64,000 nucleotides of DNA, taken from assembly GCF_001281315.1 (NCBI RefSeq), contig NZ_CP012479.1, forward strand, positions 620,001 to 684,000, read 5' to 3'. Below the pieces are notes generated by a model, which saw only the letters and a program-made list of their open reading frames with translations, was not told the origin of the DNA and ran no database searches. Of the stretch, positions 1-64,000 are shown in pieces (the stretch's first letter is position 1; each line of letters opens with the position of its first letter). Source of the DNA: Arthrobacter sp. ERGS1:01. GTDB lineage: Bacteria; Actinomycetota; Actinomycetes; Actinomycetales; Micrococcaceae. A program made the translations under genes and the position numbers.

Positions 1-487
1 GCGTGGCCGGGTGGTCGGGGATGTCCTGCCAGGCCGAGAGCGGCCCCGCCGGATGCGCCCAGTCCGCGCCGCGCACGTTCAACCACCAGGGCGTGCCGGC
101 GGCCGTGCCCAGGACGTCGGCCGGTGACGCCTGGACGGCCAGATGGAAGACGGCCGAGGTGCCGTAGACCTCGGACTCGGTGCGGTAGCCGGTGGCGTCC
201 ACGAACGCGGCAAATTGTGTGGTGGTCACGGCCGTGGTGTCGATCCGGAAGCCCGCCAGGGCCACCTCGTGCACGGGGGTTTCGCCGTCGGCCTGATATC
301 CCTCATCGAAGGGGTCGCCCATGGCAAAGGATCCCGCGGGGATGGCGACGTCATCGTGCAGGGAAGCGGCGCGCCGGGGCGGGACGGACAAGCCGAACGA
401 CGCCGGGGCGGCGATGCCGTGGGGGCCTTGGTCCGATCCGGGCGCCTCCGATTCGGGCCGGGCGCCGGGGCTGCAGCACGTTGACAC
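1..487 (-). CDS. Formylglycine-generating enzyme (SUMF1 family), N-terminal part, truncated by window edge
   Basis: This minus-strand frame runs off the left edge, so only the first 162 codons are present. It begins at a GTG at 485-487 preceded by a GAAGGAG ribosome site. The frame reads GSFAMGDPFDEGY, then ETPVHEVALAGFRIDTTAVT, the typical entry motif of the FGE-sulfatase fold, followed by QFAAFVDATGY. Family members oxidise a cysteine in sulfatases to formylglycine. The catalytic cysteines lie in the missing C-terminal part, so activity cannot be judged. The protein starts with a Cys-Cys pair (residues 4-5) and a low-complexity lead of about 50 residues. It is divergent from the sugar ABC operon. 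A sulfatase partner may lie outside the window. Confidence 0.85.
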   Translation of the reverse strand, partial: MSTCCSPGARPESEAPGSDQGPHGIAAPASFGLSVPPRRAASLHDDVAIPAGSFAMGDPFDEGYQADGETPVHEVALAGFRIDTTAVTTTQFAAFVDATGYRTESEVYGTSAVFHLAVQASPADVLGTAAGTPWWLNVRGADWAHPAGPLSAWQDIPDHPAT

Positions 488-691
488 GGGCTCTCCTTCG
501 AGGTGTTCCGGCCGCCGCGCTGGCGGTGCCGGAAAAGATGATCAAAAAATCTTTTGCCAGTTCCAAGTGTGCGCCATCGCCACCAAAAAGCCGCAAAAGC
601 CGCGAAATTCCGGGGTTTTGTGATGATCGGAAACGTGACGCATCAATGATTGAAACTGACGTATTTAAGAAATTACCCAACACTATGTTGC

Positions 692-713
692 ATAAGTGAC
701 ACCTGTCACTTAT
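692..713. promoter_or_regulatory. Perfect 10+10 bp palindrome, probable repressor operator
   Basis: ATAAGTGACA, two bases CC, then TGTCACTTAT form an uninterrupted perfect inverted repeat. It lies 91 bp upstream of the permease start and only 4 bp from a second palindrome. It has the size and symmetry of a dimeric repressor site. The central bases are not CG, so it fits GntR- or TetR-type operators better than the classic LacI pattern. The regulator is not known. Confidence 0.6.
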
Positions 714-717
714 CTTT

Positions 718-731
718 GTTAAACGGTTAAC
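718..731. promoter_or_regulatory. LacI-type operator candidate (GTTAA-ACGG-TTAAC)
   Basis: GTTAAACGGTTAAC is an even-length palindrome with 6 of 7 base pairs matched and a central CG, the usual signature of LacI-family sites. It sits 74 bp before the first permease gene. The LacI gene at 4724 belongs to the same module, so autogenous control of the operon by that protein is a reasonable inference. Confidence 0.55.
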
Positions 732-804
732 CGCCTGGGGTGCAGTTCACCACGAAACGGCCTTCAGGCCGGAGCTAACCGTCTTAGACGAACGAGGAGT
801 ATCA

Positions 805-1860
805 ATGAGCCAGACCCAACAGGAGTCGGCAGGGCAGCTGGTTGCCGCCGCTGACCGTCCCATGGCGGGCGCCGCATCGAAGGGGCCACGCCGGAAGAAG
901 CCGGCCAAGGCCGCCGTCACCGCCGACGGCCACCAGGTGCGCAAGCTGTCCTGGAAGACCCGGCTCCGCCGCGACCGGCAGATGCTCCTGATGATGATTC
1001 CGGGAGTCCTGTTCCTGGCGTTGTTCTTCTACATCCCGATCCTGGGCAATGTGATCGCATTCCAGGACTACCAGCCGTTCCTGGGCATCACGGGCAGCGA
1101 CTGGGTGGGCCTGCAAAACTTCGTGGACCTCTACTTCGACCCGGATTTCTGGGGGGCTTTCAAGAACACGATTGTCCTCGCCGTCTGGCAGCTGGTGCTG
1201 TTCTTCCCGGTGCCCCTGGGCCTGGCCTTGATCGTGGACTCCCTGATCAGCACCAAGGTCCGCCGCTGGTTCCAATCGCTGGTGTACCTGCCGCACTTCC
1301 TGTCCTGGGTCCTGGTCATCGCATTGTTCCAGCAGGTCCTCGGCGGTGCCGGCCTCGTCAACAACACGCTGCGCGACATGGGCATGGGCGCCATTCCGTT
1401 CATGACCAACCCGGACACGTTCCCGCTGCTGGCCACCGTCCAGCTTGTCTGGAAGGACGCCGGCTGGGCCATGATCATCTTCCTGGCTTCGCTTGCCGCC
1501 ATCGACGGCTCACTGTACGAGGCCGCCGCGGCCGACGGCGCCGGGCGCTGGCGGCGCATGTGGCACGTCACGCTGCCGGGCCTGCGCTCGATCATCGTGT
1601 TGCTGCTGATCCTGCGCATCGGCGACATCCTCAGTGTCGGGTTCGAGCAGTTCCTGCTCCAGCACGACGCCGTTGGTCCGGGCGCCGCGGAGGTCCTGGA
1701 CACGTTCACCTACTTTGCCGGCGTCGTGGGCGGCGGCTGGAGCATGGGTGCCGCGGCCGGACTGGCCAAGGGCGTGGTCGGCGCACTGCTGATCTTCGCC
1801 GCGAACAAGGTGGCCCACAAGATGGGCGAACCCGGAATCTTTCAGAAGAAGGTCGGCTAG
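805..1860 (+). CDS. Sugar ABC transporter permease, LplB/UgpA type
   Basis: The 351-residue product is one of two inner-membrane subunits of a carbohydrate importer. Residues 1-55 are cytoplasmic, rich in Ala, Lys and Arg. Membrane spans follow, starting near LMMIPGVLFLALFFYIPI (about 64-81). The EAA loop that docks the ATPase appears as YEAAAADGAGRWRRMWHVTLPGL at about 238-260. The start has a GAGGAG site a few bases upstream. The gene is followed after 40 bp by the second permease and then a binding protein, giving the usual order for this importer type. No ATPase gene is present; such systems commonly share an MsiK-like ATPase encoded elsewhere. The substrate is unknown. Confidence 0.93.
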   Translation: MSQTQQESAGQLVAAADRPMAGAASKGPRRKKPAKAAVTADGHQVRKLSWKTRLRRDRQMLLMMIPGVLFLALFFYIPILGNVIAFQDYQPFLGITGSDWVGLQNFVDLYFDPDFWGAFKNTIVLAVWQLVLFFPVPLGLALIVDSLISTKVRRWFQSLVYLPHFLSWVLVIALFQQVLGGAGLVNNTLRDMGMGAIPFMTNPDTFPLLATVQLVWKDAGWAMIIFLASLAAIDGSLYEAAAADGAGRWRRMWHVTLPGLRSIIVLLLILRIGDILSVGFEQFLLQHDAVGPGAAEVLDTFTYFAGVVGGGWSMGAAAGLAKGVVGALLIFAANKVAHKMGEPGIFQKKVG

Positions 1861-1900
1861 ACCCGGCCCCGGCCAGGACTAGCCGAATAAGGAGACAACC

Positions 1901-2839
1901 ATGGCTACAACACTTCACGAGCGGCGCTCGGCCAAGCGCCGGAGCAAAGGGCTGACCTACAACCCGAACCGGCCCGTCTGGAAAGAACCGGCATCGCCGT
2001 TCTACAACTCCATCAAGGCCCTCATCATCGGCGGCATCTCACTGTCGATCGTGCTGCCGATCCTGCTGGTAATCTCGACCTCCCTGGCCGATGACAAGCA
2101 GCTGGTCGCCGCCGGCGGCTACGTCCTGTGGCCCACCCACCCCACCTTTGACGCCTACCAGACCATCTTCAGCAGCCCGTTCATGTTCCGGGCCCTGGGC
2201 GTCAGCGCCTTCATCACCGCCGTGGGCACCTTCCTGGCGTTGTTCATCACGATCACCATGGCGTACGCCACGTCCCGGCCCGTCATGTTCGGCCGGCCTG
2301 TGCTGCTGCTGGTGCTGTTCACCCTGCTGTTCGCCCCCGGCCTGATCCCGATGTTCCTGATGATCAAGCAGTTGGGCCTGCTCAACACGGTGTGGTCACT
2401 GATCCTGCCCGGCACTTTTGCCGCCTTCAACTTCGTGGTCATGCGTTCGTTCTTCATGAACATCCCCACCGAACTGATCGAGGCGGCGCGGATCGACGGG
2501 GCCAGCGACTTCATGATCCTGCGCAAGATCGTCTTGCCGCTGTCCAAGGCCGTGATCGCCGTCGTCGGCCTGTTCTACGCCGTGGGGTTCTGGAATTCAT
2601 TCTTCAACGCCATGCTCTACATCAACGACCAAACCCTGTATCCCGTGCAGCTGATCCTGCGCAACTTCGTGGTCCAGGGCAGCCCCATGGCCGATGCGCT
2701 CGGCGTGGCCACCACACCGCCCCCGCAGTCGCTGCAGATGGCGATCGTGGTCGTGGCGCTGCTGCCGATCCTGCTCGTCTACCCGTTCCTGCAAAAGCAC
2801 TTCAACAAGGGCGTCATCACCGGCGCCATCAAGGGCTAA
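1901..2839 (+). CDS. Sugar ABC transporter permease, YtcP/UgpE type
   Basis: The 312-residue partner permease has about six hydrophobic spans, beginning with ALIIGGISLSIVLPILLVIS near residue 40. The EAA loop reads ELIEAARIDGASDFMILRKIVLPLSK at about residues 195-220. An AAGGAG ribosome site precedes the ATG. It ends 56 bp before the binding-protein gene and is surely cotranscribed with both neighbours. The YtcP branch normally works with LplB-type permeases and large lipoprotein binding proteins to import complex oligosaccharides, such as plant cell-wall fragments. The actual ligand here is not evident from sequence. Confidence 0.93.
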   Translation: MATTLHERRSAKRRSKGLTYNPNRPVWKEPASPFYNSIKALIIGGISLSIVLPILLVISTSLADDKQLVAAGGYVLWPTHPTFDAYQTIFSSPFMFRALGVSAFITAVGTFLALFITITMAYATSRPVMFGRPVLLLVLFTLLFAPGLIPMFLMIKQLGLLNTVWSLILPGTFAAFNFVVMRSFFMNIPTELIEAARIDGASDFMILRKIVLPLSKAVIAVVGLFYAVGFWNSFFNAMLYINDQTLYPVQLILRNFVVQGSPMADALGVATTPPPQSLQMAIVVVALLPILLVYPFLQKHFNKGVITGAIKG

Positions 2840-2895
2840 GAACCCGCACCCGTCCTGAACAAGATCTGTCAAAACGTAAATGAAAGAGGTTTAGC

Positions 2896-4578
2896 ATGAA
2901 CCGCTCTACCAGCGCCGTTGGAGTCTCACGACGGAACTTCCTTGGCCTTGCCGGCATGTCCGTTGCCGCAATCGCCCTCACCGGCACCCTCTCCAGCTGC
3001 GGCACCGGCGCCGCCAAGGACGGCGGGGCAGCCGCCTCCGCCCACGTCAAACTCCCCACCTACAAGGAATTCGCGGGCGTCACCGCCGACCTGCCCGGCA
3101 ACGCCCAGGGCCTGGAAGCTGGCTTCCTGAAGATGCCCAAGCCCATTGCCTCCACGACGGCCAAGCCCCTCACCGGCCCCGTCAGCGTGCTCTCCGAAAC
3201 CTTTGAAGTCATGGCCCCGGCCATGCCCGACAACCCCTTCTGGCAGCGCCTGAACACCGCGCTCGGCGGCACCTTCAACATGCAGATCACCGAGGACATC
3301 GGAGACGGCTACCCGGCCAAGTTCGCCACCATCCTGGCCTCCGACACCCTGCCGGACCTCATGTGGATCCCGCCGAACCAGGGCATCCCGAACGTGGGCC
3401 CCATGCTCGAAGCCAAATTCCAGGACCTGACCCCCTACCTCTCCGGCGACGCCGTCCTGGACTACCCCAACCTCGCCGCGCTGAAGCCCGATTCCTGGCG
3501 CACCGCCGTGGTCAACGGCAAGATCTGGGGCGCACCCATTCCCAGCACCCCGTTCGGCCAGGTCATGGTGGGCAGCAAGAACACCTGGGACAAGGTGGGC
3601 GGCCTGAATGCCAAGGATGCCAATGAGTTCATGGACAAGGTCAAGGAACTGAGCAACCCGGCCAAGAAGCAGTACGCCCTGGAACCGGCCTACATCAACA
3701 TCCTGCACATGATCACCGAATGGCTCGGCGCGCCGAACTCGTGGGCCGTCAACAAGGACCGCACGCTGACCCACCTCTACGAGACCGACCAGTACCTGGC
3801 CGGCATCGAGTACGCCGCCAAACTGTTTACCGCCGGTGCCTTCTACCCCGATGTCAACGTCACCAACACCAAGTCGCTGATCCTCAACGGCACCCTTGGC
3901 GCCGTCGTCACCGCCGGACCGCGCGACATTGGCGGGTACCGCGCCATGGACCCGAACCAGCAGATCGAGATCCTGGTGCCGTTCAGCTTCGACGGCAAGA
4001 TCAAGCCCACCTACGACATGGGGTACGGCACGGTGGGCTACACGGCCTTCAAGAAGACCGACGAGAAGCGCATCAAGGAACAGCTCGCCCTCGTCAACTG
4101 GCTTTCGGCACCGTTCGGCACCACCGAGTACCTGCAGAAGAACTACGGCACCGAAGGCAAGGACTTCGACTTCGACAAGGACGGCAACCCGATCCTGAAC
4201 GCCGACGGCCTGAAGAACCTGCCCGGCGTCGTCAGTGCCCTCAACATTATGACGAGCCCCGAATCGGTCAACTTCAACCCCGGTTTCCCCGACGACACGA
4301 AGTACGTCCACGAAACCGAGAAGAAGCTGCTCGAATTTGCGTGGCGCAACCCCACGAACGGCACCTACTCGGACACGAACGCCAAGGTGGGCCCGAAGAT
4401 CCAAAAGATCATCCGCGACAAGACCATCGACATCATCACGGGCCGCGCCCCGATCTCCGACTTCGCCGGCGTGCTCAAGCGCTGGCAGAACGAGGGCGGC
4501 AACAAGATCCGGGACGAATACCACGCAGACCTGAACCCGGACGCACCCGTGTTCACGTTGCAGCCCGTTTCAAAGTAG
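2896..4578 (+). CDS. Extracellular sugar-binding lipoprotein of the ABC importer
   Basis: The 560-residue product starts with a twin-arginine signal, SRRNFLGLAG at residues 11-20. A hydrophobic stretch and the lipobox TLSSC follow, with Cys at about 35, so export by Tat and lipid anchoring are both expected. The length and the tract of Trp and Asn residues match the large LplA/YtcQ class of solute-binding proteins rather than the roughly 420-residue MalE-like class. It is the third gene of the importer operon and is followed by a strong hairpin at 4590-4629. The ligand is probably an oligosaccharide; this is inferred from the class and from the glycosidase downstream. Confidence 0.92.
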   Translation: MNRSTSAVGVSRRNFLGLAGMSVAAIALTGTLSSCGTGAAKDGGAAASAHVKLPTYKEFAGVTADLPGNAQGLEAGFLKMPKPIASTTAKPLTGPVSVLSETFEVMAPAMPDNPFWQRLNTALGGTFNMQITEDIGDGYPAKFATILASDTLPDLMWIPPNQGIPNVGPMLEAKFQDLTPYLSGDAVLDYPNLAALKPDSWRTAVVNGKIWGAPIPSTPFGQVMVGSKNTWDKVGGLNAKDANEFMDKVKELSNPAKKQYALEPAYINILHMITEWLGAPNSWAVNKDRTLTHLYETDQYLAGIEYAAKLFTAGAFYPDVNVTNTKSLILNGTLGAVVTAGPRDIGGYRAMDPNQQIEILVPFSFDGKIKPTYDMGYGTVGYTAFKKTDEKRIKEQLALVNWLSAPFGTTEYLQKNYGTEGKDFDFDKDGNPILNADGLKNLPGVVSALNIMTSPESVNFNPGFPDDTKYVHETEKKLLEFAWRNPTNGTYSDTNAKVGPKIQKIIRDKTIDIITGRAPISDFAGVLKRWQNEGGNKIRDEYHADLNPDAPVFTLQPVSK

Positions 4579-4589
4579 CCGGTTCACCA

Positions 4590-4629
4590 CCGGGGATGGC
4601 GGCACGCCGAAACGCGCCGCCATCCCCGG
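4590..4629 (+). terminator. GC-rich hairpin after the importer operon
   Basis: A perfect 14-bp stem, CCGGGGATGGCGGC pairing with 4616-4629 around a 12-base loop, lies 11 bp after the binding-protein stop. It lacks a U-tract, as is common for actinobacterial terminators. It may separate the transporter transcript from the LacI gene. Confidence 0.75.
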
Positions 4630-4723
4630 CGGGAGTCCCGGGCTTGGCACTATGAGCAGTATCACCGGCAGTCCCACAAGGGGAGGGCCGACGTCGGAAA
4701 TCGGAAGCGAGGGGAGTCGGACC

Positions 4724-5725
4724 ATGATCAGACCCACCATCAAGACAGTGGCAGCCCAGGCGGGCGTCTCCACGGCAACCGTCTCCTACGTCCTGGCCGG
4801 GCGCACCAAGGGCAAGGGGTCGGGAATCTCCGACGCCACGGCCCAACGGGTCCACGCGGCGGCGTTGAAGCTCGGGTACCGGCCCAACCAGGCAGCCCGG
4901 ACCATCAGGACCGGCAAGTCAAACCTGATGATGCTTTCGCTGACCATGCTTTCGGACCCGTGGTCGTTGTCCGTCAGCAAGGCGGTCGGGGCCGCCGTGG
5001 CCCCCGCCGGGATCACGCCCATGATCCTCGCCGACACTGACTGGCGCACCGCCATCAAGCGCCAGGGCGCCGACGTCATCTTCATCGACGCCGCCGAACG
5101 CGAGGGCGATGCCGAGCTGCTGGCCGAAATGGCGCGCACCAACAACCTGGTGGTCTTCAGCGACGTCCTGGAACCCAATGGTTTCGACGTGATCCGCTCC
5201 GTGGCCGGACATTCCATGGATACCGCCATGGACCACCTGACAGGCACACATACCAAGGTTGCCTGCCTGACCACGCAGAGCAGCCTTGGTGCGGGCGGGC
5301 ACACCTCAAGGTATGGCGCCTACCTGCGGGGGCTGCAACGGGCCGGACTGGACTTCCGGCAGGACTATGTGGCCACCTTCGACGGCGACGAGGTCAGCGC
5401 GTACCAGGCCGCCGTCGCGCTTTTGCAACAGCCGGACCCGCCCACGGCCATCTTCGCCACCTCCGACTTTGTGGCCATCGCGGCCGTTCACGCCGCGGAG
5501 CGCCTTCGCATGGGAGTCCCGGACGACGTGGCGGTGATCGGCGTCGGCAACACCATGGCCGGCGAGGCGATGACCCCGTCGCTGAGCACCATCGGGCCCG
5601 TCGACTTTTACTCCACCCTGGCCGATTTCCTGGTGGCCCGGGCGCAAGATCCTTCCACCCCACACCGGGTCCTGGAATTTCCCTGGCGGCTTTTTGTGCG
5701 CGATACCGCGCCGGCCGCCCCCTAA
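4724..5725 (+). CDS. LacI-family transcriptional regulator
   Basis: The 333-residue product has an N-terminal LacI helix-turn-helix, TIKTVAAQAGVSTATVSYVL at residues 5-24, then the hinge-helix region GYRPNQAARTIRTGKSN. A periplasmic-binding-protein-like effector domain fills the rest. The ATG at 4724 was preferred over an in-frame ATG at 4652 because it puts the conserved HTH at residue 5 and follows a GGGGAG site. The gene lies inside a sugar module, so it most likely represses the importer, the dehydrogenase and the glycosidase until an imported sugar binds. The operator at 718-731 is a candidate target. Confidence 0.92.
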   Translation: MIRPTIKTVAAQAGVSTATVSYVLAGRTKGKGSGISDATAQRVHAAALKLGYRPNQAARTIRTGKSNLMMLSLTMLSDPWSLSVSKAVGAAVAPAGITPMILADTDWRTAIKRQGADVIFIDAAEREGDAELLAEMARTNNLVVFSDVLEPNGFDVIRSVAGHSMDTAMDHLTGTHTKVACLTTQSSLGAGGHTSRYGAYLRGLQRAGLDFRQDYVATFDGDEVSAYQAAVALLQQPDPPTAIFATSDFVAIAAVHAAERLRMGVPDDVAVIGVGNTMAGEAMTPSLSTIGPVDFYSTLADFLVARAQDPSTPHRVLEFPWRLFVRDTAPAAP

Positions 5726-5761
5726 TTTTCGTATTTTCTTGAACAAGAGAGAAGTTGTGTT

Positions 5762-6967
5762 GTGACTGATTTGCTTCAGACCGTGCCGGACATGCGTGTT
5801 GGATTGGTTGGTTTTGGGTTGCGGGCTTCCTTGTGGAAGCACGTGCACAAGCCCGGCCAGGGCTCCGAAGTGGTCATGGTGTGTGACACCTCCGAACGCG
5901 GCCGGGCCGACGCCGCCGAGAAGATTCCGACGGCGGTTGTCACCGGTTCGCTGGATGACCTGCTGACGGCCGGGCTCGACGCCGTACTGGTGCTCACCCC
6001 GGACAACCGCCACGCGCTGGTTGCCGTGGAGACGCTCAAGGCCGGGATCCCCACCTTCTGCGAGAAGCCCCTCGACGTGACCCTGGAGGCGGCCGACGCC
6101 ATCCTGACCACGGCCTTCGAGACGGGCACGCGCCTTTACGTGGGCCACAACATGCGGCACATGCCGGTCGTGGTGCAGATGCGCGAACTGATCCAGGCCG
6201 GCACCATTGGTGAGGTCAAGGCAGTTTGGTGCCGCCACTTCGTGGGCAACGGCGGCGACTACTACTTCAAGGACTGGCACGCCGAGCGCGCCAACACCAC
6301 GTCACTGTTGTTGCAGAAGGGCGCCCACGACATCGACGTGATCCACTGGCTGGCCGGCGGCTACACCAAGCGCGTCTCCGCCGTTGGCGACCTGGCCGTG
6401 TACGGCGACGTCACCTCGCGCCGCGACAACACCGACCGCCGCATGTGGGACTGGTTCTCGCTGGACAACTGGCCGCCCACCGAGCAGACCGACCTGAACC
6501 CCGTCATCGACGTCGAGGACATCTCGATGATGCAGATGGTGTTGGACAACGGGGCCCTGGCCTCCTACCAGCAGTGCCACTTCACCCCCGACTACTGGCG
6601 CAACTACACGGTCATCGGTACCAAGGGCCGGATCGAGAACTTTGGCGACAACCCGGGCGACAAGATCAAGGTCTGGACCACCCGTTCCCAGGAGGGCTTC
6701 GTTGAGCCCGACCAGGAAGTCGAGATCCGCGACGGCGAAGGCGGCCACGGCGGCGCCGATCCGCTGCTGATCGCCGAGTTCCTGCGCTTCGCCCGGGACG
6801 GCGGCTCCACGGAGACGTCCCCGATCGCCGCGCGCGCCTCGGTCGCGGCCGGCGTGCTGGCCACGCAGTCGCTGCGGTCCGACGGCGGATCCCTGGAAGT
6901 CCCGGAACTGCCGGCCGACCTCGTGGAGTACTTCAACGCCGGCCAGCCCTCCCGCGCCGCCGTCTAG
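5762..6967 (+). CDS. Gfo/Idh/MocA family NAD(P)-dependent sugar dehydrogenase
   Basis: The 401-residue product opens with a Rossmann fold, RVGLVGFGLRASLWKHV at residues 12-28. The GxGxxG motif is altered to GFGLRA. The active-site FCEKPLDV motif of the family is at about residue 100, and a C-terminal alpha/beta domain contains KGAHDIDVIHWLAGG near 185. Family members oxidise or epimerise sugars and inositols with NAD(P). The start is a GTG 36 bp after the LacI stop, so it is probably cotranscribed with it. Its place between the regulator and a glycosidase suggests it processes a monosaccharide released from the imported glycan. The exact substrate cannot be assigned. Confidence 0.9.
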   Translation: MTDLLQTVPDMRVGLVGFGLRASLWKHVHKPGQGSEVVMVCDTSERGRADAAEKIPTAVVTGSLDDLLTAGLDAVLVLTPDNRHALVAVETLKAGIPTFCEKPLDVTLEAADAILTTAFETGTRLYVGHNMRHMPVVVQMRELIQAGTIGEVKAVWCRHFVGNGGDYYFKDWHAERANTTSLLLQKGAHDIDVIHWLAGGYTKRVSAVGDLAVYGDVTSRRDNTDRRMWDWFSLDNWPPTEQTDLNPVIDVEDISMMQMVLDNGALASYQQCHFTPDYWRNYTVIGTKGRIENFGDNPGDKIKVWTTRSQEGFVEPDQEVEIRDGEGGHGGADPLLIAEFLRFARDGGSTETSPIAARASVAAGVLATQSLRSDGGSLEVPELPADLVEYFNAGQPSRAAV

Positions 6968-7005
6968 ACCCGCGCGGGATCCGCGGGACCTGCGAGGACT
7001 TCGCC

Positions 7006-7044
7006 GCGAACTCTGCGCCACTTTCACAGTGGCGCAGAGTTCGC
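7006..7044 (+). terminator. 17-bp perfect hairpin with TTCAC loop
   Basis: Bases 7006-7022 pair perfectly with 7028-7044 around the loop TTCAC, 39 bp after the dehydrogenase stop. The core GCCACTTTCACAGTGGCGCA recurs at 15501-15520, so this is also a copy of a dispersed hairpin. There is no long U-run. Confidence 0.7.
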
Positions 7045-7108
7045 GTTTAACCTCGCGCCGGAATCACGGCGAAGTACTAAAGTGTGGCCCACACCCAAGG
7101 AGTCCGTC

Positions 7109-9385
7109 ATGGAAGCAACGCTGACCGCCACCCAACCGGCAGATCCACGTCCGGAAGCGGCAAACCCTCCGCCGGGGCCACGGGAGAATCTGTGCGTCGA
7201 TGCCCCCATCACCTCCTGGGAGGACGCCATTCCGCTGGGCAACGGCCTGATGGGCGGCCTCCTGTGGGGGGAAGGCAACATCCTGAAGCTTTCCCTTGAC
7301 CGCGGGGACCTGTGGGATGAGCGCACCCACGGGGAAGCCGGCTGGTGGCGAAAGCATCCCTGGTCCACGGCCGGGGACGATCCCGATCCCTGGGGCACGT
7401 ACTACGACGGGCTGACTCCCACCAAGCTTCCGGCCGGACGGGTGGAATTCCGCCTTGACGCCGGGCAGCGGCTGGCCGGTTTCGAGCTGGACCTTGCAAC
7501 CGCCCAGGGCAAGGCCACCACGACCGCCGGCGCCACCGTCCAGGCCTTCGCCTCCGCCACGGGAGACGTCATGATGCTCCGGGTCGCCGGCAGCGCCCTC
7601 GGCGCAGTCGAACTGGTGCCGGCCGGTGCCGGGGCCCGGGAGTTCGCCAACACGCACAGCGGCGGCGCCGTTGCCGCCCTGGGCTACCCGCCCGCCGAGC
7701 GCGGCAGCGCCGACTCTATGAGTTGGTATGTGCAGGAGGCTGCCGACGGCCTGCGCTATTGCGCGTGCGTTGCCGTGCGGGGCGGGGCTTCTGAGAGCAT
7801 CGCGGCAGTCACCATCACCACCTCCCACGACGCCGGCGGCCGGGACCTCCTGGCCCTGGCACAGGAACGCTGCAGGGAGGCGCTGGACGCCGGCTATGAC
7901 GCGATGGCGGAACCCCACACTGCCTGGTGGGAACGCTTCTGGGCCCAGTCGTCGGTGGAGATCCCCGACCCGGCGATCCAGCGCAACTACCTGTTCAACC
8001 GCTACCTTTACGGCGCCGGGTCCCGAAAAGGCGCCCCGCCCATGCCGCTGCAGGGCGTCTGGACCGCGGACAACGGCGGGCTGCCCCCGTGGAAGGGCGA
8101 CTACCACAACGACCTGAACACCCAGCTGAGTTACGGCGCCTACCCGGCGGCCGGGAACTTTGAGTCGGGGGAGTCCTACCTCGACTTCCTCTGGGAACTC
8201 ACCCCGGTGTTCCGTGACTTTGCCCGGGACTTTTACGGCACCTCCGGCCTGGCCTCCCCGGGCGTCATGTCCCGGCGGGGCCAGCCGCTGGGCGGGTGGA
8301 GCCACTACGCGATGTCGCCCACCATGAGCGCCTGGAACGCGCACCTTTTCTACCTGCACTGGCGCTACACCGAGGACGCGGAGTTCCTCGCCACGCGCGC
8401 CTACCCCTGGTGCGCCGACGTGGGGCAGTGCCTGGAGGAGCTGCTGACGGTGGACGACGACGGCACGCTGGTCCTGCCACGATCGTCCTCGCCGGAAATC
8501 TTCGACAACGCGGCGCAAGCCTGGCTGAAACCCAACAGCAACTATGACCTCATGTGCCTGAAGATGCTGTTCCTGGCCCTCGCCGAAATGGCCAAGGCAC
8601 AAACCCTGGGCGCCGACCACCTCAAGTGGCTGTCCCTGGCCGCTGCACTTGGCGACTTCCACGCGGCCGACGACGGCGAGCTGCTCCTGGACGCCGAGAC
8701 CCCCTTGGCCGAAAGCCACCGGCATTTGTCCAACCTCATCGGCATCCATCCGTTCAACCTGATCAGCATGGAAGGCGGAGAGGCGGACCGCCGGCGCATC
8801 CGGACCTCTTTGGAGGCGTGGGAGCGCCTCGGCACCGAGCAATGGACGGGCTATACGTGGGCCTGGATGGGATGCTTGCGGGCGCGCGTGGGCGACGGCG
8901 AGGAAGCGGCCCGGCACCTGGAGGTCTACGCCAAGGCGTTCATCTCCCGCAACGGCTTCCACGTCAATGGCGACCAATCGGGGCTGGGATACTCGTCCTT
9001 CAGCTACCGGCCGTTCACCCTGGAGGGCAACTTCGCCGCCATGCAGGTGGTGCAGGAGATGCTGCTGCAAAGTTGGAGCCCCACGCCGGGCGTGGTGGAT
9101 TCGGAGGTGCTGCGCATCTTCCCGGCGGTCCCCGCGAAATGGGCCGACGCCGGCTTCGTCGACCTTCGCGCCGAGGGCGGGCACCGGGTTTCGGCCGTGC
9201 GGACGGACGGAGCCACCACCTGGTTCATGGTCGTTGCGGGCAAGGACGGCACGGTGCGGATCCGGGACAACTTTGGCGGCCGGAAACCGCAATTCTCCGT
9301 TGCCGGCGTCCGGAAGGTTGGCGGGGACTTCCACGTGGCACTGCGCCGCGGCGAGGCGGTGACGGCAACCCTGGAACGCCCCTAG
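7109..9385 (+). CDS. GH95-like glycoside hydrolase (alpha-L-fucosidase-related), cytoplasmic
   Basis: The 758-residue product has the layout of GH95 enzymes. An N-terminal beta-domain opens with WEDAIPLGNGLMGGLLWG (about residues 33-50), and an (alpha/alpha)6 barrel follows. Landmark motifs are PLQGVWTADNGG and DYHNDLNTQLSYGAYPAAGN (331-350), PRSSSPE with Glu463 at the usual acid position, and ESHRHLSNLIGIHP near 540. In characterised GH95 fucosidases the second motif reads YHLNIN, so Asp335 replaces the first catalytic Asn. No signal peptide is visible, so it should act on imported oligosaccharide. An AAGGAG site at 7097-7102 fixes the ATG at 7109 rather than the GTG at 7082. Specificity is uncertain. 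Confidence 0.82.
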   Translation: MEATLTATQPADPRPEAANPPPGPRENLCVDAPITSWEDAIPLGNGLMGGLLWGEGNILKLSLDRGDLWDERTHGEAGWWRKHPWSTAGDDPDPWGTYYDGLTPTKLPAGRVEFRLDAGQRLAGFELDLATAQGKATTTAGATVQAFASATGDVMMLRVAGSALGAVELVPAGAGAREFANTHSGGAVAALGYPPAERGSADSMSWYVQEAADGLRYCACVAVRGGASESIAAVTITTSHDAGGRDLLALAQERCREALDAGYDAMAEPHTAWWERFWAQSSVEIPDPAIQRNYLFNRYLYGAGSRKGAPPMPLQGVWTADNGGLPPWKGDYHNDLNTQLSYGAYPAAGNFESGESYLDFLWELTPVFRDFARDFYGTSGLASPGVMSRRGQPLGGWSHYAMSPTMSAWNAHLFYLHWRYTEDAEFLATRAYPWCADVGQCLEELLTVDDDGTLVLPRSSSPEIFDNAAQAWLKPNSNYDLMCLKMLFLALAEMAKAQTLGADHLKWLSLAAALGDFHAADDGELLLDAETPLAESHRHLSNLIGIHPFNLISMEGGEADRRRIRTSLEAWERLGTEQWTGYTWAWMGCLRARVGDGEEAARHLEVYAKAFISRNGFHVNGDQSGLGYSSFSYRPFTLEGNFAAMQVVQEMLLQSWSPTPGVVDSEVLRIFPAVPAKWADAGFVDLRAEGGHRVSAVRTDGATTWFMVVAGKDGTVRIRDNFGGRKPQFSVAGVRKVGGDFHVALRRGEAVTATLERP

Positions 9386-9401
9386 GCGGTTCGGCTACCC
9401 T

Positions 9402-9444
9402 GCTGAACCCCGCTGAATCCCGCGATGATGCGGCGGGGTTCAGC
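9402..9444. terminator. Bidirectional terminator between the glycosidase and pepC
   Basis: GCTGAACCCCGC pairs perfectly with GCGGGGTTCAGC across a 19-base loop. It lies between two convergent genes, 17 bp after one stop and 15 bp from the other. Confidence 0.75.
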
Positions 9445-9458
9445 GGGGCGGCACCCAA

Positions 9459-10808
9459 TTACGCCAGGGCGCCCATGGGATCCCAGGCCGGCAGCATGAT
9501 CGGATCGGCCGCCAGCGCCTGGCGCAGTTCCGCGGTGAGGCGCGCCTTGTTGACCACAACTTCGAAGACGTACTCGTCGAACCAGTTGTCTGCCATCGTG
9601 TAGAAGCCCTGGTCGCCGTTCTCGTCGCCCCAGCTGTTCTCCACCCGCCAGCGCCGCGTTTCGCCGTCGAGCACGTCGACGCCGGTCAGCAGCATGGCGT
9701 GCGTCATGGCCGATTCACCGAACCGGACCCGGGCCTCCTTGTCCATGGCCAGCTCGGCGCCGTAAAGGCCCGCGTAATCGTAGAGGCGGGCGTCCCAGAT
9801 GCCGTCCTTGCGGACCATCTGCGGCCCAACGTCACAGCCGAACCAGACCGGCTCGCCGTCCAGGATGGCCTCTTTTGCCAGCCGCTTGGCCAACTCGATG
9901 TCCACGTTGAGGTAGAGCACCGGCGGGGCGCCGACCACGTTGCCCAGGTGCTCCACCGTCAGTGTGCCGCCCTTCGGGTGCTCCGCCCGGGGGTCGTCGA
10001 CGAGGCAGACGTAGTCCTCGAGCTTGATGGTGGTGTATTTGGCCAGGAACTCCTGCGGTGTGAGGACGCCTTCGCGGTGGAAGACCTTCTTGTCATCGGT
10101 GTACTCCCACTCGAATTGCGTCGGCGGCGTGCCCAGGTGCAGCGTGAGGACCCGGTGCACCTCCGTGATGATGCGGTCGCGGGCTTGTTCCTCCCCGGCC
10201 CCGTCGCCGTTGATGCGAAGCTCGCGCAGTTCCCGGGCCCCGCGGCGCAGCAGCAGGCACAGCACGGCATTCATCCGCCCGGTGTTGGACGACGATTCGG
10301 TCTCGGGCATGGCCGCCTTGGGCACGGCCCCGTACTTGCTGAAGATGTTCACGGCCATGTCCCACTGCCCGCCGTCGCCCATCACGGACTGCAGCAGGTA
10401 CGACACCAGCCGGTCGTCCTCGGGGCGGTCCGTGGTTTCCAGGACGGACTCGAGGAAGTAGTTGGCCCGCTCCAACTTGTCGAAGTACATGGCGTAGTTC
10501 TGCGAGAACTCGAACTCCTTGACGTCCAGCACCTCCTTGGCGCCCGCGCGCAGCAGGTTCAGCGCGGCGAACAGCCAGCACCGGCCGGACTTCTTCTGGT
10601 TGGTGACCTTCCAGTCGTCAATCCGGTTCGAGACGGTCGTGGACAGGGCGGTGGCGAGCTGGTGGTCGATGGCGATGTCATCCACGCTGACCCGGGCGAT
10701 CGCGTTTTGCGTGCGCTTGAGGACGGAATCGGCGGCGAAGGACTTGTGCAGCTCCGCAAGCTGCCCCGGGGTCAGGGCGGCGGCGGTCACATGGGTGATG
10801 GCGGTCAT
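9459..10808 (-). CDS. pepC: Aminopeptidase C / bleomycin hydrolase family (C1B cysteine peptidase)
   Basis: The 449-residue product is a cytosolic cysteine aminopeptidase of the papain clan. The catalytic Cys77 lies in NQKKSGRCWLF, with the oxyanion Gln at 71. The catalytic His is in AMTHAMLLTGV and the Asn in RVENSWGDENG near the C terminus, so the triad is complete. Length matches the usual 440-450. The ATG at 10808 gives the normal N terminus; an upstream in-frame start at 10913 would add a poorly coding Arg-rich extension that overlaps the LysR gene. It probably trims peptides as part of general nitrogen supply. No operon partner is evident. Confidence 0.94.
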   Translation of the reverse strand: MTAITHVTAAALTPGQLAELHKSFAADSVLKRTQNAIARVSVDDIAIDHQLATALSTTVSNRIDDWKVTNQKKSGRCWLFAALNLLRAGAKEVLDVKEFEFSQNYAMYFDKLERANYFLESVLETTDRPEDDRLVSYLLQSVMGDGGQWDMAVNIFSKYGAVPKAAMPETESSSNTGRMNAVLCLLLRRGARELRELRINGDGAGEEQARDRIITEVHRVLTLHLGTPPTQFEWEYTDDKKVFHREGVLTPQEFLAKYTTIKLEDYVCLVDDPRAEHPKGGTLTVEHLGNVVGAPPVLYLNVDIELAKRLAKEAILDGEPVWFGCDVGPQMVRKDGIWDARLYDYAGLYGAELAMDKEARVRFGESAMTHAMLLTGVDVLDGETRRWRVENSWGDENGDQGFYTMADNWFDEYVFEVVVNKARLTAELRQALAADPIMLPAWDPMGALA

Positions 10809-10869
10809 ATATTCCGTTCTATCGCGATTCGCCGCCGGCCGCAAACGCAGCCTCGGAATGTCTCGGGGA

Positions 10870-11817
10870 TCAGTGCACCATGTCCGCCATGACCTGCTGC
10901 AGGGCCTCGGCAACGAGCATCACGGAGGAGCGCTTGAGGTTTTCCGGGCGCACCAACAGGTCGATCCGCCGCCGGGTGCTGATGCCGGTCAGGGGGCGCA
11001 GCGTCACGCCGGGATTCAGCGCCGGGCTGGAGGTGTAGCGGGGGAGCAGGCCAATGACGTCGCCCGTGGAGACCAGGGCGGCCACCGTTGAATAGTCGTT
11101 GATCCGGTGCACCACGTTCACGGGTCGGCTCGCCACGGCGCCGACGGCGGTCAGCACGTCCGCGGGGGAGTAGCCGCTGCGGCTGGCCACCCACGGGTAT
11201 GCCACCACGTCCTCGGGGGACAGCTCCGCCTTGGCCGCGAGCGGATGGTCCACGGACAGGGCAATGTCGAGGGGCTCGTGCGCCAGCGGAATCACCCGGA
11301 TCTTTGAATCGGGCCAGGCCGGGCTGTGGTCCATCCTGTGCGCCAGCACCAGGTCGTACCGGGCGGTCAGCGCCGGAAAGTCGTGCTGGGCCACGTCCTC
11401 GTCGGAGAGCCGCACGGCCGGTGCGCCGCCGCCGCTGGACGCTCCGTCGCCGGCCGCGCCGGACTCGCGCATCGCCGCCAGCTGGCGTACCAGGGGTGCG
11501 AACAGGGCCTGCCCGGCGCTGTGGAAGCCGCTCACCGAGACGCTGCCGTTGCGTTCCTGCTGGTAGGTGCCAATCGCGGCCTTGGCCGTCGCCATCGCGT
11601 TGATGACGTCCGCGCCGGCGTCGGCCAGCACACGGCCGGCCTCCGTCAGCACCAGGTTCCGCCCGTCCTTGCGCGTCAAGGGGGTGTCCACCTGGCGTTG
11701 GAGCAGCGAGATTTGCTGGGAGACGGCCGACGGCGTGACGGACAGGGTCTCGGCCACGGCCTTGACGCTGCCCAGTTCGCCGAGTTCGCGCAGCATTTGC
11801 AGTTGATGAAGTTCCAC
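10870..11817 (-). CDS. LysR-family transcriptional regulator divergent from tdh
   Basis: The 315-residue product has an N-terminal winged HTH, LHQLQMLRELGELGSVKAVAETLSVTPSAVSQQISLLQRQ, and a substrate-binding domain ending near residue 300. LysR proteins usually control the divergent gene, here tdh, 80 bp away. The intervening region carries nested inverted repeats suited to LysR binding. A threonine- or glycine-related co-inducer is a reasonable inference but nothing in the sequence proves it. Residues from about 130 to 145 form a Gly/Ala/Ser-rich insertion (GAAGDGASSGGGAP) not typical of the family. Confidence 0.9.
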   Translation of the reverse strand: MELHQLQMLRELGELGSVKAVAETLSVTPSAVSQQISLLQRQVDTPLTRKDGRNLVLTEAGRVLADAGADVINAMATAKAAIGTYQQERNGSVSVSGFHSAGQALFAPLVRQLAAMRESGAAGDGASSGGGAPAVRLSDEDVAQHDFPALTARYDLVLAHRMDHSPAWPDSKIRVIPLAHEPLDIALSVDHPLAAKAELSPEDVVAYPWVASRSGYSPADVLTAVGAVASRPVNVVHRINDYSTVAALVSTGDVIGLLPRYTSSPALNPGVTLRPLTGISTRRRIDLLVRPENLKRSSVMLVAEALQQVMADMVH

Positions 11818-11832
11818 GCCGCCACCCTACCA

Positions 11833-11880
11833 TTTAGCTTTTGCTTAATCGTTGATGGAGCAAAATTCGATTGTGCTAAA
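11833..11880. promoter_or_regulatory. Nested inverted repeats in the LysR-tdh divergent promoter region
   Basis: TTTAGC (11833-11838) pairs with GCTAAA (11875-11880), and inside it TTTTGC (11839-11844) pairs with GCAAAA (11860-11865). This symmetry in an 80-bp gap between a LysR gene and its divergent neighbour fits a LysR recognition and activation site. Confidence 0.5.
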
Positions 11881-11897
11881 CGGTTTGGCAGGCTCTA

Positions 11898-12956
11898 ATG
11901 GAAGCCATGAAAGCACTTTACAAGTCCGGCGCACACGCAGGATTCGAACTCGTCGACCGTCCCGAGCCCGTTGCCGGCGTGCGCGACGTCAAGATCAAGG
12001 TCGCGGCCACCGGCCTGTGCGGCACCGACCTGCACATCCAGTCCTGGGACGCCTGGGCCGCCGCGAACATCAACGCACCCCTGATTGCCGGCCACGAATT
12101 CTACGGCGAGGTGGTGGAGGTCGGCGCCGACGTCCACGACGTCAAGGTGGGCGACAAGGTCTCCGGCGAGGGCCACGTGGTGTGCGGCATGTGCCGCAAC
12201 TGCCGTGCCGGCCGCCGCCACATGTGCATCAACACGATCTCCGTGGGCGTGCAGCGCGACGGCGCGTTTGCCGAATACGTCGTGATCCCCGAATCCAACG
12301 TCTGGGTCCACCACGACCCCTCCATCACCCCCGAACTGGGCGCCATCTTCGACCCGCTGGGCAACGCGGTCCACACTGCCCTGAGCTTCGGCCTGGTGGG
12401 CGAGGACGTGCTGATCACCGGCGCCGGCCCCATCGGCCTGATGGCCGTCGCCGTGGCCCGCCACGCCGGCGCCCGCAAGATCGCCATCACCGACGTCTCC
12501 GAGCCCCGCCTGGCCATGGCCGCAGCCATGGGCGCCGACGTCGCCGTCAACGTCGCCACCACCCGCCTGAAGGAAGCACAGCTGACGCTGGGCATGCGCG
12601 AAGGCTTCGACGTCGGACTTGAAATGTCCGGCCACCCCACGGCCCTGCCGGAGATGATCGACAACATGAACCACGGCGGCCGCATCGCCATGCTGGGCCT
12701 GCCGAGCCAGTCGATCGACATCAACTGGGGCAAGGTCGTCACCCACATGCTTACGCTCAAGGGCATCTACGGCCGCGAAATGTTCGAGACCTGGTACGCC
12801 ATGAGCGCCATGCTCTCCTCCAACCCGGTGCTGCGCTCCGCCGTGGCCTCCGTGGTGACGGACAAGCTGCCCGCCACCGAATGGGAGCAGGCCTTCGAGA
12901 TCGCCCGCTCGGGCCGTGGTGGCAAAGTGGTCCTTGACTGGTCCGTGTTCTCCTAG
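11898..12956 (+). CDS. tdh: L-threonine 3-dehydrogenase
   Basis: The 352-residue zinc-dependent medium-chain dehydrogenase oxidises threonine to 2-amino-3-ketobutyrate with NAD+. Catalytic zinc ligands are visible: Cys41 in GLCGTDLH and His66-Glu67 in GHEF. The structural-zinc lobe is [15 protein letters not shown], and the Rossmann motif is [19 protein letters not shown] second ATG at 11907 gives a start MKALYKSG equally close to family members, so the N terminus may be three residues shorter. The gene is followed by kbl, which consumes the unstable product, so together they convert threonine to glycine and acetyl-CoA. LysR control from the divergent gene is likely. Confidence 0.93.
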
Positions 12957-12967
12957 CAATCCCCGGC

Positions 12968-12998
12968 ACGACGGCGGAACCGATCGTTCCGCCGTCGT
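12968..12998 (+). terminator. Hairpin between tdh and kbl
   Basis: ACGACGGCGGAAC pairs with GTTCCGCCGTCGT around a CGATC loop, 11 bp after tdh and 41 bp before kbl. As the two genes act together, this may be a partial terminator or an mRNA-stabilising stem rather than a full stop. Confidence 0.55.
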
Positions 12999-13039
12999 CG
13001 TACTTCCCGCACTTACCTCCGCCTTTGAGAAGGAGTCCC

Positions 13040-14251
13040 ATGTATACCTCCATGAAAGACCAGCTCGCCGTCGAACTGGACGAAATCCGCACTGCCGGGC
13101 TGTTCAAGACCGAACGCCAGATCACCACGGCCCAGTCCAGCCACGTGCAGGCCGGCCCGCTGGACGGCGCCACCGCACCGGTGCTGAACTTCTGCGCCAA
13201 CAACTACCTGGGCTTGGCCGACCACCCGGACATCATCGGCGCCGCCAAGTCCGCCATGGACAGCCACGGCTTCGGCATGGCCAGCGTGCGCTTCATCTGC
13301 GGCACCCAGGACCTGCACCTGGAGCTCGAGGCCGCGGTCTCGAAGTTCCTGGGCACCGAGGACACCATCTTGTTCTCCTCCTGCTTCGACGCCAACGGCG
13401 GCGTGTTCGAATCCCTATTCGGCCCAGCCGACGCCATCATCTCCGACTCGCTCAACCACGCCTCCATCATCGACGGCATCCGCCTGTGCAAGGCGGCCCG
13501 TTTCCGCTACGCCAACCAGGACATGGCCGACCTTGAAACCCAGCTGCAGGCCGCCGCTGCCATGAACGACGGCGACGGCGCCCGCCGCACCATCATCGTC
13601 ACCGACGGCGTGTTCTCCATGGACGGCTTCCTGGCCCCATTGGAGGCCATCTGCGACCTGGCAGAGAAGTACGGCGCGCTCGTCATGGTGGACGACTCCC
13701 ACGCCGTGGGCTTCATGGGCGCCACGGGAGCCGGCACCCCCGAGCACGCGGGCGTCAGCGACCGCGTGGACATCTACACCGGCACCTTCGGCAAGGCCCT
13801 CGGCGGCGCGTCCGGCGGCTACGTCTCCGGCCGCGGCGAGATCGTTGCCATGCTGCGCCAGAAGGCCCGCCCGTACCTGTTCTCCAACTCGCTGGCCCCG
13901 GCCATCGTGGCTGCGACCCTGAAGGCCCTGGAACTCGTGGCCGGCTCCGCCGAACTGCGCACCACGCTCTTCGAGAACGCGAGCCTGTTCCGCCGCCGCA
14001 TGACCGAAGAGGGCTTCGAGCTGCTGCCCGGCGAGCACGCGATTGTGCCCGTCATGTTCGGTGACGCCGTCGAGGCCGCCCGCGTGGCCGACGCCATGCT
14101 GGCCCACGGCGTATACGTCACCGCGTTCAGCTTCCCCGTGGTGCCGCGCGGCGCCGCCCGCATCCGGGTGCAGCTCTCCGCCGCACACAGCGCCGCCGAC
14201 GTCGAAGCCTGCGTAGCCGCGTTCGTCGCCGCCCGGGGTGCCTCCGCCTAA
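13040..14251 (+). CDS. kbl: Glycine C-acetyltransferase (2-amino-3-ketobutyrate CoA ligase)
   Basis: The 403-residue PLP enzyme of the alpha-oxoamine synthase family splits 2-amino-3-ketobutyrate with CoA to glycine and acetyl-CoA. The PLP lysine is in [17 protein letters not shown], and the cofactor-binding [11 protein letters not shown] motif precedes it. The N-terminal [15 protein letters not shown] is typical. The ATG at 13040 is chosen because AGAAGGAG lies 5 bp before it; a TTG at 13025 would place that ribosome site inside the gene. It forms the tdh-kbl pair and ends 9 bp before a very long hairpin. Confidence 0.95.
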
Positions 14252-14256
14252 CCCCT

Positions 14257-14334
14257 CCCGTCTGTGTTGCAGTTGTTGGACCGAAAACGTCGATTTCGCG
14301 GGTTTTTCGTCCAACAACTGCAACACAGACCGGG
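14257..14334 (+). terminator. Very long hairpin after kbl
   Basis: Bases 14261-14281 pair without mismatch with 14309-14329. The stem can be extended outward with a bulge and inward through an A-run and a T-run. It lies directly after kbl and before the oxidase gene. It may terminate kbl transcription, but the 21-bp perfect arms are longer than a terminator needs, so it could be a mobile palindrome. Confidence 0.65.
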
Positions 14335-14378
14335 GTGGGGAGTTTTACGCCCGGCCGGGGCTGTGCCACGATTGCCGC

Positions 14379-15464
14379 ATGGACGCAGACGTACTGATCA
14401 TTGGCGGCGGCATCGCCGGGCTGTCCCTGGCCTGGCGGCTTGCCCCGGCCCTGGACGTGGTGCTGGTCGAGGCCGAACCCACCCTGGCGTTCCACAGTTC
14501 CTCGCGCTCCGCCCGGCAGATGCAGCCCAGCTATGGCCCGGCGCCCATCCAGGAACTGACGCGGCGCAGCATTTCCATGGTGGAGGAGATCTCCGCCGGC
14601 CTTCCGGCCCCCATTTTGATGCCACGCCCGCTGCTCACCCTGGGGTCCGCCGCCGAGGTCCGCTCGCTGGTGGCCGGCAACGCCAACCTGGCGTTCCTTG
14701 ACCGCACCGAAACCATGAGGCTGGCTCCAGATCTGCGCCCGGACGGCTTTGCGGCCGCGGCACTGGATGCCACGGCCATGGAGGTGGACGTCCCCGCACT
14801 CCTGGAGTTCTACCGCAGCGAGGCGGTGGCGGCCGGCGCCGTGATCCTGAGCGGTGCTCCCGTGAATATCGTGGAGTCAGGCCCGGGCGCGGAAACCGTC
14901 ACCGCCGGCGGGCACACGATCACCGCGGGGACAGTGGTCAACGCCGCGGGTGCCTGGGCGGACAAAGTGGCCGGGCTGTTTGGCGTCCGGCCGCGCGGGC
15001 TGGTGCCGCACCGGCGCAGCGTGGCCATTGTTTCCACTCGGGAGCCGGTCAACCCGCGCGGGCCCATGGTGGAGCCCGCCGATGAATCCTTTTATTACCG
15101 GCCCGACGGCGCCCGGCTGCTGATCTCCCCGTGCGAGTCCGTCCCCGCCGAGCCGGGCAACGCGCAGGTGGTCGACGCCGACATCGCCGAACTGATCCAC
15201 CGCATTGACGCCGTCACCACCCTGGGGATCACCGGCGTCGAACGCGCCTGGACCGGGCTGCGCACCCAGCCGGCGGACGGCCTGCCCGTGGTGGGCTTTG
15301 ACACGGAGCTGCCGAACTTCTTCTGGCTGGCGGGCCAGGGCGGCTACGGCATCCAAACTTCTGCGGCGCTGTCCGCGCTGGCGGCGGGCCTGCTCACGGA
15401 CACGCTTCCCGAGGGCGATGCCGGGCTGGCCGCCGCGCTGAGCCCCCAGCGGCCGGGTTTGTAG
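14379..15464 (+). CDS. FAD-dependent oxidoreductase, DAO family (amino-acid/amine oxidase)
   Basis: The 361-residue product begins with a dinucleotide-binding motif, DVLIIGGGIAGLSLAWRL (residues 4-21), and an acidic ribose-binding VLVEAE. The C-terminal FAD motif GLRTQPADGLPVVGFD and WLAGQGGYGIQTSAA match glycine/sarcosine/D-amino-acid oxidases and related dehydrogenases. The ATG at 14379 is preferred because upstream sequence in this frame runs through the intergenic hairpin. Being next to tdh-kbl suggests oxidation of a small amino acid, possibly glycine, but the substrate cannot be read from the sequence. Expression may be independent because the hairpin intervenes. Confidence 0.85.
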   Translation: MDADVLIIGGGIAGLSLAWRLAPALDVVLVEAEPTLAFHSSSRSARQMQPSYGPAPIQELTRRSISMVEEISAGLPAPILMPRPLLTLGSAAEVRSLVAGNANLAFLDRTETMRLAPDLRPDGFAAAALDATAMEVDVPALLEFYRSEAVAAGAVILSGAPVNIVESGPGAETVTAGGHTITAGTVVNAAGAWADKVAGLFGVRPRGLVPHRRSVAIVSTREPVNPRGPMVEPADESFYYRPDGARLLISPCESVPAEPGNAQVVDADIAELIHRIDAVTTLGITGVERAWTGLRTQPADGLPVVGFDTELPNFFWLAGQGGYGIQTSAALSALAAGLLTDTLPEGDAGLAAALSPQRPGL

Positions 15465-15495
15465 CACGAGTCCTGCGCTGGGTTCCACGCCAATT

Positions 15496-15520
15496 TTGTG
15501 CCACTTTCACAGTGGCGCAA
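15496..15520. repeat. Second copy of the TTCAC-loop hairpin
   Basis: TTGTGCCACT, loop TTCAC, AGTGGCGCAA: a 10-bp stem with one G-U pair. Its core is identical over 20 bases to the hairpin at 7006-7044. It lies between convergent genes and could terminate both. Confidence 0.65.
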
Positions 15521-15558
15521 GGTTGCCGACAAACTCCGCGCAGGCCTGATGTGGATGG

Positions 15559-16212
15559 CTAGCTGGTGGCGCCCGAGGCCATGACACCGGCGCCGAGGAC
15601 GGCCAGGAAGCCGCTGCTGATGCGTTCGATCATGGTGTTGACCTTGGGCTTGCGCAGCCACTTCATGGCCTTGTACGCAACGAACGCAATGATGGTCAGG
15701 TACAGCGTGCCGATCACGGCCAGGGTCAGGCCCAGGATCATGGCCGTGCCCAGGGTGTTGCCGCCGTGCGGAATGAACTGCGGCACCACGGCCAGGTAGA
15801 ACAAGCCAACCTTGGGGTTGAGCAGCGTGGACAGCAGGCCCGAACCAAATGCGGCGCGCATGCTGTAGCGCAGCGGTGCCGGGCCGGCCGGACCGGCGCC
15901 CAGGCCCGCCTTCGCGGCCTTGCGGGCCTTCACGAACGAGGAGATGCCCAGGTACAGCAGGTAGAGCCCGCCGGCAATCTTCAACCAGCGGAACACCTCG
16001 GCGGACTGTTCCAGGATGGCGGCCAGGCCAAAGCCCACCAGCGCACCCCACACGAGTGCGCCCACGCCCGAGCCCGTCGCCGCGGCAACGCCGGCACGGG
16101 CGCGGTTCAGTGAAATGCGCAGCACCAGGAAGGTGTCGGGGCCGGGAATCAGGGCAAGCATGAGGCACAGGCCGGCAAAGCCCACCAGGGAAACAACAGT
16201 CATGCCTACCAT
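15559..16212 (-). CDS. LysE/RhtB family amino-acid exporter
   Basis: The 217-residue product has about six hydrophobic spans. The family N-terminal signature LALIPGPDTFLVLRISLNRARAGVAAATGSGVGALVWG runs from about residue 19, and TLLNPKVGLFYLAVVPQFIP lies near 115. Members export amino acids such as lysine, threonine or homoserine lactone with a proton gradient. Alternative ATG codons at 16212 and 16203 cannot be separated; the first has GGAG very close. It sits head-to-head with hutI 115 bp away. Its position among threonine genes would suit relief from excess amino acid, but that is an inference. Confidence 0.9.
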   Translation of the reverse strand: MVGMTVVSLVGFAGLCLMLALIPGPDTFLVLRISLNRARAGVAAATGSGVGALVWGALVGFGLAAILEQSAEVFRWLKIAGGLYLLYLGISSFVKARKAAKAGLGAGPAGPAPLRYSMRAAFGSGLLSTLLNPKVGLFYLAVVPQFIPHGGNTLGTAMILGLTLAVIGTLYLTIIAFVAYKAMKWLRKPKVNTMIERISSGFLAVLGAGVMASGATS

Positions 16213-16327
16213 TCTCCGGCCTGACGGTCACTGGCGGCAAGCTGAGGCGGGTTCCGGGGTCTGCCATGCCAGACGCGTTCCGAGCGCGGGCCGCGGACCG
16301 GGCCGGCCGGCGTCGTACGCTGGGGGT

Positions 16328-17539
16328 ATGAGCGAACTGATCACCAACATCGGCGAATTGATGACCCAGGACAGCGAACAGGGCACACGGCGCAACGCGG
16401 CCGTGGTGCTGGAGGGCGAGCGGATCGCCTGGATTGGCGACGCCGTCCACGCGCCGGCCGCGGACACCGTCACCGACGCGCAGGGCCGGGCCATGCTGCC
16501 GGGCTGGGTCGATTCCCACACACACCTGATCTTTGCCGGTGACAGGACGGCCGAATTCGAGGCCCGCATGGCGGGGGAGAGCTACTCGGCCGGCGGCATC
16601 GCGGTATCCGTGGACGCCACCCGGGCCGCGGACGACTTTGAGCTGACCCGCCTGGCCCTGGGCCGGGTGGCCGAGGCCGTCTCACAGGGCACCACGTACC
16701 TGGAGACCAAAACCGGCTACGGGCTGGACGTGGCGCAGGAGGCCCGCAGCGCCCGGATCGCCTCCACCATCGCCGACGAGGTCACGTTCCTGGGCGCCCA
16801 CCTGGTCCCCGCCGGTTCGGACCCGGATGCCTACACGGAACTGGTGTGCGGCCCCATGCTCGACGCCGTGCGGCCCTACGCCACGTGGGCCGACGTCTTC
16901 TGCGAGACCGGCGCGTTCACGCCAGAGCAGTCCCGCCGCGTGTTGGCCGCCTGCCGCGACGCCGGCCTGGGGTTGCGCGTGCACGGCAACCAGCTGGGCC
17001 CGGGCGCCGGGGTTGCCCTCGCGGTGGAGTTCGCCGCCGCCAGCGTTGACCACGTGAATTTCCTTGCGGACACCGATGTGGAGCTCCTCGCGCAGTCCTG
17101 GTCCGGCTGGGATCCGGCGGCCGGGACGGGGGAGCGGGGCACCGTCGCCACGGTGCTGCCGGCCTGTGATCTGTCCACCCGCCAGCCGCTGGCTCCCGCG
17201 CGCAGGCTGCTCGACGCCGGAGTGCAGCTGGCCATCGCCTCCAACTGCAACCCGGGGACGTCGTACACGTCGTCGGTGGCATATTGCGTCACGACGGCCG
17301 TGCTGCAGATGGGCCTTTCGGTGCATGAGGCGGTGCGCGCGGCCACCTGGGGCGGGGCGCTGGCCCTGCACCGGGAACGCGGCGTTGACGAGGACGGAAA
17401 GCGCGCCGTGGGGTCCATCGCCGTCGGGCACCGGGCCGATCTGCACATGCTCAAGGCCCCGTCCGCCACGCACCTGGCCTACCGCCCCGGCATCCCGCTG
17501 ACCCACGCCGTGTGGCGGGCGGGCGTCAGGGCGGTCTAG
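16328..17539 (+). CDS. hutI: Imidazolonepropionase
   Basis: The 403-residue amidohydrolase opens the ring of imidazolone-5-propionate to formiminoglutamate in histidine degradation. The metal ligands His64 and His66 are in DSHTHLIFAGDRTAEFEARMAG, the family hallmark. HGNQLGPG (a third metal His) follows in the second half, and SNCNPGTSYT is near the end. The ATG at 16328 was chosen because a longer in-frame start at 16016 would overlap the opposite lysE gene and reads as non-coding. No hutU, hutH or hutG gene is adjacent, so the pathway is split across the genome. Confidence 0.93.
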   Translation: MSELITNIGELMTQDSEQGTRRNAAVVLEGERIAWIGDAVHAPAADTVTDAQGRAMLPGWVDSHTHLIFAGDRTAEFEARMAGESYSAGGIAVSVDATRAADDFELTRLALGRVAEAVSQGTTYLETKTGYGLDVAQEARSARIASTIADEVTFLGAHLVPAGSDPDAYTELVCGPMLDAVRPYATWADVFCETGAFTPEQSRRVLAACRDAGLGLRVHGNQLGPGAGVALAVEFAAASVDHVNFLADTDVELLAQSWSGWDPAAGTGERGTVATVLPACDLSTRQPLAPARRLLDAGVQLAIASNCNPGTSYTSSVAYCVTTAVLQMGLSVHEAVRAATWGGALALHRERGVDEDGKRAVGSIAVGHRADLHMLKAPSATHLAYRPGIPLTHAVWRAGVRAV

Positions 17540-17572
17540 GCAACGCCCCCAATAATTCTTCTCGCAACGCGG

Positions 17573-17617
17573 AAAGGGCGCTGCGCCCGGGAAATTCCCG
17601 GACGCAGCGCCCTTTTT
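17573..17617. terminator. Bidirectional rho-independent terminator
   Basis: AAAGGGCGCTGCG pairs perfectly with CGCAGCGCCCTTT, with the inner CCCGGGAAATTCCCGG also able to fold, and a run of five T follows. It lies between convergent hutI and the GH101 gene and has A- and T-runs on both sides, so it can serve both strands. Confidence 0.9.
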
Positions 17618-17638
17618 GTTGCTCGTTGCCGCTAAGGC

Positions 17639-20600
17639 CTAGCCGTGGCTGCGCCGGCGGCGGACCAGCATGGTGGCCGCACCGCCAAACAGTGCCAGCA
17701 GTGCGAGGCCGAGGATCGGCAGGACCGCGTTGGCGCCCGTGTTGGGCAGCTCGTCCGTACCCGTGCCGTTGTCCGCCGGTGCGCTCGTGGCCGGAGCCGA
17801 CGAACCCGTGGCCGTGGCGGAGGCGGACGGCGAGGCCGACGGCGTCGTGCCGGGCGTGGTGGTGGCGCTCGGCGTGGCGCTCGGCGTGGCGGTGGGCGTC
17901 GGGTCCGTGGGCGGATCCGTGGGTTCAACGGTTGCCTTTGCGACCGTCACGGCCAGCGAACCGGTGGAGTCCGTGCCGTTGGCATCCGTACCGTACACAG
18001 CGATCCGGTGGTCGCCGGCGGGCGTGTTGGCCGGGATGGTGACCGCCAGCGTCGCAACGCCGGCGGCGTTGGCCTTGGCCGTGCCCAGAACCACCGGGGT
18101 GGAGTGCAGCTCGACGCGGAGCGTGGAGCCGGGTGCCAGGTTCGGCACCGTGATGGTGAGCTTGCCGCCGGCCGTCAGGGAATCCGACGGCACGTTCAGC
18201 GACGGCACCAGCGGCACCGGGTTGGGCTCGCCCGGGTCAACCGCTGCCGCCTTGACGACGACGTTGGTCGAGCCCGTGGCGGCCAGGCCGTTGGAACCGG
18301 TTCCGGAGGCGGACAGTGCCGCGTTTCCGGTGGCCGTGCCGGCGGCCGGGGTCACCTTGAAGGTGGCAACGCCGTTCGCATCGGCGGTGGCCTTGCCCAG
18401 CTCCTTGCCGGCCAGGGCCAGGGTGGCCTGCGCGCCGGCCTTGAGCTTGCCCACCGTGACGGTGGACTCGGTGCCGATCTGCAGCTCGCCGCCGGCAACG
18501 GCAACCGTGAGGTCAACCGGAACGGGCTTCTGGGTCACCGTCACCGTGATGGTGCCGGTGGCCGCCTTGCCGTTCTTGTCGGTTCCCGCGACAACCAGGG
18601 CGGCGGCGCCGGCCTTGGCGTCGGCCGGAACCGCCAGCGAGAAGGTGGCCACGCCGGCGGCATCGGCAACGGCCGTGACGGCCGTGCCGTCAGCCAACTT
18701 CAGCGAAGCGGAGGAGCCGGCCTGCAATTCGGCCACCGTCACCTTGTGCGTGGAACCCTGCTCGAGCGCGTTGCCGCCCTCGACCACGGGTGCCAGCGTC
18801 AGGGCCGGCACCTCGGTGCCGCAGCTGAACTTGGCGTCGGCCCAGTCGGCCCACTCGTCACCGTTCTTGCCGTCAACGAGGATCTTTGCCGCGTTCAGGT
18901 CGATGTAGTTGACGCCCTTGACGTCCACGGTGAACAGGTACAGCGGGCTGTCCACGGTCAGCTGCGGCGAGGTGGCGAGCACCTTGCCGTCGCCCACCAC
19001 GGTGAACACCACGTTGCCGCGGTGCGCCTTGGACAGCTTTGCGTCGTCGATGCCGACGGCGGCCGTGAACGTGGTGCATGCCCCGCCCAGGTAGTAGCTG
19101 ATGGCGGAGTCGGCGTGCACGCCCAGGCCCTTGGCGTAAGCCTTGCCCTTGAGCGTCAGGGCGCTGCCGTCGCCGGCGGCATCCTCGCCGTTGTTCATGT
19201 CCTTCTCCACCGGGCCCCACTCGTTGACGGGGGTGCCGACGAACGGCAGGTCACTGGCGAAGCTGTCCTTGGTTGGTGCCGGCGGCGGGGTGCCGACGGT
19301 CGTGATGGCGACGGAGCCCGTGGCTGCCTTGCCGTTGGAGTCGGTGCCGGCGACCGTGATGGTCCCGGCGCCCACGGCGGCGTCGGCGGCAACCTTGTAG
19401 CTGTACGTCGCAACGCCGGAAGCGTTGGCCGTGGCCGTGCCGAGGACCTTGGCGCCCAGCGAGAACGTGGCGTCGGTGCCGGCCTTCAGCTCACCCACGG
19501 TGACCGTGTAGCTCTTGCCCTGTTCCAGCGGCCCGCCCGGGTTGACCACGGGGGCCAGCACGAGTGCGGGGGCGTCGTTGGAGCAGATGAACTTCGCGTC
19601 GGCCCAGTCGGACCAGTCGTTGCCGTTGGAGCCGTTGGGGTCGACGTTCAAGGTCACGTACTTGGCGCCGTTGAGCGGCACGTTGATCGGAACCGCGGCG
19701 CTGGCGCCGGTCAGGACGCCGGAGTTGTAGAGTTCCGCGCCGTTGTCGCCGAGGACCGTGAAGATGACCGAGCCCTTGGTGCCCTGGAAGTCGTCAATGC
19801 CGATGACGGCCGTGAACGCCTTGCACTGCGCCCCCACGAAGTACTTGACGGTGGAGAGCGCGTGGACGCCCAGGCCCTTGGCGTAGACCTTGCCGTCAAC
19901 GGTAAGGGGAGGGCCGTCGTTGGCGCCCTGTTCGCCGTTGGCGACGTCCTTTTCGGCCGGGCCCCAACCGTTGGCGGGGGTGCCGATCCACTGCATGTCG
20001 GACGCGAAGGTGTCCGCGGTGGGCGGGTGCGGCAGCGTGTAGACGCCCAGCGTCGTCACGGCGCTGCGTGCGCCGATCGGGTCAACCGTGGTGGTGTAGG
20101 CCAGGTTTGCGGTGATGTCGTAGTTGCCGTCGGCGGCTGCCGGGGGGCGTACGGTCCAGGTGGTGACCAGCTTGGCGCCCGCGGCCAGCGTTGCCGCCGT
20201 GGCGGGGGTGGTGGCCGTTGCCGTCCAGCCGGCGGGCACCGTCAGCTTCACTGCGACGTCCTTCACGGCTGCCGGCTCGTTGGAGGTCAGCGTCGTGGTG
20301 AACGTGTTGTCGGTGTTCTGCTCGATGATCGCGCCGGTCTGTGCCAGCGAAAGCTGGGCGCAGGCCGGGGTCTTGGTGGACGTGCCGAGGTCGCGGATCA
20401 GGACGTTGTCGACGGAGACGTCGGCGGCTGCCGAACCGTTGCGCAGCAGGCCCACATAGCTGTCGCCGCAGGCGCTGGCCGTGAAGTTCTGCACCCAGCG
20501 GGTGTTGGAGGTTGCCACCGGGAGCGCCTTGGCTTCGGTCTGTACGGCACCGGTGGCGCTGTCGTAGCCGCCCACCCAGGAGTACTCGTTGGCCTTGGAG

Positions 20601-23593
20601 CTTTGGTAGTCGAAGGAGACCTCGTAGTCGTGCCCGGCCTTGAACGGCATGGTGGACATGGTGGTGCGGTAGACGAGGCCGGTGTTCTCCTCGTGGGACT
20701 TCAGCGAGAACTGGCCGGCCAGGACGTCGTCGACGGTCTTGGGCGTGATGGTGCCGCCCACGGAGGGGCCGTACTTGCTGCCCTTTTGCGTGTAGGGATC
20801 GTGCCGCGGCGCGAGGTGCGTGCGCGGGTCGGTGACGCCGCCGGCGTCGCCCTTCACGAACGGGCCCCAGCCCTGGTCGACATTCTCGAAGTCCTCGGCC
20901 AGCACGACGCCGGACGGGTTGGTTGGGGTGACATCGGCGGCCGTGACGTGCGCGGTCTTGACCACGCGGACGTCGTCGATCTTGACCACGGTGTCGCCTG
21001 CGGGGGCGGAGATGGTCAGGGTCGGCTTGTCGCCGTCGTTCTTGACATCCACCAGCACGCTCACGCGCTGGGTGAAGGTGTTGTTCTTCTGGTCCGCACC
21101 CACGGTGTTCAGCAGGGGCGAGGAGGAGATGGTGTTGCTGACCGCCGGGGAGCCGGAGACCGTGGCGCTCAGGGTGGTGGCGCGCTTCTTCAATGCCGCC
21201 GTCTTGGCGCGGTCCGGGTCGATGCCGATCCAGGCGCTCACGGAGTAGGTGCCCTTCTTCAGGGCCCCGAGCTGCTGCGAGATGCCGGAGGCGGACGTGC
21301 CGAGCTGCGCCGAGGTCAGGCCCTTGGCGGAGGTGGCCAGGGTGGCCCCGCCCTGCGGGTTCCAGGCGGCCAGGGTGCCGGAGTTGAAGCCGGGGTCCGT
21401 GACGGGGCTGCCCTCGCCCCAGACGGTCGACGCCGGAACGGTGGTCACTGCCGATACCGCCGGCACGGTGGCCAGGGGAGTGGTGGGAACCAGCACGTAA
21501 GCCGTGTTGGCCTCCGGGGACAGCGTGACCGCCTTGTTGGCGACGGCGACGTCCTTGACGAAGGTGCGGCCCTGGTCCGTGAGCTTGTAGAGCTTCAGGG
21601 TGGTCTGGTTCGCAAACGCTGGCGTCAGCGTCCAGGTCTGGGTGCCGCCGGCCGCGCTGTAGTTGTACAGCTTGGTCTGCGTGGTGTCGTTCTTGGCGTC
21701 CTTGCCGAACTCGACGGGGGAGCTCGACCACGGCAGCAGGTAGTCGTGGCCGCGCAGTACGTCCACGCCGTCCTGGGTGATCACGCGGTTATCCAGCGAG
21801 GTGCCGGTGATCTTCAGGTTGTTCTCCAGCGTGATCGCCGCCGGCGTCCACGTCTTGATTTCCTGCTGCTGGACGAACTTGGCCGGGACGTTGTTGTCCC
21901 ACACGTTCTTCAGGAACGCGTTGTAGTTGTTCTGCCCGGTCCAGCCTTCCCACTCAACGATGTGCGGGGTGCCCAGGCGGGGGTCCGGGTTCCAGGTGTC
22001 GCGCTGGGTGTTTTGGGCAAAGCGCAGGATCTGCGAGTTCCAGCCTTTGGTGTTTGAGCCGCCGTAGTTCTCATCCACGGCCCAGTGGGACCAGGTGTTG
22101 TTGCGGGGCATGGCCGCGGCAAACTCCGAGGCAACCGAGAAGCCGTTGGCGATGATGGAGTCCTGCAGCTTCTGGCCCACCCAGCCGGACTCGTAGTACA
22201 CGTCGATGTAGTTGTTGGTCAGGTTGTCGTCCGTCTTGTCGGCAAGGGCCTTGATGCGGGCGGCCTGGGTGCCGGAGAGGACATCGGTGCGCTGGTCGAT
22301 GCCGTAGGACTGTTCGAGCCAGTTCCAGCCGGCGCTCAGCGGGGTCTTCACGAACGAGTCGTTGAACGCCTTCGCCTCAGGGTACGCCTCGGTGTTGTTC
22401 ATATGGACGCTGAACGTGGCGCCGTACGCCTTGGCCTGCTTGAGCAGCGTGTTCATGTCGTCCACGCCGCCGGCGCGCTGGTTGAAGTTGTCGCCGAAGT
22501 CGGTGTTGGCCGAGTCGTGGCCCTCGCTCGTGAAGCCCTTCAGGAGGGCCATCTGGCCCAGTCCGTCGGTGGCCAGCGAGATGTGCTTGACGTCGTCGAG
22601 CGTGCGCAGGAACGGGTTGGTGGCCTGGCTGGCGAAGTTGAACGGGATGTGCTGGACAACCCGGTTCTTCACGTCCTGCCAGCCGGCCGGCTTGATCTCG
22701 ATGTCGCGGGAGGCGACGGCGCCGTCCTGCCAGTCGACGGTGCCGTCGGCGTTGGCGTCGCCGGTGATGACCACCTTGGCCATGGGCAGGGCTTCGGTCT
22801 GCTTGTCGGCGGCACCCTTGGCGCGGTACAGCCAGGCGCCGGAGGAGATGCCCGTCTTCTTCCCGGCGCCGTCGGTCTTGACCTGGCGCCAGAAGCGGCC
22901 CCGGTCGCTGGAGGCGAGGGTGTTGTCGGCGGCCGAGATGGCGCCGTCGTACAGGGAGTTGCTCTCAAAGCCGGCCGCGAGCTGGTCGGTGGAGGCGATG
23001 GCCACCATGGACGTCTTGGCTGCGGCGTCGACGGCGGTGGCCGCCGTGATGGGGGTGAAGGTGTCGCCCGTGACGGCACGGTCAACGGAGACCACGGCCG
23101 AGGCCACGGAGGCGCCCGGCTCGGAGGAGGAGACCGTGACCAGGTCCTGGTCCATGATCTGGAGCGTGGAGACCCGGGCGGTGCCGGCTTCCTTGATCTC
23201 CGTGACATTGAACGAGAGCACGTTCTTCTCCACGGACAGCCGGGCCTTCAGGCTCACGCCGTCCAGGCCGGGCACCGCGATGTTGTAGTCGATGGACTTG
23301 CCGTCGGGGTTCACGACGGAGGTGACGGTGACGTTCTGGTCGGTGCCGTTAATGCGCAGCTTGGTGGCGACGGCGGTGGCGCCGGTCATGGTCTTGGTGC
23401 CCAGCGTGTAGCGCAAGGCCTGGGGGAAGGCGGTGGAGACCTGCACGGACATGGTGCCGGAGTCGATCACCGCCGCCGTTGGGTCGGCCGCGAGGGCGGG
23501 TGCAGCCGCGGCGATGGGTACTATGGCGCCGGCCATGACGGCTCCGGCGATCCCCATCCCCAGCCATCTGCGTTGGTGTCGTGCGAGTGACAT
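17639..23593 (-). CDS. Cell-wall-anchored GH101-like endo-alpha-N-acetylgalactosaminidase
   Basis: The 1984-residue secreted protein should release Gal-GalNAc type O-glycans from glycoproteins. A signal peptide (to about 35, ending APALAA) leads into a beta-rich domain and then the GH101-like barrel. Barrel landmarks are DFGDNFNQRAGGVDDMNTL, IDVYYESGW with candidate nucleophile Asp464, and ASEFAAAMPRNN with candidate acid Glu490. Carbohydrate-binding-like modules (about 720-1090) and a NEW3-like domain follow. Two NPCBM modules (about 1190-1335 and 1440-1590) alternate with four Ig-like repeats (about 1350-1885). A Ser/Thr/Pro stalk, the sortase motif LPNTG (about 1949), a membrane span and RRRR close it. 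The ATG at 23593 is fixed by AAGGAG 7 bp upstream; the frame opens at 23611. The size resembles bifidobacterial enzymes. Confidence 0.88.
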   Translation of the reverse strand: MSLARHQRRWLGMGIAGAVMAGAIVPIAAAAPALAADPTAAVIDSGTMSVQVSTAFPQALRYTLGTKTMTGATAVATKLRINGTDQNVTVTSVVNPDGKSIDYNIAVPGLDGVSLKARLSVEKNVLSFNVTEIKEAGTARVSTLQIMDQDLVTVSSSEPGASVASAVVSVDRAVTGDTFTPITAATAVDAAAKTSMVAIASTDQLAAGFESNSLYDGAISAADNTLASSDRGRFWRQVKTDGAGKKTGISSGAWLYRAKGAADKQTEALPMAKVVITGDANADGTVDWQDGAVASRDIEIKPAGWQDVKNRVVQHIPFNFASQATNPFLRTLDDVKHISLATDGLGQMALLKGFTSEGHDSANTDFGDNFNQRAGGVDDMNTLLKQAKAYGATFSVHMNNTEAYPEAKAFNDSFVKTPLSAGWNWLEQSYGIDQRTDVLSGTQAARIKALADKTDDNLTNNYIDVYYESGWVGQKLQDSIIANGFSVASEFAAAMPRNNTWSHWAVDENYGGSNTKGWNSQILRFAQNTQRDTWNPDPRLGTPHIVEWEGWTGQNNYNAFLKNVWDNNVPAKFVQQQEIKTWTPAAITLENNLKITGTSLDNRVITQDGVDVLRGHDYLLPWSSSPVEFGKDAKNDTTQTKLYNYSAAGGTQTWTLTPAFANQTTLKLYKLTDQGRTFVKDVAVANKAVTLSPEANTAYVLVPTTPLATVPAVSAVTTVPASTVWGEGSPVTDPGFNSGTLAAWNPQGGATLATSAKGLTSAQLGTSASGISQQLGALKKGTYSVSAWIGIDPDRAKTAALKKRATTLSATVSGSPAVSNTISSSPLLNTVGADQKNNTFTQRVSVLVDVKNDGDKPTLTISAPAGDTVVKIDDVRVVKTAHVTAADVTPTNPSGVVLAEDFENVDQGWGPFVKGDAGGVTDPRTHLAPRHDPYTQKGSKYGPSVGGTITPKTVDDVLAGQFSLKSHEENTGLVYRTTMSTMPFKAGHDYEVSFDYQSSKANEYSWVGGYDSATGAVQTEAKALPVATSNTRWVQNFTASACGDSYVGLLRNGSAAADVSVDNVLIRDLGTSTKTPACAQLSLAQTGAIIEQNTDNTFTTTLTSNEPAAVKDVAVKLTVPAGWTATATTPATAATLAAGAKLVTTWTVRPPAAADGNYDITANLAYTTTVDPIGARSAVTTLGVYTLPHPPTADTFASDMQWIGTPANGWGPAEKDVANGEQGANDGPPLTVDGKVYAKGLGVHALSTVKYFVGAQCKAFTAVIGIDDFQGTKGSVIFTVLGDNGAELYNSGVLTGASAAVPINVPLNGAKYVTLNVDPNGSNGNDWSDWADAKFICSNDAPALVLAPVVNPGGPLEQGKSYTVTVGELKAGTDATFSLGAKVLGTATANASGVATYSYKVAADAAVGAGTITVAGTDSNGKAATGSVAITTVGTPPPAPTKDSFASDLPFVGTPVNEWGPVEKDMNNGEDAAGDGSALTLKGKAYAKGLGVHADSAISYYLGGACTTFTAAVGIDDAKLSKAHRGNVVFTVVGDGKVLATSPQLTVDSPLYLFTVDVKGVNYIDLNAAKILVDGKNGDEWADWADAKFSCGTEVPALTLAPVVEGGNALEQGSTHKVTVAELQAGSSASLKLADGTAVTAVADAAGVATFSLAVPADAKAGAAALVVAGTDKNGKAATGTITVTVTQKPVPVDLTVAVAGGELQIGTESTVTVGKLKAGAQATLALAGKELGKATADANGVATFKVTPAAGTATGNAALSASGTGSNGLAATGSTNVVVKAAAVDPGEPNPVPLVPSLNVPSDSLTAGGKLTITVPNLAPGSTLRVELHSTPVVLGTAKANAAGVATLAVTIPANTPAGDHRIAVYGTDANGTDSTGSLAVTVAKATVEPTDPPTDPTPTATPSATPSATTTPGTTPSASPSASATATGSSAPATSAPADNGTGTDELPNTGANAVLPILGLALLALFGGAATMLVRRRRSHG

Positions 23594-23701
23594 CAAGAGC
23601 TCCTTGAACAACTTTGTTTTAGGGTGCGGGCCGCGTTCCTGCCCGCTCGAAAAGGTCCAGCTGAATGCAGTGACAACAGGTGACTTTGAGGTACATCACA
23701 C

Positions 23702-23715
23702 TGTTATCGATAACA
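23702..23715. promoter_or_regulatory. Perfect 14-bp palindrome TGTTATCGATAACA
   Basis: This even palindrome with a central CG lies about 110 bp upstream of the GH101-like gene. Its shape is that of a LacI-family operator. No LacI gene is adjacent, so the regulator would be encoded elsewhere, unless the DeoR protein of the cluster uses it. Confidence 0.6.
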
Positions 23716-23788
23716 TCGTTTTATTATTGCCTTTTCGTGATTCGGATTACAAGTCCCGGGCGTCCATTCGACGAGCGGCCGTGACAAA

Positions 23789-23843
23789 AATCAATTAGTG
23801 ATTGATTCTGACGTTTTGGGGGTGCAATCAATCAATTGGTGAT
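23789..23843. promoter_or_regulatory. Two direct 14-bp repeats, probable DeoR operators
   Basis: AATCAATTAGTGAT (23789-23802) and AATCAATTGGTGAT (23830-23843) differ at one base and are spaced 41 bp start to start, about four helical turns. The first also forms a 7+7 inverted repeat, AATCAAT-TAGTG-ATTGATT (23789-23807). They lie 82-136 bp before the operon start. The cluster's own DeoR protein is the natural candidate to bind them cooperatively. Confidence 0.62.
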
Positions 23844-23924
23844 ATAGTTGGGTCAACGATGCACAACCCCTCCGGTCCTCGATGTGAGCCACGCGGCGGG
23901 CATGAAACAAGGAGAATCCCCAGC

Positions 23925-24836
23925 ATGACTGAATTTGCGCCCAGCGAACTTGGCCCCTTCATGGATGCCGAACTGACCAGCCAGCCCGAGGTGTGGGCCC
24001 AGGCCATCGCCCAGGCCAAGAGCGAAAACCTGCTCCCGGCCGACGGCCTGCGCGTCGCCGTCATCGGTTGCGGCACGTCCTGGTTCATGGCGCAGAGCTA
24101 CGCCACCGCCCGTGAAGGCGCCGGCAAGGGCGTCACCGACGCTTTCGCCGCCTCCGAATCCTTCCTGGGCGCCGAGCGCGGCTACGACGCGGTCGTCGCC
24201 ATCACCCGCTCCGGCACCACCACCGAGGTGCTCGAAGTCCTCACCGCCATCAAGGGCACCGTCCCCACCGTGGCCCTCGTCGGCGACGTCACCTCGCCGA
24301 TCATGGTGCTGGCCGACGCCGTCGTCGAACTTCCCTACGCCGACGAGCAGTCAGTGGTCCAGACCCGCTTCGCCACCACCGCCCTGGCCTACCTGCTCAC
24401 GAGCGTCGGCGTGGACCTTACCGCCGCCGTCGAGGACGCCAAGAGCGCCGTCACCGCCCCCGTGGAGCAGGAACTGATCGACGCCGAACAGTTCACCTTC
24501 CTGGGCACCGGCTGGACCGTGGGCCTGGCCCACGAAGCCGGGCTGAAGATGCGCGAAGCCGTGCAGGGCTGGACCGAGTCCTACCCGGCCAAGGAATACC
24601 GCCACGGCCCGATCTCCATCGCCGCCCCGAACCGCGTCACGTGGATGTTCGGCGAGCAGCCCGAGGGCCTGGACGCCGACGTCGCCAAGACCGGTGCGCT
24701 CTACATCAACACCACCGTCCACCCGTTGGCCGAGCTGGCCCGCGTGCACCGCGTCACCCTGGAACGTGCCCGCGCCCGCGGAATGAACCCGGACCTGCCG
24801 CGCAACCTGACCCGCTCGGTCATCCTCGCGGACTGA
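23925..24836 (+). CDS. SIS-domain sugar isomerase/deaminase, AgaS-like
   Basis: The 303-residue product is built from SIS domains. The first opens at about residue 45 with VAVIGCGTSWFMAQSYA and has the phosphosugar loop TRSGTTTEVLEVL. The second carries FLGTGWTVGLAHEAGLKMREAVQGW and EYRHGPISIA. Such proteins include AgaS, which converts galactosamine-6-phosphate to tagatose-6-phosphate plus ammonia, and the isomerase half of GlmS. It has no glutaminase domain. As first gene of an operon with two sugar kinases and a tagatose-type aldolase, the AgaS role fits best. The ATG at 23925 has AAGGAG upstream. A fructosamine deglycase-like role is the main alternative. Confidence 0.83.
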   Translation: MTEFAPSELGPFMDAELTSQPEVWAQAIAQAKSENLLPADGLRVAVIGCGTSWFMAQSYATAREGAGKGVTDAFAASESFLGAERGYDAVVAITRSGTTTEVLEVLTAIKGTVPTVALVGDVTSPIMVLADAVVELPYADEQSVVQTRFATTALAYLLTSVGVDLTAAVEDAKSAVTAPVEQELIDAEQFTFLGTGWTVGLAHEAGLKMREAVQGWTESYPAKEYRHGPISIAAPNRVTWMFGEQPEGLDADVAKTGALYINTTVHPLAELARVHRVTLERARARGMNPDLPRNLTRSVILAD

Positions 24837-24869
24837 CGATCCGGTAGGGCGGCCACTGGCTAAGATGTT

Positions 24870-24906
24870 AGGCACCCCACGAAACCGGTGGGGTGCCTGA
24901 CTTTTC
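24870..24906 (+). terminator. Rho-independent hairpin between the SIS gene and the ROK kinase gene
   Basis: AGGCACCCCAC pairs with GTGGGGTGCCT, followed by GACTTTTCTT. It lies 33 bp after the SIS stop and about 50 bp before the next gene. It may attenuate rather than end transcription, giving more SIS protein than kinase. Confidence 0.8.
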
Positions 24907-24957
24907 TTCCGTACACGCTGCGTTGGCGGCAACCTCCTGCGAAAGTACCCAATCTTC

Positions 24958-25956
24958 ATGAACTCTTCCACGCCCGGCCAGGTCCTCCCCGGCGCCACGT
25001 CCACTGCCCCCGAGACCGCCGGCGCCGTCCTGGCGTTCGACGTCGGAGGCACCGACATGAAGGTGGGCATCATCTGCGGCGAACCCACCGCCGACGGTGC
25101 GCAGCTGAGCGACCTCCAACGCCACCCCACACCGCTCGACGGCGAACGCTCCGGCGACACCGTCTGCGCACGGATCGTGGAACTGACCCGCGACTACCAG
25201 GCCCGCCACCCCGAGCTGGCCATCTCCGCCGTGGGCGTGACCGTCCCGGGAATCGTCGATGAAGTCAACGGCGTGGGCGTCTTCTCCGCCAACCTTGGCT
25301 GGCGCGACTACCCGTTCACGGCAACCCTGACGGAGGCACTGGGCCTGCCCGTCGCCTTCGGCCACGACGTATCCATGGCCGGCGAGGCCGAGTTCCGCAT
25401 CGGAGCCGCCGTCGGCAAACGCGATGTGCTGATCCTGGTTATCGGCACCGGAATCGCCGGCGCCGTGCTGTGCGACGGCAGCCGGGTGGCCGGCGACGGC
25501 TACGCCGGCGAAATTGGCCACGCCATGGTCCCCGCCCCCGACGGCGGCCTGGCAATCCTCGAATCGATCGGCTCCGCCGGTGCCATCGCCCGCCGCTACG
25601 CCGAAGCCGCCGGCCAGCCGGTGGACGGCGCGCGCACGGTGCTGGCCCGGGCCGGGGCCGGCGACGCCGCCGCCCGGCAGGTGTGGGACGACGCCGTCAA
25701 CGCGCTGGCCTTCAGCGTCGCCCAATGCGTGTCGATCCTCGGCACCGAAACCGTGGTCCTGGGCGGCGGGCTGTCCATGGCCGGGCCGGCGCTCTTTGAA
25801 CCGCTCGCGGCCCGCGTCGATGCGCTGCTCTCCTTCCACCGCCGCCCGCAATTTGTCCATGCGGTGCTGGGCGAGAATGCCGGGCTCATCGGCTCCGCCC
25901 TGAAGGCACGCACCCTGATCGAACCGGCAACCGACCCCGCAAAGGCATCCTTGTGA
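24958..25956 (+). CDS. ROK-family sugar kinase, possible GalNAc/amino-sugar kinase
   Basis: The 332-residue product has the ATP-phosphate loop AVLAFDVGGTDMKVGI (about residues 22-37). A DVSMAGEAEF segment with the catalytic-region Asp lies near 140, and VIGTGIAGAVL near 162. After GEIGHAMVPAP, where ROK kinases usually have a CxCGxxGC zinc site, the sequence reads DGGLAILESIGSAGAIARR with no cysteines, so the structural zinc is missing. Family substrates include glucose, ManNAc, GlcNAc and allose. In this operon, phosphorylation of GalNAc or galactosamine before the AgaS-like step is a plausible inference. Its stop overlaps the next start by 4 bp (GTGA), so the two are translationally coupled. 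Confidence 0.88.
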   Translation: MNSSTPGQVLPGATSTAPETAGAVLAFDVGGTDMKVGIICGEPTADGAQLSDLQRHPTPLDGERSGDTVCARIVELTRDYQARHPELAISAVGVTVPGIVDEVNGVGVFSANLGWRDYPFTATLTEALGLPVAFGHDVSMAGEAEFRIGAAVGKRDVLILVIGTGIAGAVLCDGSRVAGDGYAGEIGHAMVPAPDGGLAILESIGSAGAIARRYAEAAGQPVDGARTVLARAGAGDAAARQVWDDAVNALAFSVAQCVSILGTETVVLGGGLSMAGPALFEPLAARVDALLSFHRRPQFVHAVLGENAGLIGSALKARTLIEPATDPAKASL

Positions 25957-26885
25957 ACAATGTGGTCCTGACCGTCACGCCCAACCCCGCCGTTGACGTC
26001 ACCTACACAGTGGATGGCGTGGAGCCGGGCGCCTCGCACCGCGTCCCCACCCCGTTGTACCGGGCCGGCGGCAAGGGCCTGAACGTCTCCCGTGTGGCCC
26101 ACCAGCTTGGCTTCCCCACGCTGGCCGTCGCCACGGCCGGCGGGGCATCCGGCGTCCAGCTTCGCGAGGACCTGGATACGTCCGGGATCAGCCACCATCT
26201 GGTGGACGTGGCCGCGGCCACCCGCCGCACGATCGCCCTGGTGGACACCCGCAACGACACCACGAGCATCTTCAACGAAACCGGCCCCGCACTGGCCGAC
26301 GCCGAATGGCGCGCCCTGACCGCCGCCGTCGTCGCCGGGCTGGGCACGGCAGGGGTCCTGGTCGGCTCGGGATCGCTGCCGCTGGAGGCCCCCGCCGACT
26401 TCTACCCGTCGCTGGTGGGGTTGGCGCACGACGCCGGTGTTCCGGCGATCATCGACACCTCCGGCAGCGGGATCCTGGCCGCCGCCCGGGCCGGGGCCGA
26501 CCTGCTCAAACCCAACAACCACGAGCTCATGGAGGCGGTGGGGGAGAGCGACCTCGTCAGCGCCGCCCGCAAGCTCATGGCGCTCGGTGCCCGTCGCGTC
26601 CTGGTCAGCGTGGGTGAGGAAGGCATGCTGGCCTTCAGCGCCGACGCCCCCACCAGCTACATCCAGGCAAAGCTGCCGGCACCGCTGCGCGGCAACCCGA
26701 CTGGTGCCGGCGACGCCGCGGTGAGTGCGGCCGCCGTCGCCCTCGCCCACGGCGAAACAGAGTTGCGCGAGATCCTGCGCCGGGCCACGGCCTGGAGCGC
26801 CGCCGCCGTGCTCATGCCCGGAGCCGGGGAAATTTCACCCCGCTTTGCCGAACTGGCCGAGCAACTGATCCTGACAGACCACTGA
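25953..26885 (+). CDS. PfkB-family tagatose-6-phosphate / 1-phosphofructokinase
   Basis: The 310-residue ribokinase-fold enzyme has the first signature GGKGLNVSRVAHQLG (about residues 37-51). The anion hole and catalytic Asp lie in NPTGAGDAAVSAAAVALA (about 248-265). The sequence pattern TVTPNPAVDVTY at the start is that of the LacC/FruK branch, which phosphorylates ketose phosphates at position 1 or 6. In this operon, phosphorylation of tagatose-6-phosphate to tagatose-1,6-bisphosphate is the expected step. It starts with GTG inside the ROK stop codon region. A fructose-1-phosphate kinase role cannot be ruled out, but there is no PTS gene nearby to supply that substrate. Confidence 0.88.
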   Translation: MNNVVLTVTPNPAVDVTYTVDGVEPGASHRVPTPLYRAGGKGLNVSRVAHQLGFPTLAVATAGGASGVQLREDLDTSGISHHLVDVAAATRRTIALVDTRNDTTSIFNETGPALADAEWRALTAAVVAGLGTAGVLVGSGSLPLEAPADFYPSLVGLAHDAGVPAIIDTSGSGILAAARAGADLLKPNNHELMEAVGESDLVSAARKLMALGARRVLVSVGEEGMLAFSADAPTSYIQAKLPAPLRGNPTGAGDAAVSAAAVALAHGETELREILRRATAWSAAAVLMPGAGEISPRFAELAEQLILTDH

Positions 26886-26912
26886 CCCCACCTACCTTTA
26901 GGACGCACTTTC

Positions 26913-27764
26913 ATGGCATTGACCAACACCCGCGACATCATGGACCTGGCCGCGAAGACCGGCACGGGCCAGGGCGCCTTCAACGTCATCCACCTGGAAA
27001 CCATTGAAGGGCTCATCGGCGGGGCCGAAGCCGCCGGCCGCCCCGTGATCTTGCAGATTTCCGAGAACTGCGCCAAGTTCCACGGCGGCCTGGAGCCCGT
27101 GGCCCTGGCCACGCTGGCCGCCGCCCGCAAGGCCTCGGTACCGGTCGCCGTGCACCTTGACCACGCCGAGGACGAGGCCCTGGCCTACCAGGCAGTGGAC
27201 CTGGGCTTTGGCTCGATCATGTACGACGGCGCCCACTTCGACTATGCAAAAAACGTCGAGGTGACGGCCCGCGTGGCCGCGTACGCGCACGAGCGCGGCG
27301 TCTACGTCGAGGCCGAATTGGGCAAGGTCGGCGGCAAGGACGGCGCCCACGCACCCGGCGTATTAACCGACCCGGCCGAGGCGGTTGCGTTTGTTGCCGC
27401 GACCGGCGTGGACGCCCTGGCCGTGGCCGTGGGCTCCTCGCACGCCATGACCGAACGCTCCGCCGCCCTGAACCTGGGCCGGATCGCGGAGCTGAAGGCC
27501 GCCCTGGACGTGCCGCTGGTGCTGCACGGCTCCTCCGGTGTATCGGATGAGAACATTGTGGCCGCCATCGCCGCGGGCATGACCAAGATCAACGTCTCCA
27601 CCCACCTGAACGGCTTCTTCACCCGCGCCGTGCGTGAGTTCCTGGACGCCAACCCGGCCGTCGTGGATTCGCGCAAGTACCTCGGTGCAGGGCGCGCCGC
27701 CTTGGTGCCGGAAGTCTCCCGCCTGCTAGCTTTGTTTGCAGGCGTTGAAGCGGCGCGGAACTAA
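26913..27764 (+). CDS. Class II tagatose/fructose-bisphosphate aldolase (KbaY/GatY-like)
   Basis: The 283-residue zinc aldolase cleaves a ketose-1,6-bisphosphate to glyceraldehyde-3-phosphate and dihydroxyacetone phosphate. The catalytic Asp83 and zinc ligand His84 are in HLDHAEDEAL. The other zinc ligands are His178 in VGSSHAMTE and His205 in LVLHGSSGV. The phosphate-binding KINVSTHLNGFF follows. The length fits the short KbaY/GatY group rather than the roughly 340-residue housekeeping Fba of actinobacteria. It lies 27 bp after the kinase, in the same operon, and completes a tagatose-6-phosphate route. Tagatose versus fructose stereochemistry cannot be settled by reading. Confidence 0.9.
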   Translation: MALTNTRDIMDLAAKTGTGQGAFNVIHLETIEGLIGGAEAAGRPVILQISENCAKFHGGLEPVALATLAAARKASVPVAVHLDHAEDEALAYQAVDLGFGSIMYDGAHFDYAKNVEVTARVAAYAHERGVYVEAELGKVGGKDGAHAPGVLTDPAEAVAFVAATGVDALAVAVGSSHAMTERSAALNLGRIAELKAALDVPLVLHGSSGVSDENIVAAIAAGMTKINVSTHLNGFFTRAVREFLDANPAVVDSRKYLGAGRAALVPEVSRLLALFAGVEAARN

Positions 27765-27771
27765 GGCTTCA

Positions 27772-27820
27772 GGGGGACGCCGCGCACAGATAATGCAGCT
27801 GTGCGCGGCGTCTCCCTTTG
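27772..27820 (+). terminator. Terminator after the aldolase
   Basis: GACGCCGCGCACAG pairs perfectly with CTGTGCGCGGCGTC, and the stem extends with GGG/CCC and is followed by a T-rich stretch. It ends the catabolic operon and isolates the DeoR gene. Confidence 0.87.
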
Positions 27821-27865
27821 TTTAGTGCAGAATTATTTATTGACGAACTCTATGGGAGAGGTTTC

Positions 27866-28657
27866 ATGAACCGGACCGAACGGTTGACAGCAATCCTGGA
27901 CATCTTGGCCGGCGACGGGCAGGTCGACGTGGATGAGATTGTCGAAAAGCTCGGCGTCTCCCCGGCCACGGCACGGCGCGACCTGGATTCGCTGGCCAAC
28001 GAGCGGCTGCTGACCCGAACCCGCGGCGGCGCCACCTCCGGGTTTGTCTCCTATGACCTCCCCGGCAGGTACAACCGCGACGACCATGCCGAGCAGAAGC
28101 ACCAGATTGCCGTGGCCGCAAGCGAACTGATTCCCAAGGGCGCCGTGATCGGCCTGTGCGGCGGCACCACCAGTACGGCCCTGGCCCAGGTGCTCTCCAC
28201 CCGTGAGGACCTGATGGAACAGTCCAACCGGCCCACGCTGACGGTGGTCACCAACGCCATCAACATCGCCGCGCAGCTGGCCATCCGGCCCAACTTCAAG
28301 ATCATGGTCACCGGCGGCATCGTCAACCCGCGCTCCTATGAGCTGGTGGGACCGTACGCGGATTCCATCCTGCAAAAGGTGGCCCTGGACATTGCGTTCA
28401 TTGGCGTCAACGGCATCGAGCCCGGCGCCGGCCCCACCATCAACGACGAGGGCGAGGCCTCGGTGAACTCGCGCATGGCCCGCCGCGCCTCCGAGGCCTA
28501 CATGCTGGCGGATTCCTCGAAGATCGGCCAGCGCGCCTTCGCCACCATGGAGGACCACCGCTTCCACAAACTCATCACCGACTCCGGCATCACGGCCGAT
28601 CAGTTGGCGGCGTTCAACGACGCCGGCACCGAGGTCATCGTCGCACCCGAGGTCTAA
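27866..28657 (+). CDS. DeoR/GlpR-family repressor, AgaR-like
   Basis: The 263-residue product has a DeoR winged HTH, RTERLTAILDILAGDGQVDVDEIVEKLGVSPATARRDLDSLA (residues 3-44), then the TRTRGGA linker. A sugar-phosphate isomerase-like effector domain follows, with GLCGGTTSTALAQVL and FIGVNGIEPGAGPTINDEGEA. This family senses phosphorylated sugars. The ATG at 27866 follows a GGGAGAGG site; an upstream in-frame start at 27818 would lie within the terminator. It is the natural repressor of the adjacent amino-sugar operon and perhaps of the wall-anchored glycosidase, with the direct repeats at 23789-23843 as candidate sites. Confidence 0.9.
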   Translation: MNRTERLTAILDILAGDGQVDVDEIVEKLGVSPATARRDLDSLANERLLTRTRGGATSGFVSYDLPGRYNRDDHAEQKHQIAVAASELIPKGAVIGLCGGTTSTALAQVLSTREDLMEQSNRPTLTVVTNAINIAAQLAIRPNFKIMVTGGIVNPRSYELVGPYADSILQKVALDIAFIGVNGIEPGAGPTINDEGEASVNSRMARRASEAYMLADSSKIGQRAFATMEDHRFHKLITDSGITADQLAAFNDAGTEVIVAPEV

Positions 28658-28666
28658 ACGCAGCCA

Positions 28667-28715
28667 ACCCGCAGTCGTCGTTGAAAGAACGTGGCTTTCA
28701 ACGACGGCTGCGGGT
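28667..28715. terminator. Bidirectional hairpin between deoR-type gene and efeB
   Basis: A 21-bp stem with one G-U pair (28667-28687 with 28695-28715) and a 7-base loop lies between convergent genes. Confidence 0.8.
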
Positions 28716-28735
28716 CAGCTGTTTAAGCGGTCAGC

Positions 28736-30046
28736 CTAGGCGAAGAATTCCTTGCCGTAGTAGCTGCCGGCCTCCGGCAGGCCCGCAGGTACGGCGAATA
28801 CGGCCGAGCCCACATGGCGGATGTACTCGTTGAGCCTGTCGGAGGAGCCGAGCTTGCGTTGGAGGGTGATGAACGATTCCGGGTCGTTCTGGAAGCTGAG
28901 GAACATGAGGCCCGCATCCAGCCGGCCCACGGAGTCCAGGCCGTCGGTGAAGTTGTAGCCGCGGCGCAGGATCTTCGTGCCGCCGTTGTTTTCATGGGCC
29001 GCCAGCGCAATGTGTGAATTCGGGGCGATGACGGGCGCGCCGGCGATCTTGGCATGGAAGTCGGGCACATCGTGTTCAGTCTTGCCGGACAGCGGGGCGC
29101 CTTCCTGCTTGGACCGGCCAAAGACGGTTTGCTGGTCGCCGATCGCGTCCTCGTCCCAGGTCTCGATGAGCATGTGGATCTTGCGGGCCACCATGTACGT
29201 GCCGCCGTTCATCCACTTCTGTCCGGCCTCCTCGCCCACCCACACGTGCTTGGCGAAGTCGTCCGGAGTGGTGATGTTGCGGGTGCCGTCCTTGAAGCCC
29301 ATGAGGTTTCGCGGCGTCTTTTGATTGGCGCCGGCGGAGGCGCGCCCAAAGCCGAGCACGGTCCACTTGGTGGTGACCTGGCTGCGGGCCATCCGGGCCA
29401 GGTTGCGCACGGCATGGTAGGCCACCTGTGGATCGTTGGCGCAGGCCTGGATGCACAGGTCCCCGCCCGTGTAGGCGGGGTCGAGTGCCTCGCCGGCCAT
29501 GGCGGGCAGCGTCGCAAAATTGGCGGGCTTGAACTTGCCCAGCCCAAACCTGTCATCAAAAAGCGAGGGTCCAAAGCCGAGCGTCAGCGTCAGCCCCTGG
29601 GTTCCCATCTCGAAGGCCTCGCCGGTGTCGACAGGCACGGCCATTTCGCGGGCCGGCTGGACCTTGCCCACGGGGCGCCCGGACGTCATCTCGGCCATGG
29701 CCGCCGACCACTTGGCCAGCACCAGCTGCAGGTCGGTGGGACTCGTGGTGCTCAGGTCGAAGGAGGTGAACACCAGGTGGTCCTGGGGCGGGGTGTCCAC
29801 GCCGGCCTGGTGCGTGCCGTAGTACGGGTAGCTCAGGTTCGCGCTGGCTGCTGCGAGGCGTTCGACGTCGGCCGCTGGGTCGGGTGCCGGGCCGGCACCT
29901 GCCGCCGCGGTTGCGGCCAGGGCGCCCCCGGCCCCGACGATGAGGCCGCCGGCACCGGCAACGGCGGCCGTTCCGGCGCCGCCAAAGAAGCGGCGTCGGC
30001 TGAAGTTGCCGGAGGTTTCCGGCTCGTCGGGGCTGGAGTTCGTCAT
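28736..30046 (-). CDS. efeB: Deferrochelatase/peroxidase, Dyp type
   Basis: The 436-residue heme enzyme is the periplasmic or extracytoplasmic component of the EfeUOB iron uptake system. A twin-arginine signal, FSRRRFFGGAG at residues 15-25, leads into an Ala/Gly-rich segment. The Dyp hallmark GXXDG appears as GFKDGTRN at about residue 255. DyP peroxidases use hydrogen peroxide and a heme; EfeB has been linked to iron release from heme or to oxidation of ferrous iron. Its ATG shares one base with the efeO stop (TGATG), so the genes are translationally coupled. Confidence 0.94.
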   Translation of the reverse strand: MTNSSPDEPETSGNFSRRRFFGGAGTAAVAGAGGLIVGAGGALAATAAAGAGPAPDPAADVERLAAASANLSYPYYGTHQAGVDTPPQDHLVFTSFDLSTTSPTDLQLVLAKWSAAMAEMTSGRPVGKVQPAREMAVPVDTGEAFEMGTQGLTLTLGFGPSLFDDRFGLGKFKPANFATLPAMAGEALDPAYTGGDLCIQACANDPQVAYHAVRNLARMARSQVTTKWTVLGFGRASAGANQKTPRNLMGFKDGTRNITTPDDFAKHVWVGEEAGQKWMNGGTYMVARKIHMLIETWDEDAIGDQQTVFGRSKQEGAPLSGKTEHDVPDFHAKIAGAPVIAPNSHIALAAHENNGGTKILRRGYNFTDGLDSVGRLDAGLMFLSFQNDPESFITLQRKLGSSDRLNEYIRHVGSAVFAVPAGLPEAGSYYGKEFFA

Positions 30047-31287
30047 CAGACTGTAGCCACCTTTTCGGCGATCTTGGCCAGCGGGGCCTGCAGGGCCTGG
30101 ATCAGCTGGGTGAGCTTGGGGGCATCGGCCGCCTTCAGTGCGGCGGTGTACGGCTTGTAGCCGCCGAGTGCGGACGGGTCGGCGTACGCTTCCATGGCCT
30201 TGTTGACGATGTCGAATTGCGCGGCGATGGACGCCGTCAGGGTCGGGTCGATCTTCACCAGGGCGGGCTTGAGGTACTCAAACGCCTGCTGGGAACCTTC
30301 AATATTGGCCACGAAGTCCACCAGGTCAAGCTTGGAGTAGGCTTCCTCCTCACCAGTGATCTTGGAGGACTGGACCTCCTCGAGCAGGCCGCTGGCGCCG
30401 TTGGCCAGTTCCTCGGGCTTGTAGCCGCCGTCCTTCTCCAGGCCGGTGGTCAGCGTCTTCAACTTTGCCACGTTCGTGACGATCCCGGCCGCGAGTTCCT
30501 TGGACTGGGCCGTGATGGCCTTGCTCGTGAAGAGGTCCTTCTCGAGCGGGTGGAAGCCGGTCCAGGGGGTGCCGGGGACGACGTCGGCCACGCGCAGGTC
30601 GAGCGCCGGGTCGAGGTCGGGGAAGCTTTCGGCCACGGGTTCGATCCGCTCGTAGAACGGGCGGGCCTCGGCGTAGGCCTTCTGGGCGGCGGTGACGTCG
30701 CCGGAGTCGACGGCGCTCTTCAGCACGGCCACGGCGGTCACGAGGGAGTCCACTTGGCCGGAAACGTACTTGGCGTAGCCCTCGGTGCCCTGCTTGAGCA
30801 GGTCACCCATGCCGCTCGTGGCACCGGCGGTGGTCCCGCCGGTGACGGTGAACGTCTGGTTCTCGGTGCCGGCGCCCGGGCAGTAGATCTGGTAGTCGCC
30901 GCCGTCGAGCGTGACGGTGAAGCTGACGGACTTCAGCCCGGGGATCACGTTTTCGCGCTCGCCCAGGATGCGCTGGTCGCTGAGCAGCTCCACCTCGCTG
31001 ACACCGGCGGCGTCCTTGTTGGTGATGGTGAAGGTGGTGGGTCCGGCGGGGGCGGAGCTGTGGCTCGCAACGCAGCTGTCCTCGCCGTTGACGCTTTCAA
31101 CGCTGATGGCCACCTGGGCGGCACCGTTGCTGACGGGGGCGGCGCCGCCGCCGGATCCGGTCGCAGCCGGGGAACCAGGGGTGGCCGCGCCGCCGCAGGC
31201 CGTCAGGGCCAGTGTCAGGATCGCGGTGCCGGCCAGCAATGCGGGGGGAAGGAAACGGCGCGTCGGGGTGGGGGCGTGCGAGGGCAT
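30046..31287 (-). CDS. efeO: Iron-uptake lipoprotein EfeO (cupredoxin plus M75 imelysin domain)
   Basis: The 413-residue product begins with a lipoprotein signal, with lipobox LTAC at about residues 28-31. A cupredoxin-like domain follows, then an M75/imelysin domain with the metal motif HPLE in GTPWTGFHPLEKDLF near residue 245. EfeO binds ferrous or ferric iron outside the membrane and hands it to the EfeU permease. It overlaps efeB by one base and lies 54 bp after efeU. The length matches the two-domain, full-length class, not the short EfeM form. Confidence 0.94.
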   Translation of the reverse strand: MPSHAPTPTRRFLPPALLAGTAILTLALTACGGAATPGSPAATGSGGGAAPVSNGAAQVAISVESVNGEDSCVASHSSAPAGPTTFTITNKDAAGVSEVELLSDQRILGERENVIPGLKSVSFTVTLDGGDYQIYCPGAGTENQTFTVTGGTTAGATSGMGDLLKQGTEGYAKYVSGQVDSLVTAVAVLKSAVDSGDVTAAQKAYAEARPFYERIEPVAESFPDLDPALDLRVADVVPGTPWTGFHPLEKDLFTSKAITAQSKELAAGIVTNVAKLKTLTTGLEKDGGYKPEELANGASGLLEEVQSSKITGEEEAYSKLDLVDFVANIEGSQQAFEYLKPALVKIDPTLTASIAAQFDIVNKAMEAYADPSALGGYKPYTAALKAADAPKLTQLIQALQAPLAKIAEKVATV

Positions 31288-31341
31288 GGGGGTCCTTAGG
31301 GAAGTGGTTCGGGAAGGTGCGGCGAAAGGATTGCGCGGCCG

Positions 31342-32883
31342 TTATGGGGAAGGTGCCGTGGCCAGAAGTTGGCGGCGGTTGCGCCGGCCCGCAAGGGCAA
31401 GCAGCAGCGCCGTCACGAGGCAGACGATGGGCAGGTAGACGCTCCACAGCACCACCTCGGCGGCGGCCGAATCATGTGCGGCCAGCTCGGCGGAGGCCTG
31501 GTCCACCTGGGAATTGGGCACCTGCCACGCGCCGGCGCCGGCCACCGCGATCGTGCGGGATGTGGAAAGCCCGCCGCCGCTGAGCGTCAGCGTGGCGCCG
31601 GAGGTGTTTTCGGCGTCGAGGATGGCGCCGTTGACGAGCCAGAGCGTGATGTCGCCCTTGTGGCTCCAGTTGGCGGCAAACGGGCCGGGGTTTTGAATCG
31701 AGCTGATGCCCACGGGCATGCGGCCGCCGTTGAGGCCGGCGAGGTCGTCCAGGGAGACCTTGGCGGGGTCGGCCTGGGCGGCGGGTGCCGGATCGGCGGT
31801 ATAGACGTCGGCGAGCTGGCCGCCGTGGGTCGCGGTGCCCTGGCTGGTCAGCGGGTAGCGGGTCTCGGCGCCGCCGGATGCCGTGACAACAAGGGTCGGG
31901 GCGGAGCCCGTAACGACGTGGATGGTGCCGAACGGCTGCTCGGTGCCCGTGACCACGGTGGTGTTGCCGGCTGCGGACGGTGCTGCCGGAACGGACAGCG
32001 GTGCGGCGACGGCCAGGGCCACGGCGGCAACGCCAAGGGCTCCGGCGGCGGCAAACTGGATGCGGGGGAGGCGTGCGGCGGACGGCTTCCAACGCCGCGG
32101 CCACAGCACAAACACGAGCATGGGCACCAGGTACAGGCCCCAGCCAAGGACCTCAACGAGCCGGGGGTCGTTGGGGATGCCGAACACGCCGGTGAGGATG
32201 GCGGAGCGGGCGCTGCCGTTGGGTGCCAGCCAGGACAGGTTCACCGTGGCGTCCTGGCCAATGTTGAGCCAGCCGGCTTCGTGGGCGGTGCGCAGCGACT
32301 TCATGACCAGTCCGGCCGCCACGAACACCAGGAACGCGCCGGTGACGGTGAAGAACTTGGCCAGGTTGATCTTGATGGCCCCGCGGAACAGCAGGAAACC
32401 AATGCAGGAGGCGATGGCCAGGCCAATCACCGCGCCGCTGCCGGCGGCTACGGGGCTCAGCGAGGACTGGAACGCGGCCACCATGAACACGGCCGTCTCC
32501 ACGCCTTCGCGCAGCACCGCCAGGAACGCCATGCCGGCCAGGGCCACCACGGAACCGCCCTTGAGCGCGGAGCCCGCGTGGGTTTCCAGCGCCGATTTCA
32601 TGTTCCGGGAGTTCTTGCTCATCCACAGGATCATGAACGTCACGATAACCACGGCGGCAGCGCCAATGACCGTTTCCATGGCCTCTTGCTGTTGCTGGGG
32701 CAGGGCGGCCGAGACAATTTCCAAGGTGATGCCCACCGCCGCGCTCAGCAACACCGCCGCGCCGACACCAAACCACATGGGCTTGAGGGAAACTCCGTTG
32801 CGGCGCAGGAAAGCCGCAATCATGCCCACGATGAGTGCGGCCTCAAGGCCTTCTCGCAGGCCAATAACCAAGGTAGCTAGCAC
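31342..32883 (-). CDS. efeU: Iron permease of the FTR1/EfeU family with C-terminal extension
   Basis: The 513-residue membrane protein carries the two iron-binding REXXE helices: REGLE at residues 10-14 and REGVE in FLAVLREGVETAVF near 122. About seven membrane spans occupy the first 280 residues. A further 230-residue region, mostly exported and beta-rich (for example TEQPFGTIHVVTGSAPTLVV), ends in one more span and an Arg-rich tail. The E. coli protein is about 276 residues, so the extension is notable. The start is GTG with a weak ribosome site. It heads the efeUOB operon and is preceded by an IdeR-like box. Confidence 0.92.
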   Translation of the reverse strand: MLATLVIGLREGLEAALIVGMIAAFLRRNGVSLKPMWFGVGAAVLLSAAVGITLEIVSAALPQQQQEAMETVIGAAAVVIVTFMILWMSKNSRNMKSALETHAGSALKGGSVVALAGMAFLAVLREGVETAVFMVAAFQSSLSPVAAGSGAVIGLAIASCIGFLLFRGAIKINLAKFFTVTGAFLVFVAAGLVMKSLRTAHEAGWLNIGQDATVNLSWLAPNGSARSAILTGVFGIPNDPRLVEVLGWGLYLVPMLVFVLWPRRWKPSAARLPRIQFAAAGALGVAAVALAVAAPLSVPAAPSAAGNTTVVTGTEQPFGTIHVVTGSAPTLVVTASGGAETRYPLTSQGTATHGGQLADVYTADPAPAAQADPAKVSLDDLAGLNGGRMPVGISSIQNPGPFAANWSHKGDITLWLVNGAILDAENTSGATLTLSGGGLSTSRTIAVAGAGAWQVPNSQVDQASAELAAHDSAAAEVVLWSVYLPIVCLVTALLLALAGRRNRRQLLATAPSP

Positions 32884-32932
32884 CTAAATACTCCGGCGTC
32901 CGTAGCGTTGACGGCAGGAGTCTGCCCCTGCC

Positions 32933-32951
32933 TTAGCCAAGGCTACCCTTG
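32933..32951 (-). promoter_or_regulatory. DtxR/IdeR-type iron box upstream of efeU
   Basis: TTAGCCAAGGCTACCCTTG matches the actinobacterial IdeR/DtxR consensus at 13 of 19 positions by hand alignment, including TTAG and AGGCTA. It lies 50 bp before the efeU start, where an iron-loaded repressor would block transcription. Confidence 0.68.
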
Positions 32952-33028
32952 CCCGCGCCGATTTCGCGAATTAGGCCAACAAGTTGTGAGCTAATGACGA
33001 AGTATGGCGCCGGACCCAGTCCGGGCGG

Positions 33029-33706
33029 CTACCAGATGTGGTCGGGGGCGTCCATGACGGTCTTGGCCGGGTCGGCATCCGTCCACTGCTCGAACGGAAT
33101 GTCCAGCGCATAGCGGCCCTCCCTGGTCACCAGCGCGCGGACCTCGGCGTTGCCGGGGTTGTTCAGCGACTCAAAATACTCCACCGACCAGTGGAACCAG
33201 CGCATGCAAAACAGCCGCATGGTCAGCCCGTGCGTCACCAGCAGTGTGTTGGGCGCGTAGTCCGGCTTGGACCAGTGCCGGTACAGGGTTTCCATGAACG
33301 AGGACACCCGGTCGTACACGTCCGAGCCGGATTCGCCCTCGCGGAAGCGGTAGAAGAAGTGTCCGTACGCGTTGCGGAGTTCCTTTTGGTCCGCGATCTC
33401 GGCCGGGTTTTGAAAATTTGCCCAGTCCTGTTCGCGCAGCCGGGGCTCCTCCATGACCCGGTCCACCAGGTCCTCGATACCCAACGCCTCCAGCGTTTGG
33501 TAGGCGCGCAGATAGGGGGAGACGTATACGCACACCTTTTGGCCGTCCAACTGGCGGCGGATCTTCTCGCCCGCCGCCTTCGCCTGGGCAATGCCCTGCT
33601 CCGTCAGCGGGATCCGGTAGTCGGGAATCCTGTTGTACAGGGTCTGGTCGAGATTGGCCGCGGACTGTCCGTGGCGGACCATGATGATCTGGCGAGGGGC
33701 GCTCAT
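33029..33706 (-). CDS. Histidine phosphatase family protein
   Basis: The 225-residue product has the RHG motif of the phosphoglycerate-mutase superfamily, IIMVRHGQSAANLD, with the catalytic His at about residue 11. The later Arg and Glu pocket residues are in VYVSPYLRAYQTLEAL and ERQ-type positions, and the second His is in LLVTHGLTMRLF. The 33706 ATG is the natural start since the motif then begins at residue 6; the frame continues open to 33994 but overlaps the opposite gene. Substrates cannot be predicted: members act on sugar phosphates, nucleotides or proteins. No clear operon partner. Confidence 0.88.
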   Translation of the reverse strand: MSAPRQIIMVRHGQSAANLDQTLYNRIPDYRIPLTEQGIAQAKAAGEKIRRQLDGQKVCVYVSPYLRAYQTLEALGIEDLVDRVMEEPRLREQDWANFQNPAEIADQKELRNAYGHFFYRFREGESGSDVYDRVSSFMETLYRHWSKPDYAPNTLLVTHGLTMRLFCMRWFHWSVEYFESLNNPGNAEVRALVTREGRYALDIPFEQWTDADPAKTVMDAPDHIW

Positions 33707-33796
33707 AGCCCTAGAGCCTATAGTCCCGCGGGCCCGCCACCCGGCAACTCGCTGGTTTAGGCCCGGCCTGCCGCCGGCCATGGCCCGCGGGAGGGC

Positions 33797-34630
33797 ATGA
33801 TGGGGTGCATGAGTGAATCGCTGCCCCTCAATGCCCAGCCCGACGGCGCCCGGCCCACCCAGGGTGGGCCGACCGGCGTCGTCCTGTATGACTGGGGCGT
33901 GCGCCCACGGCGGCGGCTGGTCTTTGAGGTGCTGCTGGTCCTGGGCCTCTCGCTGGGGCAGTCGGCCGTGTACTCGGTGGTGCAGCTGATCCAAAAGCTG
34001 AGCCAGGCGCCGTTGTCGCAGGGGACCTCAACCCTGAACACCGTGCAAAGCAGCCGCGAGTACTTCGACCTCACGTACCAGCTGCTCGGCATCTTCTTTG
34101 CTCTCATTCCGGTGTTCCTGGTGTTCTTCCTGCTGGCGGAGCCCGGAAAATCGGTGTTCCGGCGCATGGGGCTCGATTTCCGGCACCCGGTGCGCGACGG
34201 GCTGGGTGCGCTGGGGTTGCTGGTGGTCATCGGGGTTCCCTCGCTGGGGCTTTACGCCGCCGGCCGGGCCTTGGGCGTCACCACTGAAATCATCCCCAGC
34301 GCCCTGAACCAGTACTGGTGGACCATTCCGGTGCTGGTGCTGTCGGCCATCCACAACGGCGTGCTGGAGGAGGTGGTCATGGTGGGCTATCTGCTGGGCA
34401 GGCTGGAAAAGATCGGGTTCACGCCCATTGCGGCCGTGTTCCTGAGCTCGCTGATTCGCGGCAGCTACCACCTGTACCAGGGGTTCGGGCCGTTCGTGGG
34501 CAACTTCCTCATGGGCCTGCTGTTTTGCTGGCTGTACAAGAAATTTGGCCGGGTCGCGCCGCTCGTGGTGGCGCATGCGCTGGTGGACATTGCCGCGTTC
34601 ACCATGGGCCCGGCCCTCGGGTTCGGGTAA
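33797..34630 (+). CDS. CPBP-family intramembrane glutamic endopeptidase-like protein
   Basis: The 277-residue product has about eight hydrophobic segments, from RLVFEVLLVLGLSLGQSAVYSVVQLI to the C terminus. The CPBP (Abi) domain is recognised by the paired Glu in VLEEVVMVGYLLGRLEK, by IRGSYHLYQGFGPFVGNFLMG with its His, and by HALVDIAAF. The usual EExxxR motif lacks its Arg (EEVVMVG). Family members are membrane proteases related to prenyl-protein CAAX processing; in bacteria some give bacteriocin immunity. ATGs at 33797, 33800 and 33809 are all possible. Its function here is unknown. Confidence 0.86.
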   Translation: MMGCMSESLPLNAQPDGARPTQGGPTGVVLYDWGVRPRRRLVFEVLLVLGLSLGQSAVYSVVQLIQKLSQAPLSQGTSTLNTVQSSREYFDLTYQLLGIFFALIPVFLVFFLLAEPGKSVFRRMGLDFRHPVRDGLGALGLLVVIGVPSLGLYAAGRALGVTTEIIPSALNQYWWTIPVLVLSAIHNGVLEEVVMVGYLLGRLEKIGFTPIAAVFLSSLIRGSYHLYQGFGPFVGNFLMGLLFCWLYKKFGRVAPLVVAHALVDIAAFTMGPALGFG

Positions 34631-34637
34631 CCCACGC

Positions 34638-34772
34638 GGCCGGTGATCGAGCCTGTCGAGATCCGGCCTCGAAATCTGAGCTGCGAGTTCGCCTGCACTC
34701 TTATGCGCAAAACCCGGCCTGGGTTTCGCGCCAGACACTGTTGTGCGCAAAACTCACCGTGAGTCGTGCGTA
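34638..34772. repeat. Intergenic repeat cluster (TCGAG family plus two TTATGCGC palindromes)
   Basis: The gap after the CPBP gene holds no gene. At 34638-34665 is a degenerate member of the GGTGGTCGAGCTTGTCGAG family. At 34701-34732 is a palindrome TTATGCGCAAAACCCG ... GGGTTTCGCGCCA, and at 34741-34772 a related one, TTGTGCGCAAAACTCA ... TGAGTCGTGCGTA. The latter two resemble the set at 51484-51615. Confidence 0.6.
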
Positions 34773-34803
34773 GAACGTTTCGCGTACCCCGAGCCGGAAA
34801 CGC

Positions 34804-34837
34804 AAACGGCACCCGCCCCGCAGGGAGGGTGCCGTTT
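34804..34837 (-). terminator. Terminator after the VOC gene
   Basis: AAACGGCACCC pairs with GGGTGCCGTTT around a 12-base loop, 17 bp after the minus-strand stop codon at 34854, with T-rich sequence following on that strand. Confidence 0.75.
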
Positions 34838-34853
34838 GGCAGGGCCGAAAATG

Positions 34854-35492
34854 CTAGATGGTGACAGTTCCGTTTTCGGTCTCAAACGTGACGGACATGA
34901 TGCCGGGCGTGCCGCGGGGGGCGATCCACTCGACGGAGACGTCCTCCAGCGGCTTCTCCACGGGCTCGCCGAGCCATTCGGTGACGCGCTCGGCACTGCC
35001 GGCGATGGTCAGCGAGGAGATGCGCACGGTGCTGGGCCGGGCCAGGGACGGGTGCAGTGAGGGGTCGCCCTCCCACTTGAGCATGTACGGCACCTGCGGG
35101 TCGGCGATGAGACCCTTGATGCCGATCTGCTGCCACACGAGCTCCTGGCCGTCGGGGAACTTGCGGTTGCCGGGGACGGCGCTGCGGCCCAGGCGTTCCT
35201 CGAACGGGGTAAGGTCGTCCACAGCCACGCACCAGCCCATCCAGCCGCCGCCGGCTGCGGAGCGGGCCCGCACGGCCTGGCCAAACGGGGCCTTGTCCGA
35301 GGCCGGGTGGTCAAGGCACTCCACGACCTCCAGGTAATGGTGGTCGGTGAGCGGGATGATCATATTGCGGGTGCCGAATCGCGGGTGGACTCCACCGCGT
35401 ACTGCATCGACCCCGAGGGCGGTTGCGATTCGCTCCGTGGTGGCAGCCAATCCATCTGATTCACAGGCGTAAGAAACATGATCCATTCGCAT
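34854..35492 (-). CDS. VOC-superfamily (glyoxalase-like) protein
   Basis: The 212-residue product starts with RMDHVSYACESDGLAATTERIATALG, a typical VOC first strand with a metal-ligand His at position 5. NMIIPLTDHHYLEVVECLDHPA near residue 45 has a Glu and His in ligand-like positions. It resembles the glyoxalase-like domain proteins with a single large module found widely in actinobacteria. The reaction is unknown: VOC proteins include lyases, dioxygenases and resistance proteins. The gene stands alone, divergent from tex. Confidence 0.85.
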   Translation of the reverse strand: MRMDHVSYACESDGLAATTERIATALGVDAVRGGVHPRFGTRNMIIPLTDHHYLEVVECLDHPASDKAPFGQAVRARSAAGGGWMGWCVAVDDLTPFEERLGRSAVPGNRKFPDGQELVWQQIGIKGLIADPQVPYMLKWEGDPSLHPSLARPSTVRISSLTIAGSAERVTEWLGEPVEKPLEDVSVEWIAPRGTPGIMSVTFETENGTVTI

Positions 35493-35606
35493 GCGTTCAT
35501 CTTGGCACTTTGTGATGCGCCTCTCGACTTAGCGTGTCCTAAGTCTCATGGGACGTCGGATTTCAGGGCTGCGGGGCAGTCGCGGATCGTGGGGCAGAAT
35601 TGAACC

Positions 35607-38090
35607 GTGACTGATTCCGCCTCCACACCCGCCGCCCTCGTCCTGCCCAGCAATGCCGACGTCGAAAATCGCATTATTGCCACGATCGCCGGGGAGCTGG
35701 GCGTGCGTGCCGCTCAGGTCCGTGCCGCGATCGGCCTGCTCGACGACGGCGCCAGCGTGCCGTTCATCGCCCGGTACCGCAAGGAAATGACCGGCACGCT
35801 CGATGACGCCCAGTTGCGCGACCTCGAGGAACGGTTGCGCTACTTGCGCGAACTCGAGGCCCGGCGCCGGACCGTGCTGGAAACCATCCACGGACTCGGC
35901 AAACTCACCGCCTCGCTGCGGGCCGCCGTCGAGGGCGCCGCCACGAAATCCGACCTTGAGGACCTGTACCTGCCGTACAAATCCACGCGCAAGACCAAGG
36001 CCGACGCCGCCCGTGAAGCCGGGCTGGAACCGCTCCTTGATTCGTTGCTGGCCAACCCCGCCCTGGCCCCGGCCGTCGCCGCCGACGGATACCTGAACCC
36101 GGAGCACGCCGTGGCCTCGGCCGACGACGCGCTGGCCGGTGCCCGCGCCATCCTGATCGAGCGGGCCGGGCAGGACGCCGTCCTCGTCGGGGAGTTGCGC
36201 GAACGGCTGTGGAAAACGGGCCGGCTGCGCTCCGCCGTCAAAACCGGAAAGGACGCGGCCGGGGAAAAGTTCAAGGACTACTTTGACTTTGCCCAGCCTC
36301 CCCACACGCTGCCCAGCCACCGGATCCTGGCACTGCTGCGCGGCGAGAAGGAAGGCGTGCTGTCCCTGGACCTCGCCGAGGCGGACGTCCGCGACGCCGA
36401 CGCGGCGGCCCGGGCCCGCGCCGGCTACGAAAACGCCGTGGCGCACTCGCTCGGCATTGCCGAATCCGGCCGGTCTGCCGACACCTGGCTCATGACCGGT
36501 GCCCGGCTGGCCTGGCGCACCCGCATCCTGACCCGGCTGTCCGTGGACCTGCGCGTGCGCCTGTTCCAGGCCGCCGAGGAGGAATCCGTGCGCGTCTTTG
36601 CCGCCAACCTGCGCGACGTGCTGCTGGCAGCACCCGCCGGAAACCGGGCCACACTGGGCCTTGACCCGGGCCTGCGCACGGGCGTGAAGGTGGCCGTGGT
36701 GGACGGTACCGGACAGGTCACCGCCACCGACACCATCTACCCGCACGCCCCCGCCCGCCGCTGGAATGAATCCCTGGCCACGCTCGTGGAACTGGCCCGC
36801 AGGCACAAGGTGGAGCTCGTGGCCATCGGCAACGGCACGGCCAGCCGGGAGACCGACAAACTGGCCGCCGAACTCCTGGCCGAGCTCAAGCGCCTCGATC
36901 CGTCCGTGCCGGTGGCCAAGTTGGTGGTCTCCGAGGCGGGCGCCTCCGTCTACTCGGCGTCGGCGCTTGCCGGTGCCGAACTGCCCGGCATGGACGTTTC
37001 GCTGCGCGGCGCCGTCTCCATTGCCCGCCGCCTCCAGGACCCGCTCGCAGAACTCGTCAAGATCGATCCGAAGTCGATCGGCGTGGGCCAGTACCAGCAC
37101 GACCTCACCCCGGCCAAGCTGGAACGCTCCCTTGACGCCGTCGTCGAGGACTGCGTGAACGCCGTGGGCGTGGACCTGAACACTGCGTCGCCGGCGCTGC
37201 TGGCCAGGGTGGCCGGCGTCGGGCCGTTGCTGAGCGAAAACATCGTGGCGCACCGCAACGAACACGGCCCGTTCGGCAAGCGCCGCGAACTGCTCAAGGT
37301 GGCCCGACTGGGTCCCAAGGCGTACGAGCAATGCGCCGGCTTCCTGCGCATCACCGGGGGAGCGGAGCCGCTGGATGCCTCCAGTGTCCACCCCGAGGCG
37401 TACGGGGTGGCCCGGAAGATCCTCGCCGCCGCGGGGGCCGCGCCGGCCGAAATCTCCGGCGGCGTGGGCGCCGTGGCCGGCCTGAACCCGGCCGACTTCG
37501 TGGACGGCTCATTCGGCCTGCCCACCGTCAAGGACATCGTGGCCGAGCTGCAAAAGCCCGGCCGGGACCCGCGCCCCCGCTTCGAAACGGCGTCATTCAC
37601 CGACGGCATCGAGAAAATCACCGACCTGCGCCCCGGCATGATCCTGGAGGGCACCGTCTCCAACGTGGCCGCCTTTGGCGCGTTCGTGGACATCGGCGTG
37701 CACCAGGACGGTCTGGTCCACGTCTCAGCCATGAGCAACAACTTCGTCTCCGACCCGCACTCCGTGGTCAAGTCCGGCCAGGTGGTGCGCGTGAAGGTCC
37801 TGGAGGTGGAGCCCGAGCGCAAGCGCATCTCCCTCACCCTGCGCCTGGATGACGAGGCCGCAAGCCCCGGGAACGACGCCGGCTCCCGAGCCCCGGGACG
37901 CAAGCCGGGGAAGCCCGTGGAGGAGCCGCGCGAAGGCCGGCGACCCGGACAAGACCGGTCTCGACAAGACCGGTCTCGACAAGCCCGACCGGCAGGCGGA
38001 CAGTCGCGAACTCCGCAGGCGGCACCCGCACCGGCCAACACGGCCATGGCCGAGGCGCTGCGCCGCGCGGGACTGGGAAAGAAGGGCTAG
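35607..38090 (+). CDS. tex: Tex-type RNA-binding transcription accessory protein
   Basis: The 827-residue product has an N-terminal Tex HTH-rich region with the signature DDGASVPFIARYRKEMTGTLDD (about residues 46-67). A YqgF/RNase H-like domain includes LGLDPGLRTGVKVAVVD (about 350). Tandem helix-hairpin-helix motifs follow (GVDLNTASPALLARVAGVGPLLSENIV), and an S1 domain (GMILEGTVSNVAAFGAFVDIGVHQDGLVHVS) lies near 678. Tex binds nucleic acid and influences transcription. The C-terminal tail (about 755-827) is Arg/Pro/Gln-rich and encodes a short tandem RSRQD repeat from a 15-bp duplication, which looks like a captured intergenic repeat. Confidence 0.95.
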   Translation: MTDSASTPAALVLPSNADVENRIIATIAGELGVRAAQVRAAIGLLDDGASVPFIARYRKEMTGTLDDAQLRDLEERLRYLRELEARRRTVLETIHGLGKLTASLRAAVEGAATKSDLEDLYLPYKSTRKTKADAAREAGLEPLLDSLLANPALAPAVAADGYLNPEHAVASADDALAGARAILIERAGQDAVLVGELRERLWKTGRLRSAVKTGKDAAGEKFKDYFDFAQPPHTLPSHRILALLRGEKEGVLSLDLAEADVRDADAAARARAGYENAVAHSLGIAESGRSADTWLMTGARLAWRTRILTRLSVDLRVRLFQAAEEESVRVFAANLRDVLLAAPAGNRATLGLDPGLRTGVKVAVVDGTGQVTATDTIYPHAPARRWNESLATLVELARRHKVELVAIGNGTASRETDKLAAELLAELKRLDPSVPVAKLVVSEAGASVYSASALAGAELPGMDVSLRGAVSIARRLQDPLAELVKIDPKSIGVGQYQHDLTPAKLERSLDAVVEDCVNAVGVDLNTASPALLARVAGVGPLLSENIVAHRNEHGPFGKRRELLKVARLGPKAYEQCAGFLRITGGAEPLDASSVHPEAYGVARKILAAAGAAPAEISGGVGAVAGLNPADFVDGSFGLPTVKDIVAELQKPGRDPRPRFETASFTDGIEKITDLRPGMILEGTVSNVAAFGAFVDIGVHQDGLVHVSAMSNNFVSDPHSVVKSGQVVRVKVLEVEPERKRISLTLRLDDEAASPGNDAGSRAPGRKPGKPVEEPREGRRPGQDRSRQDRSRQARPAGGQSRTPQAAPAPANTAMAEALRRAGLGKKG
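37951..37980 (+). repeat. 15-bp tandem duplication inside the tex tail
   Basis: AAGACCGGTCTCGAC occurs twice in a row and is followed by AAGCCCGACC. The combined stretch GGTCTCGACAAGCCCGACC closely matches the reverse complement of the dispersed GGTGGTCGAGCTTGTCGAG element. It is in frame and encodes the RSRQD repeats of the protein tail. Confidence 0.7.
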
Positions 38091-38099
38091 GCGTCTATC

Positions 38100-38147
38100 G
38101 AGGGGGAAATGGCGCATCTTCGGCTGGAAGTTCGACATTTTCCCCTC
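38100..38147 (+). terminator. Hairpin after tex
   Basis: GAGGGGGAAATG pairs with CATTTTCCCCTC (one wobble) across a 24-base loop, starting 9 bp after the tex stop. Confidence 0.55.
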
Positions 38148-38236
38148 TTGGACTGCATTTTCAAGCACTTCTTCGGCAGAAGTCATAAAGCCGTCACAAT
38201 CTTGCACGGGCGGCGGGGTATCTCCCACACTGGAAA

Positions 38237-38400
38237 CAGGTCATGAGTGTCAGCGACAAGCCCCGGCTCGCTGACCGGCAACCCTCCACCGCGGTGGGGT
38301 GCCCCGGGTGAAGACCTGGCACTGGGCCGTCCGGCCGCAGTGCAAGCGCGGGCCGCAGCGACAGCAGGCCCACCCGTCGATGACCGACGCATGGTGGGCC
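38237..38400 (+). ncRNA. SAM-IV riboswitch with downstream terminator-like stem
   Basis: The aptamer core is P1 CAGGTC (38237-38242) with GACCTG (38313-38318) and P2 GTCAGCGA with TCGCTGAC. P3 ACCCTCCAC closes on GTGGGGT around CGCG. A pseudoknot can form between the P2-loop CCCGG and the CCGGG after P3. The conserved segments GGTCATGAGTG, CCGGCAACCCTCC and GGGGTGCCCCGGGTGAAGACC match the actinobacterial SAM-IV class. Downstream, GGCCCACC (38367-38374) pairs with GGTGGGCC (38393-38400), with CGTCG/CGACG inside, a likely expression platform. It lies 38 bp before metY, so SAM should repress methionine synthesis genes. Part of the stem may instead hide the ribosome site. Confidence 0.9.
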
Positions 38401-38437
38401 TTGTCATTGCCGGCCTCTAGTGTGAAGGAATCTTCCC

Positions 38438-39754
38438 ATGAACAATGCCTGGTCCTTTGAAACCCGCCAGATCCATGTAGGCCAGGAGCCCGATGCCGCC
38501 ACCGGTGCGCGGGCCCTGCCGATCTACCAGACCTCATCCTTCGTGTTCCCGTCGGCCGAAAGCGCCGCCGCACGCTTCGCCCTGGCCGAGCTGGAACCCA
38601 TCTACACCCGCATCGGCAACCCCACGCAGGACGCCGTGGAACAGCGGATCGCCAGCCTCGAAGGCGGTGTGGCCGCCCTGCTGCTGTCCTCCGGCCAGGC
38701 CGCCACCACGTTCGCCATCCTGAACCTGGCCCAGGCCGGGGACCACATCGTCTCCAGCCCCAGCATCTACGGCGGCACCTACAACCTGCTGGCGCACAGC
38801 CTCAAGCGTCTGGGCATCGAGGTCACGTTCGTCGCCGACCCCGACAACCTGGACGAATGGCGCGCCGCCGTCCGCCCCAACACCAAGGCATTCTTCGGCG
38901 AAGTGGTCTCCAACCCGCGCCAGGACGTGCTGGACCTGGAAAACATCAGCGCGATCGCCCACGAGGCCGGCGTGCCGCTGCTCGTGGACAACACCCTGGC
39001 CACCCCGTACCTGATCCGCCCGCTGGAATGGGGCGCGGACATCGTCATCCACTCCGCCACCAAGTACCTGGGCGGCCACGGCAGCGCGATTGCCGGCGTG
39101 ATCGTCGACGGCGGCAAGTTCGACTTCGCGGCCGATCCGGAGAAGTTCCCCGGCTTCAACACCCCCGACGTGACTTACAACGGCCTGGTCTACGCCCGTG
39201 ACCTTGGCGTCGGCAGCGCGCTGGGCGCCAACCTCGCCTACATCCTCAAGGCCCGCGTTCAGCTCCTGCGTGACCTCGGCTCCGCCGTCGCCCCCTTCAA
39301 CGCGTTCCTGATCGCCCAGGGCATCGAGACGCTGAGCCTGCGCGTGGACCGCCACGTCAGCAACGCCGTCGCCGTCGCCACCTGGCTGGAGGAAAACGAG
39401 AACGTCGAGGCCGTGGCCTACGCCGGGATCCCGTCCAGCCCGTGGTTTGAGCGCGGCCGCAAGTACGGCCCCAAGGGCACCGGCGCCGTCATCGCCTTCG
39501 ACATCAAGGGCGGTGCCGAGGCCGGCAAGCGCTTCGTGGACGGCCTGGAACTGCACTCGCACGTTGCCAACATCGGCGACGTCCGCTCGCTGGTGATCCA
39601 CCCGGCATCCACCACGCACGCCCAGCTGTCCCCGGAGGAGCAGCTCGCAGCAGGTGTCCGCCCGGGCCTGGTGCGCCTGTCCGTGGGCCTCGAAGGCATC
39701 GAGGACATCCTGGCCGACCTCGAAGCCGGGTTCCGCGCAGCAAAATCGGCGTGA
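38438..39754 (+). CDS. metY: O-acetylhomoserine sulfhydrylase
   Basis: The 438-residue PLP enzyme of the Cys/Met metabolism family makes homocysteine from O-acetylhomoserine and sulfide. The PLP lysine is Lys209 in IVIHSATKYLGGHGSAIAG, and the pyridine-ring Asp is in LLVDNTLATPYL. The start LSF-type pattern WSFETRQIHVGQEPD and the 430-residue length distinguish it from the shorter MetB. AAGGA precedes the ATG. It overlaps metX by 4 bp (GTGA) and is controlled by the SAM-IV riboswitch just upstream. Confidence 0.95.
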   Translation: MNNAWSFETRQIHVGQEPDAATGARALPIYQTSSFVFPSAESAAARFALAELEPIYTRIGNPTQDAVEQRIASLEGGVAALLLSSGQAATTFAILNLAQAGDHIVSSPSIYGGTYNLLAHSLKRLGIEVTFVADPDNLDEWRAAVRPNTKAFFGEVVSNPRQDVLDLENISAIAHEAGVPLLVDNTLATPYLIRPLEWGADIVIHSATKYLGGHGSAIAGVIVDGGKFDFAADPEKFPGFNTPDVTYNGLVYARDLGVGSALGANLAYILKARVQLLRDLGSAVAPFNAFLIAQGIETLSLRVDRHVSNAVAVATWLEENENVEAVAYAGIPSSPWFERGRKYGPKGTGAVIAFDIKGGAEAGKRFVDGLELHSHVANIGDVRSLVIHPASTTHAQLSPEEQLAAGVRPGLVRLSVGLEGIEDILADLEAGFRAAKSA

Positions 39755-40965
39755 CCCCCGTGGGCCTGACAGCAGCGGAGCGGGACGTGTTTTCCCCAGA
39801 CATTGAAACAGGCGGCCCCGAACCGGTAGGTGAGGAATTCTCGGCCGCCGTGGGCCAGGGTGGCGGCGTGCTGCGCTCGGTAGGCATCGGCGCGCTGCCA
39901 CTGGAAGCCGGGGGGGTGCTGCCCCAGGTCACCATGGCCTTTGAATGCTGGGGCACCCTGAACGCGGCCGGCAACAACGCCGTGCTCATCCAGCACGCAC
40001 TCACCGGAAGCACCCACGTCAGTCGCGGGGACTCCGAGGAGGACGGCTGGTGGGAAGGCCTGGTGGGCCCGGGCTCGGTCATCGACACCGAAAAGTACTT
40101 CGTGGTGGCCGCCAACATGCTTGGCGGCTGCTACGGCACCACCGGTCCGTCCAGCATTGCCGACGACGGCGCCCCCTACGGCTCCCGGTTCCCGTTCGTG
40201 ACCATCCGTGACTCCGTCCAGGCGGAGGCCCGGCTGGCCGAGCGGCTGGGCATCAGCAAGTGGCATGCCGTCGTTGGCGGTTCCATGGGCGGCGCCAGGG
40301 CACTGGAGTGGGCGGTATCGTTCCCGGAGCGCGTGCGGCGCTGCGCCGTCGTGGCGTCCTGTGCCGCAAGTACGGCGGAGCAGATCGCCTTCGCCCAGGC
40401 GCAGGTGCTGGCCATCCGCCAGGACCCGCACTTTGCCGGCGGCGACTACTACGACGGCGCCGCCCCCACCGCGGGCTTGGGGCTGGCACGGCGGATCGCC
40501 CACATCACCTACCGCTCCGAGGCGGAGATGGGGGCACGGTTTGGACGCTCAGTCCAGCCCGGGGAGGACCCGCTCAGCCACGGCCGGCTGCGCCCCGCCG
40601 CGGGCGGCTCCGTGCAGGACCGGTACCAGGTGGAAAGCTACCTTGACCACCAGGCCCGCAAGCTCGTCAGCCGCTTCGACGCCAACAGCTACATCGCCAT
40701 CACCGAGGCGCTCATGAGCCACGACGTCGCCCGCGACCGCGGCACCCTGCAGGACGCCCTGGCGCGCACCGCCGGCGTGGAATTCCTGGTGGCCGCCGTC
40801 AACAGCGACCGCCTCTACTTCCCGGCCCAATCCGAGGAACTGGCCGCCGCCCTGCCCGGCGACGTCACCGTCCGCCGGATCGACTCGGGGATCGGGCACG
40901 ACGGGTTCCTGACCGAGGTAGGCGCCGTCGGCGAACTGCTGCGGGAATCGTTCTTCACCCGGTAG
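39751..40965 (+). CDS. metX: Homoserine O-acetyltransferase
   Basis: The 404-residue alpha/beta-hydrolase transfers acetyl from acetyl-CoA to homoserine, supplying the substrate of MetY. The nucleophile Ser is in AVVGGSMGGARALEWA at about residue 176. The catalytic Asp is in LVAAVNSDRLYFPAQS and the His in DSGIGHDGFLTE. It starts at a GTG inside the metY stop, so the two are translated together and share the upstream SAM-IV control. A second GTG at 39760 is possible. Succinyl-transferring relatives exist in this fold, but the metX-metY pairing favours acetyl. Confidence 0.94.
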   Translation: MTPVGLTAAERDVFSPDIETGGPEPVGEEFSAAVGQGGGVLRSVGIGALPLEAGGVLPQVTMAFECWGTLNAAGNNAVLIQHALTGSTHVSRGDSEEDGWWEGLVGPGSVIDTEKYFVVAANMLGGCYGTTGPSSIADDGAPYGSRFPFVTIRDSVQAEARLAERLGISKWHAVVGGSMGGARALEWAVSFPERVRRCAVVASCAASTAEQIAFAQAQVLAIRQDPHFAGGDYYDGAAPTAGLGLARRIAHITYRSEAEMGARFGRSVQPGEDPLSHGRLRPAAGGSVQDRYQVESYLDHQARKLVSRFDANSYIAITEALMSHDVARDRGTLQDALARTAGVEFLVAAVNSDRLYFPAQSEELAAALPGDVTVRRIDSGIGHDGFLTEVGAVGELLRESFFTR

Positions 40966-40967
40966 CA

Positions 40968-41074
40968 GCAGGGCTCAATTTTTGGGCCGGTGCCCGCACC
41001 GCGCCACACACGACTCCGTCGGTGTGTCCGCGGCGACGCCCGCCACACCGCCGGCCCCAAAAATTGAGCCCTGC
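40968..41074. repeat. Long near-perfect inverted repeat after metX
   Basis: Bases 40968-40990 pair with 41051-41074 over 23 positions with a single one-base insertion. Between them a second stem (CGGTGTG with CACACCG, about 41020-41050) can fold. It starts 2 bp after the metX stop, between metX and the convergent SHOCT gene. It could serve as a terminator but is larger than needed, resembling a small palindromic insertion. Confidence 0.65.
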
Positions 41075-41110
41075 GGTGGTCCGGCTACGGGAAATTTCCG
41101 CGGCGGTTGC

Positions 41111-41581
41111 CTAGAAGTTCTTGAAGATGGCCTCGCGGTGGGCGGCGTACTGGTCGGCCGTGACCTGGCCGCTGCGGCGGGCGGCGTCGAGGGCGTCCAG
41201 CTGGCGTTTGAGCTCGGCCTCCGCGCGCATGCGCTCGTTGGCGAATCCGGCGCCCTGCTGGCCGTGCAGGGTGCCCGGGGTGTTCATCGGAATTCCGTTG
41301 AGCAGCGTGCCCACGTACGGGGCGCCGGGCTGCGGGCGGGCCGTGCCGTTTTGCCGGGAGCCGTTTTGCTGGGGCCGGCCAGGCTGTTGATGGTTGACGG
41401 GCTGGGAGACGCCCGGGGTGGGCGGCTGGTTTGCCCGCCGCCGCCGGTTCGTGGCCTTCATGAAATTGACCACGAGGATCACACCCACCACAACGAGCAC
41501 GATCCATGGTTGGAGGGACGCCGTATTAAAGGATGACGCGGCAACATCATTGGCCGCCACCGGGTCGAGCACACTAAGCAC
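41111..41581 (-). CDS. Single-span membrane protein with C-terminal SHOCT domain
   Basis: The 156-residue product has one hydrophobic span, PWIVLVVVGVILVVNFM (about residues 25-41), followed by RRRR. A long low-complexity linker rich in Gln, Pro and Asn follows. A short C-terminal SHOCT-like helix pair, AELKRQLDALDAARRSGQVTADQYAAHREAIF, occupies about 120-153. SHOCT domains are found at protein ends and are thought to promote oligomerisation. The start is a GTG with AGAGG upstream. Function is not known. Confidence 0.75.
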   Translation of the reverse strand: MLSVLDPVAANDVAASSFNTASLQPWIVLVVVGVILVVNFMKATNRRRRANQPPTPGVSQPVNHQQPGRPQQNGSRQNGTARPQPGAPYVGTLLNGIPMNTPGTLHGQQGAGFANERMRAEAELKRQLDALDAARRSGQVTADQYAAHREAIFKNF

Positions 41582-41632
41582 AACGCACCTCTTCTTGCCG
41601 TCAAGGCGCCGATACCAGCGCCTCTTCCCATC

Positions 41633-42313
41633 CTAGTCCGCTTGCCGCTCCCCGGAGCCGAGGTCCACCGCCGGCAACAGCACGCCGTCGATCATCGAGA
41701 TCAAAAACTCCCTGTCCACGGGCTTCTTGAGCACTAGAACGCGGAAGGCGGCCATGGCGGGCGTGACGAGCGAAAGCATTTCGACGTCGAGGGTGTCGGC
41801 GATCTCCCCGCGCGCCACGGCGCGGCCCATGAACACCCGGTTCACGGCCACCCTGGGTTCGACGATGGTCGCGGTGGCCGCCTCCATCAACTCCGGGGAG
41901 CGGCTGAGCATCGACATGAGCCCGGCCATGATCTGCAGCTTGCGCTCATTCGCCTCAATGGAGTGCGGCTTGATCATGGCCACCAGGTCCCCGCGCAACG
42001 TCCCGGTGTCCGGCAGGTGTGCGGGGTCGGTGTCGCCCATCTTCAGGCAGGCGACGGCGTCCAACACGAGTTCCGCCTTTGACGGCCAGCGGCGGTACAG
42101 CGTGGCCTTGCCGGCCTTGGCCCGCGCCGCCACCATGTCAATGGTCATGCCGTCGTAGCCCGTCTCGGCAAGGACCGCCAGGGCGGCCTCGAGGATTTCC
42201 GGATCACGCGTGTGGTCGCGCTTGCGGCCCAGCTTGACGGGCTCGCACGTGGCCGGGTCGGCAGCTCGGTCCTGGCTCGGCCCGGGCTGGTCGCTGAGGC
42301 GCGGTTGCGTCAT
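41633..42313 (-). CDS. TetR-family repressor of the adjacent MFS gene
   Basis: The 226-residue product has a TetR HTH at about residues 30-75, DPEILEAALAVLAETGYDGMTIDMVAARAKAGKATLYRRWPSKAELVLDAV, and a C-terminal ligand domain. The ATG at 42313 follows AAAGGAG; upstream in-frame codons to 42427 would overlap the MFS gene. It is divergent from a DHA2 efflux pump, 105 bp away, the classic arrangement for a drug-responsive repressor. The gap between them holds short direct repeats (TGTTAAT at 42350-42356 and 42361-42367, and AGTGTCG twice near 42400-42415) that may be its sites. Confidence 0.9.
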   Translation of the reverse strand: MTQPRLSDQPGPSQDRAADPATCEPVKLGRKRDHTRDPEILEAALAVLAETGYDGMTIDMVAARAKAGKATLYRRWPSKAELVLDAVACLKMGDTDPAHLPDTGTLRGDLVAMIKPHSIEANERKLQIMAGLMSMLSRSPELMEAATATIVEPRVAVNRVFMGRAVARGEIADTLDVEMLSLVTPAMAAFRVLVLKKPVDREFLISMIDGVLLPAVDLGSGERQAD

Positions 42314-42395
42314 CGCGGAGGACTCCTTTGCACCGGAAAAATAGCCGGCTGTTAATATCGTGTTAATTCTGAAACCAAGCATATCCGAAACTATG

Positions 42396-42418
42396 CAGTG
42401 TCGTATATAGTGTCGCTT
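42396..42418 (+). promoter_or_regulatory. Promoter/operator of the MFS gene (leaderless -10)
   Basis: TATAGT at 42406-42411 lies 7 bases before the ATG at 42419, the spacing of a -10 box whose transcript starts at the A of the start codon. No ribosome site is seen. AGTGTCG occurs twice around the box (about 42397-42403 and 42410-42416), so a repressor bound there would cover the promoter. No good -35 hexamer is visible. Confidence 0.5.
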
Positions 42419-44059
42419 ATGTCCCATATTTCAACCCTTGCCCCGGGTCCGGGCAACGCTCCAGCCGTGTCCTCACGCCGCTGGTGGACCCTGACCACGG
42501 TTGCCCTGGCGCAGCTGATGGTCGTGTTGGATTCGACAGTCGTCAACATCGCACTGCCGTCGGCGCAGCGCGATCTCGGCTTCACCAACGGTGACCGCCA
42601 ATGGATCATCACCGCGTATTCGCTGGCCTTCGGCAGCCTGCTGCTGCTCGGCGGCCGGCTCTCCGACCTGATGGGCCGCAAACGCACCTTCATCATCGGC
42701 CTGATCGGCTTCGCGGGAGCCTCGGCCCTGGGCGGTGCCGCCGGCAGCTTCGGCATGCTGGTGTTCGCCCGTGCCCTGCAGGGTGCCTTCGGCGCATTGC
42801 TGGCCCCGACGGCGCTGGCCGTGCTGACCACCACGTTCACCATCCCCAAGGAACGCGCCCGCGCCTTCGGTGTGTTTGGCGCCATCGCCGGTGCCGGCGG
42901 CGCCGTGGGCCTGTTGCTCGGCGGCTTCCTGACCGAGGACTTCAACTGGCGCTGGAACCTGTACATCAACGTCTTCATCGCCATCTTTGCCGTGATTGGC
43001 GCCAGCATCTTCGTCAGCCACACAACGCATGAGGGTCCGCGTCCGAAGCTCGACATCCCCGGCACCGTCCTGGTCTCCGGTGCGCTCTTCGGCCTGGTGT
43101 ACGGCTTCTCCAACGCCGAAACCGACGGCTGGCACGCACCGCAAACCTGGGGCATGCTGGTGGCTGCGGGTGTCCTGCTGGTCGCCTTCGTGCTCTGGCA
43201 GCGCCGCGCCGCCCACCCGATCCTGCCGCTGCACATCATCCTTGACCGCAACCGCGGCGCCGCCTATTCCTCGGTGGTGATCGCCGGTGCCGGCATGTTC
43301 GGCATCTTCTTGTTCGTCACCTACTACGTCCAGTCCTCGCTGCACTATTCACCCATCCAGACGGGCGTGGGCTTCCTGCCCATGATCCTCATGCTGGTCC
43401 TGGCCGCGCAGCTGTCGACGAACATCTTCCTGCCACGGTTCGGCCCCAAGGTCATGGTCCCGTTCGGCATGATCCTGGCCACCATCGGCATGGTCTACCT
43501 GACCCGGCTGGGCCTGGACAGCACCTATGCCAAGGACCTCCTGCCGCCGCTGATGATCCTCGGCTTCGGCATGGGCTCCATCATGCCGGCGTCCATCCAG
43601 ACCGCCACCTACGGGGTCGACCGCCAGTTCGCCGGCGTCGCCTCCGCCCTCGTCAACACGAGCCAGCAGGTGGGCGGTTCCATCGGCACGGCACTGCTGA
43701 ACACCCTGGCTGCCACGGCCGCCACGAACTACGTGGCCTCGCACCTGCCGCCCACCGCGGAGGTGGCGGCCCAGGCGGCCGTCCACAGCTATGCCGTGGC
43801 GTATTGGTGGGGCGCCGGCTTCTTCGCCCTGGGCGCGGTCATGGCCGCGCTGCTGTTCCGGCGGCGCGGGCAGGGGCAGTCGCTGCACCACGAGCACGTG
43901 GAGTCCGGCAGCCAAACGGACACCGTCTATAACAACGACGACGACGGCGAACGGGTGAGCGCGGGCGTCCACGCCGACGCCAGTGCCCCCGTGGACGGTG
44001 CCGGCGGTCCCGCCGATGAAGGGTCCGAACCCGATCACTTGGGCCGCCACCGGGCCTAG
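42419..44059 (+). CDS. DHA2-family (EmrB/QacA) MFS drug exporter
   Basis: The 546-residue product has about 14 membrane spans. The DHA2 motifs are LMVVLDSTVVNIALPSAQRDLGF (motif D1, residues about 32-54) and GRLSDLMGRKRTFIIG (motif A). GAIAGAGGAVGLLLGGFL is motif C and GFGMGSIMPASIQTA lies later. The C-terminal 50 residues are hydrophilic and acidic. It expels hydrophobic cations or antibiotics with protons. It is divergent from a TetR gene. The ATG at 42419 is chosen over in-frame GTGs at 42398 and 42410 because a -10-like box overlaps them. Confidence 0.9.
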   Translation: MSHISTLAPGPGNAPAVSSRRWWTLTTVALAQLMVVLDSTVVNIALPSAQRDLGFTNGDRQWIITAYSLAFGSLLLLGGRLSDLMGRKRTFIIGLIGFAGASALGGAAGSFGMLVFARALQGAFGALLAPTALAVLTTTFTIPKERARAFGVFGAIAGAGGAVGLLLGGFLTEDFNWRWNLYINVFIAIFAVIGASIFVSHTTHEGPRPKLDIPGTVLVSGALFGLVYGFSNAETDGWHAPQTWGMLVAAGVLLVAFVLWQRRAAHPILPLHIILDRNRGAAYSSVVIAGAGMFGIFLFVTYYVQSSLHYSPIQTGVGFLPMILMLVLAAQLSTNIFLPRFGPKVMVPFGMILATIGMVYLTRLGLDSTYAKDLLPPLMILGFGMGSIMPASIQTATYGVDRQFAGVASALVNTSQQVGGSIGTALLNTLAATAATNYVASHLPPTAEVAAQAAVHSYAVAYWWGAGFFALGAVMAALLFRRRGQGQSLHHEHVESGSQTDTVYNNDDDGERVSAGVHADASAPVDGAGGPADEGSEPDHLGRHRA

Positions 44060-44069
44060 GTGTTCCAGA

Positions 44070-44109
44070 CCCGCCTCCTACCGGGGTCGCGACCCCGACA
44101 GGAGGCGGG
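44070..44109. terminator. Hairpin after the MFS gene
   Basis: CCCGCCTCCT pairs with AGGAGGCGGG, and the loop itself contains the palindrome CGGGGTCGCGACCCCG. It starts 11 bp after the stop codon. Confidence 0.75.
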
Positions 44110-44180
44110 CTGCGGGTGTATTGCCGGCGTATGGAAAAGCGCATACCTCCCGGCAACCGCCGACCGCCTTCAATGAAGGC

Positions 44181-44876
44181 ATGGACCACAACGATTCCCC
44201 GTCACTTCCGCAGCTCCGTGGCCGCAGGATCGCGCTAACCGCGCTGACTGCGCTGGCGGTCCTCACCGCCGCGCTGCTTGCCGCCGCGATCGTCCCGGGG
44301 ACCCTGGCGCACAGGGTGCTGACCATGCCCGTCCGCGGCGGCCGGCACGGCTTGTTCGGCACGGTCAACGGCATCGCGCTGTTAACGGTGGCTGCCCTGC
44401 CGTTTGCAGTCCTTGCAGCGTGGGTCCTGGCCCGCCGTCGGCGTTCCGCCGGAACCGCACAGCCATGGCGGATGTCCCTGGCGGAGGTGGGCTTGGTCTA
44501 CGGGACCCTGCCGACGGTTTGGCTCACCCTGCTTCCGGGCAGCCGAGCCGGCGAGGTATCCGGGCGGGTCAGCCTGGTGCCGTTCCAAGACATCCACACG
44601 CTCCTTGGGGCCGGGCCGGCGACGGCGACATTCCAGATCGGCGGGAACCTGCTGGTGCTTGCCGCGCTGGGATTCTTTGCCCCGTTGAGATTCCGGGCGC
44701 TGGCATCGCTGCCGCGCATGCTGGCACTGGGGGCGGGCTGCTCGATCCTCATCGAGACCGCCCAGTATGTCCTGCGTCTGGACCGCGTCTCCTCGGTGGA
44801 CGACGTCCTGCTCAACGCCGCGGGTGCGGGGCTTGCGGCGCTGGCGTCGCGCCGCTGGTGGGCAGCTCGACGGTAA
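44181..44876 (+). CDS. VanZ-like membrane protein
   Basis: The 231-residue product has about five hydrophobic segments. The VanZ-like domain covers the second half, with LTLLPG, VSLVPFQDIHTLL, GGNLLVLAALGFFAPLRF and ILIETAQYVLRLDRVSSVDDVLLNAAGAGLAA. VanZ of enterococci gives low-level teicoplanin resistance by an unclear mechanism, and most family members have no known role. Its 3' end overlaps the convergent histidine-kinase gene by 65 bp. The ATG at 44181 is selected because it follows the intergenic region and a GAAGG site. Confidence 0.85.
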   Translation: MDHNDSPSLPQLRGRRIALTALTALAVLTAALLAAAIVPGTLAHRVLTMPVRGGRHGLFGTVNGIALLTVAALPFAVLAAWVLARRRRSAGTAQPWRMSLAEVGLVYGTLPTVWLTLLPGSRAGEVSGRVSLVPFQDIHTLLGAGPATATFQIGGNLLVLAALGFFAPLRFRALASLPRMLALGAGCSILIETAQYVLRLDRVSSVDDVLLNAAGAGLAALASRRWWAARR

Positions 44877-45927
44877 CGCATAAGCCGCCCGCCGGGCGCG
44901 GGGTGATGGAGAGGCTCCCGTTGTGGGCCTCGGTGATGCTTTTGACGATGGCCAGGCCAAGTCCGACGCCTGCATGATCGCTGCGGATGCGGTCAGAGCC
45001 GCGCTTGAACGGTTCGGTGAGGCTCGCAAGCAACTGGTGGGAAACCGGCTCGCCGCTGTTTTCCACCATGAGCACCACCGACCCCGGGCGGACCGCGGTG
45101 GCCGCCCACACGGAGCCGCCGTCGGGCACATTGTGCACGATTGCGTTGTGCAGGAGATTCGTCGTCAGCTGGAGCAGCAGTGAGCGGGATCCCGACGTGG
45201 GAGCCTGTTCGCCCGAGGCGTTGATCGTGACCCCGCGCTTCTCGGCGAGCGGGAGCAGGGTTTCGGCGGCCTCCTCCACCAGAAGGGACAGATCGACGGC
45301 GTCGAGGCTGAAGGACTTTTGCTCGGCGCGGCTGAGCACCAGGAGCGCCTCGGTGAGGTCGATCGCCCGGGCGTTGACGGCGTGCAGGCGCTCGACGAGT
45401 TTGCCGGGGTCGGCCGCCGGATCGTTGCGGGCCACCTCCAGCAGCGTCTGCGTGATTGCCAGCGGGGTGCGCAGCTCGTGGGAGGCGTTCGCGGCAAATC
45501 TGCGCTGTTCGGCAACGTGCGCGTCGAGGCGCGCGAGCATGGTGTCGAAGGCGTCGGCGAGTTCGCGGAACTCGTCCCGGCTCCCTTCCAGCCAGATGCG
45601 GTGGGAGAGTGAACCTTCCGCGGCCTTGCGTGCGGCGGAGGTGATGCGGCCCAGCGGGGCCAGCATGCGGCCGGCGAGGAGCCAGCCGCCCAGGATGCCG
45701 AACACCAACAGGAACGCCAGCGCCCAGCTTGCCGCGGGAGTGAATGCGCGCACCAGGTCGTCGCGGCCGGGGGAGAAGCCTGCCTGGCTGCTGCTTGCCG
45801 CGTGCGGCACATAGCGCAGGAGGAATACCCAGACGACGGCGAGCAGCAGGATACCGGCCAGCATGAGGAATCCGGCGTAGCTGAGGGTGAGCTTGACGCG
45901 GACGCTCAACCCGGGTGCCCTATCCAT
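44812..45927 (-). CDS. Sensor histidine kinase (VanS-like position)
   Basis: The 372-residue product has two membrane spans (about residues 10-33 and 62-85) with a short outer loop. A HAMP linker follows (LAPLGRITSAARKAAEGSLSHR), then the H-box NASHELRTPLAITQTLLEV and ATPase motifs including HNAIVHNV and GVGLGLAIVKSITEAHNG. It is encoded after and overlaps by 8 bp the response regulator at 45920, so the pair is coupled. Its end runs 65 bp into the opposite VanZ gene. The ATG at 45927 is preferred because a longer frame would lie inside the regulator. The signal is unknown. Confidence 0.92.
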   Translation of the reverse strand: MDRAPGLSVRVKLTLSYAGFLMLAGILLLAVVWVFLLRYVPHAASSSQAGFSPGRDDLVRAFTPAASWALAFLLVFGILGGWLLAGRMLAPLGRITSAARKAAEGSLSHRIWLEGSRDEFRELADAFDTMLARLDAHVAEQRRFAANASHELRTPLAITQTLLEVARNDPAADPGKLVERLHAVNARAIDLTEALLVLSRAEQKSFSLDAVDLSLLVEEAAETLLPLAEKRGVTINASGEQAPTSGSRSLLLQLTTNLLHNAIVHNVPDGGSVWAATAVRPGSVVLMVENSGEPVSHQLLASLTEPFKRGSDRIRSDHAGVGLGLAIVKSITEAHNGSLSITPRPAGGLCVTVELPTSGATPAPQAPHPRR

Positions 45928-46615
45928 GGCCCCGTCCTTCCCGGGCGGTGTCCGGGGCCGCATCAATGCGGTAGCCAACCCCGGGGACCGTGGCGATGAG
46001 CCACGGTTCGCCAAGCCGCTTGCGCAAGGCGGAGACCGTGATCCGGACGGCGTTGGTGAACGGGTCCGCGTTCTCGTCCCAGGCACGCTCCAGCAGTTCC
46101 TCGGCGCTGATGACGCCGCCGTCGGCCGCGACAAGGACCTCAAGGACCGCGAACTGCTTCCTGGTCAACGCGACGTAGCGACCGTCGCGAAAGACCTCCC
46201 GGCGAAACGGGTCCAGGCGGAGTCCTGCGATCTCGCTGACCGGGGGCCTGGCGTGTGCGCGCCTGCGGTCCAGCGCTCGCAGCCGCATCACGAGCTCGCG
46301 CAGCTCGAACGGTTTGGTGAGGTAGTCGTCGGCGCCAAGCTCGAACCCCGAGGCCTTGTCATCAATCCTGTCGGCGGCGGTGAGCATCAGGATCGGGATG
46401 CCGCTGCCGGAGGCGACGATCCGGCGGGCAATCTCGTCTCCGGACGGCCCCGGGATGTCGCGGTCCAGGATGGCCAGGTCATAGGAGTTGAGGTCCAGCA
46501 GTTCAATGGCTGCGTTTCCGTCCCCGGCAATGTCGGCCGCGATCGCCTCCAGCCGCAGGCCGTCGCGGATGGCTTCGGACATGAAGGGTTCGTCCTCGAC
46601 GATCAACACACGCAT
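45920..46615 (-). CDS. OmpR-family response regulator (VanR-like position)
   Basis: The 231-residue product has a receiver domain with the phosphoacceptor Asp51 in LAILDRDIPG, the Thr/Ser switch in ILMLTAADR and the Lys in DDYLTKPFELREL. A winged-helix DNA-binding domain ends with VSALRKRLGEPWLIATVPGVGYRI. It should be phosphorylated by the kinase encoded directly downstream. It is divergent from a VanY-like gene 86 bp away and convergent, via its kinase gene, with a VanZ-like gene. These are likely candidates for its regulon. Confidence 0.93.
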   Translation of the reverse strand: MRVLIVEDEPFMSEAIRDGLRLEAIAADIAGDGNAAIELLDLNSYDLAILDRDIPGPSGDEIARRIVASGSGIPILMLTAADRIDDKASGFELGADDYLTKPFELRELVMRLRALDRRRAHARPPVSEIAGLRLDPFRREVFRDGRYVALTRKQFAVLEVLVAADGGVISAEELLERAWDENADPFTNAVRITVSALRKRLGEPWLIATVPGVGYRIDAAPDTAREGRGHG

Positions 46616-46701
46616 ACCTCGATGCTACGGGGCGCGGCATATCGAAAGCATATTAAAAAACGTGTACGCAACGGCAACACCGCGCGGCCTTCACTGGAAA
46701 A

Positions 46702-47280
46702 ATGAACTACGGCAAATCAGCACGGCCAGCGGCCCGTCGCACCCGTTTGTGGATCCTCGTCGTCGTCCTGGGCGGGGCGCTCATCGCTGCCGGGACGTCG
46801 GCAGCCGGGTTCCTGGGCCGGGCCACGGGGCCGGCGGACGGCGTCGTCCCCGACGGAACAACTGTTTTCGACGACGGTGTTCCGGCCGTGGCCAAGCTCA
46901 ACCCGGCCCTGCTCGGTGCGCTCCGCAGCGCGGCAACGGACGCCGCCGGCAGTGGTGTCACGTTCTACGTCAGCAGCGGCTGGCGTTCGCCGAAGTATCA
47001 GGAAAAGCTGCTGCACGAGGCCGTTTCCGACTACGGCTCCGAGGCCGAAGCCGCCCGCTGGGTGGCCACCGCCGAGACCTCGGCCCACGTGGCGGGCGAC
47101 GCGGTCGACGTCGGGGGCGCCGATGCGGCCTCGTGGCTGGCACGGCACGGAGCCGGGTACGGGCTGTGCCAGGTCTACGCCAATGAGTCCTGGCACTATG
47201 AACTGCGCCCCGAAGCGGCACGGAAGGGCTGCCCGCCCATGTATGCCGACCCCACCGCGGACCCCAGGATGCGCCAGTGA
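46702..47280 (+). CDS. VanY-type D-alanyl-D-alanine carboxypeptidase (M15B)
   Basis: The 192-residue product has an N-terminal membrane anchor or signal (RRTRLWILVVVLGGALIAAGTSAAGFLG, about residues 10-37), then the M15B domain. The zinc and active-site motifs are present: SGWRSPKYQ, SAHVAGDAVDVGG with the zinc His and Asp, and SWHYELRPEA with the catalytic Glu and last zinc His. Such enzymes remove the terminal D-Ala from peptidoglycan stem peptides. In vancomycin clusters VanY backs up VanX. It is divergent from the two-component pair, which probably controls it. Confidence 0.9.
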   Translation: MNYGKSARPAARRTRLWILVVVLGGALIAAGTSAAGFLGRATGPADGVVPDGTTVFDDGVPAVAKLNPALLGALRSAATDAAGSGVTFYVSSGWRSPKYQEKLLHEAVSDYGSEAEAARWVATAETSAHVAGDAVDVGGADAASWLARHGAGYGLCQVYANESWHYELRPEAARKGCPPMYADPTADPRMRQ

Positions 47281-47293
47281 ACGGTGCCCCCTG

Positions 47294-48145
47294 TTAGCCG
47301 CCCGCGACCGGCGGAAGGCCGTCGCCAAAGACGGGGGCCGGGGTGGGCCGTTTCGGCGAGATGCCGTGGCCGGAGGACTGGTGGCGGAGCCGGCGCAGCA
47401 CCCACGGCACCAGGAACTCCCGGGCCCACACCAGGTCCTCGGCCCGGGCCGTCTGCCACTTTTGCGGGGGCAGCGGCGGCACCACGGCCGGCACCAGGGA
47501 ATGGGGCACGTTCAGCGCGTTCAGGGCCATGATGGTGATCGTGTGGTGGCCCAGCGGGGCAAAGTGCAGCCGGTCCTCGGCCCACATCTGCGGGGCCGTC
47601 AACTCCCGCATCGACCACATGTCCGCCACGACGGCGTCGTGCCGGGCGGCGATGGTGCGCAGGTTCTCGTTGTAGATCGCCACGCGCCCGCGCACCATGC
47701 CAAGGACGGGGGTGTCGCGGATGTCGGGGCCATTGAACAGCAATACCGTTGAGCCGCCGGCCGTCATCTTGCCGACCGCGGCATCGAGCCGTTCGGCCAG
47801 GGCATCGGGATCCGAGCCGGGGCGGATAAGGTCGTTGCCGCCGGCGGAAATGCTGATGAGGTCCGGTTTGAGCGCCAACGCCGGCTCAAGCTGTTCGTCC
47901 AGGATTTGGCCCAGGAGCCGGCCGCGGATGGCCAGGTTGGCGTACCTGAAGTCGTCCCGGTCCCGGCTTAGCTCCTCCGCGAGGCGGTCGGCCCAGCCGC
48001 GGAAACCGCCGGGACTGCTCGGTTCGGGGTCGCCGATGCCTTCCGTGAAGGAGTCGCCCATGGCGACATAGCGGCTCCAGGGATGCCTGGGTGCGGCCTC
48101 GGCTGCGGTTGGACGTTCATTTTCGGGTGCCGTTGATTCACTCAC
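47294..48145 (-). CDS. SGNH/GDSL-family hydrolase
   Basis: The 283-residue product has the block I motif YVAMGDSFTEGIGDPE, with the nucleophile Ser at about residue 34. Block III is ISAGGNDLIRPGSDP and block V contains DRLHFAPLGHHTI with the catalytic Asp and His. Members are esterases, lipases or deacetylases. No signal peptide is seen. The start was placed at the GTG at 48145 after GGGAAG; an in-frame ATG at 48211 is the alternative and would add a basic extension. The gene is divergent from an esterase. Confidence 0.86.
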   Translation of the reverse strand: MSESTAPENERPTAAEAAPRHPWSRYVAMGDSFTEGIGDPEPSSPGGFRGWADRLAEELSRDRDDFRYANLAIRGRLLGQILDEQLEPALALKPDLISISAGGNDLIRPGSDPDALAERLDAAVGKMTAGGSTVLLFNGPDIRDTPVLGMVRGRVAIYNENLRTIAARHDAVVADMWSMRELTAPQMWAEDRLHFAPLGHHTITIMALNALNVPHSLVPAVVPPLPPQKWQTARAEDLVWAREFLVPWVLRRLRHQSSGHGISPKRPTPAPVFGDGLPPVAGG

Positions 48146-48225
48146 CTTCCCATCCTGCCCGCTGACGGGCCGCTTGCGCCACCGCAGCTTCCGCCAACCG
48201 CCGCGCGGCATGAAAAGATGGGGGC

Positions 48226-48861
48226 ATGAGCCAAACCCCCACCGTCTTGTGGTCCCGTCCCGAAATTGAACGCCCCGGCACACCCCTGCTGGTCATGTTC
48301 CACGGCTACGGCGCCGACGAAGCCGACCTCTTCGGCCTGGCCGCACAGCTTCCCGCCGACTTCACCGTGGCGTCCGTGCAGGGCCCCCTGCAGGCAGGCC
48401 CGGGCCGTGCCTGGTTCCCGCTGGGCACCGACCTTTCCTACTCCCTGGACTCCGTGACGGAGGCGGCCGCCGACGTCGAGGCCTGGCTGGACACCGTCCG
48501 CGGCGACTACAGCTCGGTGACGCTGCTGGGCTTCTCGCAGGGCATGTGCATGGCCACCACCTTGCTGCGGCACCGGCCCGCGGACTATGCCGCCGTCGTC
48601 GGCCTGTCGGGTTTCGTGGTGGACGACGAAGGCAACCCGTTCTTCGACGACGCCGCCGTCGCAGCCGCCAAGCCCGAGCTCTTCTGGGGCCGGGACCAGG
48701 CCGATCCCGTCATCCCCGAGGCCTCCGTGGAGTTCACCAACACCTGGATGCGCGCCCACGTGTCGTTGACCAAGGTGCTGTACACGGGCATCTGGCACGG
48801 CATCAACGCCCAGGAGATGGCCCACGTCAGCGAGTTCCTGCAGTACAAGGTGCTGAAGTAA
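48226..48861 (+). CDS. Carboxylesterase/phospholipase family alpha/beta-hydrolase
   Basis: The 211-residue product has the oxyanion motif MFHGYGADEADLFGLA at about residues 24-39. The nucleophile Ser104 is in TLLGFSQGMCMAT, followed by a catalytic Asp in the GRDQADPVIPEA region and the His in YTGIWHGI near the C terminus. This is the small esterase class (YpfH, human APT1-like) that hydrolyses short-chain esters or lysophospholipids. It is cytoplasmic and monocistronic, ended by a strong hairpin. Confidence 0.9.
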   Translation: MSQTPTVLWSRPEIERPGTPLLVMFHGYGADEADLFGLAAQLPADFTVASVQGPLQAGPGRAWFPLGTDLSYSLDSVTEAAADVEAWLDTVRGDYSSVTLLGFSQGMCMATTLLRHRPADYAAVVGLSGFVVDDEGNPFFDDAAVAAAKPELFWGRDQADPVIPEASVEFTNTWMRAHVSLTKVLYTGIWHGINAQEMAHVSEFLQYKVLK

Positions 48862-48883
48862 CAGCCGCAAAGTTCCTTAAACG

Positions 48884-48922
48884 ACGTTCGACGGCGGCAC
48901 CTAACGTGCCGCCGTCGAACGT
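48884..48922. terminator. Bidirectional hairpin
   Basis: A perfect 17-bp stem, 48884-48900 with 48906-48922, around a CTAAC loop separates the convergent esterase and S4 genes. Confidence 0.82.
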
Positions 48923-48941
48923 TTAACTGCTGGTGCGAGCG

Positions 48942-49172
48942 TTACTGCCCGGTGCGGATGCGCACCGTTTCGCCGTTGAGGGTGACGGTGTCCCCGTCGT
49001 GAAGCTGGCGGCCGCGGCGTTCGTCGATCTCGCCGTTGACCTTCACCATGCCGTTCTTGATCAGCTCGGCAGCCTCCACGCCGTCCTCCACCAGGCTGGC
49101 CAGCTTGAGCAGCTGGCCCAGGCGGATCATGTCGTCGCGGATGGGGATGTCAATGATCTCGTGTGAACTCAT
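48942..49172 (-). CDS. Small S4-domain RNA-binding protein (YbcJ/YaaA type)
   Basis: The 76-residue product is almost entirely an S4 domain: IRLGQLLKLASLVEDGVEAAELIKNGMVKVNGEIDERRGRQLHDGDTV. Stand-alone S4 proteins of this size bind structured RNA, probably rRNA or tRNA; no specific target can be named. The ATG at 49172 follows a normal spacing. It is convergent with the esterase gene. Confidence 0.87.
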   Translation of the reverse strand: MSSHEIIDIPIRDDMIRLGQLLKLASLVEDGVEAAELIKNGMVKVNGEIDERRGRQLHDGDTVTLNGETVRIRTGQ

Positions 49173-49340
49173 GGCTCAATTGTGCCGCACGCGGGGCCGT
49201 TGTCCCGCGCCGCACCCCATCTACGGGTTGCGCCGGCCCTCGACGGCGGGCGGCGCCGACATCTGCGTGATTCGAAGAAGGCCCGCGAGCATGGCCGCGA
49301 TACCGTGGGGAACGCATTGACAGTTCACGAGGAGGTCCGC
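49173..49340. other. Gap between the S4 gene and the DMT transporter
   Basis: No conserved gene or recognisable promoter was identified here. The segment ends with a strong AGGAGG ribosome site at 49330-49335, used by a possible leader peptide. Confidence 0.4.
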
Positions 49341-49457
49341 TTGCCTGCCGACCACAGCACCGCAGGGGACGCCGGAGTCCACGGCACCCGGGGCGGTACA
49401 AGCCCCGCCCAACGCAGGGTTGCCGGCCGGCCCCACCCCGGGGCTGCCCGCCCGTGA
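49341..49457 (+). CDS. Possible 38-residue leader peptide coupled to the DMT transporter
   Basis: A TTG codon at 49341 lies 5 bases after a perfect AGGAGG and opens a frame of 38 residues. It ends at a TGA overlapping the GTG start of the transporter (GTGA at 49454-49457). The product is rich in Gly, Ala, Arg and Pro and matches no family I recognise. The transporter GTG itself has no good ribosome site, so translation may pass through this leader. It could also be a remnant of a longer transporter N terminus lost through a frameshift. Confidence 0.35.
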   Translation: MPADHSTAGDAGVHGTRGGTSPAQRRVAGRPHPGAARP

Positions 49458-50446
49458 CCCCGAAGAACGCACTCTCAGCCCACGTCCATTTGAGTCCGCT
49501 GCTGGGCATTCCCCTGGCGGTCGCGGCCGGGCTCGCGATCCCGCTCCAGGGCCGGGTCAACGGTGCCCTGGGTGCCGTCCTCGACGACGGAATTGCCGCC
49601 GCGGTGGTGAGCTTCAGCGTGGGGCTGGTGATCATGATTGCCACGTCCCTGCTGCTCCCTCGCGGGCGTGCCGGGATGGCGGCCATGATCCCGGCCGTCC
49701 GGGCGCGGAAGTTTCCGCCCTGGTACCTGCTGGCCGGGGTCATCGGGGCATTCTTCGTCATGAGCCAGGGCCTCACCATTTCGCTGCTCGGCGTGGCACT
49801 GTTCACCGTGTCCACCGTGACCGGGCAGATGGCGAGCGGCCTCTTGGTGGACCGCCTGGGAATGGGGCCGGCGGGCAAGAAGCGGATCAACGGCATGCGG
49901 GTGCTCGGCGCCTTGCTGACCATTGCCGCCGTCGTCTGGGCCGTCTCGCCGCGGTTTGGCGGCGGTTCCGGCAGCGGGTACCTGCTCCTGCCTTTGCTGC
50001 TCCCGCTGGCGGCGGGATTCCTGCAGAGTTTCCAGCAGGCCATGAACGGCACCCAAACCCTGCACTACGGGACGCCCATCGCGGCCACCCTGGTCAACCT
50101 GGCGACGGGCACCGTGGTGCTGTGGGCTGCCTGGCTGGTCAAGGCCGCCGTCGCCGGGGCTGGCAATCCGCTGCCGGGGGAGTGGTGGTACTACCTGGGC
50201 GGGCCGTTGGGCTGCATCTACATCGGTGTCGGCGCCGTCCTGGTCCGCAGCCTCGGGATCCTGCTGACGGGGCTGGGCATGATCGCCGGCCAGCTGCTGG
50301 GATCCCTGGCCCTGGACATCGTCCTGCCGTCAGCCGGGTCGCACGTGGAGCCGGCCACCGTGCTCGGTACACTGTTGACCCTGGCCGCGATTGTGGTGGC
50401 CACGCTGCCCTGGCCCAGGGTTGTCCGCAACTCCATCGGAAGGTAA
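49454..50446 (+). CDS. DMT-superfamily transporter, YdcZ (DUF606) type
   Basis: The 330-residue product has about ten hydrophobic spans in two repeated halves. The first starts LLGIPLAVAAGLAIPLQGRVNGALG (about residues 14-38) and the second LLLPLLLPLAAGFLQSFQQAMNGTQ (about 176-200). The conserved glycine/asparagine motif of the YdcZ group appears at both repeats. Substrates of this group are mostly unknown. Its GTG start overlaps a short upstream frame by 4 bp. The next gene follows after 4 bp, so they are cotranscribed. Confidence 0.85.
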   Translation: MTPKNALSAHVHLSPLLGIPLAVAAGLAIPLQGRVNGALGAVLDDGIAAAVVSFSVGLVIMIATSLLLPRGRAGMAAMIPAVRARKFPPWYLLAGVIGAFFVMSQGLTISLLGVALFTVSTVTGQMASGLLVDRLGMGPAGKKRINGMRVLGALLTIAAVVWAVSPRFGGGSGSGYLLLPLLLPLAAGFLQSFQQAMNGTQTLHYGTPIAATLVNLATGTVVLWAAWLVKAAVAGAGNPLPGEWWYYLGGPLGCIYIGVGAVLVRSLGILLTGLGMIAGQLLGSLALDIVLPSAGSHVEPATVLGTLLTLAAIVVATLPWPRVVRNSIGR

Positions 50447-50450
50447 TCCC

Positions 50451-51470
50451 ATGACCCACGCCCTGGTTGGCAGCTACACCGAACCCGGCATGGGGGACGG
50501 ACGGGGCGTGTCCCGGCTGGAACTTGGCTATGACGGCCTGCTCGGTACGGTGCAGGGCGTCAGCAAGGGCGTGCGAAACCCGTCCTTCCTGGCCTTGGAC
50601 GCGGATACCTTGTATGCGGTGGAGGAACTGGCCGAGGGCCAGCTAGCGGAGCTGGACCCGCTGACACTCGAGGTCCGACGGCGTATGCCAACCCTGGGCA
50701 GCGACCCCTGCCACGTGGTGGTGCACGCCGGACACGTGCTGGCCGCCAACTACTCCTCGGGCACGGCAGCGGTTCTCGGAACAGCCGCCGGGGACGACGC
50801 CGGGGACGGTGCTGTCTATGTGCTGGAACACCAGGGCAGCGGCCCGGTGTCGGTCCGGCAGGGATCCTCGCACGCGCACCAGACAGTGCCGACACCGTGG
50901 GGCACCGTGCTGGTGAGCGATTTGGGAGCGGACCGGGTGGATGAATACGCGCTCGCGTCCTCGGGCCGGTATGAGCTGCTGCGAAGCGCGGAACTGCCTC
51001 CCGGCACGGGACCGCGGCATGTGGTGATTTCGGGGGACTTCCTGCTGGTGGCCGGCGAACTGGACGCCCAACTCCACGTGCTGCGTCTGGTGGACGACCT
51101 GTGGATCTGGCAGCGGCGCGTGCCCATGGTTGGTCCCGACGCCCCGCCAAGCGATCCGGCACCGGGCGTCTATCCCTCGCACATCGAGTTGGGTCCGGAC
51201 GGAGGCAAGCTGTATGCCGCGATCCGGGGCAGCAACACGCTGGCAGTCTTCGACGTGAGCGTCCCGGAGATGCCCCGGCTCGCCGTCCAGGTGCACAGCG
51301 GAGGAAACTGGCCGCGCCACTTCGCCCTGGGAAACAACAAGGTTTACGTGGCCAACCAGCTCTCGAACAACGTTGCCGTCTTTGAGCTGGACGCGCACGG
51401 GCACCCCGGCGTCGACCCCGTGCAGACACTGGAGATTGGCAGTCCCACCTGCGTCGTGTTGGTGGCCTGA
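50451..51470 (+). CDS. Lactonase-family beta-propeller protein (Pgl-like)
   Basis: The 339-residue product matches the seven-bladed propeller family of 6-phosphogluconolactonase-like proteins. Typical blade motifs are VRNPSFLALDADTLYAVEE, GSDPCHVVVHAGHVLAANYSSG, HQTVPTPWGTVLVSDLGADRVDEY, GTGPRHVVISGDFLLVAGEL and NWPRHFALGNNKVYVANQLSNNVAVFEL. It has no signal peptide. The E. coli member hydrolyses 6-phosphogluconolactone. The ATG at 50451 is preceded by GGAAGG and lies 4 bp after the transporter stop. Confidence 0.86.
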   Translation: MTHALVGSYTEPGMGDGRGVSRLELGYDGLLGTVQGVSKGVRNPSFLALDADTLYAVEELAEGQLAELDPLTLEVRRRMPTLGSDPCHVVVHAGHVLAANYSSGTAAVLGTAAGDDAGDGAVYVLEHQGSGPVSVRQGSSHAHQTVPTPWGTVLVSDLGADRVDEYALASSGRYELLRSAELPPGTGPRHVVISGDFLLVAGELDAQLHVLRLVDDLWIWQRRVPMVGPDAPPSDPAPGVYPSHIELGPDGGKLYAAIRGSNTLAVFDVSVPEMPRLAVQVHSGGNWPRHFALGNNKVYVANQLSNNVAVFELDAHGHPGVDPVQTLEIGSPTCVVLVA

Positions 51471-51483
51471 ACCAAGCAGCATT

Positions 51484-51615
51484 ATGCGCCAAACCCGTAC
51501 CGGGTTTGGCGCCAGTGGGGAGGGTGCGCGAAACCCGCGGCCGGTTGGGCGCACAACGTGCGGCGGGCGCCGTCGTCCCGGCCTTATGCGCCCACCCCAA
51601 TCCGGGTCCGGCGCA
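51484..51615. repeat. Cluster of three imperfect palindromes of the TTATGCGC family
   Basis: Three units lie in a row between the lactonase gene and glyS. In 51484-51513, GCGCCAAACCCG pairs with CGGGTTTGGCGC. In 51523-51556, GTGCGCGAAACCC pairs loosely with GGTTGGGCGCAC. In 51583-51615 a third begins TTATGCGCCCACCCC. They share the plan of a GCGC outer arm and an AAACCCG inner arm with the two at 34701-34772. No gene is present in this 237-bp gap; AGGAG before glyS is at its end. Confidence 0.7.
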
Positions 51616-51707
51616 GGGCGGGGCAATTCCCGCCGTCGGCCGCCGCCCGGTAGGCTAGGACGCGGACGGACCGCACCCAGCGGCCTCGTAATTAATAGGA
51701 GTTATAA

Positions 51708-53093
51708 GTGGCGCCCCAATCCAAGCTTGACCAGGTCATCTCCCTCGCGAAACGTCGCGGCTTCGTGTTCCAGGCCGGTGAAATCTACGGCGGTTCACGA
51801 TCGGCCTGGGACTACGGCCCCCTCGGCGTGGAGTTGAAGGAAAACATCAAGCGCGAATGGTGGCAGTCCTTCGTCCGCGGCCGCGAGGACATGGTGGGCC
51901 TTGACTCCTCCATCATCCTGCCCAAGGCCGTCTGGGCCGCCTCCGGCCACGTCGCCACGTTCACCGACCCGCTGGTCGAGTGCACGCAGTGCCACAAGCG
52001 CCACCGCCAGGACCACCTCATCGAGGCGTTCGTGGCCAAGAAGAACCGCGAGCCGGAAAACGGCATGGACGACATCGTCTGCCCCGACTGTGGCACCAAG
52101 GGCCAGTGGACCGAGCCGCAGATGTTCTCCGGCCTGATGAAGACGTTCCTTGGCCCCGTGGACAGCGAGTCCGGCATGGCCTACATGCGCCCCGAAACCG
52201 CGCAGGGCATCTTCGTGAACTTCAACAACGTGCTCACCACCTCGCGCAAGAAGCCCCCGTTCGGCATCGGCCAGATCGGCAAGGCGTTCCGCAACGAGAT
52301 CACCCCCGGAAACTTCATCTTCCGCACGCGCGAATTCGAGCAGATGGAGATTGAGTTCTTCACCGCCCCCGAGGACGCCGAGCAGTGGTTCAAGGAATGG
52401 GTCGACATCTGCTGGGCCTGGTTCCTTGACCTGGGTATCAACCCGGAGAACATCCGCCAGTTCGACGTCCCCGAGGACGAGCGCGCCCACTACTCCGCCG
52501 GCACCATCGACTTCGAGTACAAGTTCGGCTTCCAGGGCAGCGAGTGGGGCGAGCTCATGGGCGTTGCCAACCGCACCGACTACGACCTCTCCTCGCACAC
52601 CAAGGGCTCCGGCACCGACCTGAGCTACTTCAACCAGGCCACGGGCGAACGGTTCACCCCGTACGTCATCGAGCCCTCCTTCGGGTTGACCCGCTCCATG
52701 ATGGCGTTCCTGGTGGACGCGTTCACCGAGGACGAGGCCCCCAACGCCAAGGGCGGCGTCGACAAGCGCACCGTGCTCAAGCTTGACCCGCGCCTGGCCC
52801 CCGTCAAGGCCGCCGTGCTGCCGCTCTCCCGCAACGAGGACCTCTCCCCGAAGGCCAAGGAGCTGGCAAACACGCTGCGCAAGCACTGGAACATCGAGTT
52901 CGACGACGCCGGCGCCATCGGCCGCCGCTACCGCCGCCAGGACGAGATCGGCACCCCGTTCTGCATCACGGTGGACTTCGACACGCTCGAGGACAACGCC
53001 GTGACCATCCGCGAACGCGACACCATGAGCCAGGAGCGCGTGCCCCTGGACCAGGTACAGGCGTACCTGGCCACCCGTCTGCTGGGTGCCTAA
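51708..53093 (+). CDS. glyS: Glycine-tRNA ligase (eukaryote/archaeal-like dimeric type)
   Basis: The 461-residue class II synthetase charges tRNA-Gly. It starts [41 protein letters not shown], the dimeric GlyRS N terminus. Motif 2 appears in [32 protein letters not shown], and motif 3 in [20 protein letters not shown]. The C-terminal anticodon-binding domain ends at about 455. A Cys-rich insertion, [12 protein letters not shown] plus [10 protein letters not shown], may bind zinc. The start is a GTG 7 bases after AGGAG. It is an essential housekeeping gene. Confidence 0.97.
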
Positions 53094-53098
53094 GGGCC

Positions 53099-53686
53099 GT
53101 GGCAGAACTTAGCTACCGGCCGTGGCGGGACGGCGACGACCTGACCCTGCGCGAAATCTGGGGTGACGCCGACTCCGCCGCGGCCGGACAGTTCCGTGCC
53201 GCGCTGGCGCCGGAATCCGAAGCCAACCCTTGGCGGCGCACCATCGTTGCCGAGGACCAGGGCATTCCCGTTGCGGCCGGCGTCGTCTACTCCACCACGC
53301 TGCACCCGCAGCGGCTCTGGGCTTACGTGGAAGTGGCCAAGGACCACCGCCGCGCGGGCGTGGGGGCCACCCTGCTGACCATGCTCCGCCGCGAGGCCGA
53401 CGGCGCGCTGGCCGCCGGCCGGGTGGGCACGACGGCGCTGCGCACCAAGGTTGCCCCGGGCACCTCGGGCGCCGCATTTGCCGAGGCCATGGGCCTGGCA
53501 GTCCTGCAACGCAACCGGGTCATTGAAGTGGGCCCGGGCGCGTTGAAGCTGCCCGTCTTCGGCGAGGGCACGGAGGCCGAGGCCACCGCACGCGTGCAGG
53601 ACCTGGCCACCGGCTCCGTGGAACTGACCGACGTCGTGGGCCGCTACTACGAGGCGTCAACCAGTGGGATCCCACGGGTCCGCTGA
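53099..53686 (+). CDS. GNAT-family N-acetyltransferase
   Basis: The 195-residue product has an acetyl-CoA site at about residues 75-90: VEVAKDHRRAGVGATLLTMLRREA, the GNAT motif A with RRAGVG. The preceding strands IVAEDQGIPVAAGVVYS fit the fold. Substrate is unknown; N-acetyltransferases of this size acetylate small amines, antibiotics or proteins. The GTG start is 5 bp after the glyS stop, so the two are likely cotranscribed. Confidence 0.84.
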   Translation: MAELSYRPWRDGDDLTLREIWGDADSAAAGQFRAALAPESEANPWRRTIVAEDQGIPVAAGVVYSTTLHPQRLWAYVEVAKDHRRAGVGATLLTMLRREADGALAAGRVGTTALRTKVAPGTSGAAFAEAMGLAVLQRNRVIEVGPGALKLPVFGEGTEAEATARVQDLATGSVELTDVVGRYYEASTSGIPRVR

Positions 53687-53706
53687 CGCCGGGCCTGGTA
53701 CAGCGG

Positions 53707-54090
53707 ATGTTCCTGGACGACCTTACCGGAGCCCACGGCGCCCTGGTGCTCCGGGCTGAGCCGGCCAGCGCCTTTGGTGCCTCGGTGCAGCCGAGCAAGA
53801 AGGGCCGCATCGAGGCCTTCGCGGTCAGCTACTCGCAGGGGCACATTTCGCCCGATGCCCCTGCCGAGGCCTCACCGGCGTCGGAGGTGTTCCTCGGCGT
53901 GGAGCCGAAGCTCGCCCACGACGACGCCGTCCAAGCCGTGTACGACCTCCTGGCATTGATCACCCACCAGTACCCGGTGCTGCTGGAACTCGACGATTCC
54001 ATGGAGGCCCTGGCCGCCGTCGTGAACCCGATGATCGAAGTGGGTGCCGCCAAGCTGCGCGGCACCGAAACGCTGGTCGTCGGCGAGTAG
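53707..54090 (+). CDS. Conserved hypothetical protein
   Basis: The 127-residue product is acidic and shows no membrane span or recognised motif. The second half, VYDLLALITHQYPVLLELDDSMEALAAVVNPMIEVG, reads as a mixed alpha/beta region. It follows the GNAT gene after 20 bp and is probably in the glyS transcript. Codon use is like its neighbours, which supports it being real, but its function cannot be guessed. Confidence 0.65.
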   Translation: MFLDDLTGAHGALVLRAEPASAFGASVQPSKKGRIEAFAVSYSQGHISPDAPAEASPASEVFLGVEPKLAHDDAVQAVYDLLALITHQYPVLLELDDSMEALAAVVNPMIEVGAAKLRGTETLVVGE

Positions 54091-54097
54091 TTCCGGC

Positions 54098-54144
54098 GCC
54101 GGTGGTCGAGCTTGTCGAGACTCCTCGGCAAGCTCACCACCGGC
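54098..54144. repeat. Dispersed TCGAG repeat forming a hairpin
   Basis: GCCGGTGGTCGAGCTTG (54098-54114) pairs with CAAGCTCACCACCGGC (54129-54144) with one bulge, with the TCGAGAC portion of the repeat in the loop. It starts 7 bp after the preceding gene. No gene was found in the rest of the gap up to 54342 beyond this hairpin. Confidence 0.7.
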
Positions 54145-54342
54145 GGTCCGGCATTTTTCCGGCTGGGCCACGAGCGCGAGGGACCCGCTGCGAGCAGTGG
54201 GAGCGCTTGGGTACTATCCGGCCGACGGCCGCGGGCGGCCTTACGGTCTTCTTTACGTCGCCCACCAAAAACGCCGGCCCCGCCGACTCGCCTGCCGTTG
54301 CCGGACAGCGGCCAAACCTCCACCAAAGGACAGTTGCTGCCC

Positions 54343-55671
54343 ATGGGCCACTCCCATTCGCACACGGATGACTCCTCCCTGAGCCGGGCCCAGCTGCGGC
54401 GCCGCACGGCGGTGCGGCGGCGTGCCGTGGTGCTGCTGAGCTGGATCCTGGTGCCGCTGGCCGTGCTGACGGTGACTGCCATGGTGCTGCTGTGGCCCGG
54501 TGGCGGAACCGGGGCGCCCGCCGACGGCAATCCGTATGCGGCCGCCCCCGGAGCATCCTTCGTCACCGGGACAGTGCAACGCACGGCCACCCAGGCCTGC
54601 CCCGGCACGGCCCAGCAGGCGCAGGACTGCTTCATCGCCTACACGGCCGTCAAGGGCGGTGCGGACGTACCGGTGGTGGTGACTCCCGACATCGTCCAGG
54701 CGCGCGGGGTCAAGGCCGGTGACAACATCCGCTACCTCAAATTGCCCGTCATTTCCCCCGGTGCGGAGCCCACCGGCCCGCAATACCTTTTCATGGACTT
54801 TGTCAGGACCCTGCCGCTGGGCCTGCTGGCGTTCCTTTACGCCGTCGTGGTGATTGCGGTCGCCAGATGGCGGGGGTTGCGGGCCATGGTGGGGCTCGGC
54901 GGTGCGTTCGCGGTGCTGGCCTGGTTCGTGCTGCCCGCGCTCGTGGAGGGGAAACCGCCGCTGCTGGTGGCCCTCGTGGGGTCGGCGGCCATCATGTTCG
55001 GTGTCCTGTACTTTGCCCACGGCTTTTCCGCCCGGACCTCCACGGCCCTGCTGGGCACGCTCTTCGGCTTGGGCGCGACGGCGGCGTTGGCGGGTTGGGC
55101 CGTGGACGCGGCCGCACTGACGGGAACCGCGGGGGACAGCGCCTACCAGCTGATGAATCTGACCCACGGAATGTCGCTGTCCGGCATGATCCTGTGCGGG
55201 CTGATCATCTCCGGCCTTGGCGTGCTCAACGACGTCACCATCACCCAGTCCTCGGCCGTCTGGGAACTGTACGAGCTCGCCCCGGAGACCAGCGCCCGGG
55301 GGCTCTTCACCTCCGCCATGCGGATTGGCCGCGACCACATCGCCTCCACCGTCTACACCATCGCGTTTGCCTATGCCGGCAGCGCCCTTCCGGTGCTCCT
55401 CCTGGTCTCCCTCTACGAACGCCCGTTGCTGGATGCGCTCACCAGCTCCGAACTTGCCGAGGAAGTGGTGCGCATCCTCGTCGGCTCGATCGGCCTGGTG
55501 CTGGCCATTCCCGTCACGACGGCGGTGGCCGTCGCCGTGGTGAAGGCCACAGGAAACCGCCCCGAAGCTGGGGATCTCCACCGGGTTTCCGGTGAACCGG
55601 CCGAAAAAGCGCTTAAACCGGAAAATGGCGTGGGACGATCAAATCCTGGTGCGGCGACGTCCGCGCCGTGA
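54343..55671 (+). CDS. YibE/F-family membrane protein
   Basis: The 442-residue product starts with a histidine-rich lead, MGHSHSHTDD. One span follows at about 30-55, then an exported domain of about 90 residues (GASFVTGTVQRTATQACPG). Six or seven spans make up the YibE/F-like region from about 160 to 410, with FAHGFSARTSTALLGTLFGL, LTHGMSLSGMILCGLIISGLGVLNDVTITQSS and IASTVYTIAFAYAGSALPVLLL. The family is widespread and uncharacterised. The ATG at 54343 is chosen because the upstream frame is low-quality coding. It is followed after 10 bp by a histidine-rich secreted protein, so they may act together. Confidence 0.86.
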   Translation: MGHSHSHTDDSSLSRAQLRRRTAVRRRAVVLLSWILVPLAVLTVTAMVLLWPGGGTGAPADGNPYAAAPGASFVTGTVQRTATQACPGTAQQAQDCFIAYTAVKGGADVPVVVTPDIVQARGVKAGDNIRYLKLPVISPGAEPTGPQYLFMDFVRTLPLGLLAFLYAVVVIAVARWRGLRAMVGLGGAFAVLAWFVLPALVEGKPPLLVALVGSAAIMFGVLYFAHGFSARTSTALLGTLFGLGATAALAGWAVDAAALTGTAGDSAYQLMNLTHGMSLSGMILCGLIISGLGVLNDVTITQSSAVWELYELAPETSARGLFTSAMRIGRDHIASTVYTIAFAYAGSALPVLLLVSLYERPLLDALTSSELAEEVVRILVGSIGLVLAIPVTTAVAVAVVKATGNRPEAGDLHRVSGEPAEKALKPENGVGRSNPGAATSAP

Positions 55672-55681
55672 GGAGACATGC

Positions 55682-56386
55682 ATGGAAGCCAAGAAAAACC
55701 CTGACGTAACCGCCGCACGCAACAAGGCGGCCGCCGTCGTTGCCGCACACCGGGCCAAGGAACGGCGGCGCCGCATCCTGCTGATATCCGGTGCGGGGGT
55801 CGTGGCAGTGGGGGTCGTGGCCGGCGTCGTCATTGGCGTGAATGCATCGCACACCACACCCGCCAACGCCGCCGGCGACGCCAGTGCCGCGGCGTCCCAC
55901 AGTTCCACGCAGGCTCCGCCATGGGCCGCGCCCGTTGACGCCTCGGTCCGCGCCAAGGCTGCCGGGCTGACCATGCTGACCGCCGAGGGCTCGGCCGAAC
56001 ACATCCACACCCACCTGAGCATCACGGCCGACGGCAAGGCGATCACGGTGCCCGGCGACATCGGCATCGACCTCAGCGCCCAGCTGATCTCACCCCTGCA
56101 CACGCACGACGCCACCGGAATTGTCCACGTCGAGTCACCCGTCGTGAAGAAGTTCACCCTTGGCGAGGTGTTCACCGAATGGGACGTGGCGCTTGCCGCG
56201 GACCGGGTGGGCTCCTACTCCACCGGCGGCGGGTACACCCTGACGACGTTCGTCAACGGCAAGAAGACCTCCGGCGATCCGGCGGCGATCCAGTTGGCCG
56301 ACCACGAGGACGTCGACATCGTCATCACCAAGGGCACCGAAACCGCCACGGCGCCGGCCGCGTTCACCTGGCCGGCCGGGTACTGA
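55682..56386 (+). CDS. Membrane-anchored protein with HxHxH motifs
   Basis: The 234-residue product has a basic N terminus and one span (about 31-53), then an exported region. Two histidine motifs stand out: HIHTHL with His107, His109 and His111, and PLHTHD with His140 and His142, followed by GIVHVESPV (His149). A further FTEWDVAL and a C-terminal VNGKKTSGDP/LADHEDVDIVI pattern are recognisable in actinobacterial homologues of unknown function. The motifs suggest metal binding, but no metal can be named. AGGAGA lies 6 bp before the ATG, and the YibE/F gene is 10 bp upstream. Confidence 0.72.
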   Translation: MEAKKNPDVTAARNKAAAVVAAHRAKERRRRILLISGAGVVAVGVVAGVVIGVNASHTTPANAAGDASAAASHSSTQAPPWAAPVDASVRAKAAGLTMLTAEGSAEHIHTHLSITADGKAITVPGDIGIDLSAQLISPLHTHDATGIVHVESPVVKKFTLGEVFTEWDVALAADRVGSYSTGGGYTLTTFVNGKKTSGDPAAIQLADHEDVDIVITKGTETATAPAAFTWPAGY

Positions 56387-56436
56387 TCCCCGGCGGCTCC
56401 CTCAGGTGTGAGCCCACGCGGCTGCCGAACGCGAAA

Positions 56437-56494
56437 CAGACCCCGGCCCGCGAAACAGGCGCCGGCCACCACCTGTTTCGCGGCCCGGGGTCTG
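56437..56494. terminator. Bidirectional long hairpin
   Basis: CAGACCCCGGCCCGCGAAACAGG pairs with the mirror arm at 56472-56494 (one-base bulge), giving a 22-bp stem between convergent genes, 50 bp after the upstream stop and 22 bp before the next gene's end. Confidence 0.78.
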
Positions 56495-56515
56495 TCTTGC
56501 GGGGGAGGGTCTGCG

Positions 56516-57643
56516 TCAGCGGAAGGGCTGCATGCTGAAACGGCCGGCCACCACGTCCCCCGGCCACTTGCGGCGGAATATGGGCCGCAGGATCGCGTGC
56601 CGGAGGTTCAGGGCCGACGCCGGCTGCGGCCGTCCCAGCGCCATGTTCAGCCACGCCTGGCCCGTGGCTACACGGCTGGCCAGCATGCGGCTTTGTCCAA
56701 AGCGTTCCAGCCGGGCACCCGTTGGCTCGCCGCGCAGCGCCGCCACGATGATCGGGGCCAGGGCGGCGGCGTCCAGCCAACCCAGGTTCATGCCCTGCCC
56801 GCCGATGGGACTGATCTCGTGGGCGGCGTCTCCGAGCAGCGCGGCCCGGCCGGCCACCATGCGCAGCGCCATCCGGGAGCGGACCCCAAAGGCGCTGAGC
56901 ATCCTGTTTTCCTCCGCCGGAACCGATACGCCCGTGCGGTCCAGGATGAGCCCGGCAAGTTCCGCCGCGGACGCGCCGCTGAGCAGCGAATCCGTGTGGA
57001 CCACCCAGCGCCGCAGCGAACCGGGCAGCGGGAACGACTCCACGATGCCGCCCGGCTCCAGGTACAGCACCGCCGTGGACCCGTCGGAGCCGGTGTCGGG
57101 AAAGTCGCCCATCAGGTACGTGTCCGGATAGTCCCGGCCCCGGGTGGGGATGCCGAGCAGCCGGCGCACCGTGGAGCGGGCGCCGTCGGCCCCAATGAGC
57201 AGCCGTGCCTGAAAAGCGCCCGCGGAGCCGGTCACGGTAATGTGGGTGCCGGCGTCGTGCAGGCCGGTCACGGCGGCGCCCCGGAGCAGGGCAGCCGGAT
57301 CCAGCGCGCGGACCCGTTCCTCCAGCAACTCCTCCGTGCGGGCCTGCGGGATGGTGAGCACAAAGGGGTAGGGGAGCACGTGGGCAAAGGACAGCTCCGC
57401 CACCGGAACACCTCCGCTGCGGGCCAGGCCCCGGCCGATCTGCACGCCCTCGGCCATCAGCGCGCCGGCCACTCCCACCAGCTCCAGCGCCGCCAACGCC
57501 GGGGGATGGATGCCGATGGCGCGCGAGTGGTCGCTGCGCTCGCTCCGCTGCTCCAGGATCCGCACGTCCACGCCCTCGCCGAGCAGCAGCGCGCCCAGGA
57601 ACAGGCCCACCGGCCCGGCCCCCACAATCACCACCTCATGCAT
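56516..57643 (-). CDS. FAD-dependent aromatic hydroxylase (UbiH/PHBH-like)
   Basis: The 375-residue product has the FAD-binding motif EVVIVGAGPVGLFLGALLLGEGVDVRILE (residues 3-31) and the conserved GD motif GRAALLGDAAHEISPIGGQGMNLG near 285. A central IGADGARSTVRR links the two domains. Such flavin monooxygenases hydroxylate phenolic rings using NAD(P)H and oxygen. Here it overlaps the methyltransferase gene by 8 bp and is third after a type III PKS. Hydroxylation of an alkylresorcinol or pyrone to a quinol is the likely step, by analogy with srsC-type genes. Confidence 0.88.
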   Translation of the reverse strand: MHEVVIVGAGPVGLFLGALLLGEGVDVRILEQRSERSDHSRAIGIHPPALAALELVGVAGALMAEGVQIGRGLARSGGVPVAELSFAHVLPYPFVLTIPQARTEELLEERVRALDPAALLRGAAVTGLHDAGTHITVTGSAGAFQARLLIGADGARSTVRRLLGIPTRGRDYPDTYLMGDFPDTGSDGSTAVLYLEPGGIVESFPLPGSLRRWVVHTDSLLSGASAAELAGLILDRTGVSVPAEENRMLSAFGVRSRMALRMVAGRAALLGDAAHEISPIGGQGMNLGWLDAAALAPIIVAALRGEPTGARLERFGQSRMLASRVATGQAWLNMALGRPQPASALNLRHAILRPIFRRKWPGDVVAGRFSMQPFR

Positions 57644-58409
57644 GCTCCGGCACCACCAGCACCAGCATGTTGCGGTAGGGCCGCTCCGTTTCCACCCGCC
57701 ACGGGGACGGGGCCGCGGCGGCCAGCTCGGCCGGCGTGTAGCTGCGCCGGATCGAGGTCAACCCGTCGCGGCGGATGAACGACCCCGGGAAGAACGGCAG
57801 GGTTCCCACGGAAAACGCGGCGAAGGCCAGCCTGCTGCGGGCAATGTCGCTGTGGATCGCTGTGCGCCGGGCCAGCCGCCCGGAATCGGCCAGCAAGCCT
57901 TGAAGTTGGGCCGCATCCAGGTGGTGCAGGATGTGGTTGGAAATGACGACGTCGAACGCGGCGCCTTCCGCCGCGAGCTCGCCACTGTGGGCCCTCCGGA
58001 AGGTCACCCCCGGCACGGCGGGCCCGGCCTCGGCAAAGGCCAACGCGCGTTCGTCGGGGTCGATCCCCGTCACCGAGAGCAGCAACCCGTCCCGGGCAGC
58101 CCACCGCGCCAGGTTGCGCGCCACATCGCCGCCGCCGCAGCCGACGTCGAGCAGGCTCGTGGGGGAGGAAGCGGACAGCAGCGGCCGGATCCGGTGCCGG
58201 TAGGTGGCGCGCCAGCCGGAGACCACGGCGTTGATGAGCGGAAACTGGGCGTAGGTGCGGGTCAGCCGGACAGGGTCACAGTCGGGCGCGTCCATTTCCT
58301 CCCGGACTTCCGTATCCCGGACGGCCAGGAAGCTGCTGAAGCGCCCGCGCTCACCCCCGGATTGCGCCAGCCAACTCACCGCCCAAGGCCCGCGAATCCG
58401 CAGAAACAT
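57636..58409 (-). CDS. SAM-dependent class I methyltransferase of the PKS operon
   Basis: The 257-residue product has the SAM motif TSLLDVGCGGGDVARNLARWA at about residues 88-108, followed by VTGIDPDERALAFAE and VVISNHILHHLDAAQ. The conserved lead EEMDAPDCDPVRLTRTYAQFPLIN also appears in other PKS-linked methyltransferases. It overlaps the PKS stop by 59 bp if the ATG at 58409 is used. A start at 58295, just after GGGAGG, would give 219 residues and no overlap, so the N terminus is open. It probably O- or C-methylates the polyketide ring. Confidence 0.83.
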   Translation of the reverse strand: MFLRIRGPWAVSWLAQSGGERGRFSSFLAVRDTEVREEMDAPDCDPVRLTRTYAQFPLINAVVSGWRATYRHRIRPLLSASSPTSLLDVGCGGGDVARNLARWAARDGLLLSVTGIDPDERALAFAEAGPAVPGVTFRRAHSGELAAEGAAFDVVISNHILHHLDAAQLQGLLADSGRLARRTAIHSDIARSRLAFAAFSVGTLPFFPGSFIRRDGLTSIRRSYTPAELAAAAPSPWRVETERPYRNMLVLVVPEHA

Positions 58410-59562
58410 CTGTATCCGCCGGTGCCGTGGAGACCGGCGAAACCTTGGTGAACAAGCCCGTTTCCACCGTCAGCCCCGGACCAAAGGCCATGGCGCAAAT
58501 GCTCTCACGCGGGTCCGTGGCGGGCTGGTCCAGGATGTGCTTGAGCACGAACAAGACGGTGGCGCTGCTCATGTTGCCGTAGTTGCGCAGGGTTTCCCGG
58601 GCCGGGACCAGCTGTTCCTCCGTGAGCTCCAGCTTTGCCTCGACCTTGTCCAGGATGCTGCGTCCGCCGGGGTGGATGGCCCAGTGGCGAATATCCCGGT
58701 ACGGGAAGGCGCCCAGCTCCGGCTCGTGGGCAAGCAGTGGCGCCAATGCTCCCACGATGTGTTCGTCGATGATGTGCGGCACGTAGCTGTCCAGGACCAT
58801 CTCGAAGCCCTCGTCGCCGATGTTCCAGGCCATGGAGTCCTCGCCCACGGGTGTCAGCACCGTCTCGAAATGGTCCAGCACCACAACGGGCGCCGTCGTC
58901 GGCAGTTCCCTGGCCGTGACCACCGCGGCGGCGGCGCCGTCGGCAAAAAGGGACGATCCCATGATGGTGTCGGGGTTGTTGGAGGTGCGCACGTGCAGCG
59001 AACACAGCTCCGCGCTGACCACCAGCACCACGGCGTTCGGATCGGCGTCGCAGAACGCCTTGGCGGCCCGCAGCGCCGGGAACGCCGCATAACAGCCCAT
59101 GAAGCCCAGGTGGTAGCGCTGGACGGAGGCGTCAAGCCCCAGCGCGCGGACCACCTTGTAGTCGGGGCCCGGGTTGAAAAAGCCCGTGCAGGAGACGGTG
59201 ATGACGTGCGTGACGTCGGCCGGTCCCAGCCCTTCGCAGGCGGCGAGCGCCTTGCCGGCCGCCTCGATGAACAACTTGGTGGACTCCGCCGTGAACAGGT
59301 CGTTGCGGACCTTGGTGCTGGGGGAGAGCAGCAGCCCGGTTTCGCCGTCGTAAAACACGGGGTCCGGGCCATGGAAGTCCACGCTCATTTCGGCAACGGC
59401 CGTATGGCGGGTGTCGATGGCGGCCGAATCAAAGCAGGTGCGCACCAGCCGTTGGCCCAGCCGGGTCAGCCCGGGTTGCGCGGCAAAGACGTCGCGTGCC
59501 TGTGACTGGATGAGGATGGTGGGCGGGACTGCGGTTTCAAGGGACCTCAAGGTGACCGTCAT
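58351..59562 (-). CDS. Type III polyketide synthase (chalcone/alkylresorcinol synthase family)
   Basis: The 403-residue product has the catalytic Cys125 in VSCTGFFNPG, a His in WAIHPGGRSILD and the Asn in LRNYGNMSSATVLF, so the Cys-His-Asn triad is complete. Type III PKSs extend a starter acyl-CoA with malonyl units and cyclise it to pyrones, resorcinols or naphthols. This one is first of three overlapping minus-strand genes with a methyltransferase and FAD hydroxylase, an srsABC-like layout that makes methylated phenolic lipids. The chain length of the starter cannot be read. Confidence 0.93.
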   Translation of the reverse strand: MTVTLRSLETAVPPTILIQSQARDVFAAQPGLTRLGQRLVRTCFDSAAIDTRHTAVAEMSVDFHGPDPVFYDGETGLLLSPSTKVRNDLFTAESTKLFIEAAGKALAACEGLGPADVTHVITVSCTGFFNPGPDYKVVRALGLDASVQRYHLGFMGCYAAFPALRAAKAFCDADPNAVVLVVSAELCSLHVRTSNNPDTIMGSSLFADGAAAAVVTARELPTTAPVVVLDHFETVLTPVGEDSMAWNIGDEGFEMVLDSYVPHIIDEHIVGALAPLLAHEPELGAFPYRDIRHWAIHPGGRSILDKVEAKLELTEEQLVPARETLRNYGNMSSATVLFVLKHILDQPATDPRESICAMAFGPGLTVETGLFTKVSPVSTAPADTDVSADSRALGGELAGAIRG

Positions 59563-59723
59563 AGTCCATTCCTAACGGACACCTTGGCCGAACACAATGG
59601 ATTCGATGACAAATGTCATCGGGAGCCGGTGACGGACGTGTGGGGTCAAAAGCCCGCCGTGGCGCAAAGATTGAAGTACCGGACCCCACCGGGCCCGGAC
59701 AATTCGCAAGGAGCAAGCAAGCC

Positions 59724-60233
59724 GTGAACCAGCAAAGCGTGATCAACATCCTGATTGCCGTGGTCGTCCTCGTCTGGATCCTGTCCCGCCAGCTGCGGGC
59801 CAAACCGTTGAGGGAGCAGCGCCCGTACACCCTGATGATCGTGCTGGGCGTGCTGGGCCTGGTCCAGATCGCCCAGCTTGCGGGCAAGGTCCAGATCACG
59901 GGGGCAGCCTACGCCGCCCTGGTCATAGGCCTGGTCTCGGGCGCCGTCTTCGGCTGGTTGCGCGGCCGTTTCGTCCACCTGTGGAGGGTCGACGGCGTGC
60001 TCACGCGCCAGGGCAACTGGCTCACCGTCGTGCTGTGGGTGGTGGGCATCGCCATCCACCTGGGCCTTGACGATGCCGGAGTGCTGCTGTCCCCGAACAA
60101 CGGCGCCGTCAACTCGCTGGGCACCGTCGGCATCATGCTTTACCTGGCCGTCGCCCTTGCCGCACAACGCTTTGCCACCCTGGCCCGGGCCAAGGACCTG
60201 GAAGGCTCCGCCCCCGTCCGGCAGCGGTTCTGA
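59724..60233 (+). CDS. Small multispan membrane protein
   Basis: The 169-residue product has about four hydrophobic spans, beginning INILIAVVVLVWILSRQL (about residues 6-23). It ends in a basic and polar tail. It resembles DUF1453-like or CcdC-like small membrane proteins, but I cannot assign a function. The GTG at 59724 is selected because AAGGAG lies 9 bases before it; the frame extends open to 59613 across the region opposite the PKS promoter. It precedes the ABC-2 exporter genes by 58 bp and may be cotranscribed. Confidence 0.7.
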   Translation: MNQQSVINILIAVVVLVWILSRQLRAKPLREQRPYTLMIVLGVLGLVQIAQLAGKVQITGAAYAALVIGLVSGAVFGWLRGRFVHLWRVDGVLTRQGNWLTVVLWVVGIAIHLGLDDAGVLLSPNNGAVNSLGTVGIMLYLAVALAAQRFATLARAKDLEGSAPVRQRF

Positions 60234-60291
60234 ACCGCCATCCGTCTGAGCTTCAGCGCACATCCCGCACGAACCAACACAAAGGATCGTC

Positions 60292-61257
60292 ATGACCAAC
60301 CCCGCCACGCAGACAAGCACGGCCCACAACAGCCCGGCCACCGCCGGCGCGCTCGCCGTCGACGCCCGCGAGCTCTTCAAGTCCTTCGGCACCGTGGACG
60401 CCGTCAACGGCGTCTCACTGGCCATCAAGCCGGGCGAGATTGTCGCCTTCCTCGGCCCGAACGGCGCCGGCAAGACCACCACGATCGACATGCTGCTGGG
60501 CCTCTCCGTTCCCAGTAGCGGAGAGGTGAAGATCTACGGCAACACCCCGCGCGGCGCAATCGCCCGCGGCCAGGTCTCCGCCGTCATGCAGACCGGCGGG
60601 TTGCTCAAGGACCTGACGGTGCGCGAAACCCTGCAGCTGACGGCCACCTTGTTCGCCGAGACCCGCCCCGTGGAGGAGGTCCTGGAGCGGGCAGGCATCT
60701 CCGAGATCGCCTCCCGCATGGTGGAGAAGTGTTCCGGCGGCCAGCAGCAGCGCCTGCGTTTTGCCATGGCCCTGCTGTCCGATCCGGGCCTGCTGATCCT
60801 TGACGAGCCCACCACCGGCATGGACGTCGAAGGCCGTCGGGACTTTTGGGCCGCCATTCGCCAGGACGCCGCCCGCGGGCGGACGGTGGTTTTCGCCACC
60901 CACTACCTGGAGGAGGCCGACGCCTACGCCGACAGGATCATCCTGCTGCGCCGCGGCGAGATCGTGGCCGACGGCAGCGCCGCGGAGATCAAGAACCTGG
61001 CCGCCGGGCGCACCGTCACGGCCCGCCTGGCCGATCCCGACCACGCGGGGATCGCCGCGCTCGACGGCGTCGACTCCGTCAGCGTCCAGGGCGGAAAAGT
61101 CAGCATCCACACCAAGAACTCCGACGTCGTGGCGCGCTACCTGCTGACCCGCACCGACGCCGTCGACCTTGAAATCACCTCACACAACCTTGAAGACGCC
61201 TTCGTGGCCCTGACCGGCGACGACGCCAAGGCACCCGGCTTTGCGGAAGGAAACTGA
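60292..61257 (+). CDS. ABC-2 exporter ATP-binding protein
   Basis: The 321-residue ATPase has Walker A GPNGAGKTTTID at about 62-73, the Q-loop in AVMQTGGLL, the signature CSGGQQQRLRFAMALL near 147 and Walker B LLILDEPTTGMD. The switch His is in VFATHYLEEAD. About 90 C-terminal residues form a substrate-linked extension of the DrrA/NatA type. It drives the permease encoded 1 bp after its stop. A two-component system follows, an arrangement seen for exporters of antimicrobials or lipids. Confidence 0.95.
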   Translation: MTNPATQTSTAHNSPATAGALAVDARELFKSFGTVDAVNGVSLAIKPGEIVAFLGPNGAGKTTTIDMLLGLSVPSSGEVKIYGNTPRGAIARGQVSAVMQTGGLLKDLTVRETLQLTATLFAETRPVEEVLERAGISEIASRMVEKCSGGQQQRLRFAMALLSDPGLLILDEPTTGMDVEGRRDFWAAIRQDAARGRTVVFATHYLEEADAYADRIILLRRGEIVADGSAAEIKNLAAGRTVTARLADPDHAGIAALDGVDSVSVQGGKVSIHTKNSDVVARYLLTRTDAVDLEITSHNLEDAFVALTGDDAKAPGFAEGN

Positions 61258-61258
61258 C

Positions 61259-62065
61259 ATGAGCACGCTCTCAACCCCGTCGAACACCCACCCCGAACGC
61301 GTCTCACTGGATCGCCGCGTCCCGGCCGCCGGCGGACTGAACGCCACGTTCATCAAGATTGAAATCCGCCGGCTCATGCGCAACCGCCGCACCGTGATCT
61401 TCACGCTGCTCATGCCGGCGTTGTTCTTCCTGCTCTTCGGCCTGCCCAACAAGGACCAACACCTGCCCAACGGGCAAAGCTACGGCTCCTACATCCTGAT
61501 CAGCCTGGCCGTCTACGGTGCCATGACGGCGGCGACGTCGGCCGGCGGCATGGTCGCCGTCGAGCGGGCCCTGGGCTGGAGCCGGCAGCTGCGGCTGACC
61601 CCGCTGCAACCGGCCGCGTACATTGCCGTCAAGGCGTTGTCGGCGCTGTCCCTGGCGCTGCTGTCCGTCGCCACCGAATTCGTGGTGGGCTTCGCGTTCG
61701 GGGTCCGGATGGACTGGCAGATCTGGCTGATCGCCGGCCTGGTCGCCTGGCTTGGCTCGCTGACCTTCGCCGCCCTTGGCCTGTTCATGGGTTACCTGGT
61801 GCCCTCGCAAAACGTGATGCAGCTGCTCGGCCCGATCCTGGCCGTGCTGGCCATGCTGGGCGGATTGTTCGTGCCGATCTCCGTCATGGGCACCACGTTC
61901 GCCGAGATCGCCAAGTTCGTTCCCACCTACGGGCTGGGCCAGCTGGCCCGCAGCCCGCTGACGGGGGATTTCGACTGGAGCTGGGTGGTCAACGTCGTGA
62001 TCTGGCTGGCCGTCTTCACGGTGGGCGCCACCCTCGCGTTCCGCCGCGACACCAAGCGAGTCTAG
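61259..62065 (+). CDS. ABC-2 exporter permease
   Basis: The 268-residue permease has six hydrophobic spans of the ABC-2 fold. It opens IEIRRLMRNRRTVIFTLLMPALFFLLFG at about 30-57 and has the loop AVERALGWSRQLRLTPLQPAAYIAVKAL near 105. The ATG at 61259 follows GGAAGGAAAC and lies 1 bp after the ATPase stop. Together with that ATPase it should export a drug, lipid or peptide. The substrate is unknown; the next two genes could sense it. Confidence 0.93.
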   Translation: MSTLSTPSNTHPERVSLDRRVPAAGGLNATFIKIEIRRLMRNRRTVIFTLLMPALFFLLFGLPNKDQHLPNGQSYGSYILISLAVYGAMTAATSAGGMVAVERALGWSRQLRLTPLQPAAYIAVKALSALSLALLSVATEFVVGFAFGVRMDWQIWLIAGLVAWLGSLTFAALGLFMGYLVPSQNVMQLLGPILAVLAMLGGLFVPISVMGTTFAEIAKFVPTYGLGQLARSPLTGDFDWSWVVNVVIWLAVFTVGATLAFRRDTKRV

Positions 62066-62104
62066 ATGCCGGCCGCGATTGTCGGGGCGAATAGAGTGGT
62101 CAGC

Positions 62105-63259
62105 ATGGCACCACCCACCAACGCCCCGGCCGTCGGCTGGTTTCCGCCCCTGGGGCACGTTCCCACCTTTCGTGAACTGCTGGCCGGGCGCGGCACCCGC
62201 CGCTGGTTCACGGGTGCCGGCTTCGCGTGCCTGATCCTGCTGGCCACCAATGGCCACGACTTTGCCGCCCAGGGGGAGCCAACCTGGCTCAGGGCGCTGA
62301 TGTGGGTGCACCTGCTGGCCTTTGTTGCCGCATTCATGCTGGGTCCGCCGCTGAGCTGGTACCGCAGCCAGACGTTCAAAGTAATGCTGGCCTTGGGGTT
62401 CTTTGCCCTCAGCACAGGGTTCTTCGCCTACCGGGACAGCGTCCTGGGCGTCACCTGGCTCTGGACCTTCGTTGCCGTTTTTGTTGCCAGCCAGGGCATG
62501 CCCCGACTGGTGACGGGCATTGCCGTCGCCGGATTGGCGGGCACGGGCATGGTCATCAACCTCTCCCAGGGGGTGGACAGCACCAACGCCTTCTCCCAGG
62601 CCGCCACCATCGCATCACTGGGACTCATGATGATGGCGTTTTCCCGGCAGCTCGCCACCATCCGTGAACTGCGCCAGACCCAGCACGAGCTGGCGGAGCT
62701 GGCCGTCCGGGAAGAGCGCAGCCGCGTGGCCCGGGACATGCACGACATCCTGGGTCACTCCCTGACCGTCATCGCCGTGAAGGCCGAGCTGGCCGGACGG
62801 CTGCTGGAGGTCGCGCCGGAGAAGGCGGCGGCGGAGATCGCCGACCTCGAGGACCTGGCCCGCGGCGCGCTCGACGACGTCCGCGCCACGGTGGGCGGCT
62901 ACCGCGGCGTCAACATCCTGACCGAGCTGGCCAGTGCCCGCACGGCCCTTGCCGCGGCCGGCATCGACGCCGAACTGCCCGGAGCGGCCGACGCCGTCCC
63001 CGCAAAATCCCGAGAGCTGTTTGGCTGGGCCCTGCGCGAGGGCGTCACCAACGTCATCCGGCACGGCGACGCGGGCCGTTGCCGGGTCAGCCTGGGCGCC
63101 CGCTTCCTGCAGATCGACGACGACGGCGTGGGCCCGGGCGGCGCCGCCACCTCGGGCAACGGTCTGAAGGGATTGGCCGAGCGCGCCGCAACCGCGGGGG
63201 CCACCCTGGAGTTGGGCCGTTCGGAGCTGGGCGGCTTCCGGCTTAGGCTACAGCTATGA
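62105..63259 (+). CDS. NarL-type sensor histidine kinase (HisKA_3)
   Basis: The 384-residue product has five or six hydrophobic spans in the first 190 residues, ending in MMMAFSRQLATIRELRQTQHELAELAVREERSRVARDMHD. The phospho-acceptor His is in RDMHDILGHSLTVIAVKAELAGRLL, the HisKA_3 motif. A compact ATPase domain follows, with EGVTNVIRHG and DDGVGPGGAATSGNGLKGLAERAATAGATL. The short sensor part without an outside domain suggests intramembrane sensing, as in LiaS/DesK kinases. An ATG at 62066 is possible. It overlaps the regulator gene by 4 bp. Confidence 0.9.
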   Translation: MAPPTNAPAVGWFPPLGHVPTFRELLAGRGTRRWFTGAGFACLILLATNGHDFAAQGEPTWLRALMWVHLLAFVAAFMLGPPLSWYRSQTFKVMLALGFFALSTGFFAYRDSVLGVTWLWTFVAVFVASQGMPRLVTGIAVAGLAGTGMVINLSQGVDSTNAFSQAATIASLGLMMMAFSRQLATIRELRQTQHELAELAVREERSRVARDMHDILGHSLTVIAVKAELAGRLLEVAPEKAAAEIADLEDLARGALDDVRATVGGYRGVNILTELASARTALAAAGIDAELPGAADAVPAKSRELFGWALREGVTNVIRHGDAGRCRVSLGARFLQIDDDGVGPGGAATSGNGLKGLAERAATAGATLELGRSELGGFRLRLQL

Positions 63260-63864
63260 TCCGCCTCGTAATTGCCGACGACCAGGCCCTTGTCCGTGGC
63301 GCACTCGCCGCCCTCCTGGGACTGGAATCCGACATCGAGGTGGTGGCCGAGGTAGGCCGGGGGGACGAGGTGGGCCTCGCCGTCGTGCTGCACAACGCGG
63401 ACGTGGCGCTGCTGGATGTGGAAATGCCCGGCATGGACGGGATCGCCGCCGCCGCCGAACTGCGGACCACCGCCCCGAACTGCCGGGTTCTGATGGTTAC
63501 CACCTTTGGCCGGCCGGGCTACCTGCGCCGGGCCATGCAGGCCGGTGCCAGCGGGTTCGTGGTCAAGGACACCCCGGCCAGGGCCCTCGCCGACGCCGTG
63601 CGCAAGGTCGCCGCCGGGCTGCGCGTGGTGGACCCCACCCTTGCCGCCGAAACCCTCACGAGCGGGGAAAGCCCGCTGACGGATCGGGAAACGGAGGTGC
63701 TGCGCGCGGCCGGTGGTGGCGGCACCGTGGCGGACATCGGGGCCGCCACGTTCCTCTCGGACGGCACGGTGCGCAACTACCTCTCCCGCGCCATGGGCAA
63801 GACGGGTGCCAAGACAAGGGCCGAGGCCGTGCGGATCGCCGAAGAGAACGGCTGGCTGCTCTAA
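63256..63864 (+). CDS. LuxR/NarL-family response regulator
   Basis: The 202-residue product has a receiver domain with Asp54 in VALLDVEMPGMDG, the conserved Thr in LMVTTFGRPGYLRRA and the Lys in FVVKDTPA. A LuxR-type HTH follows: PLTDRETEVLRAAGGGGTVADIGAATFLSDGTVRNYLSRAMGKTGAKTRAEAVRIAEENGWL. Its ATG lies within the kinase stop (ATGA), so the two are made together. It probably controls the preceding ABC exporter genes. Confidence 0.93.
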   Translation: MIRLVIADDQALVRGALAALLGLESDIEVVAEVGRGDEVGLAVVLHNADVALLDVEMPGMDGIAAAAELRTTAPNCRVLMVTTFGRPGYLRRAMQAGASGFVVKDTPARALADAVRKVAAGLRVVDPTLAAETLTSGESPLTDRETEVLRAAGGGGTVADIGAATFLSDGTVRNYLSRAMGKTGAKTRAEAVRIAEENGWLL

Positions 63865-63867
63865 CCC

Positions 63868-63925
63868 CCGGTGGTCGAGCAAAACCCGGCGGTCGAGCAA
63901 CGCCCGGTGGTCGAGCTTGTCGAGA
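63868..63925. repeat. Three tandem copies of the TCGAG repeat head
   Basis: CCGGTGGTCGAGC, CCGGCGGTCGAGC and CCGGTGGTCGAGC occur in succession, and the last continues as TTGTCGAGAC, the complete form of the dispersed repeat also at 54101. It fills the space between the regulator and the next gene. Confidence 0.75.
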
Positions 63926-63926
63926 C

Positions 63927-64000
63927 CTAGATCCAGCGGCGGTTGCGGAAGATGCCGAACAAGACCACGCTGACGCCCGCCATGGCTGCGATGGCGAACA
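63927..64000 (-). CDS. C-terminal fragment of a membrane protein (window edge)
   Basis: The minus strand encodes FAIAAMAGVSVVLFGIFRNRRWI, which ends at a TAG at 63927-63929. It is a hydrophobic span followed by a basic tail, the usual end of an inner-membrane protein. The rest lies beyond the window, so the family cannot be named. Confidence 0.6.
   Translation of the reverse strand, partial: FAIAAMAGVSVVLFGIFRNRRWI

Follow-up and report, generated by a model that had tools for sequence, protein, structure and literature searches.

A wall-anchored GH101 enzyme beside a putative GalNAc operon and a candidate dispersed glycan regulon in Arthrobacter

In the 64,000-nucleotide stretch of Arthrobacter DNA analyzed here (the window; positions refer to it unless they carry the contig prefix C3), a gene for a cell wall-anchored GH101 endo-alpha-N-acetylgalactosaminidase diverges from a putative GalNAc operon. 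The reading that we favor, and regard as fairly probable, joins a wall-displayed GH101 with a set of enzymes that would be held by a LacI-family repressor and a GalNAc operon that would be under DeoR control. It builds on gene families, their conservation and linkage, common promoter sites, and surface anchors, all of which can be read from the sequence. The genome-wide enzyme set is the stronger evidence for host-glycan use and is invisible from the window alone.

RESULTS

A sortase-anchored GH101 protein

The open reading frame at 17639..23593 (minus strand) is intact and encodes 1,984 amino acids, including a signal peptide recognized by eye. Its catalytic domain (PF12905; 21914..22729, minus strand; C3:641914-642729) scored 383.5 bits against a gathering score of 25 (E 7.1e-115). 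Further GH101-associated domains (PF18080, PF17451, PF17974, and PF21466), two NPCBM domains, NPCBM_assoc, and Gram_pos_anchor were also detected, and the best PDB matches were 6qfo, 2zxq, and 5a55 (E 4e-128 to 2e-126). Asp464 (22202..22204, minus strand) and Glu490 (22124..22126, minus strand) were invariant in 10/10 aligned GH101 sequences of Micrococcaceae. They align with the positions in EngBF of Bifidobacterium longum that we take to be the nucleophile and the acid/base, respectively. Near the C terminus, an LPNTG sortase motif (17735..17749, minus strand) is followed by a hydrophobic stretch and a basic RRRR tail. The anchor model NF058582 scored 29.1 bits (cutoff, 27), and the genome encodes four sortases, so that the protein has the features of a sortase-anchored surface protein. 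We conclude from these sequence features that it is a true LPNTG-anchored GH101, as a preceding sequence-only reading of this DNA had proposed.

The protein resembles EngBF and SpGH101 of Streptococcus pneumoniae in its catalytic, beta-sandwich, and galactose-binding domains and in its catalytic residues, and surface display is common to all three. It differs from SpGH101 in that it scored far under the cutoff of the SpGH101 model (477 of 2,900 bits), and from EngBF in a seven-residue gap that follows the nucleophile position in the alignment. The genetic context also differs: bifidobacteria use EngBF alongside the GNB/LNB phosphorylase pathway, whereas the GH101 gene described here adjoins a kinase operon.

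The divergent operon and its conservation

All five plus-strand genes that had been described as diverging from the GH101 gene (SIS, ROK, PfkB, aldolase, and DeoR) are present. The first encodes a 303-residue SIS-domain protein (23925..24836, with the start corrected to 23925), the proposed galactosamine-6-phosphate deaminase/isomerase. Its earlier designation as AgaS-like did not hold: the AgaS model TIGR02815 gave 20.2 bits of a 529.2-bit cutoff, and identity to Escherichia coli AgaS was 19%, which rules out this family. The nearest model was GlmD, yet the score with NF041128 was 78 bits of the 580 required. A ROK-family sugar kinase follows (24958..25956; proposed GalNAc/GalN 6-kinase). The next protein, a PfkB hexose-phosphate kinase (25953..26885; proposed tagatose-6-phosphate kinase), exceeded only the cutoff of the broad hexose kinase subfamily TIGR03168 (244.8 of 216.4 bits). 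It stayed below that of the LacC tagatose-6-phosphate kinase model TIGR01231 (120.6 of 409.55) and was nearest to 1-phosphofructokinase. The class II ketose-bisphosphate aldolase (26913..27764), related to GatY/KbaY, passed TIGR00167 (222.2 of 215.6), fell under the KbaY (NF009375) and tagatose-bisphosphate (TIGR01858) equivalogs, and scored similarly with fructose- and tagatose-bisphosphate models. Last comes an AgaR-related DeoR-family regulator (27866..28657; the frame is open from 27818, but translation more likely begins at the Met at 27866). Its highest-scoring models were GlpR and AgaR, both under their cutoffs (148.5 of 260 bits for the AgaR model NF040755).

The operon is like the aga/kba system of E. 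coli in its DeoR-type regulator (30% to AgaR), its KbaY-type aldolase (37% to KbaY), and the SIS step. It differs from that system in the SIS protein itself and in that E. coli imports by a PTS. The family models do not choose tagatose over fructose substrates, which counts against our favored reading. The sequence-only interpretation is partly supported, with the case for GalNAc specificity coming from linkage and not from family models.

This linkage was analyzed in 295 genomes of the family. GH101 was found in 36 of them, and every one of the 36 also carried the SIS gene, compared with 50 of the 259 genomes without GH101 (Fisher p 9e-23, with relatedness ignored). The counts include an 84-residue SIS piece (G023), a SIS protein with 52% identity (G158), and a GH101 gene broken by stops (G144). 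The pairing is therefore not due to chance. In line with the sequence-only reading, which had paired GH101 with the sugar operon, the two genes were divergent neighbors in 28/36 genomes. In four others the distance was 24 to 37 kb, and in the remaining four the sole GH101 gene was either on a different contig or over 60 kb from SIS. Where GH101 is absent, a hutI-like gene and the SIS gene are directly adjacent.

The SIS operon promoter harbors a DeoR-type box, TGATTGATTCTGACGTTTT (23799..23817, plus strand). In 18/23 genomes of the genus, with or without GH101, a box precedes the matched SIS start by 125 to 147 bp. Since 50 GH101-less genomes carry the SIS gene, and since the gene has a promoter box of its own, SIS is not dedicated to GH101, a point against our favored reading. 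Matches to the box inside a BadF-type kinase gene, adjoining an SIS_2 gene, were set aside as coding.

Could the operon act on a different amino sugar, such as glucosamine or a fructosamine phosphate, and stand beside GH101 by inherited gene order only? The proximity of SIS to GlmD and of PfkB to 1-phosphofructokinase would fit this, as would the SIS genes of GH101-less genomes, the hutI-SIS adjacency, and the separate sites in the GH101 and SIS promoters. We nevertheless consider it unlikely. SIS is retained in all GH101 genomes, including the eight in which the two genes are far apart; a glucosamine-6-phosphate route would yield fructose-6-phosphate, for which no dedicated kinase and aldolase should be needed; and AgaR is among the two best models for the DeoR protein, albeit under its cutoff, as is GlpR.

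Candidate importer and deacetylase

The sequence-only reading had noted that an importer and a deacetylase are missing from the cluster. This is correct for the cluster itself, but the window also contains an operon for an ABC sugar importer (805..4578, plus strand), and the "no importer" reading was set aside. The operon encodes two permeases (805-1860 and 1901-2839) and, at 2896-4578, a protein without a Pfam hit that is probably the binding protein, as judged by its position and lipoprotein-like N terminus. Plus-strand genes for a LacI regulator (4652..5725), a Gfo/Idh/MocA protein (5762..6967), and a GH95-like enzyme (7082..9385) follow. Assignment of the Gfo/Idh/MocA protein to GH109 was rejected: among the best 60 of its 82 PDB matches, the hits were ordinary oxidoreductases.

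Of 41 genomes in which a permease hit was obtained, 33 passed the orthologue threshold of at least 495 bits, which we set at a gap in the scores. All 33 orthologues were in SIS-carrying genomes; 27 were on one contig with SIS, and 26 of these were 12 to 53 kb from it. Five of the eight weaker-scoring genomes had no SIS hit. Since the importer-SIS gene order is also kept without GH101, the linkage may be inherited synteny, and the importer stays a candidate carrier of the released sugar, with a predicted substrate. Upstream of it are a DeoR-type box, TGATTGAAACTGACGTATT (647..665, plus strand), and a palindrome, GTTAAACGGTTAAC (718..731). The box is not conserved, which counts against our favored reading: three relatives have, at the corresponding position, only degenerate versions with 2 to 3 mismatches. 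The palindrome was exact in 16/30 importer loci and may serve as operator for the LacI protein encoded at 4652-5725.

The best NagA candidate is encoded elsewhere in the genome (C3:2589682) and scored under the cutoff of TIGR00221 (214.2 of 225.65 bits). A PADLOC scan of one unrelated open reading frame of the window found nothing.

A common palindrome precedes dispersed glycan enzymes

The GH101 promoter contains the palindrome TGTTATCGATAACA (23702..23715), a candidate LacI-family operator, which resembles operators of this family. An exact copy stands at 20 of the 21 GH101 genes in the genus and at no SIS promoter of the seven genus genomes that lack GH101; the palindrome was not seen by eye in GH101 promoters of other genera. 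In the 4.94-Mb genome, 12 sites matched it with one mismatch or none (four of them exactly), compared with 0.66 expected at an assumed G+C content of 65.5% and with none for the palindrome read backward. Eleven of the 12 lie 6 to 116 bp from called ORF starts, upstream of large enzymes and a GH35 beta-galactosidase. The genes encode GH101, GH35, GH59, GH20, GH89, GH84, GH95, and GH31 enzymes, a BNR-repeat sialidase-like protein, a GDSL esterase, and an unassigned 1,088-residue protein with F5/8C and ricin-B domains. An LPXTG-like C-terminal anchor is present in 10 of these 11, the exception being GH35. The GH31 enzyme is nearest to a solved GH31 alpha-N-acetylgalactosaminidase (6m76 and 7f7r; E 8e-122). 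For the unassigned domain of the 1,088-residue protein, Foldseek matched GH117, sialidases, GH43, and a GalNAc deacetylase, which are hints only because mean pLDDT was 59; a sequence comparison of this domain with the PDB gave no E value below 0.4. A site within an SIS_2 gene (C3:3896211) was dropped from the set because it is coding and because relatives have a site at the same locus.

The GH35 gene is divergent from a LacI gene (C3:2981 kb), with the palindrome between them. Thus, a common site lies upstream of the enzyme genes and beside a gene for a LacI-family regulator. In 22 relatives of the genus, 44 further exact palindromes were found away from GH101, and 40 of these loci were inspected. 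Fifteen were at GH35, with a LacI gene on the opposite side in 14; these LacI calls rest mostly on weak BLAST similarity to another LacI, one (L175) on Pfam, and one (L190) on inspection by eye. Another 19 were at an SIS_2 gene locus that adjoins a different ABC system, and in all 14 of these where the SIS_2 gene was called, the palindrome was within coding sequence, which counts against our favored reading. One palindrome found in a relative lies ahead of a gene for an M66/TagA protease. When one mismatch was allowed in two relatives (G255 and G024), 12/20 palindromes were at glycan enzymes and 5/20 preceded nothing relevant; the backward-read control gave one hit in G255. Judged by sequence, the palindrome-preceded genes look like a dispersed, wall-displayed host-glycan regulon.

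It is conceivable, if rather improbable, that another regulator (ROK, GntR, or another LacI) binds the palindrome and that the set forms a regulon for glycans in general or for starvation, and not one for mucin. The LacI-palindrome pairing is a prediction, some palindromes precede no glycan gene, one site has nearby a gene whose product looks by eye like a ROK regulator (positions 4492-5709 of locus L127), and GH59, GH84, and GH20 are not mucin specific. Against this speak the operator-like form of the palindrome, its sharing by LacI and GH35 genes in the own genome and in the relatives, and the composition of the set, with GH101, an alpha-GalNAcase-type GH31, a sialidase, GH89, and GH95, together with M66 in a relative.

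DISCUSSION

Our favored reading comprises the following steps, in which the substrates, the assignment of regulator to site, and the pathway order are predicted. GH101 would release the core 1 disaccharide Gal-beta1,3-GalNAc from Ser/Thr residues of O-glycoproteins of the animal type. About eleven enzymes, GH101 among them, would be repressed by the LacI-family protein encoded divergently from GH35 (C3:2981 kb), through its binding to TGTTATNNATAACA. Outside the cell, the sialidase, fucosidase-type, hexosaminidase, alpha-GlcNAcase, and alpha-GalNAcase enzymes would trim the chains. The disaccharide or GalNAc would enter, perhaps through the ABC importer, and GH35, which has no anchor and is probably cytosolic, would take off Gal. 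The ROK kinase would convert GalNAc to GalNAc-6-phosphate, the NagA-like deacetylase encoded elsewhere would yield GalN-6-phosphate, and SIS would form tagatose-6-phosphate. PfkB would phosphorylate this to tagatose-1,6-bisphosphate, and the aldolase would release triose phosphates. The operon adjoining GH101 would be controlled by its DeoR protein.

The closest named hosts of GH101 loci are Arthrobacter, which supports well the Arthrobacter-like host proposed earlier, and GH101 relatives are common among actinomycete genera whose usual habitat is soil. The natural O-glycoprotein substrate could accordingly derive from insects, from other animals living in soil, or from guano, and not be vertebrate mucin, with the same chemistry in another ecology; we regard this as a serious possibility, at somewhat less than even odds. 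PMC6265309 traces the original isolation of Arthrobacter psychrochitiniphilus to guano of penguins. The sialidase, fucosidase-type, and alpha-GlcNAcase enzymes would better fit vertebrate mucin.

Use of ATP-dependent kinases in place of a PTS, which the sequence-only reading had described, is not new. In the Shewanella pathway (AgaP, AgaK, AgaA-II, and AgaS), as outlined in PMC2996990, a permease and a kinase already replace the PTS. The present system differs from it in the ROK kinase, the GlmD-like SIS, the lack of a deacetylase in the cluster, the ABC importer candidate, and the linkage to GH101. In E. coli, NagA can replace AgaA (PMC3668189), so that a NagA encoded elsewhere could suffice. 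The polysaccharide utilization locus BT4240-50 of Bacteroides thetaiotaomicron similarly couples mucin O-glycoprotein processing to GalNAc metabolism, and its GalNAc kinase is reported to phosphorylate at O1 (PMC11992087). That system is one clustered locus, whereas here the genes are dispersed, the enzymes wall anchored, and one site common to them. Among the titles and abstract openings of open-licence literature on GH101, mucin enzymes, and GalNAc use in Arthrobacter or soil actinobacteria, there was no description of this system. The chances appear to us evenly balanced that it constitutes complete wall-displayed degradation of mucin-type glycoproteins in an environmental Arthrobacter, scattered over at least two contigs, under one LacI operator, and coupled to a GalNAc pathway of a new form (ROK plus GlmD-like SIS), including an uncharacterized, possibly propeller-fold enzyme family.

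Mucin-type O-glycan degradation has been studied mostly in gut and pathogenic bacteria. One operator and one LacI protein make a simple set for testing, and the operator, rather than the family, may offer a route to new mucin-active enzymes, such as the unassigned 1,088-residue protein. If the favored reading is true, the coregulated, sortase-displayed, dispersed set would mean that a trade in mucin glycans exists in environmental actinomycetes.

A wall-anchored GH101 enzyme diverges from a SIS operon

Domain searches placed the 1,984-aa ORF at 17639-23593 (minus strand) in GH101, as the sequence-only reading had it (PF12905, 383.5 bits). The ORF also matched the GH101-associated models (mutarotase-like, beta-sandwich, galactose-binding and domain 5), and it contains two NPCBM stretches. 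The closest solved structures were EngBF and a second endo-alpha-N-acetylgalactosaminidase (5a55 and 3ecq, which we take to be SpGH101). Asp464 and Glu490, invariant in 10 family members, both align with what is presumably the catalytic pair of EngBF. The proposed LPXTG wall anchor was borne out by a C terminus with LPNTG, a hydrophobic stretch and RRRR, and by four sortase genes in the genome. All genes described as diverging from GH101 were present: those for a SIS protein (23925-24836, start preceded by AAGGAG), a ROK kinase (24958), a PfkB kinase (25953), a class II aldolase (26913) and a DeoR regulator (ending at 28657).

Of 295 family genomes, 36 had GH101 and 86 had the SIS gene. SIS was present in all 36 GH101 genomes versus 50 of the 259 others (Fisher P = 9e-23, kinship ignored). 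The two genes were divergent neighbors in 28 of the 36; the gap between the catalytic domain and SIS was 1.1 to 1.8 kb in 27 of these and 6.2 kb in G143. They lay 24 to 37 kb apart in four further genomes, and >60 kb apart or on separate contigs in the remaining four. The six-gene block of GH101 and the SIS operon was repeated across the fetched loci, with variable flanks. In six of the seven genus members without GH101, a hutI-like gene (TIGR01224, 295.3 of 298.15 bits) lies 0.1 to 0.7 kb from SIS by match positions; in the seventh, no hutI match was found within the examined stretch. GH101 thus acts like a cassette that has been acquired or lost at a single junction.

Among 80 named loci kept from at least 554 relatives, GH101 hosts were Arthrobacter, Paenarthrobacter, Agromyces, Microbacterium, Oerskovia, Isoptericola, many Streptomyces and Nonomuraea. 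The SIS gene was inside the fetched stretch, which was short in some cases, in 15 of the 80 (14 Micrococcaceae and Isoptericola cucumis). G247 carries a tandem pair of GH101 genes with different scores (420 and 371 bits; L072, 4156-14558), and a second GH101 is located on another contig in G052, G113, G202 and G284.

The SIS operon is compatible with GalNAc catabolism

Two kinases, a SIS protein, an aldolase and a DeoR regulator together fit the suggested kinase-based conversion of GalNAc to triose phosphates. The description of SIS as AgaS-like did not hold: it scored 20 bits with the AgaS and 78 bits with the GlmD model, both far below the cutoff, and shares 19% identity with E. coli AgaS. 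The kinase and aldolase families proposed were recovered, but the models did not favor tagatose over fructose substrates: the closest model to PfkB is 1-phosphofructokinase, and the aldolase (37% identical to KbaY) scores alike with fructose and tagatose models. Because these models are unspecific or below cutoff, the assignment of GalNAc as the probable operon substrate is based on the linkage to GH101. A search for nagA elsewhere revealed a NagA-like deacetylase gene (C3:2589682), just under the cutoff (214.2 of 225.65 bits). According to an excerpt of PMC3668189, NagA is able to replace AgaA in E. coli. The kinase-based GalNAc route is already known: an excerpt of PMC2996990 describes GalNAc use by kinase and permease in Shewanella, a non-PTS route similar in this respect to that proposed here.

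A second SIS gene (41%) is located on the 152-kb contig C2 (83000-102900) with genes for PfkB, a class II aldolase, an ABC binding protein and DeoR and with permease-like ORFs. Near GH101, genes for threonine dehydrogenase, glycine C-acetyltransferase and a DAO-family oxidase (11898-15464) show synteny in relatives. Threonine-rich mucin peptides could feed these enzymes, but the gene order persists in genomes lacking GH101 as well.

The cluster itself lacks an importer, as previously stated, but the window does not: an ABC sugar importer (805-4578), followed by genes for LacI, a Gfo/Idh protein and a GH95-like enzyme, is a candidate for uptake of the released sugar. At E 1e-90, 41 of the 295 genomes had a match to its first permease. 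The best 33 (≥495 bits, a threshold we placed at a score gap) all carry SIS, and 27 of them belong to the 36 genomes with GH101. The permease gene and SIS are on a single contig in 27 of the 33, and 26 of these pairs are separated by 12 to 53 kb. Inherited synteny could account for this linkage, and the importer therefore remains a candidate. Two elements stand upstream of it. One, at 647-665, is a DeoR-type box resembling the one in the SIS promoter; three relatives have only degenerate versions of it at the corresponding position. The other, GTTAAACGGTTAAC (718-731), is better conserved, with an exact copy at 16 of 30 importer loci.

A palindrome precedes GH101 and other predicted surface enzymes

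The DeoR-type box TGATTGAWNNTGAYGTTTT (23799-23817) recurs, with or without GH101, in 18 of 23 genus genomes, 125 to 147 bp ahead of the matched start of SIS. The GH101 promoter has instead the palindrome TGTTATNNATAACA (23702-23715). By position comparison, 20 of the 21 GH101 genes carried by the 16 genus genomes with GH101 have an exact copy, the first tandem gene of G247 being the exception, and no exact copy stands at the SIS promoter in any of the seven GH101-less genus genomes. The palindrome was not seen by eye in GH101 promoters outside the genus.

A scan of the own genome gave 12 copies of the palindrome at ≤1 mismatch (4 exact), against a chance expectation of 0.66 (65.5% G+C assumed) and 0.01 per 64 kb in window shuffles; read backward, the motif had no match. 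One exact copy, inside a SIS_2 coding sequence, was excluded. That locus (L120, 9479-12298) also encodes a BadF-type kinase, an RpiR-like regulator (by eye) and an ABC importer, and the palindrome recurs there in relatives. The remaining 11 copies lie 6 to 116 bp from called ORF starts: GH101, GH35 beta-galactosidase (divergent from a LacI gene; L118, 8154-9170; C3, 2981 kb), GH59, GH20, GH89, GH84, GH95, GH31, a BNR-repeat sialidase-like protein, a GDSL/ricin-B esterase and an unassigned 1,088-aa F5/8C and ricin-B protein (L119, 6561-9827; C3, ~3457.6-3460.8 kb; palindrome 57 bp upstream). All except GH35 have LPXTG-like C-terminal anchors (LAYTG in the 1,088-aa protein); signal peptides were judged by eye. 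GH31 is nearest to solved GH31 alpha-N-acetylgalactosaminidase (6m76, 7f7r; E 8e-122). A ~400-aa domain of the 1,088-aa protein matched nothing in Pfam, NCBIfam or, by sequence, the PDB and looks propeller-like in a low-confidence model. It was found in 10 of 295 genomes, in G221 ~16 kb from GH101. On contig C1, the palindrome lies between tandem BNR-repeat sialidase-like genes (L127, 15457-18279; L139, 1045-5619), upstream of the second.

Among 22 genus relatives, 63 exact palindromes were detected, 19 of them at GH101; 40 of the 44 others were fetched. GH35 was found at 15 of the 40, where the site in some cases fell within an ORF called too long; a LacI gene was on the opposite side in 14 (identified mostly through weak BLAST matches to another LacI, once with Pfam and once by eye). 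The SIS_2 locus accounted for 19 (14 inside the called gene, 5 placed via the same neighboring binding protein), and GH95, an M66/TagA protease, a peptide-type binding protein and a LacI-like ORF for one each; at two, nothing was called. The M66/TagA-type metalloprotease, with a ricin-B domain (G247 L207, 5104-8778; palindrome just before the called ORF), presumably resembles secreted mucinases. At one mismatch, 12 of 20 sites in G255 and G024 were at GH101, GH35, secreted GH35, GH31, GH20, GH84 or sialidase genes, mostly called by BLAST to the putative own-genome regulon; two were at the SIS_2 locus, one at a binding protein and five at nothing relevant. The backward control gave one match in G255 and none in G024.

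A model for regulation of the surface set

Searches of open-licence literature, judged from listings, found no publication on this system. All enzyme families of the putative regulon but one are already known; as far as our searches reach, the Micrococcaceae GH101-operon cassette, a GlmD-like SIS protein in the proposed role and the set of wall-displayed enzymes with one common site are new. The simplest reading is repression of the surface set by a LacI-type protein with separate DeoR control. The sequences, positions and conservation behind this model are observed; the identity of the repressor, its effector, the substrates and the order of steps are inferred. The putative repressor would be the LacI protein encoded beside GH35, the divergent genes sharing one site. 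Entry of Gal-beta1,3-GalNAc or galactose, the proposed effectors, would then cause it to release the whole surface set, and the DeoR protein would separately derepress the GalNAc operon.
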